NCBI GenBank assembly: GCA_025617745.1
Contig: CM046869.1
Coordinates: 13,287,168-13,351,167, forward strand
Origin: Heliocidaris erythrogramma
Taxonomy: Eukaryota; Echinodermata; Echinoidea; Camarodonta; Echinometridae
Direction of reading: 5' to 3'
DNA: 64,000 nt
Part shown: one piece after another, positions 1 through 64,000 of the stretch
How positions within the stretch are numbered: the first letter of the stretch is position 1
Layout of the letters: the number at the start of each line of letters is the position of its first letter
The notes under the pieces: generated by a model
Databases searched by the model: none
The model's input: only the letters and a program-made list of their open reading frames with translations
Told to the model about the DNA's origin: nothing
Position numbers and translations under genes: made by a program

Positions 1-1310
1 TTGAGCCTAAACATTTGTTTATTTTCATCTACTTTTACATATCTATATTTCTCTTTGTTTTCATTACTACTAATAATACACATATCTTTATTATGAATGT
101 GTTATACCTGAAACAATTTTCACTTCTCTGTTACACCTCATGCACACAACAGTGATTTCAGTTGTTTAAAGATTTTTTTTCTTTCCCTCTCTTGTATAAA
201 TTATCGTAATTATTGTCTGAAAAAACAAAAACAACTAGTCGTTTTTGCCCTTGTTTTTTCTGTAAGAAATGTAAAAAAAAATATATATATTTTTTTTTTA
301 ATACGAAATAAAAATTGCACGTGTAGGTACTGAAAAAAACAACAAAAAACAAAACATCTTGCAAAAAGAATGGGACTAGGCTCGACTAGCACTTGTGCTA
401 ATTTCGAGTTCCAATTAACAACTTCACCTCAGTATTAGTACATGTATATTACATTGTTATGTACGTTCAAATTTATGTAGATCTATGACTACATATCATT
501 GTAAATCCATTTTTGTTCATTAATGTATGTATATGTACATAAATTATGTATGTGAATGTATATGTATATATGTATATGTGTTTTATGTATATATATATAT
601 GTATGCATATATATGTATATTCATTGGCGGATCCACTTCCTGCCCGTGCCCCCCCCCTTTTTTTGGAAGAGAAGTATGCATTTTGACCATAAACGATCCG
701 CCATTTTCTCGATTGTGCCCCACCCTCCCCCTTCTTTAGAATGAAGACTTTTTTTTTTTTTTTGTTGCTTGTCAGGGAATTATGGAGGGAAACTGGACCC
801 CCACTGGTTTGGTGAAAAAAAAAAAAATTGTCGCCACCCTCTGACTGCGTCGGCGAGGGGATAATTAACTTCTTAGTCCAAGTCTGAATGAAGCATATCT
901 ACAATCTCAGTAACTTACTGCTAAAGGTTTCGATTGATCAACTGATTTTTATTCGCCAAGCTTCAAACATACAATAGAATTGCCAAAGAAAAACAGATAA
1001 AAATTTGAATATTAAAGCTTGAGTAGGATAAACTACGAAAGCTCAAGAGCTTATTTCCAGTGGGGTCCTCAATAGATTAATAGATTCAAATTATATATTT
1101 ACAGATTGAGAAAAGGAAAAAAATTGAGATTCTATATAATTACTAAAACAATAAAAATGTATACAAAATTAGAAAATATGAATCCACCTGGCAGAGAAAA
1201 AAAATGTGGTCTGTATTTAGGCTATTTCAGTCATATACCATGCCATTCGCTTCTCTTCTCTGACTCACAAGTGATAGGTATTCCCTTAATTTCCTCTTAA
1301 AATGAACAAA
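1..1310. other. AT-rich non-coding stretch
   Basis: No gene is visible. It holds homopolymer runs and a TATG/TA simple repeat at about 521-622. Near 625-740 and 790-850 there are C-rich and A-rich low-complexity tracts that look like fragments of old interspersed repeats. Confidence 0.6.
521..622. repeat. TATG/TA microsatellite
   Basis: Alternating ATGTATAT units with small interruptions. The short open frames across it are products of the repeat and not genes. Confidence 0.85.
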
Positions 1311-1355
1311 GCTTTCTATTATCTTTATATTTTTAGAAAGGGAATTCCAATGTTT

Positions 1356-1535
1356 TATAATAATAATAATAATAGCTACATTTATATTGCGCACGTATCC
1401 ATCCCAGAGGATGCTTAAGGCGCCTACAAAGGAGTATTATTACCTGGCTTTAGCCCAGCTGCCCTAAGGCGCTGAAAGCATTCAAGGAATACATTCCTAC
1501 CAGGTACCCATTTACTACACTTGGGTGTAGCTACG
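1356..1535 (-). mobile_element. SINE fragment, tRNA-headed family
   Basis: The minus strand ends in a (TTA)n tail at 1356-1373. The body shares blocks with the fuller copy at 19988-20267, including GGTACCCATTTAC and ATTCAAGGAAT. The tRNA-like head is missing, so it is 5' truncated. Confidence 0.6.
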
Positions 1536-1554
1536 TAATAAAACGTGTTTCCAA

Positions 1555-1745
1555 TATTGCCTACTCTTTCAGGTAAGTTCCGTTTTGTCTTTCTTTTTAT
1601 AAAGTGGAGTCATTTTTGCTATATTCATATCCCCTGGAAGAGTAATCGACAGGATAGATAGGTTGATTAAATAACATAAAGGCTTATATAAAATCTTCAC
1701 ACCATCTTTCAAAAATTTAGCCGGAATCCTGTCTAGCCCAGTACT
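1555..1745 (-). mobile_element. LINE fragment (reverse transcriptase start), interrupted element
   Basis: Minus-strand translation reads GLDRIPAKFLKDG and then LPGDMNIAKMTPLYKK, the usual start of a CR1/L2-like reverse transcriptase domain. It is the continuation of the LINE parts at 3942-4107 and 5871-6890. The plus-strand LINE at 1746-3941 separates it from the middle part. Confidence 0.75.
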
Positions 1746-3941
1746 TGAAAAAAAAAATTAATCTACATGTACGTAGCTCATTGAAAATAAATTGTTCACT
1801 GACTAGTAATAACTTGAAGCTGTCTTCAAGTACACTTTTCTTTCGTAAAACTCATGAATACAATCATCTTTTCATTCTTCTAAAAATGACGAAACAGGTG
1901 ATAGCGAGATCGTTAACCGATATCATAAATGCATCTTTGACCACGGGATGTGTACCCAAGGGTTGGAAAGTAGCTCGAGTAATTCCAATTTTTAAAGCTG
2001 GTAATATGTCCGATCCAAGCAATTACCGCCCAATTTCAATTTTGTCTGTTGTTAGCAAAATCATAGAGAGGGTTGTACATCGCCAACTTTCTGAATTCAT
2101 TGACGATAATAATATATTGAACTCCAGTCAGTCTGGTTTTCGAGCAAAGCATTCTACCGCAACAGCACTCATGAAATTTGTTAACAATTTGTCATGGAAC
2201 ATTGAAAACAGACAGATCTCTGGAGTAGCTTTCATAGACCTTCGTAAGGCATTTGACACAGTTGATCACAATCTTTTATTAGAAAAGTTATCTGCTATCG
2301 GATGTTCACATGAATGTGTAAACTGGTTCAGATCTTATTTAACAGGTCGTGAACAGTCATTTCATTTTCATTTTCAAGGTGCAAAATCTAATCCATTAAC
2401 TGTATTGATGGGCGTACCACATGGGTCTATTTTGGGTCCGTTATTATTTTCCATCTATGTAAATACTTTACCAAATATCTGATGTATATGTTGATATGTA
2501 TGCGGACGATACCACTTTAACTGTGAGTGGAAGTAGCGTAGCTGAGGTTGAAGAAAAACTTTCTTTCGCATTGGAAGAATTAATGGTATGGATTAATCAA
2601 AACCGCCTTGTACTAAACACGGAGAAGACATGCGTGATGGTCATAGCTTCGCGTGCTAATTTAAACAAAATAACATCCTTCAATGTTTCTATAAATGGAA
2701 AGGTATTGAAAAGAGTTAATGTCGCCAAATGTCTTGGTATATTAATTGATGAAGAATTGAATTGGTCCAAACACGTAGACAAAGTAACAAAGGTAACGCA
2801 GAGAAATGTCAGTGTAATAAAACGAGCGAAGGATTATTTACCATTAACATCTTTAAAGATGCTGTATAATGCACTCGTGTTGCCTCACTTTGATTATTGT
2901 TCCTCTGTGTGGTCAAATCGATATCAGGAACAAACGTATAAGCTTCAGAAAGTTCAAAAACGAGCTGCTAGAATAATTTCAAACAAAAGTTATGAGACTC
3001 CATCAAGTGAATTAATTAGCAATCTGAAATGGATGCCAATTGAGAAACGATTTGAATTTCAGCGTGTTACTATGATGTTCAAGTGTACACACAATTTGGC
3101 ACCATCCTATTTACAAGAAAGTTTAGTTAAAGTAAGTGACATTCATCAGTATCATACGAGGCAGGCAGATGAAGGTTTACTTTCTGTGCCAAAGTATAAA
3201 ACAGAATGCTTTAAACATAGCCCCCTCGTATCTTCACTTGATGCTATTTTATATTTGTCTTCATCAGTAATATGTCATTTTTTGTTGCCCTGATTTGGAA
3301 AATATGTTTGATGGTTTGTTTCTTTGCCCAAAAATGTACGATGACATAATGCTTTTCAAAATGTATGAATGATTTCATATCATTTATAATCAATAAATAA
3401 TTTGCATTTTATTGTTTCATAAGAGACACTGTATATTCGATTGTTATACTATATTACATGCAATCATTGTGTAATCTTTGAATAAGTATACTACCCTATA
3501 ATATGTTTTGTAAATATGTATATAACAATTTTGTTTCTATACTAAGCTAAAGTAGTCTTTATACTTCTTGTATGTACTTTCAAAATTATACAATGCCATT
3601 TCAAAATAACCCATATATAAATGGTTATTTTTCAACAAATTTTTGAAAATATCACCGTCTATACATTATGAATTAAGATGATAGGAATGTGCAACAATTT
3701 CAACATTTTCGAAAAACCAATTTTGATTACGAGGATACCATATTCTTTTGTATATACATGTATATATATATATTTATGTTTGTTCTTATTTTTTTTTGGT
3801 TATGAGTTTATTTTCATGATTTTGTTGGCTATTATTGTTACTTACTATTGCTATCAGGGCCTCATGGAAGACCACCAATATTGGTGATAATGAGTCACCC
3901 TGTATAAATATCAGAAATAAATAAATAAATAAATAAATAAA
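1746..3941 (+). mobile_element. CR1/L2-like LINE, 5' truncated
   Basis: Two adjacent open stretches (about 1884-2482 and 2496-3293) carry the reverse transcriptase of a non-LTR retrotransposon. Visible motifs: NYRPISILSV, QSGFRAKHST, FIDLRKAFDTVDH, GSILGPLLFS, MYADDTTL and the C-terminal LPHFDYCSSVWS. The two parts are in different frames, so there is a small indel near 2485. No endonuclease precedes it, so the copy is 5' truncated. The 3' untranslated part runs to an (AAAT)n tail at about 3916-3941. It lies inside an older LINE on the other strand. Confidence 0.85.
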
Positions 3942-4107
3942 TTGTGCTGAAAAGATTTTTGCAAGGAGGGAGTTTGTCTACTAATTTGGCGGCCACATTT
4001 GTAAAATAAGAATTGAATTCATTAGCTACTGCCATCTTATCATGACATAATTTCCCATCGATTGTTATAACAGACTCTTGTTCTTTTCTCTTCTTAATTT
4101 TTAATCC
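3942..4107 (-). mobile_element. LINE fragment (linker between endonuclease and RT)
   Basis: Minus-strand translation includes ITIDGKLCHDKMAVANEF and then NSYFTNVAAKLVDKLPPCK, the typical segment between endonuclease and reverse transcriptase in CR1/L2-like ORF2 proteins. It joins the endonuclease part at 5871-6890 and the RT start at 1555-1745. Confidence 0.75.
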
Positions 4108-4250
4108 CAAGCTCCCCAGAGGAGTGGAGACTGTGCACTGTAATGTGAAGAATCGCAACTGAATCCAGTGACCGGGGTAAACGCTTTGGTTGGTTACATT
4201 GTAACTGGTAAGGCGCTATATAAGAAACAGCTATTATTATTATTATTATT
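4108..4250 (+). mobile_element. SINE or LINE 3' end with (ATT)n tail
   Basis: Contains GGCGCTATATAAG followed by (ATT)n, the ending shared by several SINE/LINE tails in this window (10990, 20030, 34920). The block GAGTGGAGACTGTGCACTG recurs in a related form at about 26764. It interrupts the minus-strand LINE. Confidence 0.55.
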
Positions 4251-5819
4251 AGGTGGTCTGTAGTCGACAGACCACCTCTTAATTTCGTTAGAATTTTCTT
4301 TATTATTTATTTAAGGTATTATTTATTTTATTTTTCTCCGACTTTATTGTGTAGACGATTACTCATAACAGCTCACTCAACTTTTATCAAATTCCAGTCA
4401 GTCATCACGCCTATCAAGGCCAAGTTCCCGAAAAAAAATTTTCAAGGTCATCAGGTCATCGTGACATCATCCAGGCACCATTTTGTGAAATCACATTATC
4501 GATCATATCTCTATAACGAGTCATCAAAAGTGAACCATATTTGACAAACATGAACTTCAGGTCAAGGGTCAACATAACATGTCAACAAAATCCACTTGCA
4601 CATCATGACAGGCACATAAAAATTTAAAAATGCTCAAATTCACTTTTTAATTAAATTACAGTACGTTTTCAGGACATTTTAAGAATTTCAAAATTTTCTG
4701 TGCGTAAAAACGCCAATTTTTTCGCATGGTCTGTCTTTCTGACACTATTCTTGAAAACTATTTCCAATCATTCTGGACATTCCATAATGCCACACGTGCA
4801 CGTCAAACTTTTAAATTCGTGCGCGCGTCAATGGGCAATACAATGTAAAAAGTGATAAAACATTCCTATCTTGAATCCGTCATAGATCGTCAGAAAGGCT
4901 GGGGAGCCCAAATTGTTTTACACATTCTGAAAGCCTGTAAGTAGTATATTTGAATTCATTAATAAAATTAGGGGGGGGGGGGGGGGTTCGATCGGTTGTC
5001 ACGTCGTCACATTTGCATAATTATGAACTTTAAAAAAATGATTTTGAAAAAATTATGTCATAATTTTTGTATTCATTTGACAATATTTCACTCATATATT
5101 GTTGATTCTCTTCCAGATTTTGATATGTTATAGCTGAGACAATTCTCTACAGGATTAGTTCCAGCATTCTGTTTGATGACGTCATCATAGTGAAATTTTC
5201 AATTAAATGCCACATGTCATTTCCCTATTTGCGTGTTATGTCTATTGAAGATCATGAATCTACATGACATTGTTCTTTGAGCAGTATCTCAGTTGTTTTT
5301 GGTCTTTTTCCTTCCAAATTTTAGTATGTTATAGCTGAGACTATGGGCTATTGTAAGTAGGCCTACTGCTGTAACTACAAAATGTGATTTGAGAATCCTG
5401 TTTTTCGTTTACGTGTTATCTCTATGGGAAATATTTTGGTGTATAGGTTAAAGCACTTGCCTCCCATTCCGGTGACCCAGGTTGATCCCCGGTGGGTCCA
5501 TTTAAAAAGTGTTTCCGCTTCTTTTTGCCTTTCATTTTACCATCTTCTTCGACTATTATAACATATACAATCACAAACAATGTAATAAACTGCCTTATTT
5601 TGCGCGCTGTATCTATTGGGTTCGTTGTACTACCCTATGGGAAATCTGATTCCCTGTCGTGTATAAACCTATATGGGGTTAATCTCCCATGTATCCTGCA
5701 ATATCAAATCGTCCGATTTTCTACGTGCAAGTCTCCATCCATTGTCAACATTATCAGGTATATTATCTTGCACAAATATCACATCTTACAAAGCAATTTG
5801 CCCAATGGACAGACCACCT
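4251..5819. mobile_element. DNA element with AGGTGGTCTGT terminal inverted repeats
   Basis: Begins AGGTGGTCTGT and ends ACAGACCACCT, perfect 11-bp terminal inverted repeats. The first 25 bases also form a short hairpin of their own. No transposase is visible, so it is non-autonomous. It contains a run of 16 G near 4971 and a tRNA-like stretch at 5437-5503. Open frames inside are not conserved-looking. A clean target duplication was not found because both flanks are (ATT)n. Confidence 0.6.
5437..5503 (+). mobile_element. tRNA-like SINE head
   Basis: GTATAGGTTAAAGCACTTGC and then GGTTGATCCCCGGTGGGTCC resemble A-box and B-box segments of a tRNA. The rest of a tRNA fold is degraded, so it is read as a SINE head and not a working tRNA. 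Confidence 0.45.
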
Positions 5820-5870
5820 GATTCGTCTTCAGTGATGAATTAAAGTTCTAGTTTTTATTATTATTATTAG

Positions 5871-6890
5871 ATTCTGCAAAAGTCTTTTCGAATCTTGTTT
5901 GTTAGCCTTTCTCACCTATCTTTGGACAAGATTTCTTCATACCTTGTATTGTTTAGAGGATATCATCTTTTGCCCTTTTCCTCATGTTTTTGAATGCTAT
6001 ATTTCTCTCTCGAATTAGGGAAAGAATATCTTTAGCCATCCAATTTTTCTGTTCTTTATTTTTTTTCCATTCTCACCCGTTTCTGTGGCGCTATCATATT
6101 TAAAGTTGAGATAAAACATTTTGAAATTTTGACAATGCCTCATTCGCATCTGTACAGTCAATTATTACTGACCAGTCAACGACAGACAATTGAAGATTGA
6201 ATGTATCTTCTGTATAATTTTTCACGGATCTCATAGTACTTGTCCTGTGATGACCTATTGCCAGTCTAATACTTTTCTGTGTAAAGCAAGTAAAAAATAT
6301 TTGCTAATACCAAGATCAATGAAACCACTTTGACTGCTTTTAGTTTCGTTGCTAACATGATATAGTTGAGAGGAACATGTGGGTGTAACGCATGTTGCCT
6401 CTTTGATGAGTTGACTAAAACCGTTAAGACTCAACAAGTAACATTTTTTAGCCAGTGACGATTCGTGAAGTAGACGAATATTCATGTCTCCTGAAAGAAT
6501 AATTTCGTCATCTTTAGTATATCAAAAGAATTGGGCAATTTCTCAATAAACATATGATTTTTGGAGGTCTATACAGAATGCCCCTACAATTGCTTTTGAT
6601 CTTGGTATGAGCAAATTTATCCACAAGGATTCATCTCCTGTACATATATCAATAATATCAAATGCAATGTCATTTCTGATATAGAAACATACACCATCCC
6701 CAGCTCCTGAGGGTCGATCATGGCATATGACAATCTATTTCAGTTTCTTCATCATTTATGAATTTATTTAATCATGTTTCAATGAAAGCAATAACAGACA
6801 GGCACTTTCTTTTCAAAAGAATTCTAAATTCTGATATCTTGTTCAGGATAGATCTTACATTAACATGTAAGAAATGAAGACTTTAAACGT
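5871..6890 (-). mobile_element. LINE fragment (endonuclease and linker)
   Basis: Minus-strand translation shows an AP-endonuclease-like region: SGAGDGVCFYIRND, then SGDMNIRLLHE (the GDFN-type motif), then a GF-QLI stretch, and a downstream WMAKDILSLIRERE segment. Several stops and frame changes show it is old. It is the 5' part of the LINE continued at 3942-4107 and 1555-1745. Confidence 0.75.
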
Positions 6891-7075
6891 TTTTTTCAGT
6901 CAAAGTTTTAATGAAGCATGTACCTACATACAATCGACAGCTATATGAGGCTTTGCTACTCTGTCTAAGTGAAGTGTACTTAAAACCGGCAGAGATATAA
7001 GGCCTTGCTACTTAGTCTGGGTAAAGTGTACATAGAAATAAACAATCACATTCAACACAAAGGTTTATTACTCAC

Positions 7076-7206
7076 TCCAGAGCAGTCCTAAATGCCCTTT
7101 CCTTCACTGAAACAGGAAGAACATCATATATTCTCGTTTGGGAAAAGATCTTTCCGTCTGCCAGACGATGGATGACCCACATTCCTCGACGTGTACTCAA
7201 GTACAC
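7076..7206 (-). CDS. FMO: FMO exon 4
   Basis: Too short to stand out as an open frame. Reads VYLSTRRGMWVIHRLADGK and then YDVLPVSVKERAFRTAL, which follows directly from exon 3 in the family. Acceptor TTATTAG, donor GGA/GTGAGT, ending in phase 2. The segment IFSQTRI differs from the usual residues after ADGK. Confidence 0.82.
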
Positions 7207-10200
7207 CTAATAAGAGGGAGCACGAGAATTTACATAAGGTATAATACCACAACTTATTTTATGGTGTATTGCACTTTAACATTAACAAGATGTTTTTGAT
7301 ATTTTTGATAAAAAGTTTTTGGTAAAACTTAGATATGTATAATAACCCTTTCTATGCCAAGGTACCAATTTCTGCCCAAGCATACACATGTCATGCTAAA
7401 TGTTTGGAATGAAAATAACTAATTTTTTTCCCCTTTAGAGAAAAAAAAAATCCATTTTGGAATTTGGTGCTGGCTCCAGCTGCAACATACGCACTCTAAT
7501 GTTCAAAATATATTTGTGTTTGAAACCTTCAAGCGTCAAGTACTCCCAAAAGTGGACTTGGTCTTTAACCCGTATGTGAATCTGATAAACTGACCTGGGA
7601 TGCAGGCCTGCTTAGCTCCACAGCCGCGTCACAGCCAGAGTTACCCACTCCAATAATCATGATGCGTTTATTCTCGAATCCTTCGGGTGTCAAGTACTCG
7701 TGCGTGTGAAGGACTCGACCTTGGAACTCTTTCAATCCTGAACGCATAATGAAAATTAAACCCAATATTAAGTGTCATAATATTTTGCAGTGTTATGTTG
7801 CAGCGTTCGAAATACATGAACAGTTTATGTTGCCATCTACAGCAGATATGAAATAGTTGCTTTATACCATGACTGTAATAATTTTCGTTACACATGAATC
7901 GCCTACTGTAAATCATCTGTTATTTCTCTTATACTGGTGGCAGCGGTGGGATACGTATCTATGCCTGAAGTCATAAATAGTGAAAATAGCCTCATATCAT
8001 TCAGCACCTGTTGCTTTGTATGAGAGACCAAGGAGTTGTGAGATAACTCCTTGGAGAGACTGACAACCCACGAGACAGTGTCAGTGCCGCAGGCCTTCTA
8101 GGGTTTCAAGAGACCGATGTCCAGTGAGACTGACATATTGGTGTTATGGGCTGTCGATCTGCTGCGATGTCCCAGTAAAAAGCCTGGAACATGTAATCTG
8201 TGTTTAATGCCAAAAAAATCCTCAAAGAAGCAAAAGTTTTCTAGGGACATATGTCAGCCTGTCACAAAATATAACAATAAACCTTGAATAATTATGCTTC
8301 TGAATTAAATTGAGCATATACATTTATGCATGTACTAAAAATCTATTGTTCCCCACTGAATAAAACATTGTGCTTAGAAGCAATCTGCCACCTAGTTTAA
8401 TTCATTCATGATTCGAACACCTACTCCTTCACATCCTCACCTTCAAAGTCTGGGCAGTATGGCGTACAATGATGCCCTGTACATACAAGTACTGCATCAT
8501 AGATATCAGAGATGGATTTGCCAGTATCTTGAGGAGTTGTTGTAACCTTCCATTTTCCTGTTTCTTTGTAGTCGTCTGCAAAGACAGCCGAGTCCACTTT
8601 AGTGTGAAAGCGGATGTACTTCCGAAGATCAAAACGATCACAAAAGAGATTGTAGTACTTCAATACAAGCTTGTTGTGCATGTAGTTTGGAAACTCTTCT
8701 GGGATAGGGAAGTCACTGGAAATGAAAATTTAGAAGGTGAACCACAACATAATATTATATAAGTAGGCTTGCTGACAGTGACAAATGCTTCAGTTTATCA
8801 CTTTCAGATTTGTATAATGTAACTAATGACCTTTCATTCATAATTTCTCAATCTAATCATTTCATTCTTATATGAAGACAACATAGGCATTATAGTTCGG
8901 TGCTCTCATAACTGGAGGTTTTGGAATCACACATAGAGTTAAAACTGGGTTTTGTGCTTGCATCCATTAAGGCATTCTCTTAAACCTGTTCTTCACATAC
9001 CGGTAAGTGTTATTACATTAGGATCTGGATCGAGTTGATATCAAATACCATCTAGATAAATCTCTGTTTGATCTGCGACATCTATCTGAAGGAAAACATT
9101 TTTAAAAATTTGATTAACAAAGTACTAATTGCAGATGACTGTGCCCTTTTGGCCCACAGAAATGTGCATCACCAAATCAAAACTGCCAAATTTTCTGAAG
9201 CACCAAAGAAGAGTCTTTCTACTATCAGCACCAAACTACATCACCATCGACAATACACCACTAAAAACTACCCCGGTACTAAGTACCTGGGCAGCATATT
9301 TCTAATCACGAATCATTTGACAAAGAAACAACAGCTAGGATCCAAAAGTATATATACTTTCATTTTGCAATTTCTTTTATGCATGTGCTACTTTTGTATT
9401 TGAATGAGATGAGATATAAAATCTTGAAGAAAAAAGAAAGAAAAAGAAAAAAGATCCAGAAAGCCAGCAAGGGACTTGGAGGATTACACATCAAGGCTGT
9501 ATCCACCTACATGTATGCACAAATCTCATAATCTACAATATTGTGATCAGCATGTAAGGTATATGTTACCAAGGTAGGCCTAGGAAATGTTATACACTGA
9601 GAAACTAAGAGAAGGGTCAAACTGTTTGTTTTATGTGGCTGGACTCCATGTTTAACATACATGTACATGTACAAGATGCAAAAAATTTATAATTTTACTA
9701 ATGCCATGGGGTTGTTTTTTTTTCAGCAGTTTTTATGCCATTTTCCAGCAACTGACCTTATCTCATTTAAAAGAGAAGGTCAAGTTTTGGTAAGGGTGAA
9801 ATGTAACTCGAGAGCTTTCTAATTCTAATTCTAAGTGGAAGAATTTTACAGTAGCCAGGGATGTTACATGAAAATGTTTGCTCTTGAAATATCTTCATAT
9901 TCTAAATACTGTATGACTAGAAATATTTTATAGCTTTGGATGAACGGATGATGCTACATATACATATGTTGTCCAAAATACCCATCTCCGTGTGTAGTCC
10001 TTCTGGCTTATGACTTGACCAGAACCCTGTAACCTAGATCTATACATAAAGACATAGACTTACCTGTAACACATGACCTCTTTGCTGGTGTTGATGACTG
10101 TTGACTCAAAGACACATCCTTGGTCATCTCTGTTCTCCCGATAGTACCACAGTCCTCCGATGTCATCTGCCTTCTCAAAGCACACTGGTTCCAGACCTTC

Positions 10201-10269
10201 ATCCAAACAGCACTTTATGGCAGCCAGTCCACTAGCTCCAGCACCAATGATTGCAACCCTTTTGCCCAT
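7076..10269 (-). CDS. FMO: Flavin-containing monooxygenase, first four coding exons (partial gene)
   Basis: Class B flavin monooxygenase that would oxidise N- and S-containing compounds with NADPH and O2, usually on the endoplasmic reticulum. Exons, in order on the minus strand: 10064-10269, 8441-8715, 7595-7737, 7076-7206. All junctions keep phase with GT-AG sites. Visible motifs: FAD-binding GAGASG near residue 9, EKADDIGGLWYY, FMO signature FQGRVLHTHEY near residue 169, NADPH-binding GVGNSG near 192, and STRRGMWVIHR. These give about 250 residues of a family usually near 530. Exon 4 ends with a good GTGAGT donor, but no later exon is seen at 1-7075, which is filled by LINEs and other repeats; the rest is off the window or lost. 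The start ATG at 10269 precedes the FAD motif at the usual distance. Confidence 0.88.
7595..7737 (-). CDS. FMO: FMO exon 3
   Basis: Carries the signature FQGRVLHTHEY and the NADPH-binding GVGNSGCDAAVELS. Acceptor TTCAG, donor CCCAG/GTCAGT, ending in phase 0. Confidence 0.9.
8441..8715 (-). CDS. FMO: FMO exon 2
   Basis: Acceptor TTTCCAG at 8716. Reads SDFPIPEEFPNYMHNK, then KYIRFHTKVDSAVF, then DAVLVCTGHHCTPYCPDFEG. The chosen donor is GAAG/GTGAGG because it leaves phase 1, which matches exon 3; a GTAGGT site 16 bases further on would break the frame. Confidence 0.88.
9100..9400 (+). mobile_element. Degraded RTE-like LINE remnant in FMO intron 1
   Basis: An open stretch reads LIADDCALLAHRN and later TKYLGSIFL, which resembles the YADD to YLGS region of RTE-type reverse transcriptases. 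No other domain is readable. The likeness is weak and the copy is clearly dead. Confidence 0.4.
10064..10269 (-). CDS. FMO: FMO exon 1
   Basis: Starts MGKRVAIIGAGASG, the Rossmann FAD-binding loop, and continues to KEVMCY. The donor is ACAG/GTAAGT and the exon ends in phase 2. Confidence 0.9.
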
Positions 10270-10552
10270 ATTGTATGATCACTGATCTGTTCAGAATGAA
10301 GTTCATGGACATCTTGATTCTTTACAATCTCATTCATCTCAAAATGCATATAGATCAATCAATTAAAGTGCTTTTAAAGTGAGTATGTATAGTATACATG
10401 CCACTGATCCTTACCAAGTATACATAACATTCTACTCATTCCCTTTCTTGAAGAGCATAATTAGCTGTCTTTGGTCATATGGGGAGACCACAATTATTGG
10501 AGGGCAATAGATGTCCTCCGATAACGAAACAAGTTCCACGTCAGTGAACACA

Positions 10553-10677
10553 CCTGGGTCCGTAACACAAAGCTTAGCAATTAATAGATAAATCATTTGA
10601 TCAATATTTTTGTGATTGATTGCACATAAAGATCAGTTACAAAATAGCAATCAATCACTATCTTATGTGTTACAGGG
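10553..10677. mobile_element. Small MITE with GTAACACA ends
   Basis: Left side GGTCCGTAACACAAAGC and right side ATGTGTTACAGGGC form imperfect inverted ends about 125 bp apart. It lies upstream of FMO exon 1. Confidence 0.4.
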
Positions 10678-10836
10678 CACTGACGTTTCAGCAATGCTGC
10701 TCTCTGTAGCACTTACTGCATTGAAACCTTTAATAGCACAGCAACTTTTCCCACTTCATTTATATTTCTTTTTAAACAAATCATAGCGTTTATTTTATTG
10801 TAATTACATTGACAATACATGGGCGTTATGGCACTA

Positions 10837-11020
10837 ACGTCCTGTGGCAAGACTCTAATCTACATTTGCCACTCTCCACCCAAGTGTAAATGGGCACCTG
10901 ATATGCTTGAGCGCTAGTTACTTTGGCGGCTCAGCTATAACCAGGGTAATAATGTCTAAGCGCCATGAACGTCACTGCGTGACGGATATGAGCGCTATAT
11001 AAGTGGCCATTATTATTATT
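10837..11020 (+). mobile_element. SINE fragment, tRNA-headed family
   Basis: Matches the body of the copy at 19988-20267 (TCTACATTTGCCACTCTCCA) and ends GAGCGCTATATAAG plus (ATT)n. The tRNA-like head is absent. Confidence 0.65.
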
Positions 11021-12557
11021 CATAATTGCAAAAAGAGGGTCGCTATTCGTAATCGGAGAAGAAGGTCGCTAATCATAATCGAAGAAGAGGATCGCTCTTC
11101 ATAATTGAAATAGAGGGTTGCTATTCATAATCGAAGAAGAGGGTCCCTATTCATAATCAAAAAAGAGGGTCGCTATTCATGATCGGGGAGGAGGGTCGCC
11201 GATTCTTCTTCCATCATGAATAGCAACCCTCTTCTTAGATTATGATTAGCGACCCTCTTCTTCGATTATGAATAGCAACCCTTATGAATATTGACCTTTA
11301 TGAATGACGACCCTCTTATCTTATTATGAATAGCGACCCTCTTCTTCGATTTTTTTTTCGCATAAAGGTCAATATTCATAAGGGTTGCTATTCATAATCG
11401 AAGAAGAGGGTCCCTATTCATAATGGGAGAAGAGGGTCGCTATTCATAATGGGAGAAGAGGGTCGCTATTCATAATTTAAAAAAGGGTCGCTATTCATAA
11501 AAAGTCATAAGGGTCGCTAATCATAATCGAAGAACAGGGTCGCTATTCATAACCGAAATAGAGGGTTGCGCTAATCATAATTGAAGAAGAGGGTCGCTAT
11601 TCATAATTGAAAAAGAGGGTCGCTATTCATAATCGGGGAGGAGGGTCGCCATTCATAATCGAAGAATCGACCCTCTTCTCCGATTATGAATAGCGACCCT
11701 CTTTTTCGATTATGATTTATAGCGATCCTCTTCTCTGATTATCAGTGGCGGAAATCCATTTTGAAATTTATTTAACTGTCTGAAATGTCTGATATTTTCT
11801 GACAATCCCCCTCCTCCCCCCCCAAAAAAAAAGGTTTATCACATTTTTGGGGTTCTATTTTTCCTCCAAAATTCTTTGACTAGCAAAAAAAAATCCCCCC
11901 TGGATTTGCGCCCATTCTGATTATGAATAGCGACCCTCTTGTTTATGAATAGCAACCCTCTTCAAAGAAAAGGGTCATTACTCATAAGGACCGCTATTCA
12001 TAATAAGTCACAAGTGTTGCTATACATAATACAGATAGAGAGTCGCTATTCATAATAAAAAATTGGGGTCGTTAATCATAAGGGTCGCTACTCATAATCG
12101 AAGAAGAGGGTCGCTATTCATAAGATAAGAGGGTTGCTATTCATAATCGAAGAAGAGGGTCCCTATTCATAATTGAAAAAGAGGGTCGCTATTCATAAAA
12201 AGTAATAAGGGTCGCTAATCATAATCGAAGAAGAGGGTCGCTATTCATAATAGAATAAGAGGGTCGTTATTCATAAAGGTCAATATTCATAAGGGTTGCT
12301 ATTCATAATCAAAGAAGAGGGTCCCTATTCATAATCAGAGAAGAGGGTCGCTATTCATAATGGGAGAAGAGGGTCGCTATTCATAATTTAAAAAAGGGTC
12401 GCTATTCATAAAAAGTCATAAGGGTCGCTAATCATAATCGAAGAAGAGGGTCGCTATTCATAACCGAAATAGAGGGTTGCTATTCATAATCGAAGAAGAG
12501 GGTCCCTATTCATAACTGAAAAGAGGGTCGCTATTCATAATCGGAGAAGAGGGTCGC
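11021..12557. repeat. Bidirectional ~24-bp repeat array, left arm
   Basis: Dozens of degenerate copies of a unit containing GAGGGTCGCTATTCATAATC. Orientation flips between blocks: forward about 11035-11200, reverse 11210-11345, forward 11365-11660, reverse 11670-11750 and 11915-11960, forward 11965-12557. A non-repeat insert lies at 11752-11915. See the foldback finding. Confidence 0.85.
11752..11915 (+). repeat. Spacer insert within the array (copy 1)
   Basis: Starts CAGTGGCGGAAATCCATTTT and ends GGATTTGCGCCCATTCTGA. A second copy lies at 15936-16112 in the right arm, so the two arms share ancestry. Confidence 0.7.
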
Positions 12558-12579
12558 TACCCAGGTCGAAATTGCCATA

Positions 12580-13385
12580 GAAACCAGATGAAACCAGTAG
12601 TGACCGTCTACTGGTTTCTATTGTATTTTTAAAGACCAGTAGAGACTATTGGTGAACCAGTAAAAACTGTTAAAAGCCATTAGAGTCAATTGGTTGAGGA
12701 GACAAGTAAAGACCAATAAAAACCAGTTGCATTTAATGGTTTTCAGCAAGCTGGTCAAGTCAAACCAGTATAAACCACAAGAAACCAGTAAAGTCTAATG
12801 GTTCTGAAGACCATTAAATACCATTAGAAACTTGTCAGGTCTAATGGTGTCAGCAGGGTGTTAAAAAAAAGCTAAGTCAAACCAGTAGAAAACAGTAAAG
12901 TCTAATGGTTCTGAAGACCAGTAAATACCATTAGAAACCAGTCAAGTCTAATGGTTTAAACAGGGTGTTAAAAACACTAAGTCAAACCAGTATAAACCAC
13001 TATAAACCAGTAAAGTATAATCGTTCTGAAGACCATTAAATACCATTAGAAACCAGTCAAGTCTAATGGTTTCAGCAGGGTGTTAAAAAAAGTAGGATTT
13101 TCTACTGGAACCATTATGAGATAAGTAGGAATCCAGTAGAAATCCTGGCTGAAACCATTAGAAATTTCTACTGGAATCCTAATGGTTTTAGAAGGTTTAC
13201 AGTAGAATTCCTGGATGATACCATTAGAAATTTCTATTGAAACCATTAGAAATCTCTTTTAAACCATTGGAAATTTCTTGGAAACCATTCGAAATTTCTA
13301 CTGGAATCCTAATGGTTTTAGAAGTGATTCCTTCTGGTCTCCGAATGGTCCTAGTTGGTTTTCTACTATTTTCTATTGGTTCCAG
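12580..13385. repeat. AAACCAGTA-type subrepeats inside the transposon
   Basis: Degenerate tandem copies of AAACCAGTAGAAACC and GTCTAATGGTT with an irregular period. After about 13095 the same words appear in inverse form (CTACTGGAA, ACCATTAGAAATTTC). The pattern resumes at about 15535-15700. Confidence 0.75.
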
Positions 13386-13389
13386 TAGA

Positions 13390-15090
13390 AACGATAGAAT
13401 TAGCACGTTTCTTCTTAAAGAAATTATATACTTTGTTGCGTCTCCTTTAGCCCACATTTTTAATATATCTCTGAATACTGGGAAATGTCCAGATTCCCTG
13501 AAAATTGCCAAAGTTAATCCTGTTTTTAAAAAAGATGACCCCCATGACATCAGCAATTACAGGCCCATATCTATTCTCCCCAGCATATCAAAAATATTGG
13601 AAACACTTATTTACAGTCGGCTTTTTAATTTTTTAGAAACTTATAATTTTCTTAATCCTAACCAATATGGTTTTAGGAAAAGACATTCCACCGACTTAGC
13701 ACTAATACAATTGTATGATAAAATAACGAATGCAATGTCGAACAAAGAACACATTATAGGAATTTTCATGGACTTATCAAAAGCCTTCGATACGCTTGAT
13801 CACCAAATTTTACTTAAAAAGCTGAACTTATATGGTATTCGATGAGTTGCTCTTTCATGGTTCGAGTGTTACTTATCAAACCGGAAACAGTATGTAGAAT
13901 ACGATAATAATTCTTCAAATTGTATGTCAATAAAATGTGGGGTTCCGCAAGGCTCAATATTAGGTCCCTTACTTTTTTTGATGTATATCAATGATTTAAC
14001 TAATACTACACCCTCGTTATCGTTTATATTATTTGCTGATGACACAAACATTTTCTGTTCACATAAAAACTTGGACACCTTAGTTGACACACTGAACAAT
14101 GAGTTACCAAAATTAGCGTTGTGGTTTAAATGCAATAGACTATCTCTTAATTTAAATAAAACTAACTTTATGTACTTCAAACACTTAAACTCACATGTCA
14201 TTGATTTTCCTTATAATATAAATATAGATAATATACCTCTTGAAAGGAAGAAAGATACAAAATTTTGGGGTATTATTATTGACGAAAATTTAAATTGGTT
14301 AGCCCATATACGCCATATAACTATGACTATTTGTAAGAATGTTGGTGTACTATATAGACTTAAAAAATATATTCCTTGCGAAACACTTTTCATGCTTTAC
14401 AACTCATTAATTCTACCTTATATATCATACTGCAATTTTGTTTGGGCCACTACTGCTAAAAGTAAACTCAATTCTATTTATTTATTGCAGAAGAAAGCTG
14501 TTCGCATATGCTCTGGGTCATCTTATTTATCCCACTCGAATCCTATTTTTCACAAACTAAAAACTCTAACAATTTTTGACATAAATTCACTTCAAAGCTT
14601 ACTTTTTATGTTCTAATATGTCAAAAATTTGCTCCCGGTTGCATTTCATAACTTTTACAATTTCAACAATTCTATTCATTCTTACCCTACTCGTTCCGCT
14701 ACAAATTTTCACCTTTTCAATCCCAAATTAATTATAGCTCATAAATCTATACGGCACCATGGTCCATACCTTTGGAATTCTCTTCCTGAAAATATAAAAT
14801 CATGCTCCACCCTTTACTCATTTAAAGCCAAAGTTAAAAAGATGTTGTTGTCAGAGTATCAAATGTGAAATTTCTGTGTGTATATTTCAACCCATATATT
14901 TTTTTTTCTCATCATCATCATCATTCATCACCATCACTATCATCTTCATCATCACCATCATCTTCATCTTCACCATCATCATCACATTTATTACCATCGC
15001 CTCCATTATCGTTTTTCATCATTAGTATTGATTTGCAATCATGAGTATATCTCCATTCTGCATTAGCTACTTGGTTTATTATGTTCCAGT
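13390..15090 (+). mobile_element. CR1/L2-like LINE, 5' truncated
   Basis: Reverse transcriptase and C-terminal region in three open stretches (to 13845, 13924-14616, 14629-14868). Motifs: NYRPISILPSISK, FMDLSKAFDTLDHQ, GVPQGSILGPLLF, FADDTNIFC, LPYISYCNFVWATTAK and the terminal GPYLWNSLPENIKSC. One in-frame stop near 13843 and another near 14616 break it. The 3' untranslated part has a CAT-rich run at about 14910-15000. The 7SL-type SINE follows at 15099. It sits inside the TA-flanked transposon. Confidence 0.82.
14905..15005 (+). repeat. CAT/CAC microsatellite
   Basis: CATCATCACC-type run in the LINE 3' region. The His-rich frame across it is an artefact of the repeat. Confidence 0.8.
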
Positions 15091-15098
15091 AGTTTTGC

Positions 15099-15280
15099 CT
15101 GGGCGTTGTGGCGTGCGCCTGTAATCCAGCTACCAGTGGAAGTTATAAACTGATTCAGCGAACCCAGGTTCGAGACTGAGTCACGTCTTTCGGATGGTGA
15201 CGTTAAAGGTCGGTCCCAGACGTAAATAATCATATCTGATTGATACACGTCTGTAAAAACCCAATTACACACACACACAC
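15099..15280 (+). mobile_element. 7SL-type SINE, copy 1
   Basis: Head GGGCGTTGTGGCG, then GTGGCGTGCGCCTGTAATCC, AGCTAC, and a B-box-like GGTTCGAGACTGAG. The body has GGATGGTGACGTTAAAGG and the end is (CA)n. GCCTGGG stands on both sides as a likely short target duplication. Confidence 0.8.
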
Positions 15281-15717
15281 GCCTGGGGCTGTCATGTTTT
15301 CAAGCACTTTGTCACTTATAATGACAGTCCTTCTTTTGCATGTATAAATTTTGATGAACCTTTAATTTATACAATTTTCTTATATGCATATTCCACATCA
15401 TTTGACACCCTTTTTTGATAATTTACCTTAGTCATTGGTTTTACTATATCATTTGTCTTGATAATTTATACCTTTTATATTACATGTTATATTTTGACTT
15501 GTTTTGTATTATGTATGCAGAAGAGAATAACTAATACTGGTTTTCTAATGGAGCCATTAAAAATGATTCTGCTGGTTTCTATTGGTTAGGGGGTCCACTT
15601 TCCATGGCAAACCAGTAGATATTGACCAGTAAAAAACAGTACAAACCAATAGGTAATTGACCAGTAGAAACCAGAAGACATTTTCTACTGGTTTTTCTAT
15701 GGGATTTTCGACCTGGG

Positions 15718-16445
15718 TAATCATAATTGAAGAAGAGGGTCGCTATTCATAATAAAATAAGAGGGTCGCCACTGATAATCAGAGAAGAGGATCACTATAC
15801 ATCATAATCGAAGAAGAGGGTCGCTATTCATAATCGGAGAAGAGGGTCGCTATTCATAGCGACCCTCTTCTCCGATTATGAATAGCGACCCTCCTTTTCG
15901 ATTATGATGTATAGTGATCCTCTTCTCTGATTATCAGTGGCGCAAATCCATTTTGAAATTTGGGGGGACACCACATGATTTATTTAACTGTCCGAAATGT
16001 CTATTTTCTGACAACCCCCCCCCCCCCAAAAAAAAGGTTATCACATTTTTGGGGTTCTATTTTTCCTCCAAAAAGAAAAGGTTCTTCAAAAAGGTGGATT
16101 TGCGCCCATTCTGATTATGAATAGCGACCCTCTTGTTTATGAATAGTAACCCTCTTCTTTGATTATGAATAGCAACCCTCCTCTTCGATTATGAATAGCG
16201 ACCCTTATGAATATTGACCTTTATGAATAGCGACCCTCTTTTCATATTATGAATAGGGACCCTTATGATCAACAACCCTGATTTGGTATTATGAATAGCG
16301 ACCCTTTCTCCGTATTATGAATAGCGATCCTTATTTCTTATTATGAATGGCGGTCGTGATGAATAATGACCCTTATGAATAGCGACCCTTTTGTCTTATG
16401 AATTTCGGTCCTTATGAATTTTTCTCATGAATAGCGGTCCTTATG
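15718..16445. repeat. Bidirectional ~24-bp repeat array, right arm
   Basis: Continues the array after the transposon: forward units to about 15855, then reverse units to the end (TATGAATAGCGACCCTC words). It includes the second spacer copy at 15936-16112. Confidence 0.85.
15936..16112 (+). repeat. Spacer insert within the array (copy 2)
   Basis: Starts CAGTGGCGCAAATCCATTTT and ends GGATTTGCGCCCATTCTGA. It is a diverged copy of 11752-11915 in the same orientation, with indels and a longer C run. Confidence 0.7.
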
Positions 16446-16469
16446 ACTAGCGAGCGGAACCCGTATAAG

Positions 16470-16965
16470 GACCCACAAATGCACAGAATGCAACATGTAA
16501 AAAGCCAGTTTTCAGGTTACTTTGCAACAAGAATGCCATTGATCTTTTCCATACAATGACAGATAGCACTACACTGTCTCAGTTTAAAAGTTTGTGTAAA
16601 AAACACTTTTTGACAGAGTGCAATCAGATACATGAATTTACAAGGTAGCCATATGTGACTGTGAAGTGTGTGTGAGTGTGCGTGTGTGTTTTTTGTTTGG
16701 GGTGGGGAGAGGGTTATGTTTGTTTGCATTTATTACGTTTTTATATCATTTGTACATTAGTTATATATACTCCTTGTAAATATGTTACACCTTGTAAATG
16801 TTACACAGGGCCATATACCGTATTCCATAGTTGATTGTACAAAGGGGCCCCCCGACCACAAGCTGTGCTTCACTGGGGTCCCAAACCTATCATTCTGATT
16901 TCTGCAGTTATTTCTTGTACTTGTTATGTTTGATTTGGTTTGAATAAACTAAACTAAACTACATC
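16470..16965 (+). mobile_element. LINE 3' end
   Basis: The coding tail reads TMTDSTTLSQFKSLCKKHF, like the FK-KLK end of CR1/L2 ORF2. The 3' part has GACCACAAGCTGTGCTTCAC and GAATAAACTAAACTAAACT at the end. Confidence 0.65.
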
Positions 16966-17764
16966 TAATTTTAATTCATTTCTTGTCATGTTATCATAAT
17001 TAGAAATCAGAGTGAGATTCACAAAAATCAAGATTTGCATTCATACATGTGCATAAATATATATAGAGGGAGAGTCTACAATTGTAGGTCTACATCTAAA
17101 ACAATGCAATATACATGTACTTCACAATTTATTTTCTCTCAGTGTTAGATTAAATGGCTACAGGAGTGCTAGAGCACATATGATCTGCACTGAACTCTGG
17201 AGACATCTGGACACTTTCAGGATCATAACAACATAGATATTGAAAAATCAAATTCAGGAATTTGAAAAAGAAACTGAACTTAATTCAACGGTAACGTTCA
17301 TAAAGTAGATTCTTTAACAAGACTTAATCATACGAACCTGTTCGATCTGGAAATGCAATTGCAATGAGAGGTAACACACGACTAGATAATGTCCAATAAA
17401 CGCGATCCTTGACCTGTTTCATTTGTTTACATTTCTGCTGCCTGACCTGTGATTCCAGCACCTTTGCCCTGCACTGCACGTATGCACTGAGCTGAGCTGA
17501 GCTGAGTTATAGGTCAGTGGGTGGAGGTGAGAGAGTTTGCAAGCAAAGACTCTACTAGTATTTTGACAGAATTCCACAAGCCTTGAAGCTGTAGTCCAGT
17601 CAATATACCCAGAAGGAAAAAACAGTATCAACTGGTCCCTTTAAAGCAGTTAAAACTGTTATCAATTTAATGATTAATCCATCCAGGAATAGAACTGTCT
17701 ATTTATTCTTTTATCTTGCCTAGATGTTTACAACTATTCCTCTTCCCTCCACTCATTCATGTCT
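16966..17764. other. Non-coding, no feature recognised
   Basis: Ordinary AT-rich sequence between the two genes, with no conserved open frame. A short GCTGA repeat lies at about 17489-17507. Confidence 0.5.
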
Positions 17765-17948
17765 TGTGTGTGTGTGTGTAATTGGGTTTTTACAGACGTG
17801 TATCAATCAGATATGATTATTTACGTCTGGGACCGACCTTTAACGTCACCATCCGAAAGACGTGACTCAGTCTCGAACCTGGGTCCGCTGAATCAGTTTA
17901 TAACTTCCACTGTTAGCTGGATTACAGGCGCACGCCACAACGCCCAGT
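17765..17948 (-). mobile_element. 7SL-type SINE, copy 2
   Basis: Reverse-complement copy of the family, full length, with the (CA)n tail at 17765-17779. GTGGAGGGAA occurs on both sides as a likely target duplication. Confidence 0.8.
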
Positions 17949-18801
17949 GTTCTTTCCCTCCACCCCTTATAAATCCACCCCGTATAGTCATTTCATCCCA
18001 ACTCTACAGTATGTGGCTTCCATATGTTTTCTGATGACTTACCTAGATCTTGTTACTTGATTAAATTTCTTGGTCCATCCTCTCTCTCTCTCTCTGTGGC
18101 CCTGTTTCATTGCACCTCTATGTTTTCACATGTGATTATCGCATATTGGCATGTCATCTTTATGACCATTATCTTTATACTACTGATCACAATACATCCA
18201 AATTATATCTATTTTCATAATTTAGGTTCTCTCAAAATATGAACATCTCCTCTTTTATGATTAAATGGTATCCAAACATAGCAAGCACTCAGAAACAAAA
18301 TGGAAAACCTTGCAATGTCACTGCTGATCACTTGAAAAACTTTGAAGACTTTAATAAAATGGAGCATATAGCTGTTGAATGATCAATGCATAATATGTAC
18401 ACTGACATGTGATCACAGAAGTCAAGTATTTTCAGCTACTACTTATTAACCAATTTTACATTTACTTTAATAACGACTTACATGGCAAGGAAACGAACAT
18501 TTAAATAAAGACATCATGGTTGTTTTTATTTTAAAGGCAAGATTGGCTAAATAGTAGCAGTAAAATGTACATCATACATGTATGAATTAAACAATATAAT
18601 ACAAATTTTAACTCACAACTCTCATTATTAATATTCTGTTCAAGTAATGAAAGAACCAAAAAAAAAGTCCAACATATATTTTATACAATTATGATAAATC
18701 TAAACTGCCTGTAATTCAATCACTCCATCTTTGAGTTGTGATGCATAGTTGGATTGAATTTGAAATCACAGTAATGATATATCAAGGCAGATGGACAACT
18801 T

Positions 18802-19315
18802 AAAGGGGAAGTCCACCTTGATTACAAGTTGGTGTTAGAAGAAGTAGAAAAATTAAAGAAACAGATCAGTGAATGTGTTTGAGCAAAACACTATAAGAAA
18901 ATAAGAATTTTTAAAGTTATAATCAATCAAACACAAATTGGCAAGTCCATGACATATCTTGCGAGCTCCTCTCCCATAATTTACCCTGTACCCCAAAAAT
19001 CATTCATTTCCATTTTCTCGAAAGAAAATATTCAATCATACATGCACCTTTAATAGATATAATCATTACTCATATGTTTTTACACAAAATCTGTATGAAA
19101 ATTAATGGGATTTTCTGTACTGAGCAATTGGGAGAGGAGCTCGCAAAATACGTCCTGGAGTTGCCAATTTTGCGTTTTATTGATTACAACTTCAAAAAGT
19201 CATAACTTTCTTATTTCTTGTCGGATTTCGCACAAGCTTTTCACCAATCTGTTTCTCTCATATTTCTTCTTTTATTCAAATCAACTCAAATGATACCAGG
19301 GTGGACTTTCCCTTT
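18802..19315. mobile_element. MITE with AAAGGGGAAGTCCACC ends
   Basis: Left end AAAGGGGAAGTCCACCTTGA and right end CAGGGTGGACTTTCCCTTT are inverted repeats. The two halves are partly complementary (AAAATTAAAGAAACAGAT and ATCTGTTTCTCTCAT). About 514 bp and no coding. Relatives: 32097-35066, 45165-45690 and a fragment at 54390-54465. Confidence 0.8.
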
Positions 19316-19782
19316 ATTAACATACATCCTAAGGGATAATGGCAGAGGCAATAAGTCATAAGAAAATTGAAACATAAGCGTTGTTCATACAAACCACCAT
19401 GACAAAATAATATGACATAATTGTAGCGTGCTTCAAATTTCTGCATCTGATATTATTGTTCTTAAGTATACGTAGTATTACTATCACATCTCATGTGTAT
19501 GAAAACTGCCATTTTGTAATCATTCTATGTTGTACAATATTGTAAATATGTTATATTTCTCATACTCCGGAAGGGGTCGAAAGAAATAAAGTTCAAAGTT
19601 CAAAGTTCATAAAGCAGAGATTATAGGGAACACACTAGGGGATTTGTTGCATGCAACTACCTGTTTTTTTCACCCCCACGTCATTAATAAACATGTAAAA
19701 TGCACTGAATTTTGCTGCAGCATATAATTATTATTTTATTATTTATTTTTTTTTTGGGGGGGAGGGGGGAAGGGGCTTTGGA

Positions 19783-20315
19783 AGCTTAGCGAAACGGGGT
19801 GGCGCAAAAAGACGTGTCCGGAACGCAAACGGCAAAATTGCTGGTGATAGTGGTGAATAAAAAAGTTGTATTTTGACAATTTAAAGAAAATTTTAGTAAA
19901 ATTAAGACCAATCAAAACAGTAGAGGTATTTTAACCTGCTCCATGGCTTAATGAAATGTTTCTACATAAAATGATGATTTTCAACAATATAATAATAATA
20001 ATAATATTGGATATTTATAAAGCGCTCATATCCACTATGAATGGTGCTCAAGGTGCTCCAATATTACCCCGGCTCTAGCTAGGCTACCGATTTCGGTGCT
20101 CACAGCATTCAAGGAATTAATTCCTGCCGGTACCCATGTAACACCTGGGTGGAGAGTGGCAAATGTAGATTAATGTCTTGCCAAAGAACAGTAGTGCCGC
20201 GCCGGGGTTCGAACCCACGAACTTCCCATCTCCAGTCCAGTGTTTAAACCACTCGACTACGATGCACTTTGCATTCTGGACACATCTTTTCGGGCTATTA
20301 TATTTCGCTAAGCTA
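19783..20315. mobile_element. AGCTTAGCGAAACG MITE, split by a SINE
   Basis: Left AGCTTAGCGAAACGGGGTGG and right ATTTCGCTAAGCT are inverted ends. The inner words GACGTGTCCGGAACGC and GGACACATCTTTTCG also pair. The SINE at 19988-20267 sits inside. Relatives: 26849-27051, 40500-40779 and 42303-42578. Confidence 0.7.
19988..20267 (-). mobile_element. tRNA-headed SINE, near full length
   Basis: On the minus strand the head reads GCATCGTAGTCGAGTGGTTT, then GTGGGTTCGAACCCCGGCGC, like a tRNA A box and B box (Ser/Leu type). The body includes TCTACATTTGCCACTCTCCA and the end is GAGCGCTTTATAAATATCC plus (ATT)n. It is the best copy of this family in the window. Confidence 0.78.
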
Positions 20316-20682
20316 CGGTGTTGTGTGTGAACAAGTATTTATTATAAATTCACTGTTACATAACTGTATCTCTACTAGTATAAGAAGCTAGAAATAATAA
20401 TAATAATACCGTAATAAATAACAGAAGTTACTAATGTAACTAAAATGATTGCTTCAAAGGGGACAACATTCAATTTGGTATCAGTCAAAACTGAATTCAT
20501 AAACAAAATATTAGATATCTAAATTCTTACAAGTTTACTGTAAAACCTACCAGTTTATCTCTATCTTAGGACAATTGTGACCAAGAAAATAGGCCTACAT
20601 AAACCTTTACATTGCATCATTTACATGGGCATGGCAACTGTAAACTTTTACATTCACTTTATCCACAATAACATTCATGATG

Positions 20683-20715
<33 letters not shown>

Positions 20716-20942
20716 GTTTGTAATAAAGCAGTTTCTTATAAGCAGTTATCAAATGATGCACTGATGGAGTATCAGTTTTGAAATAATTTCTAATTTTAGA
20801 ATAAAGGAACAGTCAAGAAATTATGATAATCATGAGAAATTGAGTGCCTCGTAAATGACATCTGCCTGAAGTTCTCCCTATGGCCTTATTCACATACAGT
20901 CATACTGGTAATCCCAGGGTTTTTTTTAAGTGTACTCAGCTC

Positions 20943-21450
20943 ATATTTTGTTATTCAAACATCTAAATATCTTTCATAGATTAATATTTTTTTAAATCTT
21001 TTTCTCAAACCTGCTAAGCTCCACCCTAAAAAAATGCTTCAGATTTAATTCCTGCAGTGATATCATGTGTCAATCATAAGTGAGCTAAGGAGAGACAGTG
21101 GTATGTAGCTTTGTCAGAGATGACCATCTGTTCTAGTAGACCATACAATGCCTACATAGTAGTTGCTATGTCAGACATGCTGTAGCATCACCAGGAAAAG
21201 AATGGTAATGAGGAGGTATTGTTTGAAAGCATGCAATTCTATTGTGAGCATGTGCTGAGCTGGCGGAAGTTACATTCCACTGTCTATTATAGAATGTTAG
21301 TGTAGCTGACTGATGATTGGCAGATCATGTCATTGCAGGAATGAGATCTGGAGACTTTTTTTTGGGTGGAGCTTAGGAGGTTGGAAAAAATATTTTAAAA
21401 AAAATTAAAAATCTATGAAACATATCTAGATGTTAGAATAACTGAATATT
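20943..21450. mobile_element. Long inverted-repeat MITE
   Basis: The left arm (20943-21076) and right arm (21320-21450) pair over about 130 bp with gaps; for example GCTAAGCTCCACCC pairs with GGGTGGAGCTTAGG. The middle of about 240 bp is non-coding. Confidence 0.7.
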
Positions 21451-21658
21451 AGTTGTATGCATCCCTGCAAATCAACAGCAAATAACTTGCATAATGGGTT
21501 GCGTTTGGAAACCTTTAATGTATCATACAACATACAGATAAGTGAGTACGCTTAGGATCTTTGCTGCATGCAGATTTTTTCATCCCAATTTAGCATTTAC
21601 TTACCCATTTAAAAATAAATGCTGCCCTCTTACCACAGTAATTTTGAACAAGCCTTAA

Positions 21659-21902
21659 CCCCTTCCATGCCACCAAGTACTTGAACAATTATCATAAATT
21701 ATATTTGAAGAGCTAAATTCTGATTTAAAATGTTTGGGTTCATTGCTGAACTGGGTATAAACTATCCTCCATGGGAATAAACTGCAGTATGATAATATTT
21801 GTTTCTGTGTTGGGAAGAACATCATGGCCTTTATTAGTCCAAAAAATATTGTTCAACTCTCATATTCTTTGGCGTAATTTGACGCCCATGGCAAGGAAGG
21901 GG
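21659..21902. mobile_element. MITE with CCCCTTCC ends and TTAA duplication
   Basis: Starts CCCCTTCCATGCC and ends CATGGCAAGGAAGGGG, with TTAA on both sides (21655-21658, 21903-21906). TTAA targets fit piggyBac- or Kolobok-type elements. A second copy is at 28931-29172. Confidence 0.78.
21830..21835 (-). promoter_or_regulatory. Possible poly(A) signal for the CatSper-type gene
   Basis: AATAAA on the minus strand, about 230 bases after the stop codon and within the MITE at 21659-21902. It is only a hexamer match. Confidence 0.25.
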
Positions 21903-22070
21903 TTAAGAAGTTGAGAATGTGAAAACTACAATATTCTCGCATTAACAGTGTCTTGAGGACAGAAGACGTCGGTCTAGGAGCAGGGAAGGGGTTTAAGGAG
22001 TTGAGAATGTGAAAACCACAATATTCTCACATTATGAATGTCCCGAGGATAGAAGACTTCGATCTAGGAG
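21892..22070. repeat. 90-bp tandem duplication over the end of the CatSper-type gene
   Basis: Two copies (from about 21892 and 21982) share GGAAGGGGTTTAA-like, GTTGAGAATGTGAAAAC and GTCTAGGAG-like words at a period of 90. The downstream copy on the minus strand is 3' sequence; the other contains the real stop codon. Confidence 0.75.
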
Positions 22071-22231
22071 TTCCTTTGAAAGAGTGCCATCATGGATCGA
22101 GTGCGATGTACCTGAGACTTTTTGATATAGTTGAGATAGATGACAAAGACTACTGCTCCCATAAGGACGCTGACCGTAGCAAAGATGATCATCTGTGACA
22201 AACCAGGGAGAGGGGCTCGGTCTACAAACAT
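22064..22231 (-). CDS. CatSper-type gene, last exon
   Basis: Reads MFVDRAPLPG, a hydrophobic membrane segment MIIFATVSVLMGAVVFVIYL, then a short basic tail NYIKKSQVHRTRSMM and stop. Acceptor ACCAG. The stop lies in the 90-bp tandem duplication. Confidence 0.85.
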   Translation of the reverse strand: MFVDRAPLPGLSQMIIFATVSVLMGAVVFVIYLNYIKKSQVHRTRSMMALFQRNS

Positions 22232-25200
22232 CTGGTATAACAAAAAATAAAAAATAAAACTCAAAACACTGGTGACTAATGGAAAGAGATAAGATGTTTT
22301 ATAGAACAGGTTCAAGAATGTAGGCAATGTTATTGGAAAAATGACATCACGTGACCGTGCATTATTCTTTCCCACCGTGCAAAAGAGTTCCCATCAAAAA
22401 TTGATAACGTACGTTCGATACCTTGCGATATTATTGATATCGTTTCCTCGTTCACAAATTATTTGTGCACAACAAAGTACAGCGCGTAGTGCTAGCGCCT
22501 AGCTAGCTACTGCGGTAGGTACCTAGCAAAACTAGTATCTGCTGGGTGGCCCAGCCCACACCGCCCGGGCCTGAGCAAAGCAGTATTCTGCAGATTTCAG
22601 CTAGCGGTACCATATCGGCCGGTCCATGATCCACCCTGCCCTGGGCTTGGTAGCTTGCTTCAGTAAGGAGTCATCATCTACATGTAGGATGCTTTAACTT
22701 TGTGGGACAACTTCCAGTTTGCCCTTTAACTGTCAATACACTTATTGTTCTTCCTTACGTAGGCTGGAATTTATTTTGTACAAAATTTGAAGGCGGTACA
22801 ATCCAAGCGCCAGGAGTCTAGTAATGTTGACTAATTATTTTTTTAGCTGTTGTGTGTTCGTGTCCATCAAGTTTAGCAAAGTTTGGACAATATACTTTTA
22901 ATACATGGTTGGGAGTGCGTGGTGCGATCTGGCAACACAAAGGTTCAGCTGTTTCAGTGCGGGCATGTAATCCCTGCGGTAAAATGACAATTCAACTACG
23001 CGATTTCATTGCGTTTTAAGGTAGCACACACCAGAGGTAGCTTCTAACTACGCTGTTGACCTTACGAGCATAAATGAGCAGAGTCCACGTTTGGGTGGTA
23101 GTGAAATTTTTCGTGTGTAAATTTTTTTTTTTTTTTTGGCTTACGCATTCTATCCAACAGACGGGCGCGCCCGGAAATTGAACAGGATTTATTTTTAGTC
23201 TTCCAGGATTATTCTCTTCATAAACAATTGAAAAATAACTGAATAGTTAATTATGAATAAGTCCATGGTTGGGTAATGTTGACACACAGTCCTCGTTTTC
23301 CGGTGGAAACACGTATGCGTGTGTGTGTGTTGTGTAGCATGTAGATGCTATTCCATTAGATCATTTAGCTCACCTGAAACTCATCCTCCAGTATGCAATA
23401 TGAGAAGCCACCAATGACTGTCAGTCTAAAATGATACAGCTGTGTGGCCTGAAATGTAAAGCAGTAGAACATGTTTATATCTGATCTAACTCCAATATGA
23501 ATGTATCATTTAACCATAGTATCAGTCTGGAATGGTACAGATGAGTAGTCTACTGTGTAAAGCAACCGTAGTACAGGTTTATATATGATAAAACTATGAT
23601 GTGAACATAAAACGTCATGACCCCAACCCTCTACTTGAATCTCTTCATTGGCTCCCTATAAAAGAAAGGATTCTCTTCAAGATACTATTGTTTGTTTTTA
23701 AAGCCTTTCATGACCAAATGCCATCAAAGATTGCATCACATCTCACAACCCATCACATCCTAATCTTCGCTCTTCTAGGGACCCATTTCTTCTCACCATC
23801 CCCAAAACCTGTAATAAAGCTGGCGATCGTACATTTACTGTGTCTATACATCCAAAGAATGGAACAATATCCCCTCTTTCATAAAATCAGCTAATGCCAC
23901 AGACCAATTGAAGAAATTCTGGAAAACGTATCTATTCCTGGAAAAGTAAAAGTTAAACCTTTTTCATTTCTTTCAAACTTTAAGCTTAATAAGTTAATTT
24001 TTATTCTATGTTATGGATTATTAATTTTGTATTAATGTTAATGTAACATTGTTATGCATTATTAATTGTATTAATGTATTATTAAGTTTGTAAACACTGT
24101 GATACAGTTGTACCATGGAGAGTAATATATGCTAAGTTCTTATATAAATATTATTATCATTGACTAATTAGGTATCAGCCTGAAATGGTACATTGTACCT
24201 GATAAAACTCTGATGTGAACTTTTTCATTAAGCTACAGTATCAGTCTGAAAGGGTACAGGCTGTTCAGACTACAGTTAGAACAGGTCTATTTCTGATCTA
24301 AAGATGATGTGAACATATCATTAAGTTTGATATTCGTCTGAATGGAAAAAGCTGATAAGCATGCGGTGAAAAGAGGAAGTACAGGTTTATATCTGATTTA
24401 AATCTGATGTGAACATAAAACATTAAATTATTGTATCAGTCTGAAATAGTACAGTTGTGTTATCTACAGCGTAAAGCAGTAATATGGGTGTATATTTGAT
24501 CTATGATGTGAAAGTATCATTAGACTATAGCATTAGTCTGAAAAGATACAGCTGTACAACCTACATTTTAAAGCAGTATAAATACAGGTCTATATCTGAT
24601 TTAACTATGATGTGAAAGTATCATTAGACTATAGCATTAGTCTGAAAAGATACAGCAGTACAACCTACATTTTAAAGCAGTATAAATACAGGTTTATATC
24701 TGATCTAACTCTAATCTGAGCGTAAATGCATATGAAACCAAAAGGTCACTTGAACATACAAACAATTTCTGTTGGGAACCTAGGTGTCATCCAATCGTCT
24801 TTTTTCATTGTACTTCATACATAGTTTTTAAGGCTGGTCATGTATTAATGATTTGATAACAATACCAGTCTATCCAGGTAATGTATGATACTCAAATGAT
24901 TTGTGTTAATAATAAGCCTTTGTAACCAGTTTTAATGGATCCAATACATTTTCTACATAGACCAATGAATTCATCATCATCATTATCAAATTTGTTGATA
25001 TGAACCATCCTTGTAACTAATAAATGCTCATATGGACGTAACAGTAATAAAAACAAAGAGTTTATACTTACGAGGAATATGACGACAAGTTGATTAGGAC
25101 TATGCAGGTTATTGACAGGGATCCCTACAATCTTTCCAATCTCAGGCAGATATTCTATTTCAGCCGCTATATCAAGCAAAATCACAAACATCAAAATGTT

Positions 25201-28200
25201 CAGGTTTTTTTAATGCTTCTACAATAAATCAGTAAAATCATTGACTTTGGTTAATATTACTTCTAGAAAGAACACATTTTCACAAATTACTGTCAAGGAG
25301 CTTATACATTTGAGAGATGTCACTCCAAGATTATAACATTTTTCATGTGCCTTTTGGGATGAAAATATAAAGGAAAAAATAGAGCACATTGTTTTGGGTT
25401 GTGTACTTGAGGTATGTCACTTGGTTTTCAGGGGGGGGGGGGAGGCATGGGCCAGGCGTGCCCCCTTAATCCGCCAGTACTCAAACCATAATGATATAGC
25501 TACAACATCTTCCTACATGAGTAGTCTCAGATGGGCTTTTGATTGCATATATATATATATACAAATTATAGCATACAAAAGTTATTAAGTCCTAGGATGG
25601 ATTCTTACAAACTCATATCTTCTGAAGGTATCTCCTTCTAAATTATATAAGCTTCAAAATGAAAACAAATAAACTATGTTCACATGATACACCATTTCGT
25701 TTAAACAATTTTTGTAGTATTTCAAGAACAAATTTCGCTTTACAATACAACCACCACTATATATTGTATACATCTAGTATAACACTCATTGTGGATTTCA
25801 CTTTTTTTCATGAATGATTAAAGGTGATGTTGAGAAGAAAAATCTATTAACTGACCTTGAATGACATAGTCTATCCTGTTATTAAGCTCCTTGATGGTAA
25901 GAATGTAAGGTTCAGCAAGGACCTGATCCTCTTTACCTCTCTGACTAATCACTAGATGAGGGTAGAGATTCTCAGTGTACGTGATGCGATAAACCTGTCA
26001 AAGTTAACAAGAAACTCACAAATATGGGCTATGAGAGCAAAAGGGCATGCATGAAATCGGTTACGTGTCATTTTTCCAAAGATTCATAATTCTGAAGGTT
26101 CATTTTTCTGAAGGTTCGTAATTCCGAAAATGAAATGGGTTCATAATTCCAAAAATAAAACAGGGTTCATATTTCTGAAGGTTCGTACTTCCGAAAAGTT
26201 ACGGAGGGCTCCATTGCATTTTCGGAATTACAAACCTTTGCAATTATGAGCCCTTTTTCATTTTCGGAATTACGAACCTGCGGAATAACGAACCTCCGGA
26301 AAAAACTAGTACCCCCCATGGAATCAATGTCTGACATGTACTCCATATGTGAGGTTTTCATATCACCGTTTATTTTCCTCACATTCCATAATCATTAATC
26401 CCAAGCATGTGGGATGATGTTTGCTCGAACTGATTTTATACATACATGTACAAGCTGATTTTTTTATTAGGTGATCGGTACCCTGGAGATGCAAAGGGCA
26501 CATATAAAGCCAGGAGCCAAAGCCTCTTGATCCTGGGGCTGAAACGGGGTTTCCCCTACACTTCCAACTTTTACTTCTTCCCTCTGCCTAACTCTTCTCT
26601 AATATCTCTTCAACACAGTTCACGTTTCTACTTATCATCCTCTTCTATTTAAAAAAAAAAGATAAATAAATAAATCAAATCAAATCAAATATGTCCGCAA
26701 GGTATTTTATCTTCTTTCTACCCCAGTGTATAAGTGAGTATCCGGTATGTATGCTCCCTTGTGGAGTGGAGAATGTGCATTGCATGTGAGAACTAGCAAT
26801 CCAATCCAATGACCTGAGTATTATCATAAGAGCTTAGAAACATGAGATAGCTTCGCGAAATGTAGCGGCACAAAACAAAACGAGTCCGGAAGGCAAAATG
26901 CATATTGTTGAAAATCCAAATTTTATTGCATTGACTCATGAATGAGTGGTTAAATATAATATGACGACCGTTATTAGGGATCATATTACTCATCTACGAT
27001 TTTGCCGTCTGCGTTTCCGGACGCGTCTTTTCGTGCCACTCCGTTTCGCTATTAAATGTAGCTATTAAATTGGTACCTTTTCCCTGCAGTCTGTGAAGAG
27101 CTGTAATGATGACAATCTCATCTCATCGGTACATTGGCATTCCTTTCTAGACAGCTTACCTGCACACTGCTTGTAAAAGCCACTATTCTGAAATGATTCA
27201 ATTCATTTAGTTGAAATAACTTTTAAAGAGACTGTACAATGGGCATTGGCGGATAAATAATGTTGCATCTTCTGCCAGATTTTACATTTCTGCACAAATG
27301 TAAAATGACATGAAAATGATAATCCAATTACTATTTTTTTTTTGGATATGTGTTCTTCAATAAACAATTTTCTAAATCATAATGAATGCTAAAGATTGAA
27401 TTTTATACTGGAAAAAAAAAATCAAGATCATTTCAGCATCTGAAAAACATAAGTATTCAAATCTAAATAAAAAATATAGTTGTTATATTTAAACTTCATA
27501 TCTAGCTTGGAGTCTTAAAACAAAACTAGAAATGTCCATTGCCGCACATTGCGAATGTATCCCCCGGCAATGGCAGCGATTTTTGCGTCCTCCTTTTGTT
27601 CGAGGGAGGAACAAAGAACCTCCCCCTAGCTCCCCTCCCTCAAACAAGAGGATGACGTAGAGATCGCCACCAGCGGCCCAGGCTATTGTCAACATTAGGA
27701 GCAGCATCACCAAAACAATATGTGTGTAGAATAGAGTATAATAGAAAATTTGAAAGAAATCTGTCAAGAAATGTAACCTGCAGAGTGTACACAAGATATC
27801 CACTAAAATATGACCTATATGTATATGATAAGAAAAAAATGAGTAAAATCATTACAGCTTGCAAACTTACCTTTGATACTTCATAGTGGTCATTGAGTTT
27901 TGGCTGACTAGGGTCAGCATTGTAGACATTGTTGGTCAGTGGAATAGCGATACCCAGATCAGATGGTGGTCTATAGTTGACCTAAGGTAACGGTCAAAAT
28001 AAAAAATATATTTTATAAATGGTATCTTCATTTATGCTATAGCATCAATCTGACTACAAAGCATTTGTATGAATGTAAGTCTCAGGAATTGGGAAAATAC
28101 AGGAAATACCAATACTAAATTGATTCAAAAGAGATTTTGGAATATTGACTCACACCTGGGGTTTTAAGCATCCATTTTTTCCTTGAGGAGCAAAGAGTAT

Positions 28201-31200
28201 AAAAGATTTTTTATAAAGACATCTTGGAATACTGGGGGGTGTTTCACAAAGAGTTAAGTTTGACTTAAAGTCATGCGTAAGTGCCAATGCGCATACGGTA
28301 TTCTCATTTGTAGATTACCCAACAGCGCCGCCCCTGAGCATGATCTTACCAATGCGGTGATGTGTCATATACCGCACGCAACAAGGAATTTAAGTGCGAC
28401 TTTAAGTCAAACTTAACTCTTTGTGAAACACCCCCCTGGACTTACATCTAGGGGCTGTACTGTATCAATTTTCTTGATGAGTAAAGGATATATGATTCTC
28501 TTGAAGACATACTGGGGGGGGGGGGGGTTTCATAAAGCTGTTCGTAAATTTACGCATGACTTTATGAACGACGTGAATATGAAGTGCCAGATAGGATGCC
28601 CAACAGTGCCCAATGTTTTTCCTGATGTTTTAACAAAGTGTGACTGTATTTCCAATAACCTCAATTCAATTATTGCAAAAAAGATACCTTGCATTAAAAA
28701 TATTGATCATAATAAGAATGTTAATCTACATCTGCACAGTTCAACTTTAGTTGATGCAGTTAAAAATGATTGAGCATCCCATTTGGCTTGTCACATTTAA
28801 GTCATTCGTAAAGTCATGCATAACTTTATGAACAGCTTTATGAAACCCCCCTAGAATACTAAAATTAAACTTAGGGCTGTTCAGTAGTATTTCTTTCTTG
28901 AGGAGCAAAGGGATTAATAATTCTCTTTAACCCCTTCCATGCCACCAGATTTTTGAGCAATTGTCAAAATTGTACTTTCAATGGTTGAATATTAACTCTC
29001 AATGAGTTTTTTCTTGAGCTAAATGGGCAAAGATATATCGCATAGGAATAAACATTATATTGAAGGCACAGGTTTTGGTACGAGGAAGAATTTTCACGTC
29101 ATTTTGAGTCTAAATGAAATCTTCAACACTCCAATATTTGGGCGGGATTTGCCGCCCATGGGATGGTAGGAGTTAAAGACATTATGGAATATGGAATTAC
29201 ATCCGGGGCTTTAAGTATTTGTTTTCCTGATGAGCAAAGAGTATTGGTTCTCTTACTGACTTACAGCTAAAGTAGTGAGCAAAGACTGATTCTTTCTATT
29301 CTTTGGTGAGCCATAAAGGAAGTCTTGTGATGAGACTGGTGGATCATAGACGAAATGAAGTCTCTTTGTCGGTGGGCAGGTAAAATGTATAGTCAATGTG
29401 AATGAGACAGAGTCACACCGAAGAGAAGCTGATGGGATACTGATCATGATGGATGATACACCCTGGAAAAAAAACATCATGACAATTCATGTAGTTACCG
29501 CTGTACTATATTGGTTATAATTTTTCAAAAACTAGTTTGCTTCATGGTTTTAATCACATCGCTGCTAAGCAGACTCTGACTTCAGATTTAGATTTATTGA
29601 CTGATTTCAATCATATTAACATAATACTGTAGTGCATAAATAAATACAATAAGAATAATATAACAATGGTGTTTTTCCATAGATATGGGCACATAATTAT
29701 ATATCAATAAATAAATTATATGATGCGCAAATATTGACCCAAGTGATGTTGAAAACAGTTGGACATGTTTGGAAGCAAAGCTTATATATTTCTCTTTGAA
29801 AGAGATCTTGAAGGCATATAATTCCACTCTATTAGTGTCATTAAGATGGTAAAAGTGAGGGAGAAAGAGAGAGAGAGAGAGACAGAAAAGGAGCGAGAGA
29901 GAGCGGAAGAAAGCAGGGCTGCACAGACGACACAAGATTTTTAGTAAGAAACTCAATCCACAAGTTCATTAAAAAAACAGGGAATTAAATTATGACAAAT
30001 CTTTAAAACCTAGCATAGCAAAAGATCTTTTTAAAGAACTATCTAAAGTTACATTGTAATGAGGTGTAGACTGTTTGAAGAGAAGATAATGATAATCAAT
30101 GTTCTATCTCTTGAAACTGATAATCAGCACTTTACATGTAGATTGCACTTTAGAGTTGCAATGAAGCACTTGATGACCTACTTAAATAAGTCTTGAAGAT
30201 GGGGCAACATAACAAATCATATTATTTGCTGCATAAACATTGGAGAACTTTGCTCAACCACGAACTCTCCATAACAAATCATATTATCTGGTGCATAAAC
30301 ATTGGAGAACTTTGCTCAACCACGAACTCTCCCATTGAATTAACTTACTTTATTGTGTACTCTGTGTCGTACCGTGATAGTAGCAGTTTCCATGCCATAT
30401 CTATTGTACGTACGTGATGTCTGCACTCGTATCAGGGAAGGATTGTTAATCTGTACAGACATCATAACCTTCTCAGACTGCCGAACTATCAAAACAAGAG
30501 ACAACATTCAGTCAATGTTAACAATAGAAATCAGTAATGATCAATGTCATGCCTGGGTAACAACTCATTGATATGAATCAAAGCCAGCAGGGTCCACTGG
30601 CACGCCGCAGGTTCACACCTGCATAGGATAGCGCGATCTATCTTAGCACTGTCTGCAAAGTATGCGAATAGGCGCACTCTAGATCACGCTATCTCTCATG
30701 ACCACCCCCCAGAGGTGGTCCGGTTTGTGGTCCGGTTTGGGATCACCGTGGACCACCATGGAGCGTGCCGGAACGATTACGCCACGTTCTCACTAGCTTA
30801 GAGGTGGAGCGATCTAGCGCGCACTAGAGCACGCTTCCCCTTGTAATGAGAACGGGGTCATTGAGTATGTCTCAAGAAGGATAGCTTGCTATCACTATCT
30901 TCACCTGATAAATCCTGTAATTATTTGTAATTGGAAATTCTCAAAAGGGAATTACAAAGGACTTGGGGTTTTTTTGGGGGGGGAGGAGGTAGCGGGATCC
31001 TCTTAATACTTCAAAGACTCATGGAAGATCATAGTCTCTATCAAGAGGAATATTTGTTGTTGTGATACTCATAATTTTAAAATAAACATTTTTTTTAATG
31101 AATTGTTACAGTCGATTCAAATATTGTTCCATGTGTTATTTGTGCATACTAAAGAAGGCCTTCAGCATGTAAAGGGATCTTTGGAGAGTGCAGGAAAGAA

Positions 31201-34200
31201 GGGTATATTATTTACACGACAGGATACAAGTTGGTGTACCCAAACCATTCTTTAGCACAGCGTGTAATACTGCCATCTCATGTTGTTAGTGAACCCTGTA
31301 AGGGAGGTGTATATAGCTAGATTTAGAAATAGACTGATCCATCCAATGAGTTGCAACCACTGGGAGTCACATGTAGAGGTTAATTCTTTGGAAATGGGCC
31401 ATTCTTTGTAAAGTGACACTCTCGGTCACACACGTGACCATCGAACTCATTGAACATCGAACTCATTTCCTCATTGCCGGAAAATCAGACTTCATTTTAT
31501 TGATTTTTCTTTATTACCAGTTTCTTACATGAAAAAGATTTCCTTGTCCTTGACAAGAAAAAGTCATTACCTAACCATAATGTTTTTGCAGAGACATTTA
31601 AAAACGCCCTTTTTTTTAAAGTGGTCACACACGTGACCGACCCAATTTTCACCTCTTAAAGAAAAGAATGCTCACTAATTTATGGAAAATTGCTTTCAGA
31701 GCAATCCCACCATACAGTAATGAAAAGTGGAAACTTGCACTCCAAGGGAAATACGAGAAAAGCAGGTTTGAATACCAACAAGTAAGACCCTTTCTGGTGC
31801 GAGGTCACACACGTGACTGACCTAATGTTGACCTCTGAAAGAAAATGATGTACCCTCATTTAAAATAATTCTTCTAATACTTCTACTACACGACAGATAC
31901 TGAAATACTGGAAACTATTTTTCTGGATTTCGGTCACACACGTGACTGAGAATGGCCCAAACATGCTTCTGACATTGATACTCTCTGTACCTCAAATCAT
32001 ACTTGGCCCCATCTTTCACTCTAATATCAAATACATAATCAAAGTAGTCACTATGTGTATGAATAGATGTATTTGTGCAGTGATATGTAAACATTTAAAG
32101 GGGAAGTCCACCCTGATATCAAGTTTGCTTTTAAAAACAAGAAAAACTAGAAATGTGCATTGCTGGTGCCGCGCAATGCGAAATGTATCCCCCGGCACTG
32201 GCAGCGATTTGATGGAGGGACAAAGACCCTCCCCCATCCCCTCCCTCAAACAAAAGGATGGTGTAGAAATTGCCGCCAGTGGCCCGGAATATTGTCAACA
32301 CTAGGAGCAGCATTACCAAAACGATTTGTGCAGATTAGAGTATAATGCATTTTTATAGAAAATTCGGAAGAAATATGACCTCAGAGCGCACATAAGCCAT
32401 CCACTAAAATATGACCTTTGATCCTATGAAAGACGGAACACTCGAGGCAGCATCACCAAAAACTGTAGAGGTGTAATCTATAATGGACCTACATACAAAA
32501 TCTGAAAGAATTGAGTTAACAAATGTGTCCTCCAGAATGCATGCAACGAAAATATGACATTTGACCCTAACAACAACCTGAATATGACATTTGACTGTAT
32601 AGAAAGTGGTACAGTACCAGCAAACAATTTAGATGTGTAGGTTTCACTAAGACATATCTTCATATAAAATTTGAAAGAAATGTGTTGAGAGATATACCAA
32701 GATACATCTCCATATAAAATTTGAAAGAAATCCATCAAGAAATGTGGCCTGCAGAGTGTAATCACGCCATGGCCTGAAGTATGACCTTTGACCCTATAAA
32801 AGACGGAACACTGGTGGCAGCATCACCAAAAACTATAGGTTTTTAGATTACACCAAGATACATCTCCATACAAAATTTGAATGAAATCCGTTAAGAAATG
32901 CAGAAGTAAGAGTGCACAAAAGGGACAAATGAGCTTTGACCCTATAAAGGACGGAACAATGAGGGCAGCATCACCAAAAATTAAATATGTGTAGATTATA
33001 CCAAGATACATCTCCATACAAAATTTGAATGAAATCCGTCAAGAAATGCAGAAGAGTGCACAAAAGGGACAAATGAGCTTTGACCCTATAAAGGACGGAA
33101 CAATGAGGGCAGCATCACCAAACAGTAAAGATGTGTAGATTATACCAAGATACATCTCCATACAAAATTTGAAAGAAATCCATCAAGAAATGTGGCCTGC
33201 AGAGTGCACTCACGCCATGCCCTGAAGTATGACCTTTGACCCTATAAAAGACAAAACACTGGTGGCAGCATCACCAAAAACTATAGGTTTTTAGATTACA
33301 CCAAGAGACACCTTCATGCAAAATTTGAACGAAATCCGTCAAGAAATGCAGAAGTAAAAGTGCAAGGAATGGAAAAATGACCTTTGACCCTATAAAGGAC
33401 GGAACAATGAGGGCAGCATCACCAAACAGTAAAGATGTGTAGATTATACCAAGATACATCTCCATACAAAATTTGAATGAAATCCGTCAAGAAATGCAGA
33501 AGTAAGAGTGCACAAAAGGACAAATGAGCTTTGACCCTATAAAGGACGGAACAATGAGGGCAGCATCACCAAACAGTACAGATGTGTAGATTATACCAAG
33601 ATACATCTCCATACAAAATTTGAAAGAAATCCATCAAGAAATGTGGCCTGCAGAGTGAACTCACGCCATCCCTTGAAGTATGACCTTTGACCCTATAAAA
33701 GATGGGACACTGGTGGCAGCATCACCAAAAAGTACAGGTTTTTAGATTACACCAAGGGACACCTTCATGCAAAATTTGAACGAAATCCGTCGAGAAATGC
33801 AGAAGTAAGAGTGCAAGAAATGGAAAAATGACCTTTGACCATATAAAGGACGGAACAATGAGGGCAGCATCACCAAAAATTAAACATGTGTAGATTATAC
33901 CAAGATACATCTCCATACAAAATTTGAACAAAATCCGTTGAGAAATGTGGCCTGCAGAGTGCACTCACGCCATGCCCTGAAGTATGACCTTTGACCCTAT
34001 AAAAGACGGAACACTGGTGGCAGCATCACCAAACACTATAGATTTTTAAATTACACCAAGAGACACCTTCATGCAAAATTTGAACGAAATCCGTTGAGAA
34101 ATGTGACCGCCAGAGCGCACACAAGAGTACACACAAGACATCTATCAAAATATGACCTTTGACCCTATAAAAGACGGAACACTGGGGGCAGCATCACCAA

Positions 34201-37200
34201 AATCTATAGGGTTCCAGATTTTACCAAGAGACACCTTCATACAAAATTTGAACAAAATCCGTTGAGAAATTTGACCGCTAGAGCGCACACAAACTATCCC
34301 CCAAAATATGGCCTTTTACCCTATAAAAGACGGAACACTGGGGGCAGCATCACCAGAAACTATAGGGGTCCAGATTTTACCAAGATACACGTCCACAGGA
34401 AGTCTGAAAGAAATTCGTCGAGAAATGTGACCGCTAGAGCGCACACAAGAATGTGACGCCGCGGCAGCGGCGGCGGCGGCGAAACGCTGCTGAATCCAAA
34501 GTATCCTCCGGCATACTGCCGGGGATACAATTAAAGAAACAGATCAACGAAAGTTTGAGCAAGATCCGATAAGAAATATTGAAGTTGTGAATTTTTGATT
34601 GGGTAATTAATCAAAAATGAATTTGCAACTCTGTTACGTGTCTTGTGAGGTCCTCTCCTATTTGCCCTGTAGTAAAAAAAAATAAATCATGAATTGACTT
34701 TTTCTACAGAAGATATTTAATCATACATCCAACCTAGATATAATCATTGCACATAATATGTTTTTACACAAAACCTGTATAAAAACAAATGTATTCCTTC
34801 AACAACAACTAAGAAATCTAATAACATCTGATTCTTTTAAAAATCATGTTAAAACATTTCTGTTACATTCTTTACTAATTTCTACATGCGCCCTGAGCAC
34901 TTCACAGAGTGGATTTGGCACTGTATAAGTTACATTTATTATTATTATTATTATTAAAATGGAAATTTATGAAATTTTCTATACAATAGGAAAGGAGCTC
35001 ACAAGATATGTCACCGAGTTGCCAATTTGTATTTGATTGATTACAACCTCAAGAATTCATAACTTCATCTCTGTAGTTCTGTACCATCATAACTTCACAA
35101 AGTAAGTTTATCCTCAGCAGTCTCTCCTTCCCCACATTCTCTGGAGCTCTCTTCCTTTCTCATCCACTTCTCAAAGTCTAAATTCTATTACTCTTCCACT
35201 TTCTCATCTGTTTCGGTCTCTCAATACTCCCCTCTCTCTACACTCCCTCTCCAGGGGAGCATTTCATCCTGTGTTTTGTCTGTGATTTTCTACCGACAAC
35301 TGTTATAAGCTACTGAAATCCTTGCATCTGATTGGCTTGAGAGCAAATTTGTCGGTAAAAATCACTGACAAAACCTCATTTCATGAGGTGGACCTTGTTG
35401 AGGGAGAGAAGGGACCAAGTGGGGGACGGTCCGTCTGTGAGGGAAGGGTCCCTCCTCCCAGGGTAGGAGAAAGTTTGGCATCTTAAAAATCTGAAAATCA
35501 AGTTTTAGTTGCATCTTAGGTACAATTTTGAAGATCAAAAAGGTCTTTTTTTTGTCAAGCGGACTGCTAGTCACCCTAGTCGCAAGGACCCCCTCCCTAG
35601 TTACAGTCCTGCTCTCTATTAATCTATATTCTCCCTCTGTATGTATGGTTCTTTCCAAACCATGTTAACATTGTGTCTTATACATGTACAATGATGTGCA
35701 CTTTTGATATAACCTATTGATGATGTCCCCAAATTCTCAAACCAATTAGAATGCATCAATGAAACAATGAAACAATGAAACAAAGGCATATACAAAGGAT
35801 GACAAATGCATCCCCCCCCCAAAAAAAAGAAACATGCATGAATCCAAACTTACCCTCTCCAACATAGCTTGCAGAGACCTTGAAGGTAAAAGTATCACCA
35901 ACATCCATGTATGTTGTTGGTTGCTTAGCAACACTGGGGTGAGGGGTCATGACATGCTGACATGGTGACTCCTTGAGAAGTAGGTCATCTGAAATGTGAA
36001 TATATGCAAACATACAAACATATGAGCACAAAGAAAGGAAAAAGAAAGAACAATATACTGTAAAAGCTGATATTTTCACGTACAGATATTTCTGCAAATG
36101 GCAAGGTCTCAGACGATTTCGTGAGTTGTTGTTTTCGCAGTTTGCCAAATGATCAAGAATATTGTACGTAAGGTTTGTATCATGTTATTTAAATGGCTGT
36201 CTTAAAAGACGATGTACATGTGTATACAAGGTTTTGGACTGTCATGTACATAAATTCTACTACGTAAATGTTGGTTAGAGACTTCAAAAATTGGCTGGAA
36301 TTTCACTGTTATTCTAGCTCAAAGCTAAAATCTCATGCCTCAATTCATCATCTAGTAGAAGTTATTTAATATGATTTTGTATTGGATTCCAGCACAATAT
36401 TTCAGTTTAGGTGTCAAATTATTGAATTTCTCTGATTATTCTTCCTTCTGAAACAGGTGTAGTCATGTGACTCACGTTCGCGATCACGACAGATTTTACG
36501 ATCGCGATCGCAAGTCATGTGACCACACATGTTTCAGAAGGAAGAATAATCATTAGAAATTGAATAAATTGACACCTAAACTGAAATATTGTGCTGGAAT
36601 CCAATAAAAAATCATATTAAATGAAAGAATATAAATATCTTCTGCTAGAGGATAAATTGAGGCATGAGATTTTAGCTTTAAGCTAGAATAAAAGTGAAAT
36701 TCAAGATAATTCTTGAAATCTCTAACCATCATTTACGTAGTAGAATTTATGTACACATTATAGTAAGTGCTAACATACTGGGCGTTGTGGCGTGCGCCTG
36801 TAATCCAGCTACCAGTGGAAGTTATAAACTGATTCAGCGGACCCAGGTTCGAGACTGAGTCACGTCTTTCGGATGGTGACGTTAAAGGTCGGTCCCAGAC
36901 GTAAATAATCATATCTGATTGATACACGTCTGTAAAAACCCAATTACACACACACACACATAATGTAAGTGCTAACATTATACATGTAGTAAGTGCTAAC
37001 ATAACTGGGCGTTGTGGCATGCGCCTGTAATCCAGCTACCAGTGGAAGTTATAAACTGATTCAGCGGACCCAGGTCACGTCTTTCGGATGGTGACGTTAA
37101 AGGTCGGTCCCAGACGTAAATAATCATATCTGATTGATACACGTCTGTAAAAACCCAATTACACACACACATAATTAAATAGAACATTAGGCTTTAAGTA

Positions 37201-40200
37201 TTGTGATCTGAGGTATGTACATAGGTCCGGTGTTCTCAACATAGCGACTCGTACTTGTGCTCAGGTGACACTATGTGCGAGCGATACAGGCTTCACTTTT
37301 TCGTGGCACAAATATGTGCAGTCATCAGCGAGTGGCGATATTTTCGTGAGATGTTAAATTCGCATCCCAACATTAACTCGCGAAAATAACAGCTTATACA
37401 GTAATAAGCATCACATTATTTAGAGGGTACAAGGAAGGCTGTACATTTGTAAAACAAATAGACAAGAAGAATAAGGAAAAACCTTAGAGAGGAAACTATA
37501 ACAAGGGGCTTCCAATAAGAAATAGAAAGAGATGGAAAAACAACAGAAATGGAGAGGGACAGAGCTAGTGACAGGGAGCAAGGGGAGGATATCTAAAAGT
37601 ATAGGGAGATGGGAAGGTGGATGTAAAAATGAGGACATACATTTACATGCACATGTAGATGAATGGAGAGAGAAAGAAAGGAGTAAAAGGGAGTTCAGTT
37701 CATATTATTCCATCCTAAAAAGAATAAAAACATGCGATTCCATATAACATATTACATTTCAAATCACAAAATAAATATATTTTAAATGGTGATGAAACTA
37801 AATTGGGCATAACTGATAAAAAACCAAAGGGAAGGAGGGAGGGAGAGAGGGATAGAGGGATAGAGAGAGGGGGAGGAAGAGGGAGGAGTGGCATGATCCT
37901 AATCAGGATCTTGGGTGGTAAACATTCATTGTTCAGTAGGTTTGGAAGACATATTTATGTCTCTAACCTTGTAAATCACAACCCTAACTATGCAATAAAA
38001 GCTTGAATACAAAGTTGCTTTCTCATCTTGCAAAATTCCGAAAATATATCCACTTATTCATTGCATACAAAAACAAAGATTTAGGACCCTAATGAAATTT
38101 CTCCAAAAAAAAATCAAAATGTTTTGGATGTGTACGGAGATGTACATCAGTTGGCATGACAGAGATACGAGCTAAACATATACTACTTGTTATTATTATA
38201 CATTTACATGTATATCCCAAGCCCCTGGTCAGGATGTTTCGTTTTTTTGTTGTTTTTTGCTGTTGTAGATGGACCAACTTGTGCAGAAAGGTAAAACCTT
38301 AAGATGCGATTTTGGAAGATTTTGGCATCTATTCTTTAGATTAATGTTCTTGCTATGTTCCTATAGTTGATTGTATTCATATATTATCTTTATATATGAA
38401 ATAACTTAACTGAATTGAATTGAATTGAATCAAATCAAAGAATCACTTGAAATGTTATGAAATGCTCACATGCATTTCACTGATGTATATTACACTGTAC
38501 ATGAACATTCTTGTTTCATCAATAGCTACGTTTATACGGTACTAGTGGTTTCGAAACTTTAAGGTAACGAAACAATGACTCATTACAAGTCGAGCGATCG
38601 TAGTTTAAGATGAAAAGAGAAGTCATTGTTAACAATGAGTTTGCTATTAAAACTTAAAGTTTAGTCTGTCCACACGGTTCATAAATATGAGGGAGGACTC
38701 GCCACCCGCTGCTCTACAAGCCTTGTGGTTCTAGAACTACAAGTAAACTTAAAGTTTTGAAACGAGTCCATTCATACGATGACTAGAAGATGACTTAAAG
38801 TTTTGAAACTACAAGCAAAACTCTGTGTGAACCCGACTAGCATTACTCTACATTTCAAATAGTGTGGATGTTTGATGGTATGCTGACTGGTATTGAGACA
38901 TACCCCTAGGGCCAAATGGCAATTTGTCAATCCAGTGGTTTCAAATGAATGATTTATTCCTCAATAAAAGTTTGTGAATGGTTCACTGACTGATGAAAGT
39001 TGAATTTTTACAAGCTACGTTCATATGGGACTCGTGGTTTCAAAGCTTTAAGTTAGCGAAACTTTAAGTTTCACGACTCCCTAACCGCAACGAGGGTTCA
39101 CACCAGCCCGAAACAAAGAGCTGAAACTACAAGCCAAGCGATAGTTGTGGTTAACCCCAGAATTAGATACTACCCGCTGCTCGTGGTTCTAGAACTACAG
39201 GTAAACGTAACGTTTCAAAATTACGAGTCCGTTCATACGGTCTGAAACTACAAGATAACTACAAGTTAACTTAAAATTTTTAAAGTACTAGCGAAACTTA
39301 AAGTTTAGCTCCCATCATGTGAACCTAACTAATAAGAATCAAAAGAAGTCCATCATTAACCTAGATATCTGAACTATATTAGGAGAACTATACATGTATA
39401 TACTAAATGTAAAGTTTCGAAACTACAAGTCCGTTCATACGGTCTGAAACTACAAGTTAACTTAAAGTTTTGAAACTACTAGCGAAACTTAAAGTTTAGC
39501 TCCCATCGTGTGAACCGAACTAATAAGAATCAAAAGAAGTCCATCATTAACCTAGATATCTGAACTATATTAGGAGGACTATACATGTATAAGCTACAGG
39601 TTGTTTTGTGAAACAATATATTTTATTAAAGTACTAGCAAGATCAAGTTTTTAGGCAAAGTAAAATTGATGCCTAGTTTCTTCTATTTTGAAAATGATAG
39701 ATGGTTCCTTGTTTAATACTTGATATTCTCTGTACATGCAATACCCGAGGTCCATCTTAAAACAAGCTTTCCTGACAGAAATTCTTTTCTTTGCTCCACC
39801 AAGTTCTAAACAAGCTACAATTTGCATGTACACATTGATAATTTTCTTATCTTCATTTTCTAGAATTCCTAGGATTCTTCTCTATGTCAACAACAAAAAA
39901 TGTCAGATAATAACTAACAGGAGGTGGATGGAAAAGAAAAGAAGCTGGAAAAACTACAATTAATTGTAGCTGGGCCTTAAAGACTTTAGTTAATATTTCT
40001 GTAATCGAATGGGAATGTCTTCACCACTTTAAATCCTGAACATTCTTTACAAACTAACAATAGTCTATCCCAAACTAACAATGAATAATGTATTGTTTGT
40101 TTCACAAGTTTTTCATACAAGTTATCAATAGTCATGATAATAATAATGATGATGATGATGATGATGATGACAAAATAATGAAAATAATAATAATAACATA

Positions 40201-43200
40201 ATAATGGTAATAATAACACAATAGCATACACATGCTACATGCATTATGATCTCTACTTACTGACATTCTCGGCTATATCAGGTGTCCTCATGTTGGCATG
40301 GAGACTGGGTTCTTGAGATGTTGCCATAGCAACAAGAGTCCCGCCTGACAATGATCTCATGTTAGTTATTAACAGACGTACACCACTGTTGTAATACAAT
40401 AAAAACAGATACATATTTTTAATTCAGCTTCAACTGTAGGTAGGAAAAGTACCAATACTAAATAAAGTATAAAATCCTAAAATTAAGATATTTTACTTTA
40501 GGTAGCTTAGCAAAATGCAATGGCACATAAAGACGCAGGAAAGACACAAAGAGGAAAATAGCCAGTTTTATCTGTGCTCCTAAAATTAGAATCAGACATA
40601 TCTGAATAAAATTTTTCGTAACATTTTGCTTAAAAGTATTAAAAGAGGTAAATACTTAATAATGAATGCTAATATTTTGGTATTCTATACAATAACATTT
40701 TGATTTGGAATAATTTTGTCATATGTGTCTTTCCCACGTTTTTATGCGCCACAATGTTGTTTTTTTTACTAAGCTACCTTAGGAGAAAGTTTTCTTCATA
40801 CACATTCATGATTTATTTATTAGAAATAGTTGAAATCATGAATGTAAAATTCAAATAGTTCATGCTACAGCCTAATTCTGTACTATGTACTTTACTTGCT
40901 ATGACCTAATGGTGGCACTGGGGTTCATTCACCCTTAATCAAAACCAGGGTTTGGGTCTCTGCCCACTGCATATGCTCTCACAGCACCCAGGTGTTAAAT
41001 GGGTATATGGCAGGATTTATTTCTTGAAATGCACCATGCGCTGATAGCTGTTGCCTAAGCTAAATCTAGGTAATATTGTCAAAACCCTTGGAACTGCATA
41101 CAGGCTTTATATCATAATGTGTTATGCATTATAGAAGAACAGTATTTTTGTTTTTAATTTTCTAGACCTCTTATTTTTAATTGTCGGATGAGAGAATGGA
41201 AACTTTGTTTGTGACAAAAAAAATTTAAAAAATCAGAAATTTGATGTAGAGAGGTGGCACCAGGAGAAAAAGGGTAACCAACAATTTTTACGGCATGTTC
41301 TCTTCATGCTATATGGTAAAGAATGACTAGTTTTAGAGCTATCTATAGGAAGATTTTGGCCAACTTGGTTTATAATATGGTGCATATTGTTACTATTAAA
41401 CTGGAACATAGTTGGCCAAACTTTTTGTATAGATGTCTCTGACTAGTTTGATGTCCTACTGCCCTCTATCGTGGAGTACTGCACAGCTGTTTGAAGGTAC
41501 AACAGGATGGATGATTAACTTGATGGATGAGGAAAAGTAATTCAGGCCCCCATTTGCTCACATGTTAAATCGATAGTAATAAAAAAAAAAAATCATATTT
41601 TAAAACCCTTGGGGTGGAATTTGTTAAAATGCTCAGAGTAGAGACAAAAATTTTAAAAATCCTGAATGAGGTGCCTTATTTGGGCAATTTCCCGGCTGTA
41701 ACACAATTTATGAAGGCTGAAACGCGGCTAGACATTACTATGGCCAAATCGCAGGCTGAAACAGTGTGATGCACTGAGATAATATAAACCCTTTAAATCA
41801 AAAACCCTATGACTGTTAAACATCACAGTCTTCTTAAAATTTACAGAGGACACTTACTCGATTTTATATGAATTTCTTTCATCAATTTTTATCCTATTAA
41901 CCTTGCTCTGCCTCACAAGAGTGCATTGCGAGAGGAAGAATTACTTATGTGTGCCCAATAGTCCCATTGCATAAAAAAATGAAGGGTATCAACACTTTCT
42001 CCTCTGATTGAGTTGGGCTTGAGTCTACATGTACATTGACTTATAACATTGACAAATCACCAAAAAATATTGTCCTCTGTTTGACCTTCACCTGCATACT
42101 ACATTCAAAATATCAACTTCAAATAGTTCTGTAGAGAGACATTGAAAGTTTAGATACATTCAAAGAGATGATGTTTCAGCTTGAAGTAATTATGCAAGGG
42201 AGCAGATGATATAGGATCGTCTCAGTTGTAATATAGAATTATATATGTCCTGGTAGTACATGGACATGTATACTGAATATATTAGTTCGATAATAGTGGT
42301 TAAGGTAGCTTGGCGAAACGTTGTGGCGCATAAAAACGCGGGAAAGACACATATGACAAAATTATTCAAAATCAAAATTTTATTCTATAGAGGCAAAACC
42401 AAAATATTAGGATGTAGATCTTGCTTTCTTCCTCTTTGGACTCTTTTAAGCAAAATAATATGAAAACTTTAATTGAGATATGTCCGATTCTAATTTTAGC
42501 AGCACAGACAAAACTAGCAATTTCCTCTTTGCGTCTTTCCCACGTCTTTATGCGACATTGTGTGTCACTGAGCTACCTAATAATTGAGCTTCACAATTAA
42601 AACATATCTTTGAGTCCTCAATTTTGGTGCTTGCTTGCAGGTACACTTTACACAAGGTCCAAAATCATATCCTACAGAACCAAGGTATTCTTAAAGGGAT
42701 ACTCAACCGCAGATTGTGGACATTTTTATGCCGTCAGAGGGCACCGTGATCGTTACCTGATCATGCCATTGCCCCGTGGGGCGCACACTTCGAACAGACT
42801 AGTCGCTGCTCAACATGCACGCTCCGTCTGAGCTCGAGCTCTCGTGCGAGATTCGGTCAGCTTCCCCTTGTAAAAAAGTACCATGGTACCCGTGGTAATA
42901 TGACGGTAATTCAATTACCGTCATATTACCATGGGTACTATGGTACTATTTTACAAGGGTCGTGCAGTCCGAAATATAATCCCTGTAGTCCAACGGATAC
43001 TTTCAACACAAACTTTGTGTACGAGTGAATGGGGCTTACGCAATCCTGACTTTCCCCACGGCCGCCTGGTGGCGTATCCCTTTAATAAGTGCACCTTAAT
43101 TAGCCCAACAAGCTCTAACTTGAGATATTAGACCAAACAGCACTTACTAAGAAAAAAAGGTTGAAGTTTGGACTTTTTCATCTCCATTACATGTAGCTTG

Positions 43201-44554
43201 AGTGGAACAATCATAATACTTGCTCACTCAAGGAATGAGCTCCAACTTCAGATCATATAGTCCAAGTATAACGGGTATTTCATGAAGAAGCCCTAGTAGG
43301 CTTCGAATAATATATGTAGCTCAAGCTGCTCTCCCGAGTATATATATATATATATGCATGAAATAGCCAGCTTTTTGTGTCTTCACAGGTTAATTTCCAT
43401 ACATCAGAATTAGTACCTATTTTGAAAACTAAGGCTAATGAGGACAGGCCTAATGACAGGCCTAATGACAGTCCCGAACAAGGATTGACAATGTTTGCAA
43501 GCCATCAATCCCAGTGGGAGAAAGCATTCTTCACCAATTCATTTAAATAGCATCAGAAGCGGAGGGCTATCTATCATTAAATGATGAGACGTCAAACTGA
43601 TTGACAGGTTGTTGACAGCCTCCATGTTTATACACATTGCGAGTCACTTCCCATCATTCCCCAGCAGACATACACTATTGACGACTTGAACAAATAAAGA
43701 AGCAGTACCCAGATCATCCAGTGTTGGTTAGAGCAAGAAGGATTTAGGTGATATGTATTCAATAGAGAAGGAATGGTCTAACAATGGAGAGAAGAGAATG
43801 GAAGATCAACGGAGGGAGTAGATATTACTGCCTCTTTTAAGTTGACCACAAATTCATACAATGAGTTTGGATACCTACAGTCACATGCTATATTATCCAA
43901 ATCTTCATTTGAAGATGTTAAAATGCATTTCAATATTTGTGACAAAAGTGAAAAATGATTTCCATGTAATAGGCCTACACTGAAAGAGTAACATCTTGCA
44001 TAAAAAGTTGCGATTAAATGCAGCCCAAAAAATTAAACGAACTTGATTTTCAACCAATCAGAATCACGCATTTTGGACTTGCGTTTAATTTTTCAAGTTG
44101 CGTTTAATCACAACTTTTTATGCCAGAGGGCCCAGATGTCTCAAGAGCTTGATCAATTTTTTCTGAATAAAAAGAAGAAACTTATAAATATGATTAACTT
44201 AAGGTTTTCCTTGCACTGTTTACTGTTATAAGAAAGTAACATGTAGTTGAAATGGTTAAATTTTTAGAGAGCAATAATGACCTCTTCAAGCTTGACAGAG
44301 AGAAGTATTGCATCTCTAGCACAATGCATGCATGAGTATCAATGGAATGGTGACCGATTCAATTCTAGGAAGAGAGCTGAAGATTATCACCAGTGAATTG
44401 TAATGTGATATTGAAGAGAGCTAATCTGCAATAAAGAAAACAGTGCTATCTTAATTATTTTGAAGTTTAGTTCAGACTTTGGGTGAAAAAGGAGGCTTGT
44501 GTTACAGGGAGGAGGGACTGCTGAGGACAGAGACAGAGATAGAGATAGAGAGAA

Positions 44555-44585
<31 letters not shown>

Positions 44586-47088
44586 AAGAGAGAGAGAGAA
44601 AGAGAGAGAGAGAAAAGGGGACATAAAGAAACAGAAAGGGAGAAGAGTGGAGGGATAGTGAAAAAAGAAGAAAAATGGCTAAGAGGGAGGGGAACATAGG
44701 GACACATTTGAAATTGAAAGGGAAGAAAAGACAAAGAGAGTCAAAGACCCCAAAGAACAAGAGGCAGACAGACAAAAGGAACATGGAAAGAGATAAAGAA
44801 AGACAGAGAGAGAGATCAAATGAGAGAGGAACATGGAAGAGACAAAGAGAGAGAAAGAGAGAGTGAGAATGAAATGAGACAGAGGTGAGGAAGAAATGGT
44901 AGAGAATGGAAGCTAGTGTCTGTCAGTACCGGTTGATCTTTGATAAGGTGCGCTTATTTACGCCTCCGGAGATTTGGTTGAAAGCGTTTGATAAAGTCTT
45001 TAGGGAAGAGGGTAATTGACGTGATCGAGCCTTCCGACAGCCCCTGTCACAGACACCTATAGGAGAGATGCAAGGCTACATTCACATGGCATCATTCAAT
45101 TCAATTTTCTATCCAAATATTTTCATCTAACCTACATGCATTTTTAGAAACATTTCCAATCTTAAAGGGCAATCCAACCTTGATAAGATGATTTGCGTGA
45201 AAGCGAAAGATAAATAAGAAAAACAGGATGGTGAAAGTTTGAAAGAAATTGGACAATGAATAAGAAAGTTATGGATGTTTGAAAATTGAGATCACTAAAT
45301 TTATGCGAAATCTCAAATCGGCAATTTAGTACACGAAAATATCAACTGCAGTTTTTTCCTAAGCGCCTTTTCCCTTGGGGCAATACTCCCAACATATTGC
45401 AGATAGCATATCTTATAGGTCCTCATGAAAGAAAAAGATCCTACTGAGTAATGCATTTTGAGAAAAACAATTACATTTTAGTAATTTTGTGTGTTGGAGC
45501 AAATGGGGGAGTTGTCCGCCACTACATCACAGTGACATTAACTATTCTGCCAATTTGAAATTCCTGTATGTAAAGTGATTTCAACTTTCAAAAATTCATA
45601 ACTTTCTTATTACTTGTCTAATTTCGTTCCAACGTTCACCAATCTGCTTCTCTGATTTATCCTTTCATTCAGAAGTAATTGCTGGTGAGAAACAAGTAAG
45701 TGCGAGTAATAAAGGTTCCTAGGCATACCCACTTGTGTGTCATAATAGATACATAAAGGTAAAGTGCACTCCATTGATCTCATTTTGCAGCGGGGGTATT
45801 TATTCATTTATTTTTTGGTGGTGGTGGTTTACCACATCTCGTGGGAGCAAGGGGAGGCGGTGTGGCGCAATCGGATCGTCATCGGATCGTCGTCAGGCTG
45901 TAAATATGACTTCTGTCATATGTGTGGGTTCGAGTACCGCTCTGAGCTGACAAAAAGATTGTCGCTGTGTTGTGTGTAAGCGTACCCCTCCCCTCTGTTC
46001 CCGATGCAGGCTCGGGTTCAGGGGAAAACACTCCGTTCCTCGGACCGAACGTTACCCGGAGGCCCCGTGTGTAGGAGATTCACACCCTATGCACGTTAAT
46101 ACGCTGCATTTCTCGCAAAGAGTAGGGTGTCAACCTGGTGTTTAGTATGCCTGTAATAACAACTGGAAGTGGTACAATAGAAAAGAGCGCAATAATCTTC
46201 AGAATTGAAGGAGGCAGTTGTACCCAAGGAAGAAAGACTGTACTATACAGGCCAAAAACATACAGTTCATGAATATTAATATATATGATGGGAGTGTCAT
46301 AGTATATTAGTTATATGTAATTCATGTGACTTTCAGTTGTGAGGCTGAGGGCTTACATCCCATGCCTGGTACAGTATGTCCTATAACGGCAACCTACATT
46401 TGATACTCTCAGCCTAGGTGTAGTTCACAGGTTTGAGTAGGCCTATCTGCTAGGAAGAAATTTCTTGAATTCTAGAGCAGCATTTTAGCAGTTCATTTAA
46501 TAGTTCATTTAGTTCATTGTTATATTTTTTTGCTTGGTTACATTAACAATTTTTCCACTTATCATCCATCTATGCCATCACTTTCTTCTTCAGTGCTGTG
46601 GGCTAATGGAAACACGGCACGTAGTTAGGATAAAGGACTGGATAATGAGAATTGTTTCTAGCAATTGCTGGAATCCTCTGCTATAAACTGGGTTACAGAA
46701 GGACACACAAATCCCCACCTACCGATATCTTCAAGGACAAGGTCTAGGAGGTCTGACAAGGTCGGATCTTTCCATTGAAGCTTGAAGAGGATTAGAACAA
46801 GTAATTCCTGACCCAATTCTCCATCTATCCCCCTTCTCTCTAATGTTTCCTTCTTCTGGTGGTTGATATAACAGGATGATTTGCACAGCTACTCATAACA
46901 GTTTGTTGATCTTCCGTGATGTATAATGGATTGGATTACATCCATCGATGACAGATAGCCACAGCATGAAAAACATCATGTTCTGTCATCTGAGAATATC
47001 ACTTTTTGCTGCCAGTTATCAACTGGATACCTGGCTTCAAATAAAATTTCAGTCTACATCTTGTGCCACCTTATGGCTACTGTTATTT

Positions 47089-47126
<38 letters not shown>

Positions 47127-50100
47127 CAGTGTAAAAATTGTTTCACACATAATGTATGATAGCTTTAAGACAACACAACATATCTTTAAGCTTTCTGTTG
47201 CACATCAATCATGTCATGTCTAATATATAGAACACAGAATGAGAGGGGGTGGGAATAAAAAAATTACTGAAACAGAATGCAGAATGAATGAGAAACAGAC
47301 AAGAAATGAGAGGTGTGGAGAGAGATATTAAAGAACAAGATGAATGCAACTGCGTCTCCTATATGCCTACGCCTAAATTCAGTTGCTGGCTCAAACTGTT
47401 CGTGAAATATTGTGATAACCAGAATAAAAAGCCACTAATTAAATGTTAATTGACCTCTTTGACATTTGACCTTACACCTTATAACTCAAAAGTCTGATCA
47501 TTTTATCTCCTCCTAGTCATGAATACAAAATAGTTGAGATATGGTGATAACAATGGTAAAAAAACATTTCACATACACCTGTATAATGACCTCTATGACC
47601 TGTCACCTTTGACCTACGTGAATAAAATTCTAATCAGTTCGTCTCACTATGGTGATGCATACTAGTTCCAAGTTTGAAGATAATGGATCAAATGGTTCTT
47701 GAGATATCACGTACAAGGCTAAAACCTGCAATTTCAGAAATTGACCTGTGACCTACGTACCCCTATATTTAATCAGATGTCTTCCTGTGAGGGTACTTAC
47801 TAGCACCAAGTTCGAAGTTCATACCTCAAATGGTTCTTGACTTATCGCCAGAACGAGGCTAACACCTGCAATTTCAGAAATTGACCTCTGTGACCTTTGA
47901 CCTTTGACCTACATACCCCAAAATCTAATCAGATCGTCTTCCTATGGTGATACATACTAGCACCAAATTGAAATTCATACCTCATGTGGTTCTTGAGTTA
48001 TCGCGAGAACGAGAAAGCGGGACGGACGGACGGACAACCCGAACAAGAAAATTATAACTAATTTTGTTATTTACTAGATAAATCTATGTATCTACCTATT
48101 TGCTAGTTTCCCAAACTATGCCGTCATTCGAGAAAACCTAAGTCTAAAACGCGCAGCCCCTGCCTGCGCGCGCGTACTCCCCGTCCACCAATCCAAACGC
48201 GCCACCGCCATACTCTTCCTCTTCCGAGCAGTCAGAGACAGAATCTAGGACATGTCAGACAAGGAGAGGGGCTGGAGGGAGGGACATAGGTAGATACATA
48301 GATTTATCTAGTAAATAACAAAATTAGTTATAATTTTCTTGATTTACAGCAATAAATCGATGTATCTACCTATTTGCTAGAATAGCACGGATAAAAAACC
48401 CGGGTGGCATGTCCCAGGACGGGAGTAACTAACGCGGGGCAGAGACGACGAAGCAGCTCTCAACCCAGAGGTTTCAAATCCAACCTCACCCGAAGGAGCA
48501 TCCTTAAGATAGAAGGATGTGAAGAAAGTAGGGGAACGCCAAAAGGCGGCCCTCAAAAGTCTTCCAAAGGGATGAACCTGACAAAGCGCCCAGGAGGTAG
48601 AACACTCCTAGTGTCATGCGCTCTGGGAGGCTTCCCAGACAGGAGAGCCTCCAAACCCGCAGCTTGGATAGCCTCGACAATCCAACGGGAGATAGTCTCC
48701 CGTGATGCTGGGGAATAAAGGTGATGGAAAAAGAGAAGAGCTGATCATCCTTACGAAAACAACCGTAGTCCTATCCAAGTACCATTTGAGAGCCCTAACA
48801 GGGCACCAAGATTTATCCTCCATGACGGAAGAGAATTCCGACAGAGGACTCAAGAACACTTCGATTAAGCCAGAAGAATCCGTCTGATTCTTGGCAATAA
48901 CGAAGGTCGAGGGACAAGACGTACACCTTGCCTTTCCCATCTGATATGCCCGGGGGCCGTAGAGAGAGAAAAGTGGTCTTAATCGGGAGATGGTGTAACG
49001 ACGCTTTGCAGAACGGCCCAAAGGGCGGTTTGGCCAAGGCGTCCAAAACCAAGGAAGGCTCCACGCAGGAGTCAACTGGCGATTTGCTGGGCGTGTCAAA
49101 GGAAAGACCTCAGCAAATGAGTCAGGAAGGGAGAGATTGAAACTCCCGAACCATCAGAAAAAACCCAAGGTGAACCGCAGTAATAGCGGACCGGTAACCA
49201 CTAAAGTTAGAGAGGGCCCTGCCCTTATCGAAAGGAGTAATAAGGAAAAATGTTGTAAAAGCACCCACCGGGGCAGAAACGGGAAAACAAACCCCTTCTC
49301 CCCAACAAGCCTGGAAGGTTTCTGAACTCGAGTTGACAACAGCTCGGGTAGAAACTCTTCTGCTCTGGACTATGAACTGGGAGGCTCTCTCTGAGAGTCC
49401 TCGCTTCCTCCCCAATAGCGGCCAGGCGGTCAATGTAGAGCCGCCGGACGATGGTGGAGGATCCCCGACAGGGGCTGATCTGAGGACTGCTCTCCATAGA
49501 AGGGAGAGAGGCCGACCGTCCAGCAGAGACAGAAGAAGAGGAAACCAAGGTCTCCTCGGCCAGCAAGGTGCTATGAGCAGAAACCCACGCCTGATCCTCC
49601 TGAATCTTCCCCAGGAACTGAGGAATTAAGGAGATCGGCGGAAAGGCGTAACCCCAGAAGTTCTTCCCTGAAGGGAGAACGCATCGAGGGCCCAAGCTTC
49701 CGGATCTCGCACTCGAGAGCAAACTCGGGAGGCGATGATTCAGAGCTGTCGCAAACAGGTCTATCTCCAGATGGGCGCAGACTGAACTGAGGTAGTCGAA
49801 GACCTCTTGATTCAGTGACCACTCGGAGGGGGGACACATGTCCCGGGACAGCAAATCTGCAATCAGATTGTCCCGCCCGGGAACATAGGAGGCGATCGGA
49901 ATCACTCAGTGAGGCCAACACCACTCTTAAGTTTGGCGGTTAGATCGTTCAGGGTAGCGGGAAGAGTCCCGCCCTGTCTGTTGATGTAAGCAGCAACAGA
50001 GGTGCTGACCGTCAAATCAGGACGGAGCGACCTACAAACATGTTCTCGAAAAGGTGGAGAGACATGAGGACTGCCATCAATTCCAACACAATAAGTGGGG

Positions 50101-53100
50101 CAAGGTGCACAGGTGTGACCAGTCCCCCGATACCACCTGGTCCGAACAGGGCGATAAGTAGGCGTTTGATCTCCTCGGTGAGAGGAATCCACACCTTGAG
50201 CGAGTCTACACTGGGCTTGAAAACTTCAGAAGATGAAGTTGGAAAAGGCCTCATATGAAGCCGACAGTCTTTGAGGACATCCCTATGGCTCGATAAGTGG
50301 TCCAAGAACTGGTGCCATCGGCCTGCCCGAACTCGACGTAAGAGACGAAGAGATCGAGCTAGAAAGACAATTGCGTGAATTCTCTCCCGACTGGGGCGGG
50401 TAAGTTGGTTCACAATGTCTAATTTCCGCACTCTAGGTAAATGGGTCTGCGGGTAAGAGTCAACTCCTACTTGTCCCAGTTGGCTATGAATCGTACTTCT
50501 TGCGTAGCACGGAGAAGTAGGGCCATGTGCGACTGAAGGACGGACACAGAGCTCGCCACCAGGAGCCAGTGGTCCAGGTAAGTGAAAAGTCTCAGACCGC
50601 GATCCTGAGGGAAGCGGCTAGGGTAGAGACTGCTCGAGTAACACTCGAGGAGCCGGTTTCAGGCCGAAATTTAAGGCCTCGAACCGGAAAGTTTCGCCTT
50701 GAAGGAGAAACCTAGAAGGTCCCTTGAAGAAGGGTGTATCGGTATGTGAAAGTATCTTTCAAGTCTACCGAAATAGCCACATCTGACGGTCTGATCGCCG
50801 GGAGAATCGAGGCCAAGGTTTCCCTGTGGAAAACCTCTCTTGGTATGAAGGAATTGATGACTTCCATATTCAAGATCATTCTGAGCTTCCCCGAGCATTT
50901 GGGAATATAAGATAGGGGAGAGGCACAACTGGGGTGGTCTCTTACCCTTTCGATCGCGCCCTTTTCCAGCAGCTCTTGAATCTCGGTGGAGATGTGCTCT
51001 AGAAAGGGGGCGATAGTGTAGGAGGGTTGTGGCGGACGGTTCCGTGTGGGAGGGGCTTTGCGAAAAGTATGCAGAAGCCTCCTCGCACGAAGGGGAGCAC
51101 GAAAACGTCGTCGGTAATTCCTTCCCAGGCGGGAAGGTACTGAAGACGGCCGCCAACCCTCTCCTCCAACGCTCGGGGCGCACCTGTGCATGGGGCAGCT
51201 GGAAGCGCCACCGCGTCTAGGAGGCGGAAAGACAGCCTGGGCCTGCGGCTTAGGAGCCGAGGACTTAAGGCATTTCAGAAGTTCCATCGCCTGCTTGCGT
51301 GAATCAACCTCAAGTTGAATCACATCAGGCCCCTTACCTCCAAAGAGGTGAAGGCCGGAGTGCGGGACCCTGGCCAGGAGGGCAGGTATGTCCGCATCCG
51401 CAATGCCCAGAGAGGAAAGCGTAAGCTTCCTCCTAGCATTGGTGGCTATTGCTGTCGACACAGACAGTTCCAACCACAACGAGCCTGTCCAGGACAAGGC
51501 TTCGTCTAGCAACAGGATGTCCGAGTCGGACATCTCGAGGTGCTGACTCCTAGCGCGAAAGGAAAGGAGCGTACCCAAGTGGGCAGTCAGCCTCAGGCCA
51601 GTCCTGGAATGAGCTTCCATTAAGGACGGGAGCTTCTCTATTTGGCGTAAGGTGTACTCTTAAAGTTGACACCAAGCCTACCACCTACATGTAGGAGGTC
51701 ACTGGAACAGGACTTTCTCGTAATTTAATCGAGTGTCCTGTCGAGAGAAGGTGAAAACCCAGCCGAGGGACGGTTTTACAACGAGCCTGTCCTTGGACAA
51801 GGGGCTTCGTCTAGCACAGGATGTCCGAGTCGGACATCTCGAGGTGCTGGCTCCTAGCGCTAAGGGAAAGGAGCGTACCCAAGTAGGCAGTCAGCCTCAG
51901 GCCAGTCCTGGAATGAACTTCCAATAAGGACGGGAACCTCTCTATTTTGGCGCAAGGTGTACTCTTAAGTAGACACCAAGCCTACCACCTACATGTAGGA
52001 GGTCACTGGAACGGGACTTTCTCGTAATATAATTCGAGAGTGTCCTGTTTAGAGAAGGTGAAATCCCCGGCCGAGGGACGGACCCTACTAAGGATGCAAG
52101 AGGCTGTGAGGCGAAGTCATTGAAGACTCGCTTACAGTCCTCCGTAAGAGGGATGCCCTTGGAGGGACGCTCACCTTGAAAAAGGAGAGACGGATGTCCC
52201 GGATCAGCCCGACTCTGTAAAAGTGTCGGGAAGAAATTTCTCCAGCAGGGCTTGAGTCTCTACCGCCAAGGACCCAAAGGTCTGGGGTGTAATCTCAGCC
52301 TGTGGAGAGGCATCATCCTCCGAAAATCCAGACTGAAACCCGATCCCAAGAAGGGCGGTGTAAGCAGTCCCAGGATTCCTCCCCAGGCGGAGCACCAAGT
52401 GCCGCTGGAATGGGAGTAGCCCCGACCGGACGATCAAAGCTGAACGTGGTCGAGAGACGCCCGAAGTGGGGCGGTAAGGTTCTAGTGTGTTGGAAAACGA
52501 ACACAATGAGCCAGATACCTGAGAAAAGGAACCGGATCCCAACCCACTAGAAGCAGTGGTGGTAAACAAGGGAAAACCAGTGTTCCTAGCCGGATAACCG
52601 GTAAAAACCGGTATCCGAACCGGATATCCGGTAAAAACCGGTATCCGAACCGGATATCCGGCAAAAACCGGTATCCGAACCGGATATCCGGTATCCGAAC
52701 CGGAACCGGTATCCGAACCGGATCCGGTATCCGAACCGGACCTGGGTCGGGTCGGGTACAGGTATCCCCCCTTCCCCCTTGGGGGGAGGGGTTGGAGTCA
52801 GGCGTGGTGGGGAGTACAGACACAGAGTCTGACCAACCACTCCGCTCCACAATGATCTTGAGATAATTCAAAAGTTCATGGGAGACGCCTAACTCAGAAG
52901 TGGTCGCCCCTTGGGGGCTAACCTTCTTCTTCTTGGCCCCCCCTGACACATGAGGTGAACACACAGTCGGTGTCAGGGGGAGAGAGTCCGCCTCGCCTGT
53001 TGGCTGGGCAGTACTCTGGCGCTTACGCTTCTTGGGCAGGTGGGCATGTTTATCGCCCCCTTTACCCTTAGAAACGGGCACCGCCTCCGTAGTAGGCCCT

Positions 53101-54907
53101 GAAGGGAGTACTTTTGGAGGATCACGACTCTCTTTTTCCCTTACCCGCCTTGCTTGTGTTAGAAGCGTGCGGAGAGACAAAAGGAGCCGATCCCTGAGCA
53201 ATCACACCTATGGCTGAAGAGCGAGGAATGATGCTCGAGCGAGACGAACTGTGGGCAGGGATAACACCCACAGTTTTATCGGTGAGAGGTATTGGCCGGA
53301 GGCACTCACTCCCACCGTTATACAAGTCTCTATCTTCGAGAGAGGTATTGGCCGTTCCCAGCACTCACTCTCTCGGTTTTCCCCGCATGAGTTGGTCGTC
53401 AAAAAAGACGGCGAACTCATAACGGGGCGAGCCGTACACGAAGTAGGCCCTAACTTACCTTAGTCGAAGCTCCGTGGAAGTTATAATGTTGGTGCGAGAT
53501 TAAATTCTCGCAGCCAACCCTTCCAAGGCTGGGTGAGTCCCCTTATAAGTATTAAATACTGGGGAACGCCAGCCGAACGGAGACCTCGACATGGCTGAAA
53601 ATAAAGACAAGCAACAATATAGAAAACCATATATAGTAATAAATTTATTATTATTACAAAACAGTATAGATCTATATAAAGGTAACAACCAACTCATAAG
53701 ACGGAGTGGGAATAAACTCCTATTACGGAGCACAATGTATGATAAGACCGCTTGTCTAAGCGCGTTGAATCAACCACCTACAGACACGGGGGCTAGCCCG
53801 ACGCAGTGTACTAGTACACCGTCTGTGAATAAAGCCCCGAAAGTGAGGAAAAACGGCAAAGTAATTTCATTAATTTACCGTGAAGGAGGTTGACTCAGGA
53901 AAAATCCGATACACCAAAATGAGTGTGAAAACATGGTGAACGGGATTTTTATTGCGAAAGGCAACCAAAAACACTTTTGGAGGTAAAAATCTCGCAATTA
54001 GGTTAAGACTTAGCTTCATAGATGTCACTTCTCTGACGGGCGAGAACGGAAGAGGAAGAGTATGGCGGTGGCGCGTTTGGATTGGTGGACGGGGAGTACG
54101 CGCGCGCAGGCAGGGGCTGCGCGTTTTAGACTTAGGTTTTCTCGAATGACGGCATAGTTTGGGAAACTAGCAAATAGGTAGATACATCGATTTATTGCTG
54201 TAAATAACAGAATGCCTCCAGTACCACCTTCGGTGGGCGGAGGCATCAAAAAGAGAAAGAGAGAAAAAAGGGAAGAAAAAGAAAGGATGATGTCCAAGAG
54301 GAGGGAAAGGGGAGTTGTACATGAAAGCAAAGCCAGATGTCAGAGAATAAATAAATCCAACATGCTGGTAAAATCAAATATCAATGCTTAAAGGGGAAGT
54401 GTTTCTTTAATTTTTCTGCTTCTTTTCAAACCAGCTTAATATCAGGGTGGACTTTCCCTTTAAAATGCAAGTAGAGAAGCCCTAAACATCCCCCTTCTCA
54501 AAACAAAACAAAGAAAAAGTCATCAGGAAGAGGTCTTCAGAAGTCCCTGAAGATATCAAGTGAAAAAGACCTGGGGATCTCATGAAACAGTCCTAATATT
54601 GGGAATATATGCATCAATATATATTCTATCCTTATGGATGTGGGGAAGTTCAGCAAGTCTGAGTGCTTAAGAATTTCATGCCGTCTATTTACCAGAACAA
54701 TGAGTTAAGGATTTGAAATGAAATCACTCTTTACCTCCCAACTATCTCTTGTCCTACAGCAGTCTGGTTGAGTACATTCTTTCCCTGACTGTCATCCTCC
54801 GAATCTATTTCATCGTCATCATGTTCCTCATCTTCTTGCCAGAGCATGAACCTGGTAGCTGTGATGTGTTGGATGGTTATAGGAGCTTGAACGGTATGAG
54901 ATGCCTC
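22064..54907 (-). CDS. CatSper accessory subunit, delta/epsilon type (C-terminal ~550 codons, partial gene)
   Basis: Likely a single-pass accessory subunit of CatSper, the pH-gated calcium channel of the sperm tail. Minus-strand exons: 54735-54907, 46723-46888, 44930-45056, 40261-40385, 35854-35988, 30349-30485, 29265-29462, 27871-27981, 25856-25994, 25072-25166, 23374-23448, 22064-22231. From 46888 to the stop every junction keeps codon phase. The family is suggested by the order of blocks: SGGTLVAMATSQEP, CQHVMTPHPSVAKQPTTY, FTCPPTKRLHFVYDPP, RPPSDLGIAIPLT with VYNADPSQPK, FSYCILEDEFQ and DRAPLPG before the last membrane segment. The extracellular part is beta-rich in this family. Family and subunit were judged from memory of CATSPERD/E proteins; beta or gamma is possible. 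The N-terminal half lies beyond 54907 and was not found. Confidence 0.7.
23374..23448 (-). CDS. CatSper-type gene, exon before last
   Basis: 25 codons, ATQLYHFRLTV then GGFSYCILEDEFQ, phase 0 at both ends. Acceptor ACATTTCAG, donor CAG/GTGAGC. Degraded copies of this exon's start form the array at 23415-24725. Confidence 0.82.
23415..24725. repeat. ~100-bp tandem array derived from exon and splice acceptor
   Basis: About eight diverged units with a period of 92-105 bp, each with a TCAGTCTGAAA-like start, a ATACAGCTGT-like block, AAAGCAGTA and a TTTATATCTGATCTAA-like end. The unit at 23420-23520 includes the true exon and acceptor. A LINE piece interrupts unit two. Confidence 0.78.
23608..24160 (+). 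mobile_element. LINE 3' fragment inside the array
   Basis: The coding part reads PLLESLHWLPIKERILFKI and LLFVFKAFHDQMPSKI, the C-terminal region of CR1/L2-like ORF2. A later frame gives LKKFWKTYLFL. The tail ends GTTCTTATATAAATATTATT. Confidence 0.75.
25072..25166 (-). CDS. CatSper-type gene, exon
   Basis: Reads AEIEYLPEIGKIVGIPVNN then LHSPNQLVVIFL. Acceptor GATATAG, donor CTC/GTAAGT. Starts in phase 1 and ends in phase 0, matching both neighbours. Confidence 0.8.
25856..25994 (-). CDS. CatSper-type gene, exon
   Basis: Reads VYRITYTENLYPHLVISQR, then DQVLAEPYILTIKELNNR. Acceptor TTGACAG, donor CAAG/GTCAGT, phase 0 to phase 1. Confidence 0.8.
26079..26305. repeat. Cluster of GGTTCGTAATTCCGAA palindromic repeats
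   Basis: Repeated TTCATAATTCCGAA-like and TTCGGAATTACGAACC words in both orientations. The first half is mostly forward and the second half reverse, so the whole could fold as a hairpin. Confidence 0.6.
26446..26692 (+). repeat. Probable retroposed fragment with A-rich tail
   Basis: An unrecognised body ends in an A run followed by GATAAATAAATAAATC and CAAATC repeats, like a retroposon tail. No coding likeness seen. Confidence 0.3.
26849..27051. mobile_element. AGCTTAGCGAAACG-family MITE
   Basis: Left AGCTTCGCGAAATGTAGCGG and right GTGCCACTCCGTTTCGCT form inverted ends. The inner words GAGTCCGGAAGGC and GCGTTTCCGGACGCG also pair. About 200 bp. Confidence 0.7.
27520..27835 (+). mobile_element. 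Copy of the satellite-bearing element, short form
   Basis: Shares the start of 32148-34530: CTAGAAATGTCCATTGCCGC, TATCCCCCGGCA and then one satellite unit with AGCAGCATCACCAAAAC. It ends after that unit. Confidence 0.6.
27871..27981 (-). CDS. CatSper-type gene, exon
   Basis: 37 codons, VNYRPPSDLGIAIPLTNN then VYNADPSQPKLNDHYEVSK, phase 0 at both ends. Acceptor CCTTAG, donor AAG/GTAAGT. This is one of the more telling family blocks. Confidence 0.85.
28234..28436. mobile_element. MITE with GGGGGGTGTTTCAC ends
   Basis: GGGGGGTGTTTCACAAAGAG at the left and CTCTTTGTGAAACACCCCCC at the right are a perfect match in reverse complement. The pairing runs on through TTAAGTTTGACTTAAAGTC. Confidence 0.82.
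28514..28851. mobile_element. MITE with GGGTTTCATAAAGCTGTTCG ends
   Basis: Left GGTTTCATAAAGCTGTTCG and right GAACAGCTTTATGAAACC pair. A second pair is GCATGACTTTATGAAC with CGTAAAGTCATGCATAAC. About 338 bp, preceded by a G run. Confidence 0.78.
28931..29172. mobile_element. MITE with CCCCTTCC ends and TTAA duplication, copy 2
   Basis: Starts CCCCTTCCATGCCACC, ends CCCATGGGATGGTAGGAG, with TTAA on both sides. Same family as 21659-21902. Confidence 0.75.
29265..29462 (-). CDS. CatSper-type gene, exon
   Basis: 66 codons including VSFTLTIHFTCPPTKRLHF, VYDPPVSSQDFLYGSP and KNRKNQSLLTTLA. Acceptor TTTCCAG, donor GCT/GTAAGT, phase 0 at both ends. The Cys-Pro-Pro block is a family hallmark as remembered. 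Confidence 0.85.
29840..29910 (+). repeat. GA-rich microsatellite
   Basis: GAGAGA-type run with scattered other bases; the Leu/Ser-rich frame on the other strand comes from it. Confidence 0.7.
30211..30336. repeat. 63-bp tandem duplication beside an exon
   Basis: Two almost identical copies, each with ATAACAAATCATATTAT, GCATAAACATTGGAGAACTT and CAACCACGAACTCTCC. They end about a dozen bases from the donor of exon 30349-30485. Confidence 0.85.
30349..30485 (-). CDS. CatSper-type gene, exon
   Basis: Reads RQSEKVMMSVQINNPSLIRV then QTSRTYNRYGMETATITVR. Acceptor TTTTGATAG, donor AAA/GTAAGT, phase 1 to phase 0. Confidence 0.82.
30590..30875. repeat. GC-richer segment, probable DNA-element remnant
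   Basis: Contains paired words around GATAGCGCGATCTA and TAGATCACGCTATC, and a GGTGGTCCGGTTTG tandem pair. No clear ends were found. Confidence 0.3.
31395..31959. mobile_element. MITE with four GTCACACACGTGAC palindromes
   Basis: Left end TGGGCCATTCTTT and right end GAGAATGGCCCA are inverted. GTCACACACGTGAC occurs at 31425, 31624, 31804 and 31933, the outer two next to the ends. No coding. Confidence 0.7.
32148..34530 (+). mobile_element. Satellite-bearing element inside the MITE
   Basis: Starts CTAGAAATGTGCATTGC and GTATCCCCCGGCA; ends CCGGCATACTGCCGGGGATA. The TATCCCC-CGGCA words at both ends are inverted. Most of it is a ~150-bp tandem array. No transposase frame was seen. A related short copy is at 27520-27835. 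Confidence 0.65.
32303..34450 (+). repeat. ~150-bp satellite array
   Basis: About thirteen units marked by GGCAGCATCACCAAA, spaced 143-170 bp through the best part (32816-34347). Shared words: CAAGATACATCTCCATAC, AAAATTTGAA, GACCTTTGACCCTATAAA. Two unit types alternate in places. The repeated minus-strand frames of 60-100 codons are by-products. Confidence 0.85.
34791..34965 (+). mobile_element. LINE 3' end
   Basis: The coding end reads LQQQLRNLITSDSFKNHVKT, like the terminal part of CR1/L2 ORF2. The tail is GGCACTGTATAAGTTAC plus (ATT)n. It interrupts the MITE. Confidence 0.6.
35254..35380. mobile_element. Palindromic MITE, GGGGAGC family
   Basis: GTTTTGTCTGTGATTTTCTA on the left pairs with the right TCGGTAAAAATCACTGAC. 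The middle has GCTACTGAAATCCTTGCATC. A second copy at 58549 is cut by the LTR element. Confidence 0.7.
35854..35988 (-). CDS. CatSper-type gene, exon
   Basis: Reads DLLLKESPCQHVMTPHPSV, AKQPTTYMDVGDTF and TFKVSASYVGE. Acceptor ATTTCAG, donor GAGG/GTAAGT, phase 1 at both ends. Confidence 0.83.
36245..36755. mobile_element. ~510-bp near-complete inverted repeat
   Basis: The ends TGTACATAAATTCTACTACG and CGTAGTAGAATTTATGTACA are reverse complements. Pairing continues through nearly the whole length, e.g. TCTGAAACAGGTGTAGTCAT with ATGTTTCAGA. The centre is near 36500, rich in CGATCGCGATCG. No coding. Confidence 0.8.
36777..36960 (+). mobile_element. 7SL-type SINE, copy 3
   Basis: Full length: ACTGGGCGTTGTGGCG at the start, GGTTCGAGACTGAG in the B-box place, (CA)n at the end. 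TAAGTGCTAACAT stands on both sides. Confidence 0.82.
37004..37171 (+). mobile_element. 7SL-type SINE, copy 4
   Basis: As copy 3 but without the GGTTCGAGACTGA segment. It follows another TAAGTGCTAACATA, so two insertions share the same target words. Confidence 0.8.
37172..38519. other. Intron sequence, no gene
   Basis: Holds a GA-rich run at about 37828-37890 and (TGAAT)n near 38410-38430. No exon was found. Confidence 0.5.
38525..39600. repeat. Repeats with ACTTAAAGTTTTGAAACTAC words
   Basis: Many copies of GAAACTTTAAG, TTCTAGAACTACAAG and GTTCATACGG. A near-identical direct repeat covers about 39225-39400 and 39415-39590. It looks like a family of DNA elements broken by each other. Confidence 0.6.
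40140..40215. repeat. ATAATGATG microsatellite
   Basis: AT-rich trinucleotide run (ATG)n then (AATA)n. Confidence 0.75.
40261..40385 (-). CDS. CatSper-type gene, exon
   Basis: Reads GVRLLITNMRSLSGGTLVAM, ATSQEPSLHANMR and TPDIAEN. Acceptor TACAACAG, donor TCA/GTAAGT, phase 2 to phase 1. The GGTLVAMATS stretch is well kept in the family as remembered. Confidence 0.82.
40500..40779. mobile_element. AGGTAGCTTAGC MITE
   Basis: Left AGGTAGCTTAGCAAAATGC and right TACTAAGCTACCT are inverted, with GACGCAGGAAAGACACA pairing with GTGTCTTTCCCACGTTT inside. Confidence 0.75.
40905..41115 (+). mobile_element. Old SINE-like fragment
   Basis: Shares ACCCAGGTGTTAAATGGGTA and GGTAATATTGTC with the tRNA-headed SINE at 19988-20267, but is much diverged. 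Confidence 0.4.
42303..42578. mobile_element. AGGTAGCTTAGC-family MITE, second copy
   Basis: Left AGGTAGCTTGGCGAAACG and right CACTGAGCTACCT. Internal AAACGCGGGAAAGACACAT pairs with GCGTCTTTCCCACGTCTTT. Confidence 0.75.
42693..43083. mobile_element. MITE with AAAGGGATAC ends and a nested palindrome
   Basis: Left AAAGGGATACTCAACCGC and right GTGGCGTATCCCTTT are inverted. A near-perfect 95-bp palindrome sits at 42865-42959 (CCTTGTAAAA to TTTTACAAGG) around GGTAATTCAATTACC. Confidence 0.7.
43984..44125. mobile_element. Small MITE with AAAAAGTTGCGATTAA ends
   Basis: GCATAAAAAGTTGCGATTAA pairs with TTAATCACAACTTTTTATGC across about 130 bp. Confidence 0.7.
44518..44870 (+). repeat. GAGA-rich microsatellite
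   Basis: Long GAGAGAAAGAGAG run. The Arg/Glu-rich and Ser/Leu-rich frames over it are artefacts. Confidence 0.85.
44930..45056 (-). CDS. CatSper-type gene, exon
   Basis: Reads VCDRGCRKARSRQLPSSLK, then TLSNAFNQISGGVNKR and TLSKIN. Acceptor CCTATAG. The donor is CCG/GTACTG, which is weak, but phase 2 joins the next exon as Arg, and a stop follows at once, so the end must be close. Found by splice logic, not by an open frame. Confidence 0.68.
45165..45690. mobile_element. Relative of the AAAGGGGAAGTCCACC MITE
   Basis: Starts AAAGGGCAATCCAACCTTGA. The left half has AAGAAAGTTATGGATGTTTG and the right half AAAATTCATAACTTTCTTAT, which pair. The right end is eroded. Confidence 0.6.
45854..46160 (+). 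mobile_element. tRNA-headed SINE, second family
   Basis: Head GGCGGTGTGGCGCAATCGG and B-box-like GGGTTCGAGTACCG. The body has CCTCGGACCGAACGTTACCC and TATGCACGTTAATACGCTGC. A GGATCGTC unit is doubled in the head. No clear tail. Confidence 0.6.
46723..46888 (-). CDS. CatSper-type gene, exon
   Basis: Reads LCKSSCYINHQKKETLERR, GIDGELGQELLVLILFKLQ and WKDPTLSDLLDLVLEDI. Donor ATCG/GTAGGT in phase 1 fits the next exon. The start at 46888 (after GAGTAG, phase 0) is uncertain; a start at 46824 is possible but lacks a pyrimidine tract. Confidence 0.62.
47093..47125 (+). repeat. G homopolymer, 33 bases
   Basis: Unbroken run of 33 G. Length may be affected by sequencing. Confidence 0.9.
47400..48043. 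repeat. Interspersed repeat, left part, split by the DIRS element
   Basis: Three diverged units with CTTTGACCTACATACCCCA, CTAATCAGATCGTCTTCCTA and GGTTCTTGAGTTATCG, period near 130. It ends GACGGACGGACGGACAACCC. The right part resumes at 54206. Confidence 0.65.
48044..48240. repeat. DIRS inverted terminal repeat (3' side)
   Basis: Pairs with 54040-54205 through TGTATCTACCTATTTGCTAG, ATGCCGTCATTCGAGAAAAC and TGGTGGACGGGGAGTACG (read in reverse). Confidence 0.85.
48289..48385. repeat. DIRS internal complementary region
   Basis: The first half repeats the left terminus in reverse complement, through AAAATTAGTTATAATTTTCT. The second half repeats the right terminus in reverse complement, from ATTTACAGCAATAAATCGAT. 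Both meet at CTTG, as in DIRS-1. Confidence 0.8.
51478..52085. repeat. ~305-bp direct repeat within the DIRS element
   Basis: Two close copies share AGGATGTCCGAGTCGGACAT, GGTGTACTCTTAA and ACCACCTACATGTAGGAGGT at a period of about 305. Confidence 0.75.
52588..52745. repeat. CCGGATATCCGGTAAAAACC minisatellite in the DIRS gag-like region
   Basis: About five units of 30 bp, then shorter GGTATCCGAACCGGA units. In the minus frame it gives a repeated FGYRFLPDIR peptide. Confidence 0.75.
54040..54205. repeat. DIRS inverted terminal repeat (5' side)
   Basis: Reverse complement of the repeat at 48044-48240; the last about 30 bases differ from it and match the internal complementary region instead. 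Confidence 0.85.
54206..54260. repeat. Interspersed repeat, right part
   Basis: AACAGAATGCCTCCAGTACC and CTTCGGTGGGCGGAGGCAT: the end of the repeat whose left part is at 47400-48043. Confidence 0.55.
54735..54907 (-). CDS. CatSper-type gene, most upstream exon found
   Basis: Reads EASHTVQAPITIQHITATRF, MLWQEDEEHDDDEIDSEDDS and NVLNQTAVGQEIVGR. A strongly acidic stretch sits in the middle. Acceptor TTATTTCAG. The donor GGGAG/GTAAAG gives phase 2, which does not fit exon 46723-46888; the inner GCT/GTAGGA at 54758 gives phase 0 and fits, or a small exon is missing between. Confidence 0.65.
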
Positions 54908-54909
54908 CT

Positions 54910-57560
54910 GAAATAACATCAATACCATGAGTGGGTTTAATATCATTGTAAAAGTGCTTTTCAAAGCTATTTGAATATTTTTTTTTTTTAATATCTTGAA
55001 ATTTAATCAGGATACTATGCTGTGCCATGGTGAAACAAATTTCATCCCCATATAAAATGTTCTTTTCACTACAATACTTCATATTGCATCTCTAGCAGGA
55101 CCAGGAAAATGGGAATTCACATGACTACATGTAGCACAGTTTTTATAGAATTGCCGAAATTTGTGTTATGCAATAACTTGTGATATATGATAAATTGTAA
55201 TGTACAATAACCTACATAAATGTACAGATTGCACAAGAGCACCAACATATTGTAAACATAATTTCTTTAGGGAATACAACTTTGTTAGGAGATATTCAAG
55301 AATGTTTGTAACTGACTTTAGTCTGAGTTAACTTGGGATTTATAATTACTTAGTAGTGAAACTAGAACAATCAATACACAGACATAAAAAGTGTTTCAAT
55401 GTATAATGCTATAGTTGTAGAAAATTTGTAATTAAACTCTTAAAACTTCTCCAGCTATGGTAGGAAAGAAAGAAAGAAAATAATCCTCCTTTTGACTTAA
55501 ATGCTACTACATGTATTCCTCACACTTATCTTATTAGTAAGGATTTTAAACCAAACTGCACCAAAACTTTTATCAATGGTGTACCCAATTTGCAGATCTA
55601 ACAAAATGAAACAAACATGTTTTATGAAAATACTATTAAAAATCCTTCAGAAGATAAGGTTACTTTGATGCATTATGCTCAACCTTATAGATTGTAATGA
55701 ATTTTTAGCAAGTCATCAAGATAATAATTATTATACTTTTATTTTATTTGGCAAATTAATATATACATATAGAATAAAATTGACAATGAATACAAAATTG
55801 GAGCTACAAAACGCTACGGATAAAACTGTTGATTCTAGAGATCAGCTCATGATTCTGTGATGATGAACCAGTTGATTTCCTTCGCAAAAATCAAAATCAA
55901 AATTCCAGATTCATTTGGTGTACAAAATAATTTGTCAAATTAATTTCTATATCAATCATATATCTTGACATCCAAGTCAAAAGGGATGCACATAGTGCCC
56001 CATTGTCAGCAATAATGGTTGCTTAGAAAAAATAAGTGTTTAGAACCCATGACTCTTTCTTATACAAAAAATGTCAATACGCTGTATTGCTGATCCGCAG
56101 CAAATTTGATGCTCTTAAAATTTTGCAAAAGAGATACATGTACCACCTTTAAAGAACACCAATCACCCAAAAAAATATTTTGCTCTACAAGTTTAAGGTT
56201 CCATGTCGCTTACTACACGTATATTCAAAATATGAGCTTCAAATATTACTTCTCTACAGAGATATTGCAAGTTTTAAACATACTCTCAAAAAACATTTGT
56301 GCACAGACTAGTACGCGCTCGCATAGCATAAGGCCCACAAGGAACTCAAGTTCGCCTTAGGTTCCGTGCGATGGGTTTTTACCATATATCATCATTTATT
56401 TTCTTCATACGACTGGTTCATTTTCCTTAGGTTGATTTCATACATTCTCCCTTCATGTACACACAATTACTGGTACCCTTTAAGAAGGACACAGATTTTA
56501 ATTCCTTTAAGCATTTGTTAAAGGTCATTGACTGGAAAAAGGATATTACAATTGTAACCATGCAACTTGGAGTGACTATCATTGGCACGTTTTGTGGAAA
56601 GTTCATGGCTATTTCTGGGAAACATGAGGCATATTTGACTAATGTTTGATGTTAGTTGCTAATAGATATCAGCTGTGCTTGATTTCAGCCCTAAGCCTAG
56701 AAAGTACATATGAAGTCCCTCATGGACTCTTTAAAGGCACTAATGGTCACTATAATGTGATCCTGTTCATATATAGACAATTTCCAAATTGCTGTTCAAT
56801 AATAGTCATTTATGTAAGATTTCAGATTTTTTTACAAATATCCATATCAGGAAAACAATTTAAAAAAAAAACAGTCATAAGATATATTTTTCACCTCTTA
56901 CCTGCTTATTAAAAAACTTTATGAAAACAAATTGCAGGCTTTTAGCATTGTGGATATTGAACAAAGATATCATAGCGGCCTATCTACATGTATATTGTGC
57001 CCAGGCTGTTTTGAATACTGACAGGATAACAATTACAAACAAAGCGCATAAACTTTAAAAAATACATACAAGAATAGTTTTCCTTTAAAAAAACAATTTC
57101 ATGGTTCTTCTGTTACTTTATGTCTGCACAAGGAAAGAAACTTTTCAATACTGATCACCTGGAGATTTATAACCATACCCTTTATAAACTGACCCAATTT
57201 TCATGACAATTCTCTTCACTTACTAGCTATCATGACAATCGATCATTAATGATTCTTTTGTTGCATTAAAACAATTACATTTGGTATTGTATCTTAGATT
57301 TTCCACCTGCCAAAGATGCTGATTAAAAAAATATACTACACATGAATATACAAAGCCCAATTATACACAGACTGTCAGCAATTTGGGGGATCGAGAATAA
57401 ATAAAGCATTTAGCCGCTAGAGGGCGTCAACTGATATTTATCAAATGCTTGCTTTTGATTGGTTGACGCATGCTACAGGAGCTGTGGGTCCAGCTTTCAG
57501 TTGTGTTGTTTACTTCCGGTCTTTTCGCTTACAGTACATTTCTATCGCGGCTATGTACTA
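54910..57560. other. Non-coding; no exon recognised
   Basis: AT-rich. A repeat at about 56145-56330 resembles 58190-58340 and 42050-42175 (ATATTCAAAATATGAGCTTC and CAAATATTACTTCT words). Upstream exons of the CatSper-type gene were looked for and not seen. Confidence 0.5.
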
Positions 57561-57569
57561 TTGTGAGGA

Positions 57570-57835
57570 AAGTCCCCACCCAAGGTTTGTTCTGATTGGC
57601 TAGTGTGAGGAAAGTTACAGTGACTTGTTACAAGGTGGGTTCTGATTTGCTATTGTGAGGGGAGTTCCCACACAAGGTTTGTTCTGATTGGCTATTGTGA
57701 GGAAAGTTTCCATGACTTGTTTCAAGGTACCGGGTTCTGATTTGCTATTGTGAGGGGAGTTCCCACACAAGGTTTGTTCTGATTGGCTATTGTGAGGAAA
57801 GTTTCCATGACTTGTTTCAAGGTGGGTTCTAAGAA
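57570..57835 (+). repeat. ~94-bp tandem repeat
   Basis: Nearly three units with CAAGGTTTGTTCTGATTGGC, TATTGTGAGGAAAGTTTCCA and TGACTTGTTTCAAGG; CAAGG starts at 57581, 57673 and 57768. Confidence 0.8.
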
Positions 57836-58548
57836 AAGTTCCAATTTATTATTTTGAATCATAAAATGTAGAATAAATGTGGGGTGCACTGGGGCATAAC
57901 TACCACACACCCATCTAATCCCAATCTACAAATTTACTGTGTATCTTTTACAGGAGTTATTCCAATCAGTGTATCTGAAAATCAAACCATCTATTCAGAT
58001 ATAAATATATACAATATTGAAATATATGTATATGTTGTCCATATGAATTGCCAATTTGAGCATAGGATTTAAACCACACTAAGTTTTTCTTGTAGTACAA
58101 CAGATATCAAATATATTTGAAAAGATGATTATGGAAAAGAATAACAGAATTGACAATATTACTCTTTATACCTTCAATTAAGGGCAATATTTACCAAAAA
58201 ATATTTCGCTCTGCATGTTAGCGGTTCTATATGTCACTATGCTATATTCAAAATATGGGCTTCAAATATTACTTCTATAAGGAGATATTGTTATTTTCAG
58301 TACACTCTCAATAAACGTATAAGCGACTTGTAAGTAGACTAGACGATGTATCGGTACATACTTGCAAAGAATAGGGCCCATGCAGAAACAAAGTTGGATT
58401 TGGGTTTCCTCGCCCGCATTTTCATGTTATCCTTTCTTTCCTTTTAAACACTCCTTAAATTCTCTGGGGTTGATTAAATACTTTCTAGCTGTACACAATT
58501 TTTTTAAAAAGGTGATTGGTACACTTTAATCAATAGCCTATGACAACT

Positions 58549-58620
58549 GGGGAGCGTTTCATCAAGTGTTTTGTCAGTGATTTTTACCGACAACTGTTAT
58601 AAGCTACTGAAATCCTTGCA
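58549..58620. mobile_element. Left half of a GGGGAGC palindromic MITE, cut by the LTR element
   Basis: GGGGAGCGTTTCATCAAGTG to GCTACTGAAATCCTTGCA matches 35254-35325 closely; the match stops exactly where the LTR begins. Confidence 0.8.
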
Positions 58621-59062
58621 TGTGAGGGTATAGGTTCAGTCAGAAATCAGTCAGAAATCAGTCGAAGCAGTGGTTGATTATGCGGTTCTATTGGGTATGA
58701 GGCCAATCTTTATTCCATCATATTCATATATATCAAACAAAAGAGGGTAGAAGACCCTTGACTGAGGTCACTTCAGTTGATATTGAGGTGTCCAAAATCA
58801 ACTATATACATCAAGAATATCAGGATCTGACATCAAATTACAGCTTCATGTAGGTACAATGAGAGCTGACCTCATCTGCTCACCTATCTGCCAGTAAGCT
58901 TTGACCTGTACAGTGAGCCCATGTCCACTGGAGCATATCACTCCTCTTTAGTTAGGCACATTTCCTTTGTCCCTGCCCAAACAAAAGCCCTTACACACAT
59001 TCAGAACATTTCTTGCTCCTGACTTATTTGCATAAAGATCAGTTATATCTCATTCCCTCACA
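58621..59062 (-). repeat. 3' LTR of the Ty3/gypsy element
   Basis: 442 bp, plus-strand TGTGAGGG to CCCTCACA, a perfect 8-bp inverted terminus with TG/CA ends. A purine-rich AGCAGGGGAGAT stands just before it on the minus strand, in the place of the polypurine tract. Confidence 0.85.
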
Positions 59063-59567
59063 ATCTCCCCTGCTAAAATTAAAGTTTGTCCTCAAACTTG
59101 GCATAATTATAAGGACAATATATAATTTAAACAAAACTCATGAAAACTAATTTAGCTTTCCATATACTTATAGTTACATAATAGTTACCAAGATACATGC
59201 ACAGTATATATATTTATATATAACTTTGTCCTCGTCTCACAATAAAACATATATGCTTCTTCAGATATACATCCAAAATTATTCTCCCCCCAAATCCCGA
59301 CTTCAAGTACATTTCTTTCTTATACCTGTATGAATACAACAAAACTTCAATGTGTGTGTGCACAAATATCAAACAATATTCCAACTGTTTTCTTCAATAA
59401 TTTTGATTAAAGTTTTATGTTCACAGATGCTAATCATCAAGATTCCAACCGCTTTCTCCACTAACTGTGATTAAAGTTTTATGTTCACAAATGCTAATAT
59501 TATAAACAAGATAGATTCCAAGTGCTTTCTCCGATAATAGTCTCATATCATGTAGTAAGAGTTGTTA

Positions 59568-62500
59568 TTAATATGACGTAGAAGTTTCATCCCAATGTAA
59601 ATGGCGATTAATACCACTTTGGAGTCTGTCAATCAAAACTTCACTACGTTCACTCTGTACACCGGACTTTACTCTGGCATTAGCATTAATGAAGTTAGCT
59701 GTCGCTGCGGACCGAGGTAGACGGAGAGGATTGCGGTGTTTCCCTTTAGTCAGCCTCAGGCTTCGACGTAGACGGGGAGGCGGGGAAAGGGGGTCATCCT
59801 CGTCACTAATTTCTGGTGTAGATGGGGAGGGGGGGTCGTCCTCATCACTGGATTCTGGTGTCCAGACATGTAATTCAGGCTGCTCGTCAGTGGACTCAGC
59901 TGGTAGATCCCTTACCACAATTTCATTGGCTGAGCTGGACTCATCAGAGGTGTTATCAGTCTGCTCTTGAGGGGTATTGCGTGTTCTCCCCCGTCTGCTT
60001 TTGGGAATGACAGGGTCTGATTGTTCCCTGAATGGGCACACCTTCAGCTCACTCCGGTTGACAGTTCGTGGGCCACCACTGCCGTCTGCTTTCTCAATAG
60101 CATAGACTGCTCCCTCACCTGGTCGGGATACAACCTTGTATACTGTAGATTGCCACCCATCAGCAATTTTATGTCTACCTTGAGGATGGCTTCTTAGGTA
60201 CACTCTGGTGCCAACTGTCAGTGGTCTCTCTTTGGCAGATTTGTCATAGTGTGCCTTGCGATAAGCTGCCTCCTGTTCAAGTCTCTCCCCTGCTTTTTGG
60301 TAAGCCCATTGTAGAACCTTGGTGTGGTTAGCCAGCCAGTCATTCACGTTAGTAGTGTCTTGTTGTGACTTTTCACCTAGTAGAAAGTCTACTGGAAGTT
60401 TGGGATCCCTCCCAAACATGATGTAGAAGGGGGCAAAACCAGTTGAGGCATGCTGTGTTGCATTGTAGGCATACAGTACTTCTGGAAGGAATTCTGACCA
60501 TCGACGTTTCTTTTCGGGAGGGAGTGTTTTTAGTAAATCATGCAATGTTCTGTTGAATCTTTCTGCCTGACCATTACCCTCTGGGTGGTAGGGTGTTGTA
60601 TGCGATTTTTGGACTCCGTACTGTCGACACAAGGACTGGATAAGTGATGACTCAAAATTACGCCCCTGGTCTGAATGGATTCGATGTGGCACACCAAACT
60701 TGCTGAACCATTCTCTTACAAGTACCTTCGCCGTGGTTTCAGCTGTTTGATTCCTAGTTGCGACTGCCAATGAATATTTGGAAAATGCATCAGTCATTAC
60801 AAGAACATTTTCCTTGCCTGTTGAGTCTGGTTCTAGTAGAGTGAAGTCAACAGCCAGCAATTCATTTGGGCGAGTTGCTGTCAATCCCCTCATGGGTTCT
60901 CGGATCCTGGGTGGATTTTTCGCCTTGGTACATCGATCACATTGATTACACCAATCTTTGATGTGTATCGTCATCCTTGGCCAGTAACATCGACTCCTAA
61001 CTAAGCTTGTAGTTCTTTTCGCAGCTTGATGTCCTGTCTGGTCATGGCAAGCCTTTAGTACATCCTTGATGAGTACTCTGGGTAGAAGTAACTGCCAAAC
61101 ATTCTCCTCGTCACAGACTCTGTATAAGAGACCACCCTTTTCTCTTATCTTCTCCATCTGTCGCAAGAGTAGTATTACACTTTCCTCTTCTGTAGCTCTC
61201 TGCTCACTGTTTGGCTTTTCTTTCCTCTCCCAGTAGTATCGGAATTTGCTGATAGTAGGATCTCGCAATTGAAATTCTTCCAACTGTTCCCTTGAATAGT
61301 TTGGAAAAGGGGCAGGTGTACCAAAAAGCTCCTCCTCATTATCCTGCATCTCTCTCTCCTCTTGGATAGATTGGGAATAAACACGAGTGTGCTTGAGCTC
61401 CTCTGGCAACCTGGTAGCTCCCACTAACATACAACATCCATCCGAAGTATATGGCGCCTCTTCTGCAGTGTCGGTTGATGCATGGGGGCGACGAGATAAT
61501 CCATCAGCTACCTTGTTTTGCGCTCCAGATTTGTATTGTACATCAAAGTTGAATGCAGAGAGGGCGCCAATCCATCGCTGTTCTACAGCCCCAAGTTTTG
61601 CGGAGTTAAGATGAGCCAGAGGGTTATTGTCTGTGAACACTGTAAATGTACTCCCGATAAGATAGTCTCTGAATTTCTCTGAGATTGCCCATTTCATCCC
61701 CAGTAGTTCAAGCTTCATACTGGAGTACTTTTCCATGTTCTTCTCTGCACCCCTGAGCGTTCGACTGGCATAAGCAATTACTAGACGCTTACCACCTTGC
61801 CTCTGGAAAAGAACAGCTCCTAGTCCCAGTAGACTTGCATCAACCTCAAGCTCAAATGGTTTTGTGAAGTCTGCATAGCCAAGCACTGGCGGTTGACATA
61901 ATTTCTCTTTGAGCTCCTCAAATGCCGCCTGGTGTTCTGGTTCCCATGTGAAGGGTGTTGTTTTCCTTTCCTTCTTCCTCTCAACTTGGATGGCAACCAG
62001 ACTATGCAGGGGGCCAGCAATCTGTGAAAATCCTTTCACAAATCGCCGATAGAAGGAGCAGAACCCCAGAAAAGAGCGTAGCTCTTTCAGATTCCTTGGT
62101 GTTGGCCAGCTCCTTACCACCTCTATCTTATCTGGGTCTGTCTGCACACCCTCTCTGGAAACTTTATGGCCCAAATACCTTACTTCTGGACGGAAAAGTT
62201 CACATTTTGAGGGCTTGATCTTGAGTCCGTGCTTGCGAAGTCTGTCAAATACACGGTCTAATCTCTCAAGCTGTTCTTCAAAGGTAGTTGAATACACTAG
62301 AATGTCGTCCAGATAGCACAAGACAGACGAGAAGAATTGGTCCCCTAAGCAAATTTGCATAAGGCGCTGGAACGTTCCTGGCGCGTTGCACAATCCAAAG
62401 GGCATACGTATGTACTCGTATAAGCCAAAGGGTGTTGTGAAGCTTGTCTTGTGTTGGTCCCTCTCATCCATCGCCACTTGGTGATAGCCGGACAAGAGAT

Positions 62501-63629
62501 CAAGGGTTGAAAACCATTGTGCGCCATGTAAAGCATCCATTGACTCATCAATCCTTGGTATTGGATAGGCATCTTTCCTAGTTTTCTGATTCAACTTGCG
62601 ATAGTCCACACATAGCCTCAACGAACCATCTGTTTTCCGAACCAGTACAATTGGTGATGCATAAGGGCTTGTACTTTCCTTGATCACTTTTTTTTCCAGT
62701 AGCTTTCGGATATGTTCTCTTACTTCTTCCAGCTGAGATGGGGGGATACGTCTGTAAGGAAGCTTAACAGGTTCCTCGTCTACTGTTCTGATTCGGTGGG
62801 TTACCGTTTCCGTGTGGCCCAAGTCCTCGTCTGAGGCAGCAAAGACGTCACTATTTCGTAACAATAGAGCTTCTGCGTGTTGTCTCTGCTCTTCGCTCAG
62901 TCCTTGCCATAATAGTCCAGGTGTCTCTAGCAGTTTCATTCTACCTGTATCAGGTTGTTGGTTCCCACTTGCAACCATTCTTTGACACAGGACACTACTG
63001 TCGTCGATCATCGATGCCAGTTGAAGAGATCCAATTGGAGTTCGGGTATTTAAGAAGATATCCTCATCTGTGGTATTGTATAATTGCACAGTTATTCTTC
63101 CCCTACGTGAATGAGCCAGTGTCGGACTGAGGATGATTCCCTTCGGGGTTTGCACAATTTGGTCCACAATTACCGCAGTTTGTGTAGGACAAGTGGGTCC
63201 TGTCACCTCTATAGCTTGTACTGATCGAGCTGGGATTCTCACTTTTCCTCTTCCAGCAACACGAACGAGGCCTACAGTACTTTTCTTGTCTATCAAGTTC
63301 TTGCTTGTGACAACCGATGCATCAGCTCCAATTACGGTTGCTAAGGTCTCCACTGGCACACCTTGCAGAACATTCATTCCAAGCAGAATTGGATGCTTTG
63401 GTTTATGTGATGTATTTGTTACTAGAATACCTCTTTTCGGAATTGTAATGCCAGCAATAGTCACATCAGCCTCAAAATATCCAGAGTAAGGAATATCTGT
63501 CCCATTTGCTGCACTAAGAGAAATCCAATTTAAGTCCTTCAGGGTCGACGGCGGAAATGATCGGTGGAAGCAATCGGTAGTGATGGTTGTGACTTGAGAC
63601 CCACAGTCCACCACACTAGTGAGTTCCAC
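59568..63629 (-). CDS. pol: Ty3/gypsy Pol polyprotein
   Basis: Order of domains: an aspartic-protease-like start (VVDCGSQVTT); reverse transcriptase about residues 290-480 with LPYRRIPPSQ, LDLLSGYHQV and YLDDILVYS; RNase H about 590-715 (ELEVDASLLGLGAV, FTDNNPL, KVADGLSRRP); integrase about 855-1065 with an HHCC zinc site (HDQTGHQAAK, WCNQCDRC) and a DDE core near 928, 987 and 1023 (VDFTLL, HSDQGRNFE, EGNGQAERFN); and a tail with GTRVYLRSHPQGRHKIADG. No chromodomain is seen. Its clade within Ty3/gypsy was not assigned. Confidence 0.92.
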   Translation of the reverse strand: MELTSVVDCGSQVTTITTDCFHRSFPPSTLKDLNWISLSAANGTDIPYSGYFEADVTIAGITIPKRGILVTNTSHKPKHPILLGMNVLQGVPVETLATVIGADASVVTSKNLIDKKSTVGLVRVAGRGKVRIPARSVQAIEVTGPTCPTQTAVIVDQIVQTPKGIILSPTLAHSRRGRITVQLYNTTDEDIFLNTRTPIGSLQLASMIDDSSVLCQRMVASGNQQPDTGRMKLLETPGLLWQGLSEEQRQHAEALLLRNSDVFAASDEDLGHTETVTHRIRTVDEEPVKLPYRRIPPSQLEEVREHIRKLLEKKVIKESTSPYASPIVLVRKTDGSLRLCVDYRKLNQKTRKDAYPIPRIDESMDALHGAQWFSTLDLLSGYHQVAMDERDQHKTSFTTPFGLYEYIRMPFGLCNAPGTFQRLMQICLGDQFFSSVLCYLDDILVYSTTFEEQLERLDRVFDRLRKHGLKIKPSKCELFRPEVRYLGHKVSREGVQTDPDKIEVVRSWPTPRNLKELRSFLGFCSFYRRFVKGFSQIAGPLHSLVAIQVERKKERKTTPFTWEPEHQAAFEELKEKLCQPPVLGYADFTKPFELEVDASLLGLGAVLFQRQGGKRLVIAYASRTLRGAEKNMEKYSSMKLELLGMKWAISEKFRDYLIGSTFTVFTDNNPLAHLNSAKLGAVEQRWIGALSAFNFDVQYKSGAQNKVADGLSRRPHASTDTAEEAPYTSDGCCMLVGATRLPEELKHTRVYSQSIQEEREMQDNEEELFGTPAPFPNYSREQLEEFQLRDPTISKFRYYWERKEKPNSEQRATEEESVILLLRQMEKIREKGGLLYRVCDEENVWQLLLPRVLIKDVLKACHDQTGHQAAKRTTSLVRSRCYWPRMTIHIKDWCNQCDRCTKAKNPPRIREPMRGLTATRPNELLAVDFTLLEPDSTGKENVLVMTDAFSKYSLAVATRNQTAETTAKVLVREWFSKFGVPHRIHSDQGRNFESSLIQSLCRQYGVQKSHTTPYHPEGNGQAERFNRTLHDLLKTLPPEKKRRWSEFLPEVLYAYNATQHASTGFAPFYIMFGRDPKLPVDFLLGEKSQQDTTNVNDWLANHTKVLQWAYQKAGERLEQEAAYRKAHYDKSAKERPLTVGTRVYLRSHPQGRHKIADGWQSTVYKVVSRPGEGAVYAIEKADGSGGPRTVNRSELKVCPFREQSDPVIPKSRRGRTRNTPQEQTDNTSDESSSANEIVVRDLPAESTDEQPELHVWTPESSDEDDPPSPSTPEISDEDDPLSPPPRLRRSLRLTKGKHRNPLRLPRSAATANFINANARVKSGVQSERSEVLIDRLQSGINRHLHWDETSTSY

Positions 63630-64000
63630 CCCATCGATAGATATGATGCTTGTGGGGCAAATACCAATGAGTTTGTTTTGCTCTCCATTTCCAGAGCCCT
63701 TTTCAAATCTCTCTGAAGAGGCACCCAGGGCTTGGCTCTCAGCCCTGGGTGTATTCAGTTTCCCTGTTGCTGTTGCCGACTGTTTGACGGTCCAGACCTC
63801 TGTGTACGTGGATTGCCCACAGGATGAGGACTCTCACACTCCCTTGCATAATGGCCCATGTAGTGGCATCGATGGCACTCGATCTTACTCTTGTCTATAG
63901 GTGGTCTCCTAGATCTCCTAACATTGTCCTGTCTCTCCTCTAACTGACTCAGACGAGAGTTGAAAATGCCCTGCTGTACTATCATCTTGTCAAGTAACTC

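Follow-up and report, generated by a model that had tools for sequence, protein, structure and literature searches.

A young-looking echinoderm SINE family that very probably arose by exchange of a tRNA-type SINE head for the 5' domain of its host's 7SL RNA

The window, meaning the whole 64,000-nucleotide stretch of DNA that was analysed (C17:13287168-13351167 of a 1064-Mb genome in 26 contigs), carries four copies of a SINE with a 7SL-like 5' end. All four copies that the preliminary description had grouped by this shared start are present (4/4; at 15098, 17765, 36777 and 37004), with corrections of detail: the copy at 17765-17948 lies on the minus strand, the copy given as beginning at 15099 starts at 15098 with C as base 1 instead of A, and the copy at 37004 has lost 12 nt including the B box. 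The copies and the parts of the full-length copy are as follows.

15098..15280, plus strand: SINE copy with a (CA)n tail, 99.4% identity to the 36777 copy over 172 nt
17765..17948, minus strand: SINE copy, 99.4% identity to the 36777 copy over 173 nt
36777..36960, plus strand: full-length SINE copy, matching the 43-copy consensus without difference over 173 nt
37004..37171, plus strand: decayed second SINE copy, 92.5% identity to the 36777 copy over nt 1-173, gap counted
36761..36776, plus strand: flank TAGTAAGTGCTAACAT, found again at 36987-37002 and partly (14 nt) at 36965-36978, beyond the tail
36777..36822, plus strand: 7SL-derived head, the 5' domain (H2-H3-H4) of the SRP Alu fold; 43/44 against the host's own 7SL gene L002, with one 2-nt insertion
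36788..36798, plus strand: putative pol III A box TGGCGTGCGCC (SINE nt 12-22) within the 7SL part
36823..36949, plus strand: 3' part from an older tRNA-type SINE (SINE nt 47-173), by identity to L097-L100
36846..36856, plus strand: putative pol III B box GGTTCGAGACT (SINE nt 70-80), of tRNA-type parental origin; the parental box in L098 is GGTTCGAATCT
36896..36932, plus strand: 3' stem-loop CAGACGU...ACGUCUG in the MFE and centroid structures, a candidate recognition hairpin for a LINE reverse transcriptase
36945..36960, plus strand: microsatellite tail TACACACA..., by direct reading

The first 36 nt of the 36777 copy equal the host's own 7SL at 36/36 positions. The other copies agree at 35/36: base 1 differs in the 15098 copy, A replaces C at nt 36 in the 17765 copy, and A replaces G at nt 16 in the 37004 copy.

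The host had been guessed to be an echinoderm, which fits the presence of a bindin gene in the genome (Pfam PF02084, E 2.1e-68, model positions 105-237; an adjoining piece covers positions 1-53). As this sperm protein belongs to echinoderms and is most familiar from sea urchins, the host is an echinoderm and almost certainly a sea urchin. The same search gave 0 matches in 14 control genomes, a weak control in that those named are prokaryotes.

The host's own 7SL RNA is represented by at least 18 loci above the Metazoa_SRP gathering score (26 candidates scored), 12 of which lie in two clusters on contig C16. Its usual 5' end is ACTGGGCGTTGTGGCGTGCGCCTGTAATCCAGCTAC-TTGGAAGT; the SINE has the identical 36 bases, followed by CAGTGGAAGT. 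These initial 36 nt are exact in 10 of 16 scored 7SL loci, all on C16, and match at 33-35 of 36 positions in the remaining 6; the comparison left out L017, whose 5' end is disrupted, and L018. When SINE nt 1-46 are aligned with nt 1-44 of the host 7SL, 43/44 positions are equal and a single 2-nt insertion falls in a loop, with a score of 76 against a best of 26 among 500 shuffles of the SINE. The local alignment of the consensus with 7SL ends at SINE nt 46. SINE nt 47-173 score 13 against 7SL (shuffled maximum, 24), indicating that the consensus contains no further 7SL sequence. The exact head 33-mer (nt 4-36) occurs 2192 times in the genome and 0 times in the reversed control, and is also found within 11 of the 18 fetched 7SL loci.

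In an Rfam scan of 36700-37250, which holds two copies, Metazoa_SRP is the top match at both (34.3 bits, E 2.9e-7 at 36777; 27.9 bits, E 2e-5 at 37004), with both scores under the gathering score of 70; at gathering thresholds, no family matched anywhere in the whole window. Sub-threshold matches to mir-1268 overlapping the head (E 0.07 and 2.6) and to Fusobacteriales-1 on the 3' part (E 0.04) were set aside. On the evidence of nucleotide identity, the head stems from a 7SL gene of the host itself. The preliminary description had read the head as 7SL-like by comparison with human 7SL RNA; that reading is upheld for nt 1-46, and the human likeness is indirect because the head derives from the host's own gene.

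According to the Rfam alignment, the captured 7SL piece holds H2, H3, the UGUAA turn and H4, which together form the 5' domain of the Alu fold, and it ends at the AGU that closes H2. The H3 and H4 hairpins are predicted in the SINE head and in the host 7SL alike. Neither the head nor the whole RNA has a better fold energy than shuffled sequence (whole RNA, z -0.58), so it is homology that carries the structural argument. The main contact of SRP9/14 is this 5' domain of 7SL. In Alu, the 5' bipartite stem-loop of each arm binds SRP9/14 and matters for jumping, as stated in passages of a recent account (PMC12062377).

The remainder of the element has a source of its own in the same genome. The SINE body occurs with a different upstream part in 25 matches, and L097 among these led to an older SINE family with at least 40 scored matches (166 candidates). 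Across SINE nt 47-173, identity is 116/127 to L098, 117/127 to L099, 110/119 to L097 and 107/122 to L100. The local alignment to L098 begins at SINE nt 47, and the junction is sharp (nt 46/47); comparison of the SINE head with L098 gives no match (score 10; shuffled maximum, 23). The heads of L098 and L099 contain the A box TGGTCTAGCGG, which fits the tRNA consensus, and their B boxes, GGTTCGAATCT and GGTTCGAACCT, stand 56 nt beyond it; the boxes of L097 and L100 are altered. ARAGORN and Rfam call no tRNA in the parental heads of L097-L100, and the label "tRNA-type" therefore rests on the boxes. The GGTTCGAGACT box, which the preliminary description had noted as following the head as in Alu, is thus present, and it comes from the older tRNA-type SINE (compare GGTTCGAATCT in L098) and not from 7SL.

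The parental family looks older, because differences among the four copies fetched amount to 4-13%. The parental-head 33-mer has 250 matches at <=3 mismatches, 16 of them exact (reversed control, 0). A genome-wide count of the 7SL-headed family, proposed in the preliminary description, gave 3883 matches of the junction 49-mer at <=3 mismatches, with a reversed control of 0; as the pattern lengths differ, the ratio of the two counts is a guide only. A related tRNA-like repeat has part of the parental head (20/22 nt in L092) and the B-box arm in common. The upstream part of an old body copy, L074, was considered as an older head and rejected, since L079 and L089 have similar letters but no body, so that this part looks like a different repeat. 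Sub-threshold Rfam matches to miRNA-like hairpins in the L074 and L079 flanks, to SCARNA7 (on the CA tail), to Afu_199 and to EBv-sisRNA-1 were also set aside.

Because SINE nt 1-46 are 7SL and nt 47-173 are an older SINE that still exists in the genome, the arrangement is that of a clean head swap. It is very probable that this young echinoderm family arose when the 5' part of the older tRNA-type SINE was replaced by nt 1-44 of the host 7SL. The preliminary description had held that a 7SL-headed SINE in an echinoderm would have a separate origin, an interpretation that the analysis supports.

Divergence and flanks were analysed in 43 full-length copies, taken from matches that span nt <=3 to nt >=170 with at least 30 nt of flank and deduplicated by flank; 23 of the 43 came from contig C1 through an exact head match, so that intact copies are favoured in the sample. 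Substitution divergence from the consensus is 1.88% on average (median 1.73%; indels uncounted), and BLAST identity to the 36777 copy, with gaps counted, ranges from 81 to 100%. From these sequences the family looks young. Its copies are numerous, dispersed, short and near-identical, as is characteristic of SINEs. CA repeats end 42 of the 43 copies, in place of the poly(A) tail of Alu and B1, and the (CA)n tail is also present in L098 and L099. Ahead of the tail, the 3' hairpin CAGACGU...ACGUCUG appears in the MFE and centroid folds and is readable in L098 and L099 too.

Direct matches between the two flanks with a score >=10 occur in 7/43 copies, where 0.36 would be expected, and exact flank matches of at least 8 nt in 6/43 (control, 0.8%). 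The clearest, 13-16 nt long, are those of L042, L043, L078 and the window copy at 36777; among the seven, that of L040 is a low-complexity stretch and that of the 36777 copy matches across a local duplication. In the other 36 of the 43 sampled copies, no clear target-site duplication was found. The flank TAGTAAGTGCTAACAT of the 36777 copy is a probable target-site duplication that was afterwards caught in the local duplication. Some copies are truncated at the 5' end yet extend to the (CA)n tail, as expected from target-primed reverse transcription. Two pattern searches aimed at a LINE whose 3' end is the same yielded two and three isolated matches and no recognisable LINE end; the patterns would overlook a LINE that has more of the tail in common than was assumed.

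The same observations bear on other possible histories. It is vanishingly improbable that the head is an ordinary tRNA- or 5S-derived one that resembles 7SL by chance or through common A-box motifs. A tRNA-type SINE is indeed the ancestor of the B-box part, but the head has 36 consecutive bases identical to the host's own 7SL and agrees with it at 43/44 positions over the 5' domain, the five Rfam matches at E<=10 in the two-copy segment 36700-37250 include no tRNA or 5S family, and the parental tRNA-type head does not align with the 7SL head. For nt 1-46 a tRNA or 5S origin is ruled out by the 43/44 identity together with the Rfam result, and a chance likeness to 7SL by reversed controls of 0 and shuffles far under the alignment score. 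The comparison with the host's 7SL and with tRNA and 5S families at the two scanned copies, suggested in the preliminary description, has thus come out for 7SL. A history in which a fuller 7SL-derived SINE came first, later lost its 3' Alu segment and gained the tRNA-SINE part by recombination, leaving the minimal head as a secondary state, has some appeal in that Alu and hagfish SINE1 retain both 5' and 3' 7SL segments (as described in parts of PMC7245038). It is nevertheless improbable, as the 43-copy consensus contains no 7SL sequence beyond the head, and of the 66 matches with an altered head end, the 30 fetched have either an indel or deletion in the 7SL head or a truncated 5' end; no other common head appears among them, in a sampling that would miss copies with large inserts.

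It is also unlikely, to a slightly lesser degree, that the spread of the copies is mainly due to carriage within larger repeats or to tandem duplication, and not to movement as an independently recognised SINE. Local events of this kind are visible: five copies on C1 stand at an exact spacing of 181 nt, the window pair 36777/37004 is a local duplication, and the repeat preceding the 36777 copy also adjoins the L026-L030 array. When SINE letters are masked, 12/43 copies have some flank match to another copy, and four of these 12 (L032, L036 twice, L083) have one larger repeat in common on both sides; that target-site duplications are clear in only a minority points in the same direction. Against passenger spread as the main route, the flanks of 31/43 copies match those of no other copy in the sample, and truncated copies have lost 5' sequence and kept intact tails. 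Furthermore, in 23 of 30 loci fetched by the 33-mer, which starts at nt 4, it is preceded by ACT, the start of 7SL.

The swap of the parental head for the 7SL 5' domain, followed by spread as a SINE, can be placed in a mechanism in which the presence, order and spacing of the parts are observed and from which we infer all else. The chimera would most likely have originated by template switching between 7SL RNA and the RNA of the parental SINE. RNA polymerase III would transcribe the element from the A box of the 7SL part and the B box of the tRNA-SINE part, with the transcript starting at ACTGGGCG, the 7SL-derived 5' end, and continuing into SINE nt 47 onwards. The gap between the putative boxes (nt 12-22 and 70-80) is 47 nt in the SINE, which, like the 56 nt of L098 and L099, lies above the 30-40 bp that PMC8466645 states for SINEs. 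The 7SL 5' domain of the SINE RNA may be bound by SRP9/14, by analogy with Alu, and might park the RNA on ribosomes near nascent LINE protein, as has been argued for Alu. A LINE reverse transcriptase would then recognise the 3' hairpin and the (CA)n tail and copy the RNA by target-primed reverse transcription. In the predicted fold, the 3' hairpin is a candidate recognition site for such an enzyme, and its combination with a microsatellite tail would fit LINEs of the stringent type.

By the broad definition of SINE1, a SINE with a 7SL-derived 5' end (PMC7245038), the family is a SINE1, with 43/44 identity to 7SL and the initial 36 nt of the consensus identical. The alignment stops at 7SL nt 44 and the central S domain is absent, so that the element is not a plain 7SL retrocopy. 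The full Alu domain, made of 5' and 3' 7SL segments, is a common trait of the families in PMC7245038 that lies outside the broad definition; the present family lacks the 3' segment.

If the family is a further independent birth whose captured unit is exactly the SRP9/14-binding 5' domain, it would show that this small domain is portable by itself: with no 3' Alu segment, it could take the place of a tRNA-type head and start a burst of SINE copies that depends on a LINE different from mammalian L1. With only the 5' domain captured, the family directly tests what portion of the Alu fold is important for mobilisation in trans and which LINEs carry it out. The hagfish SINE1 is described as having been born when 7SL was joined to an older tRNA-headed SINE, and Alu-domain structure was inferred from it to be needed (in the relevant passages of PMC7245038); a head made of the 5' domain only qualifies the inference that the whole Alu-domain structure is required. 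7SL-derived SINEs have long been seen as a quirk of one mammalian lineage, with hagfish the sole independent case named in the passages concerned of PMC7245038 and PMC8466645. A further origin in an echinoderm, with the parental SINE still present, would turn the question "why 7SL?" into a comparative one with replicates. The start of this SINE is the same kind of trick as that of human Alu, and apparently a separate invention.

The hagfish family is presented as the earliest evident SINE1 outside Euarchontoglires (Kojima 2020, PMC7245038, in the sections available), and in 2021 hagfish was given as the only case of 7SL-derived SINEs independent of the mammalian group (PMC8466645). In the accessible portions of the open literature on echinoderm SINEs, sea urchin MetaSINEs and invertebrate SINEs, a scope outside which Repbase, Dfam and subscription papers fall, no 7SL-derived SINE outside mammals and hagfish was found, nor, in open literature as far as its text could be consulted, a report later than 2021 of another independent one. 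The 7SL passages of tick, moth and schistosome papers contain no rival claim, and a literature search for the SINE body string returned no SINE paper. The family is apparently independent in origin of the mammalian and hagfish families. The balance tilts somewhat towards this being the third time that a 7SL-headed SINE was born independently, and the first time in an invertebrate, with a captured unit that is exactly the 44-nt SRP9/14-binding 5' domain.

Among the closest known elements is the older SINE of the same genome (L097-L100), which has the body corresponding to SINE nt 47-173, the 3' hairpin and, in L098 and L099, the (CA)n tail, but whose 5' part has a tRNA-type A box and no 7SL, and whose copies found are fewer and more diverged. 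The remaining comparisons draw on those parts of PMC7245038 that treat the elements concerned. Alu, B1 and FLAM-A of Euarchontoglires likewise have the 7SL 5' domain at their 5' end and pol III boxes in the head; Alu and B1, however, are built from 7SL sequence alone, end in poly(A) and use L1, whereas the present SINE joins a 7SL part to a tRNA-SINE part and has a (CA)n tail. The Tu SINEs of tree shrews and GarnAlu of bushbaby are also chimeras of 7SL-derived and tRNA-derived parts, but they belong to the mammalian SINE1 lineage, whereas the head of the present SINE comes from its host's own 7SL gene. SINE1-1_EBu of the hagfish Eptatretus burgeri (Kojima 2020) is similar in being a young, non-mammalian family in which a 7SL head is joined to the 3' part of an older SINE with a tRNA head, and in having a microsatellite tail and thousands of copies (2363 full-length). 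It differs in that its 7SL sequence comprises 96 nt from the 5' end and about 44 nt from the 3' end, forming the Alu domain, as against nt 1-44 only in the present SINE, and in its RTE-type tail with AAC repeats, as against a (CA)n tail and a B box from a tRNA-type SINE.

Two tandem clusters on contig C16 hold 12 of the 18 loci scored as 7SL RNA genes (Rfam Metazoa_SRP matches above the gathering score; the total is at least 18), and the spacing within them is mostly 2.0-2.2 kb. The second cluster contains one copy of the SINE (L009:2405-2577). On contig C1, five SINE copies are spaced at exactly 181 nt.

G000:C16:41246598-41251229 and 41697545-41716167, two tandem clusters of 7SL loci (L002-L010, L013, L014, L017)
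G000:C1:7720599-7721355, head-to-tail array of the five SINE copies (L026-L030)

The repeat adjoining the C1 array also precedes the SINE copy at 36777 in the window, where the alignment spans 36499-36765. Around this copy and its neighbor at 37004, a 21-nt flank motif with the end GTAAGTGCTAACAT is present three times (window 36756-37002), which suggests that the SINE was duplicated locally together with its flank.

Further sequences with tRNA-like motifs are present in the window, the first of which, in two copies of opposite orientation, is probably an additional tRNA-derived repeat.

Window ~20205 (+) and ~43785 (-), sequence with tRNA-like GAGTGGTTTAAACACTGG and GGGTTCGAACC boxes
Window ~45926 (+), separate sequence with tRNA-like start GTGTGGCGCAATCGG and box GGGTTCGAG

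A dispersed repeat found in seven loci (L067, L082, L087, L088, L091, L092 and L096) carries tRNA-like TTAGTC(T/C)A(G/T)CGGTAA and CAGCGGACCCTGGTTCGAGGCT, and shares parts with the head of the parental SINE, the older element with tRNA-type promoter boxes.

Hairpins in two other loci, with sub-threshold matches to the miRNA families MIR2606 and MIR4371, are probably inverted-repeat elements.

L079:1125-1274 and 2606-2755, hairpins
L074:2682-2809, hairpin

Numerous diverged copies of a GAATAGCGACCCTCTTCTCCGATTAT-like unit, both direct and inverted, were noticed by eye at window 15700-16460. At window 13300-15000 (+), two long open stretches lie in the same frame with one stop between them; their predicted products, with SKAFDTLDHQ... 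and FADDTN, read like LINE reverse transcriptase.
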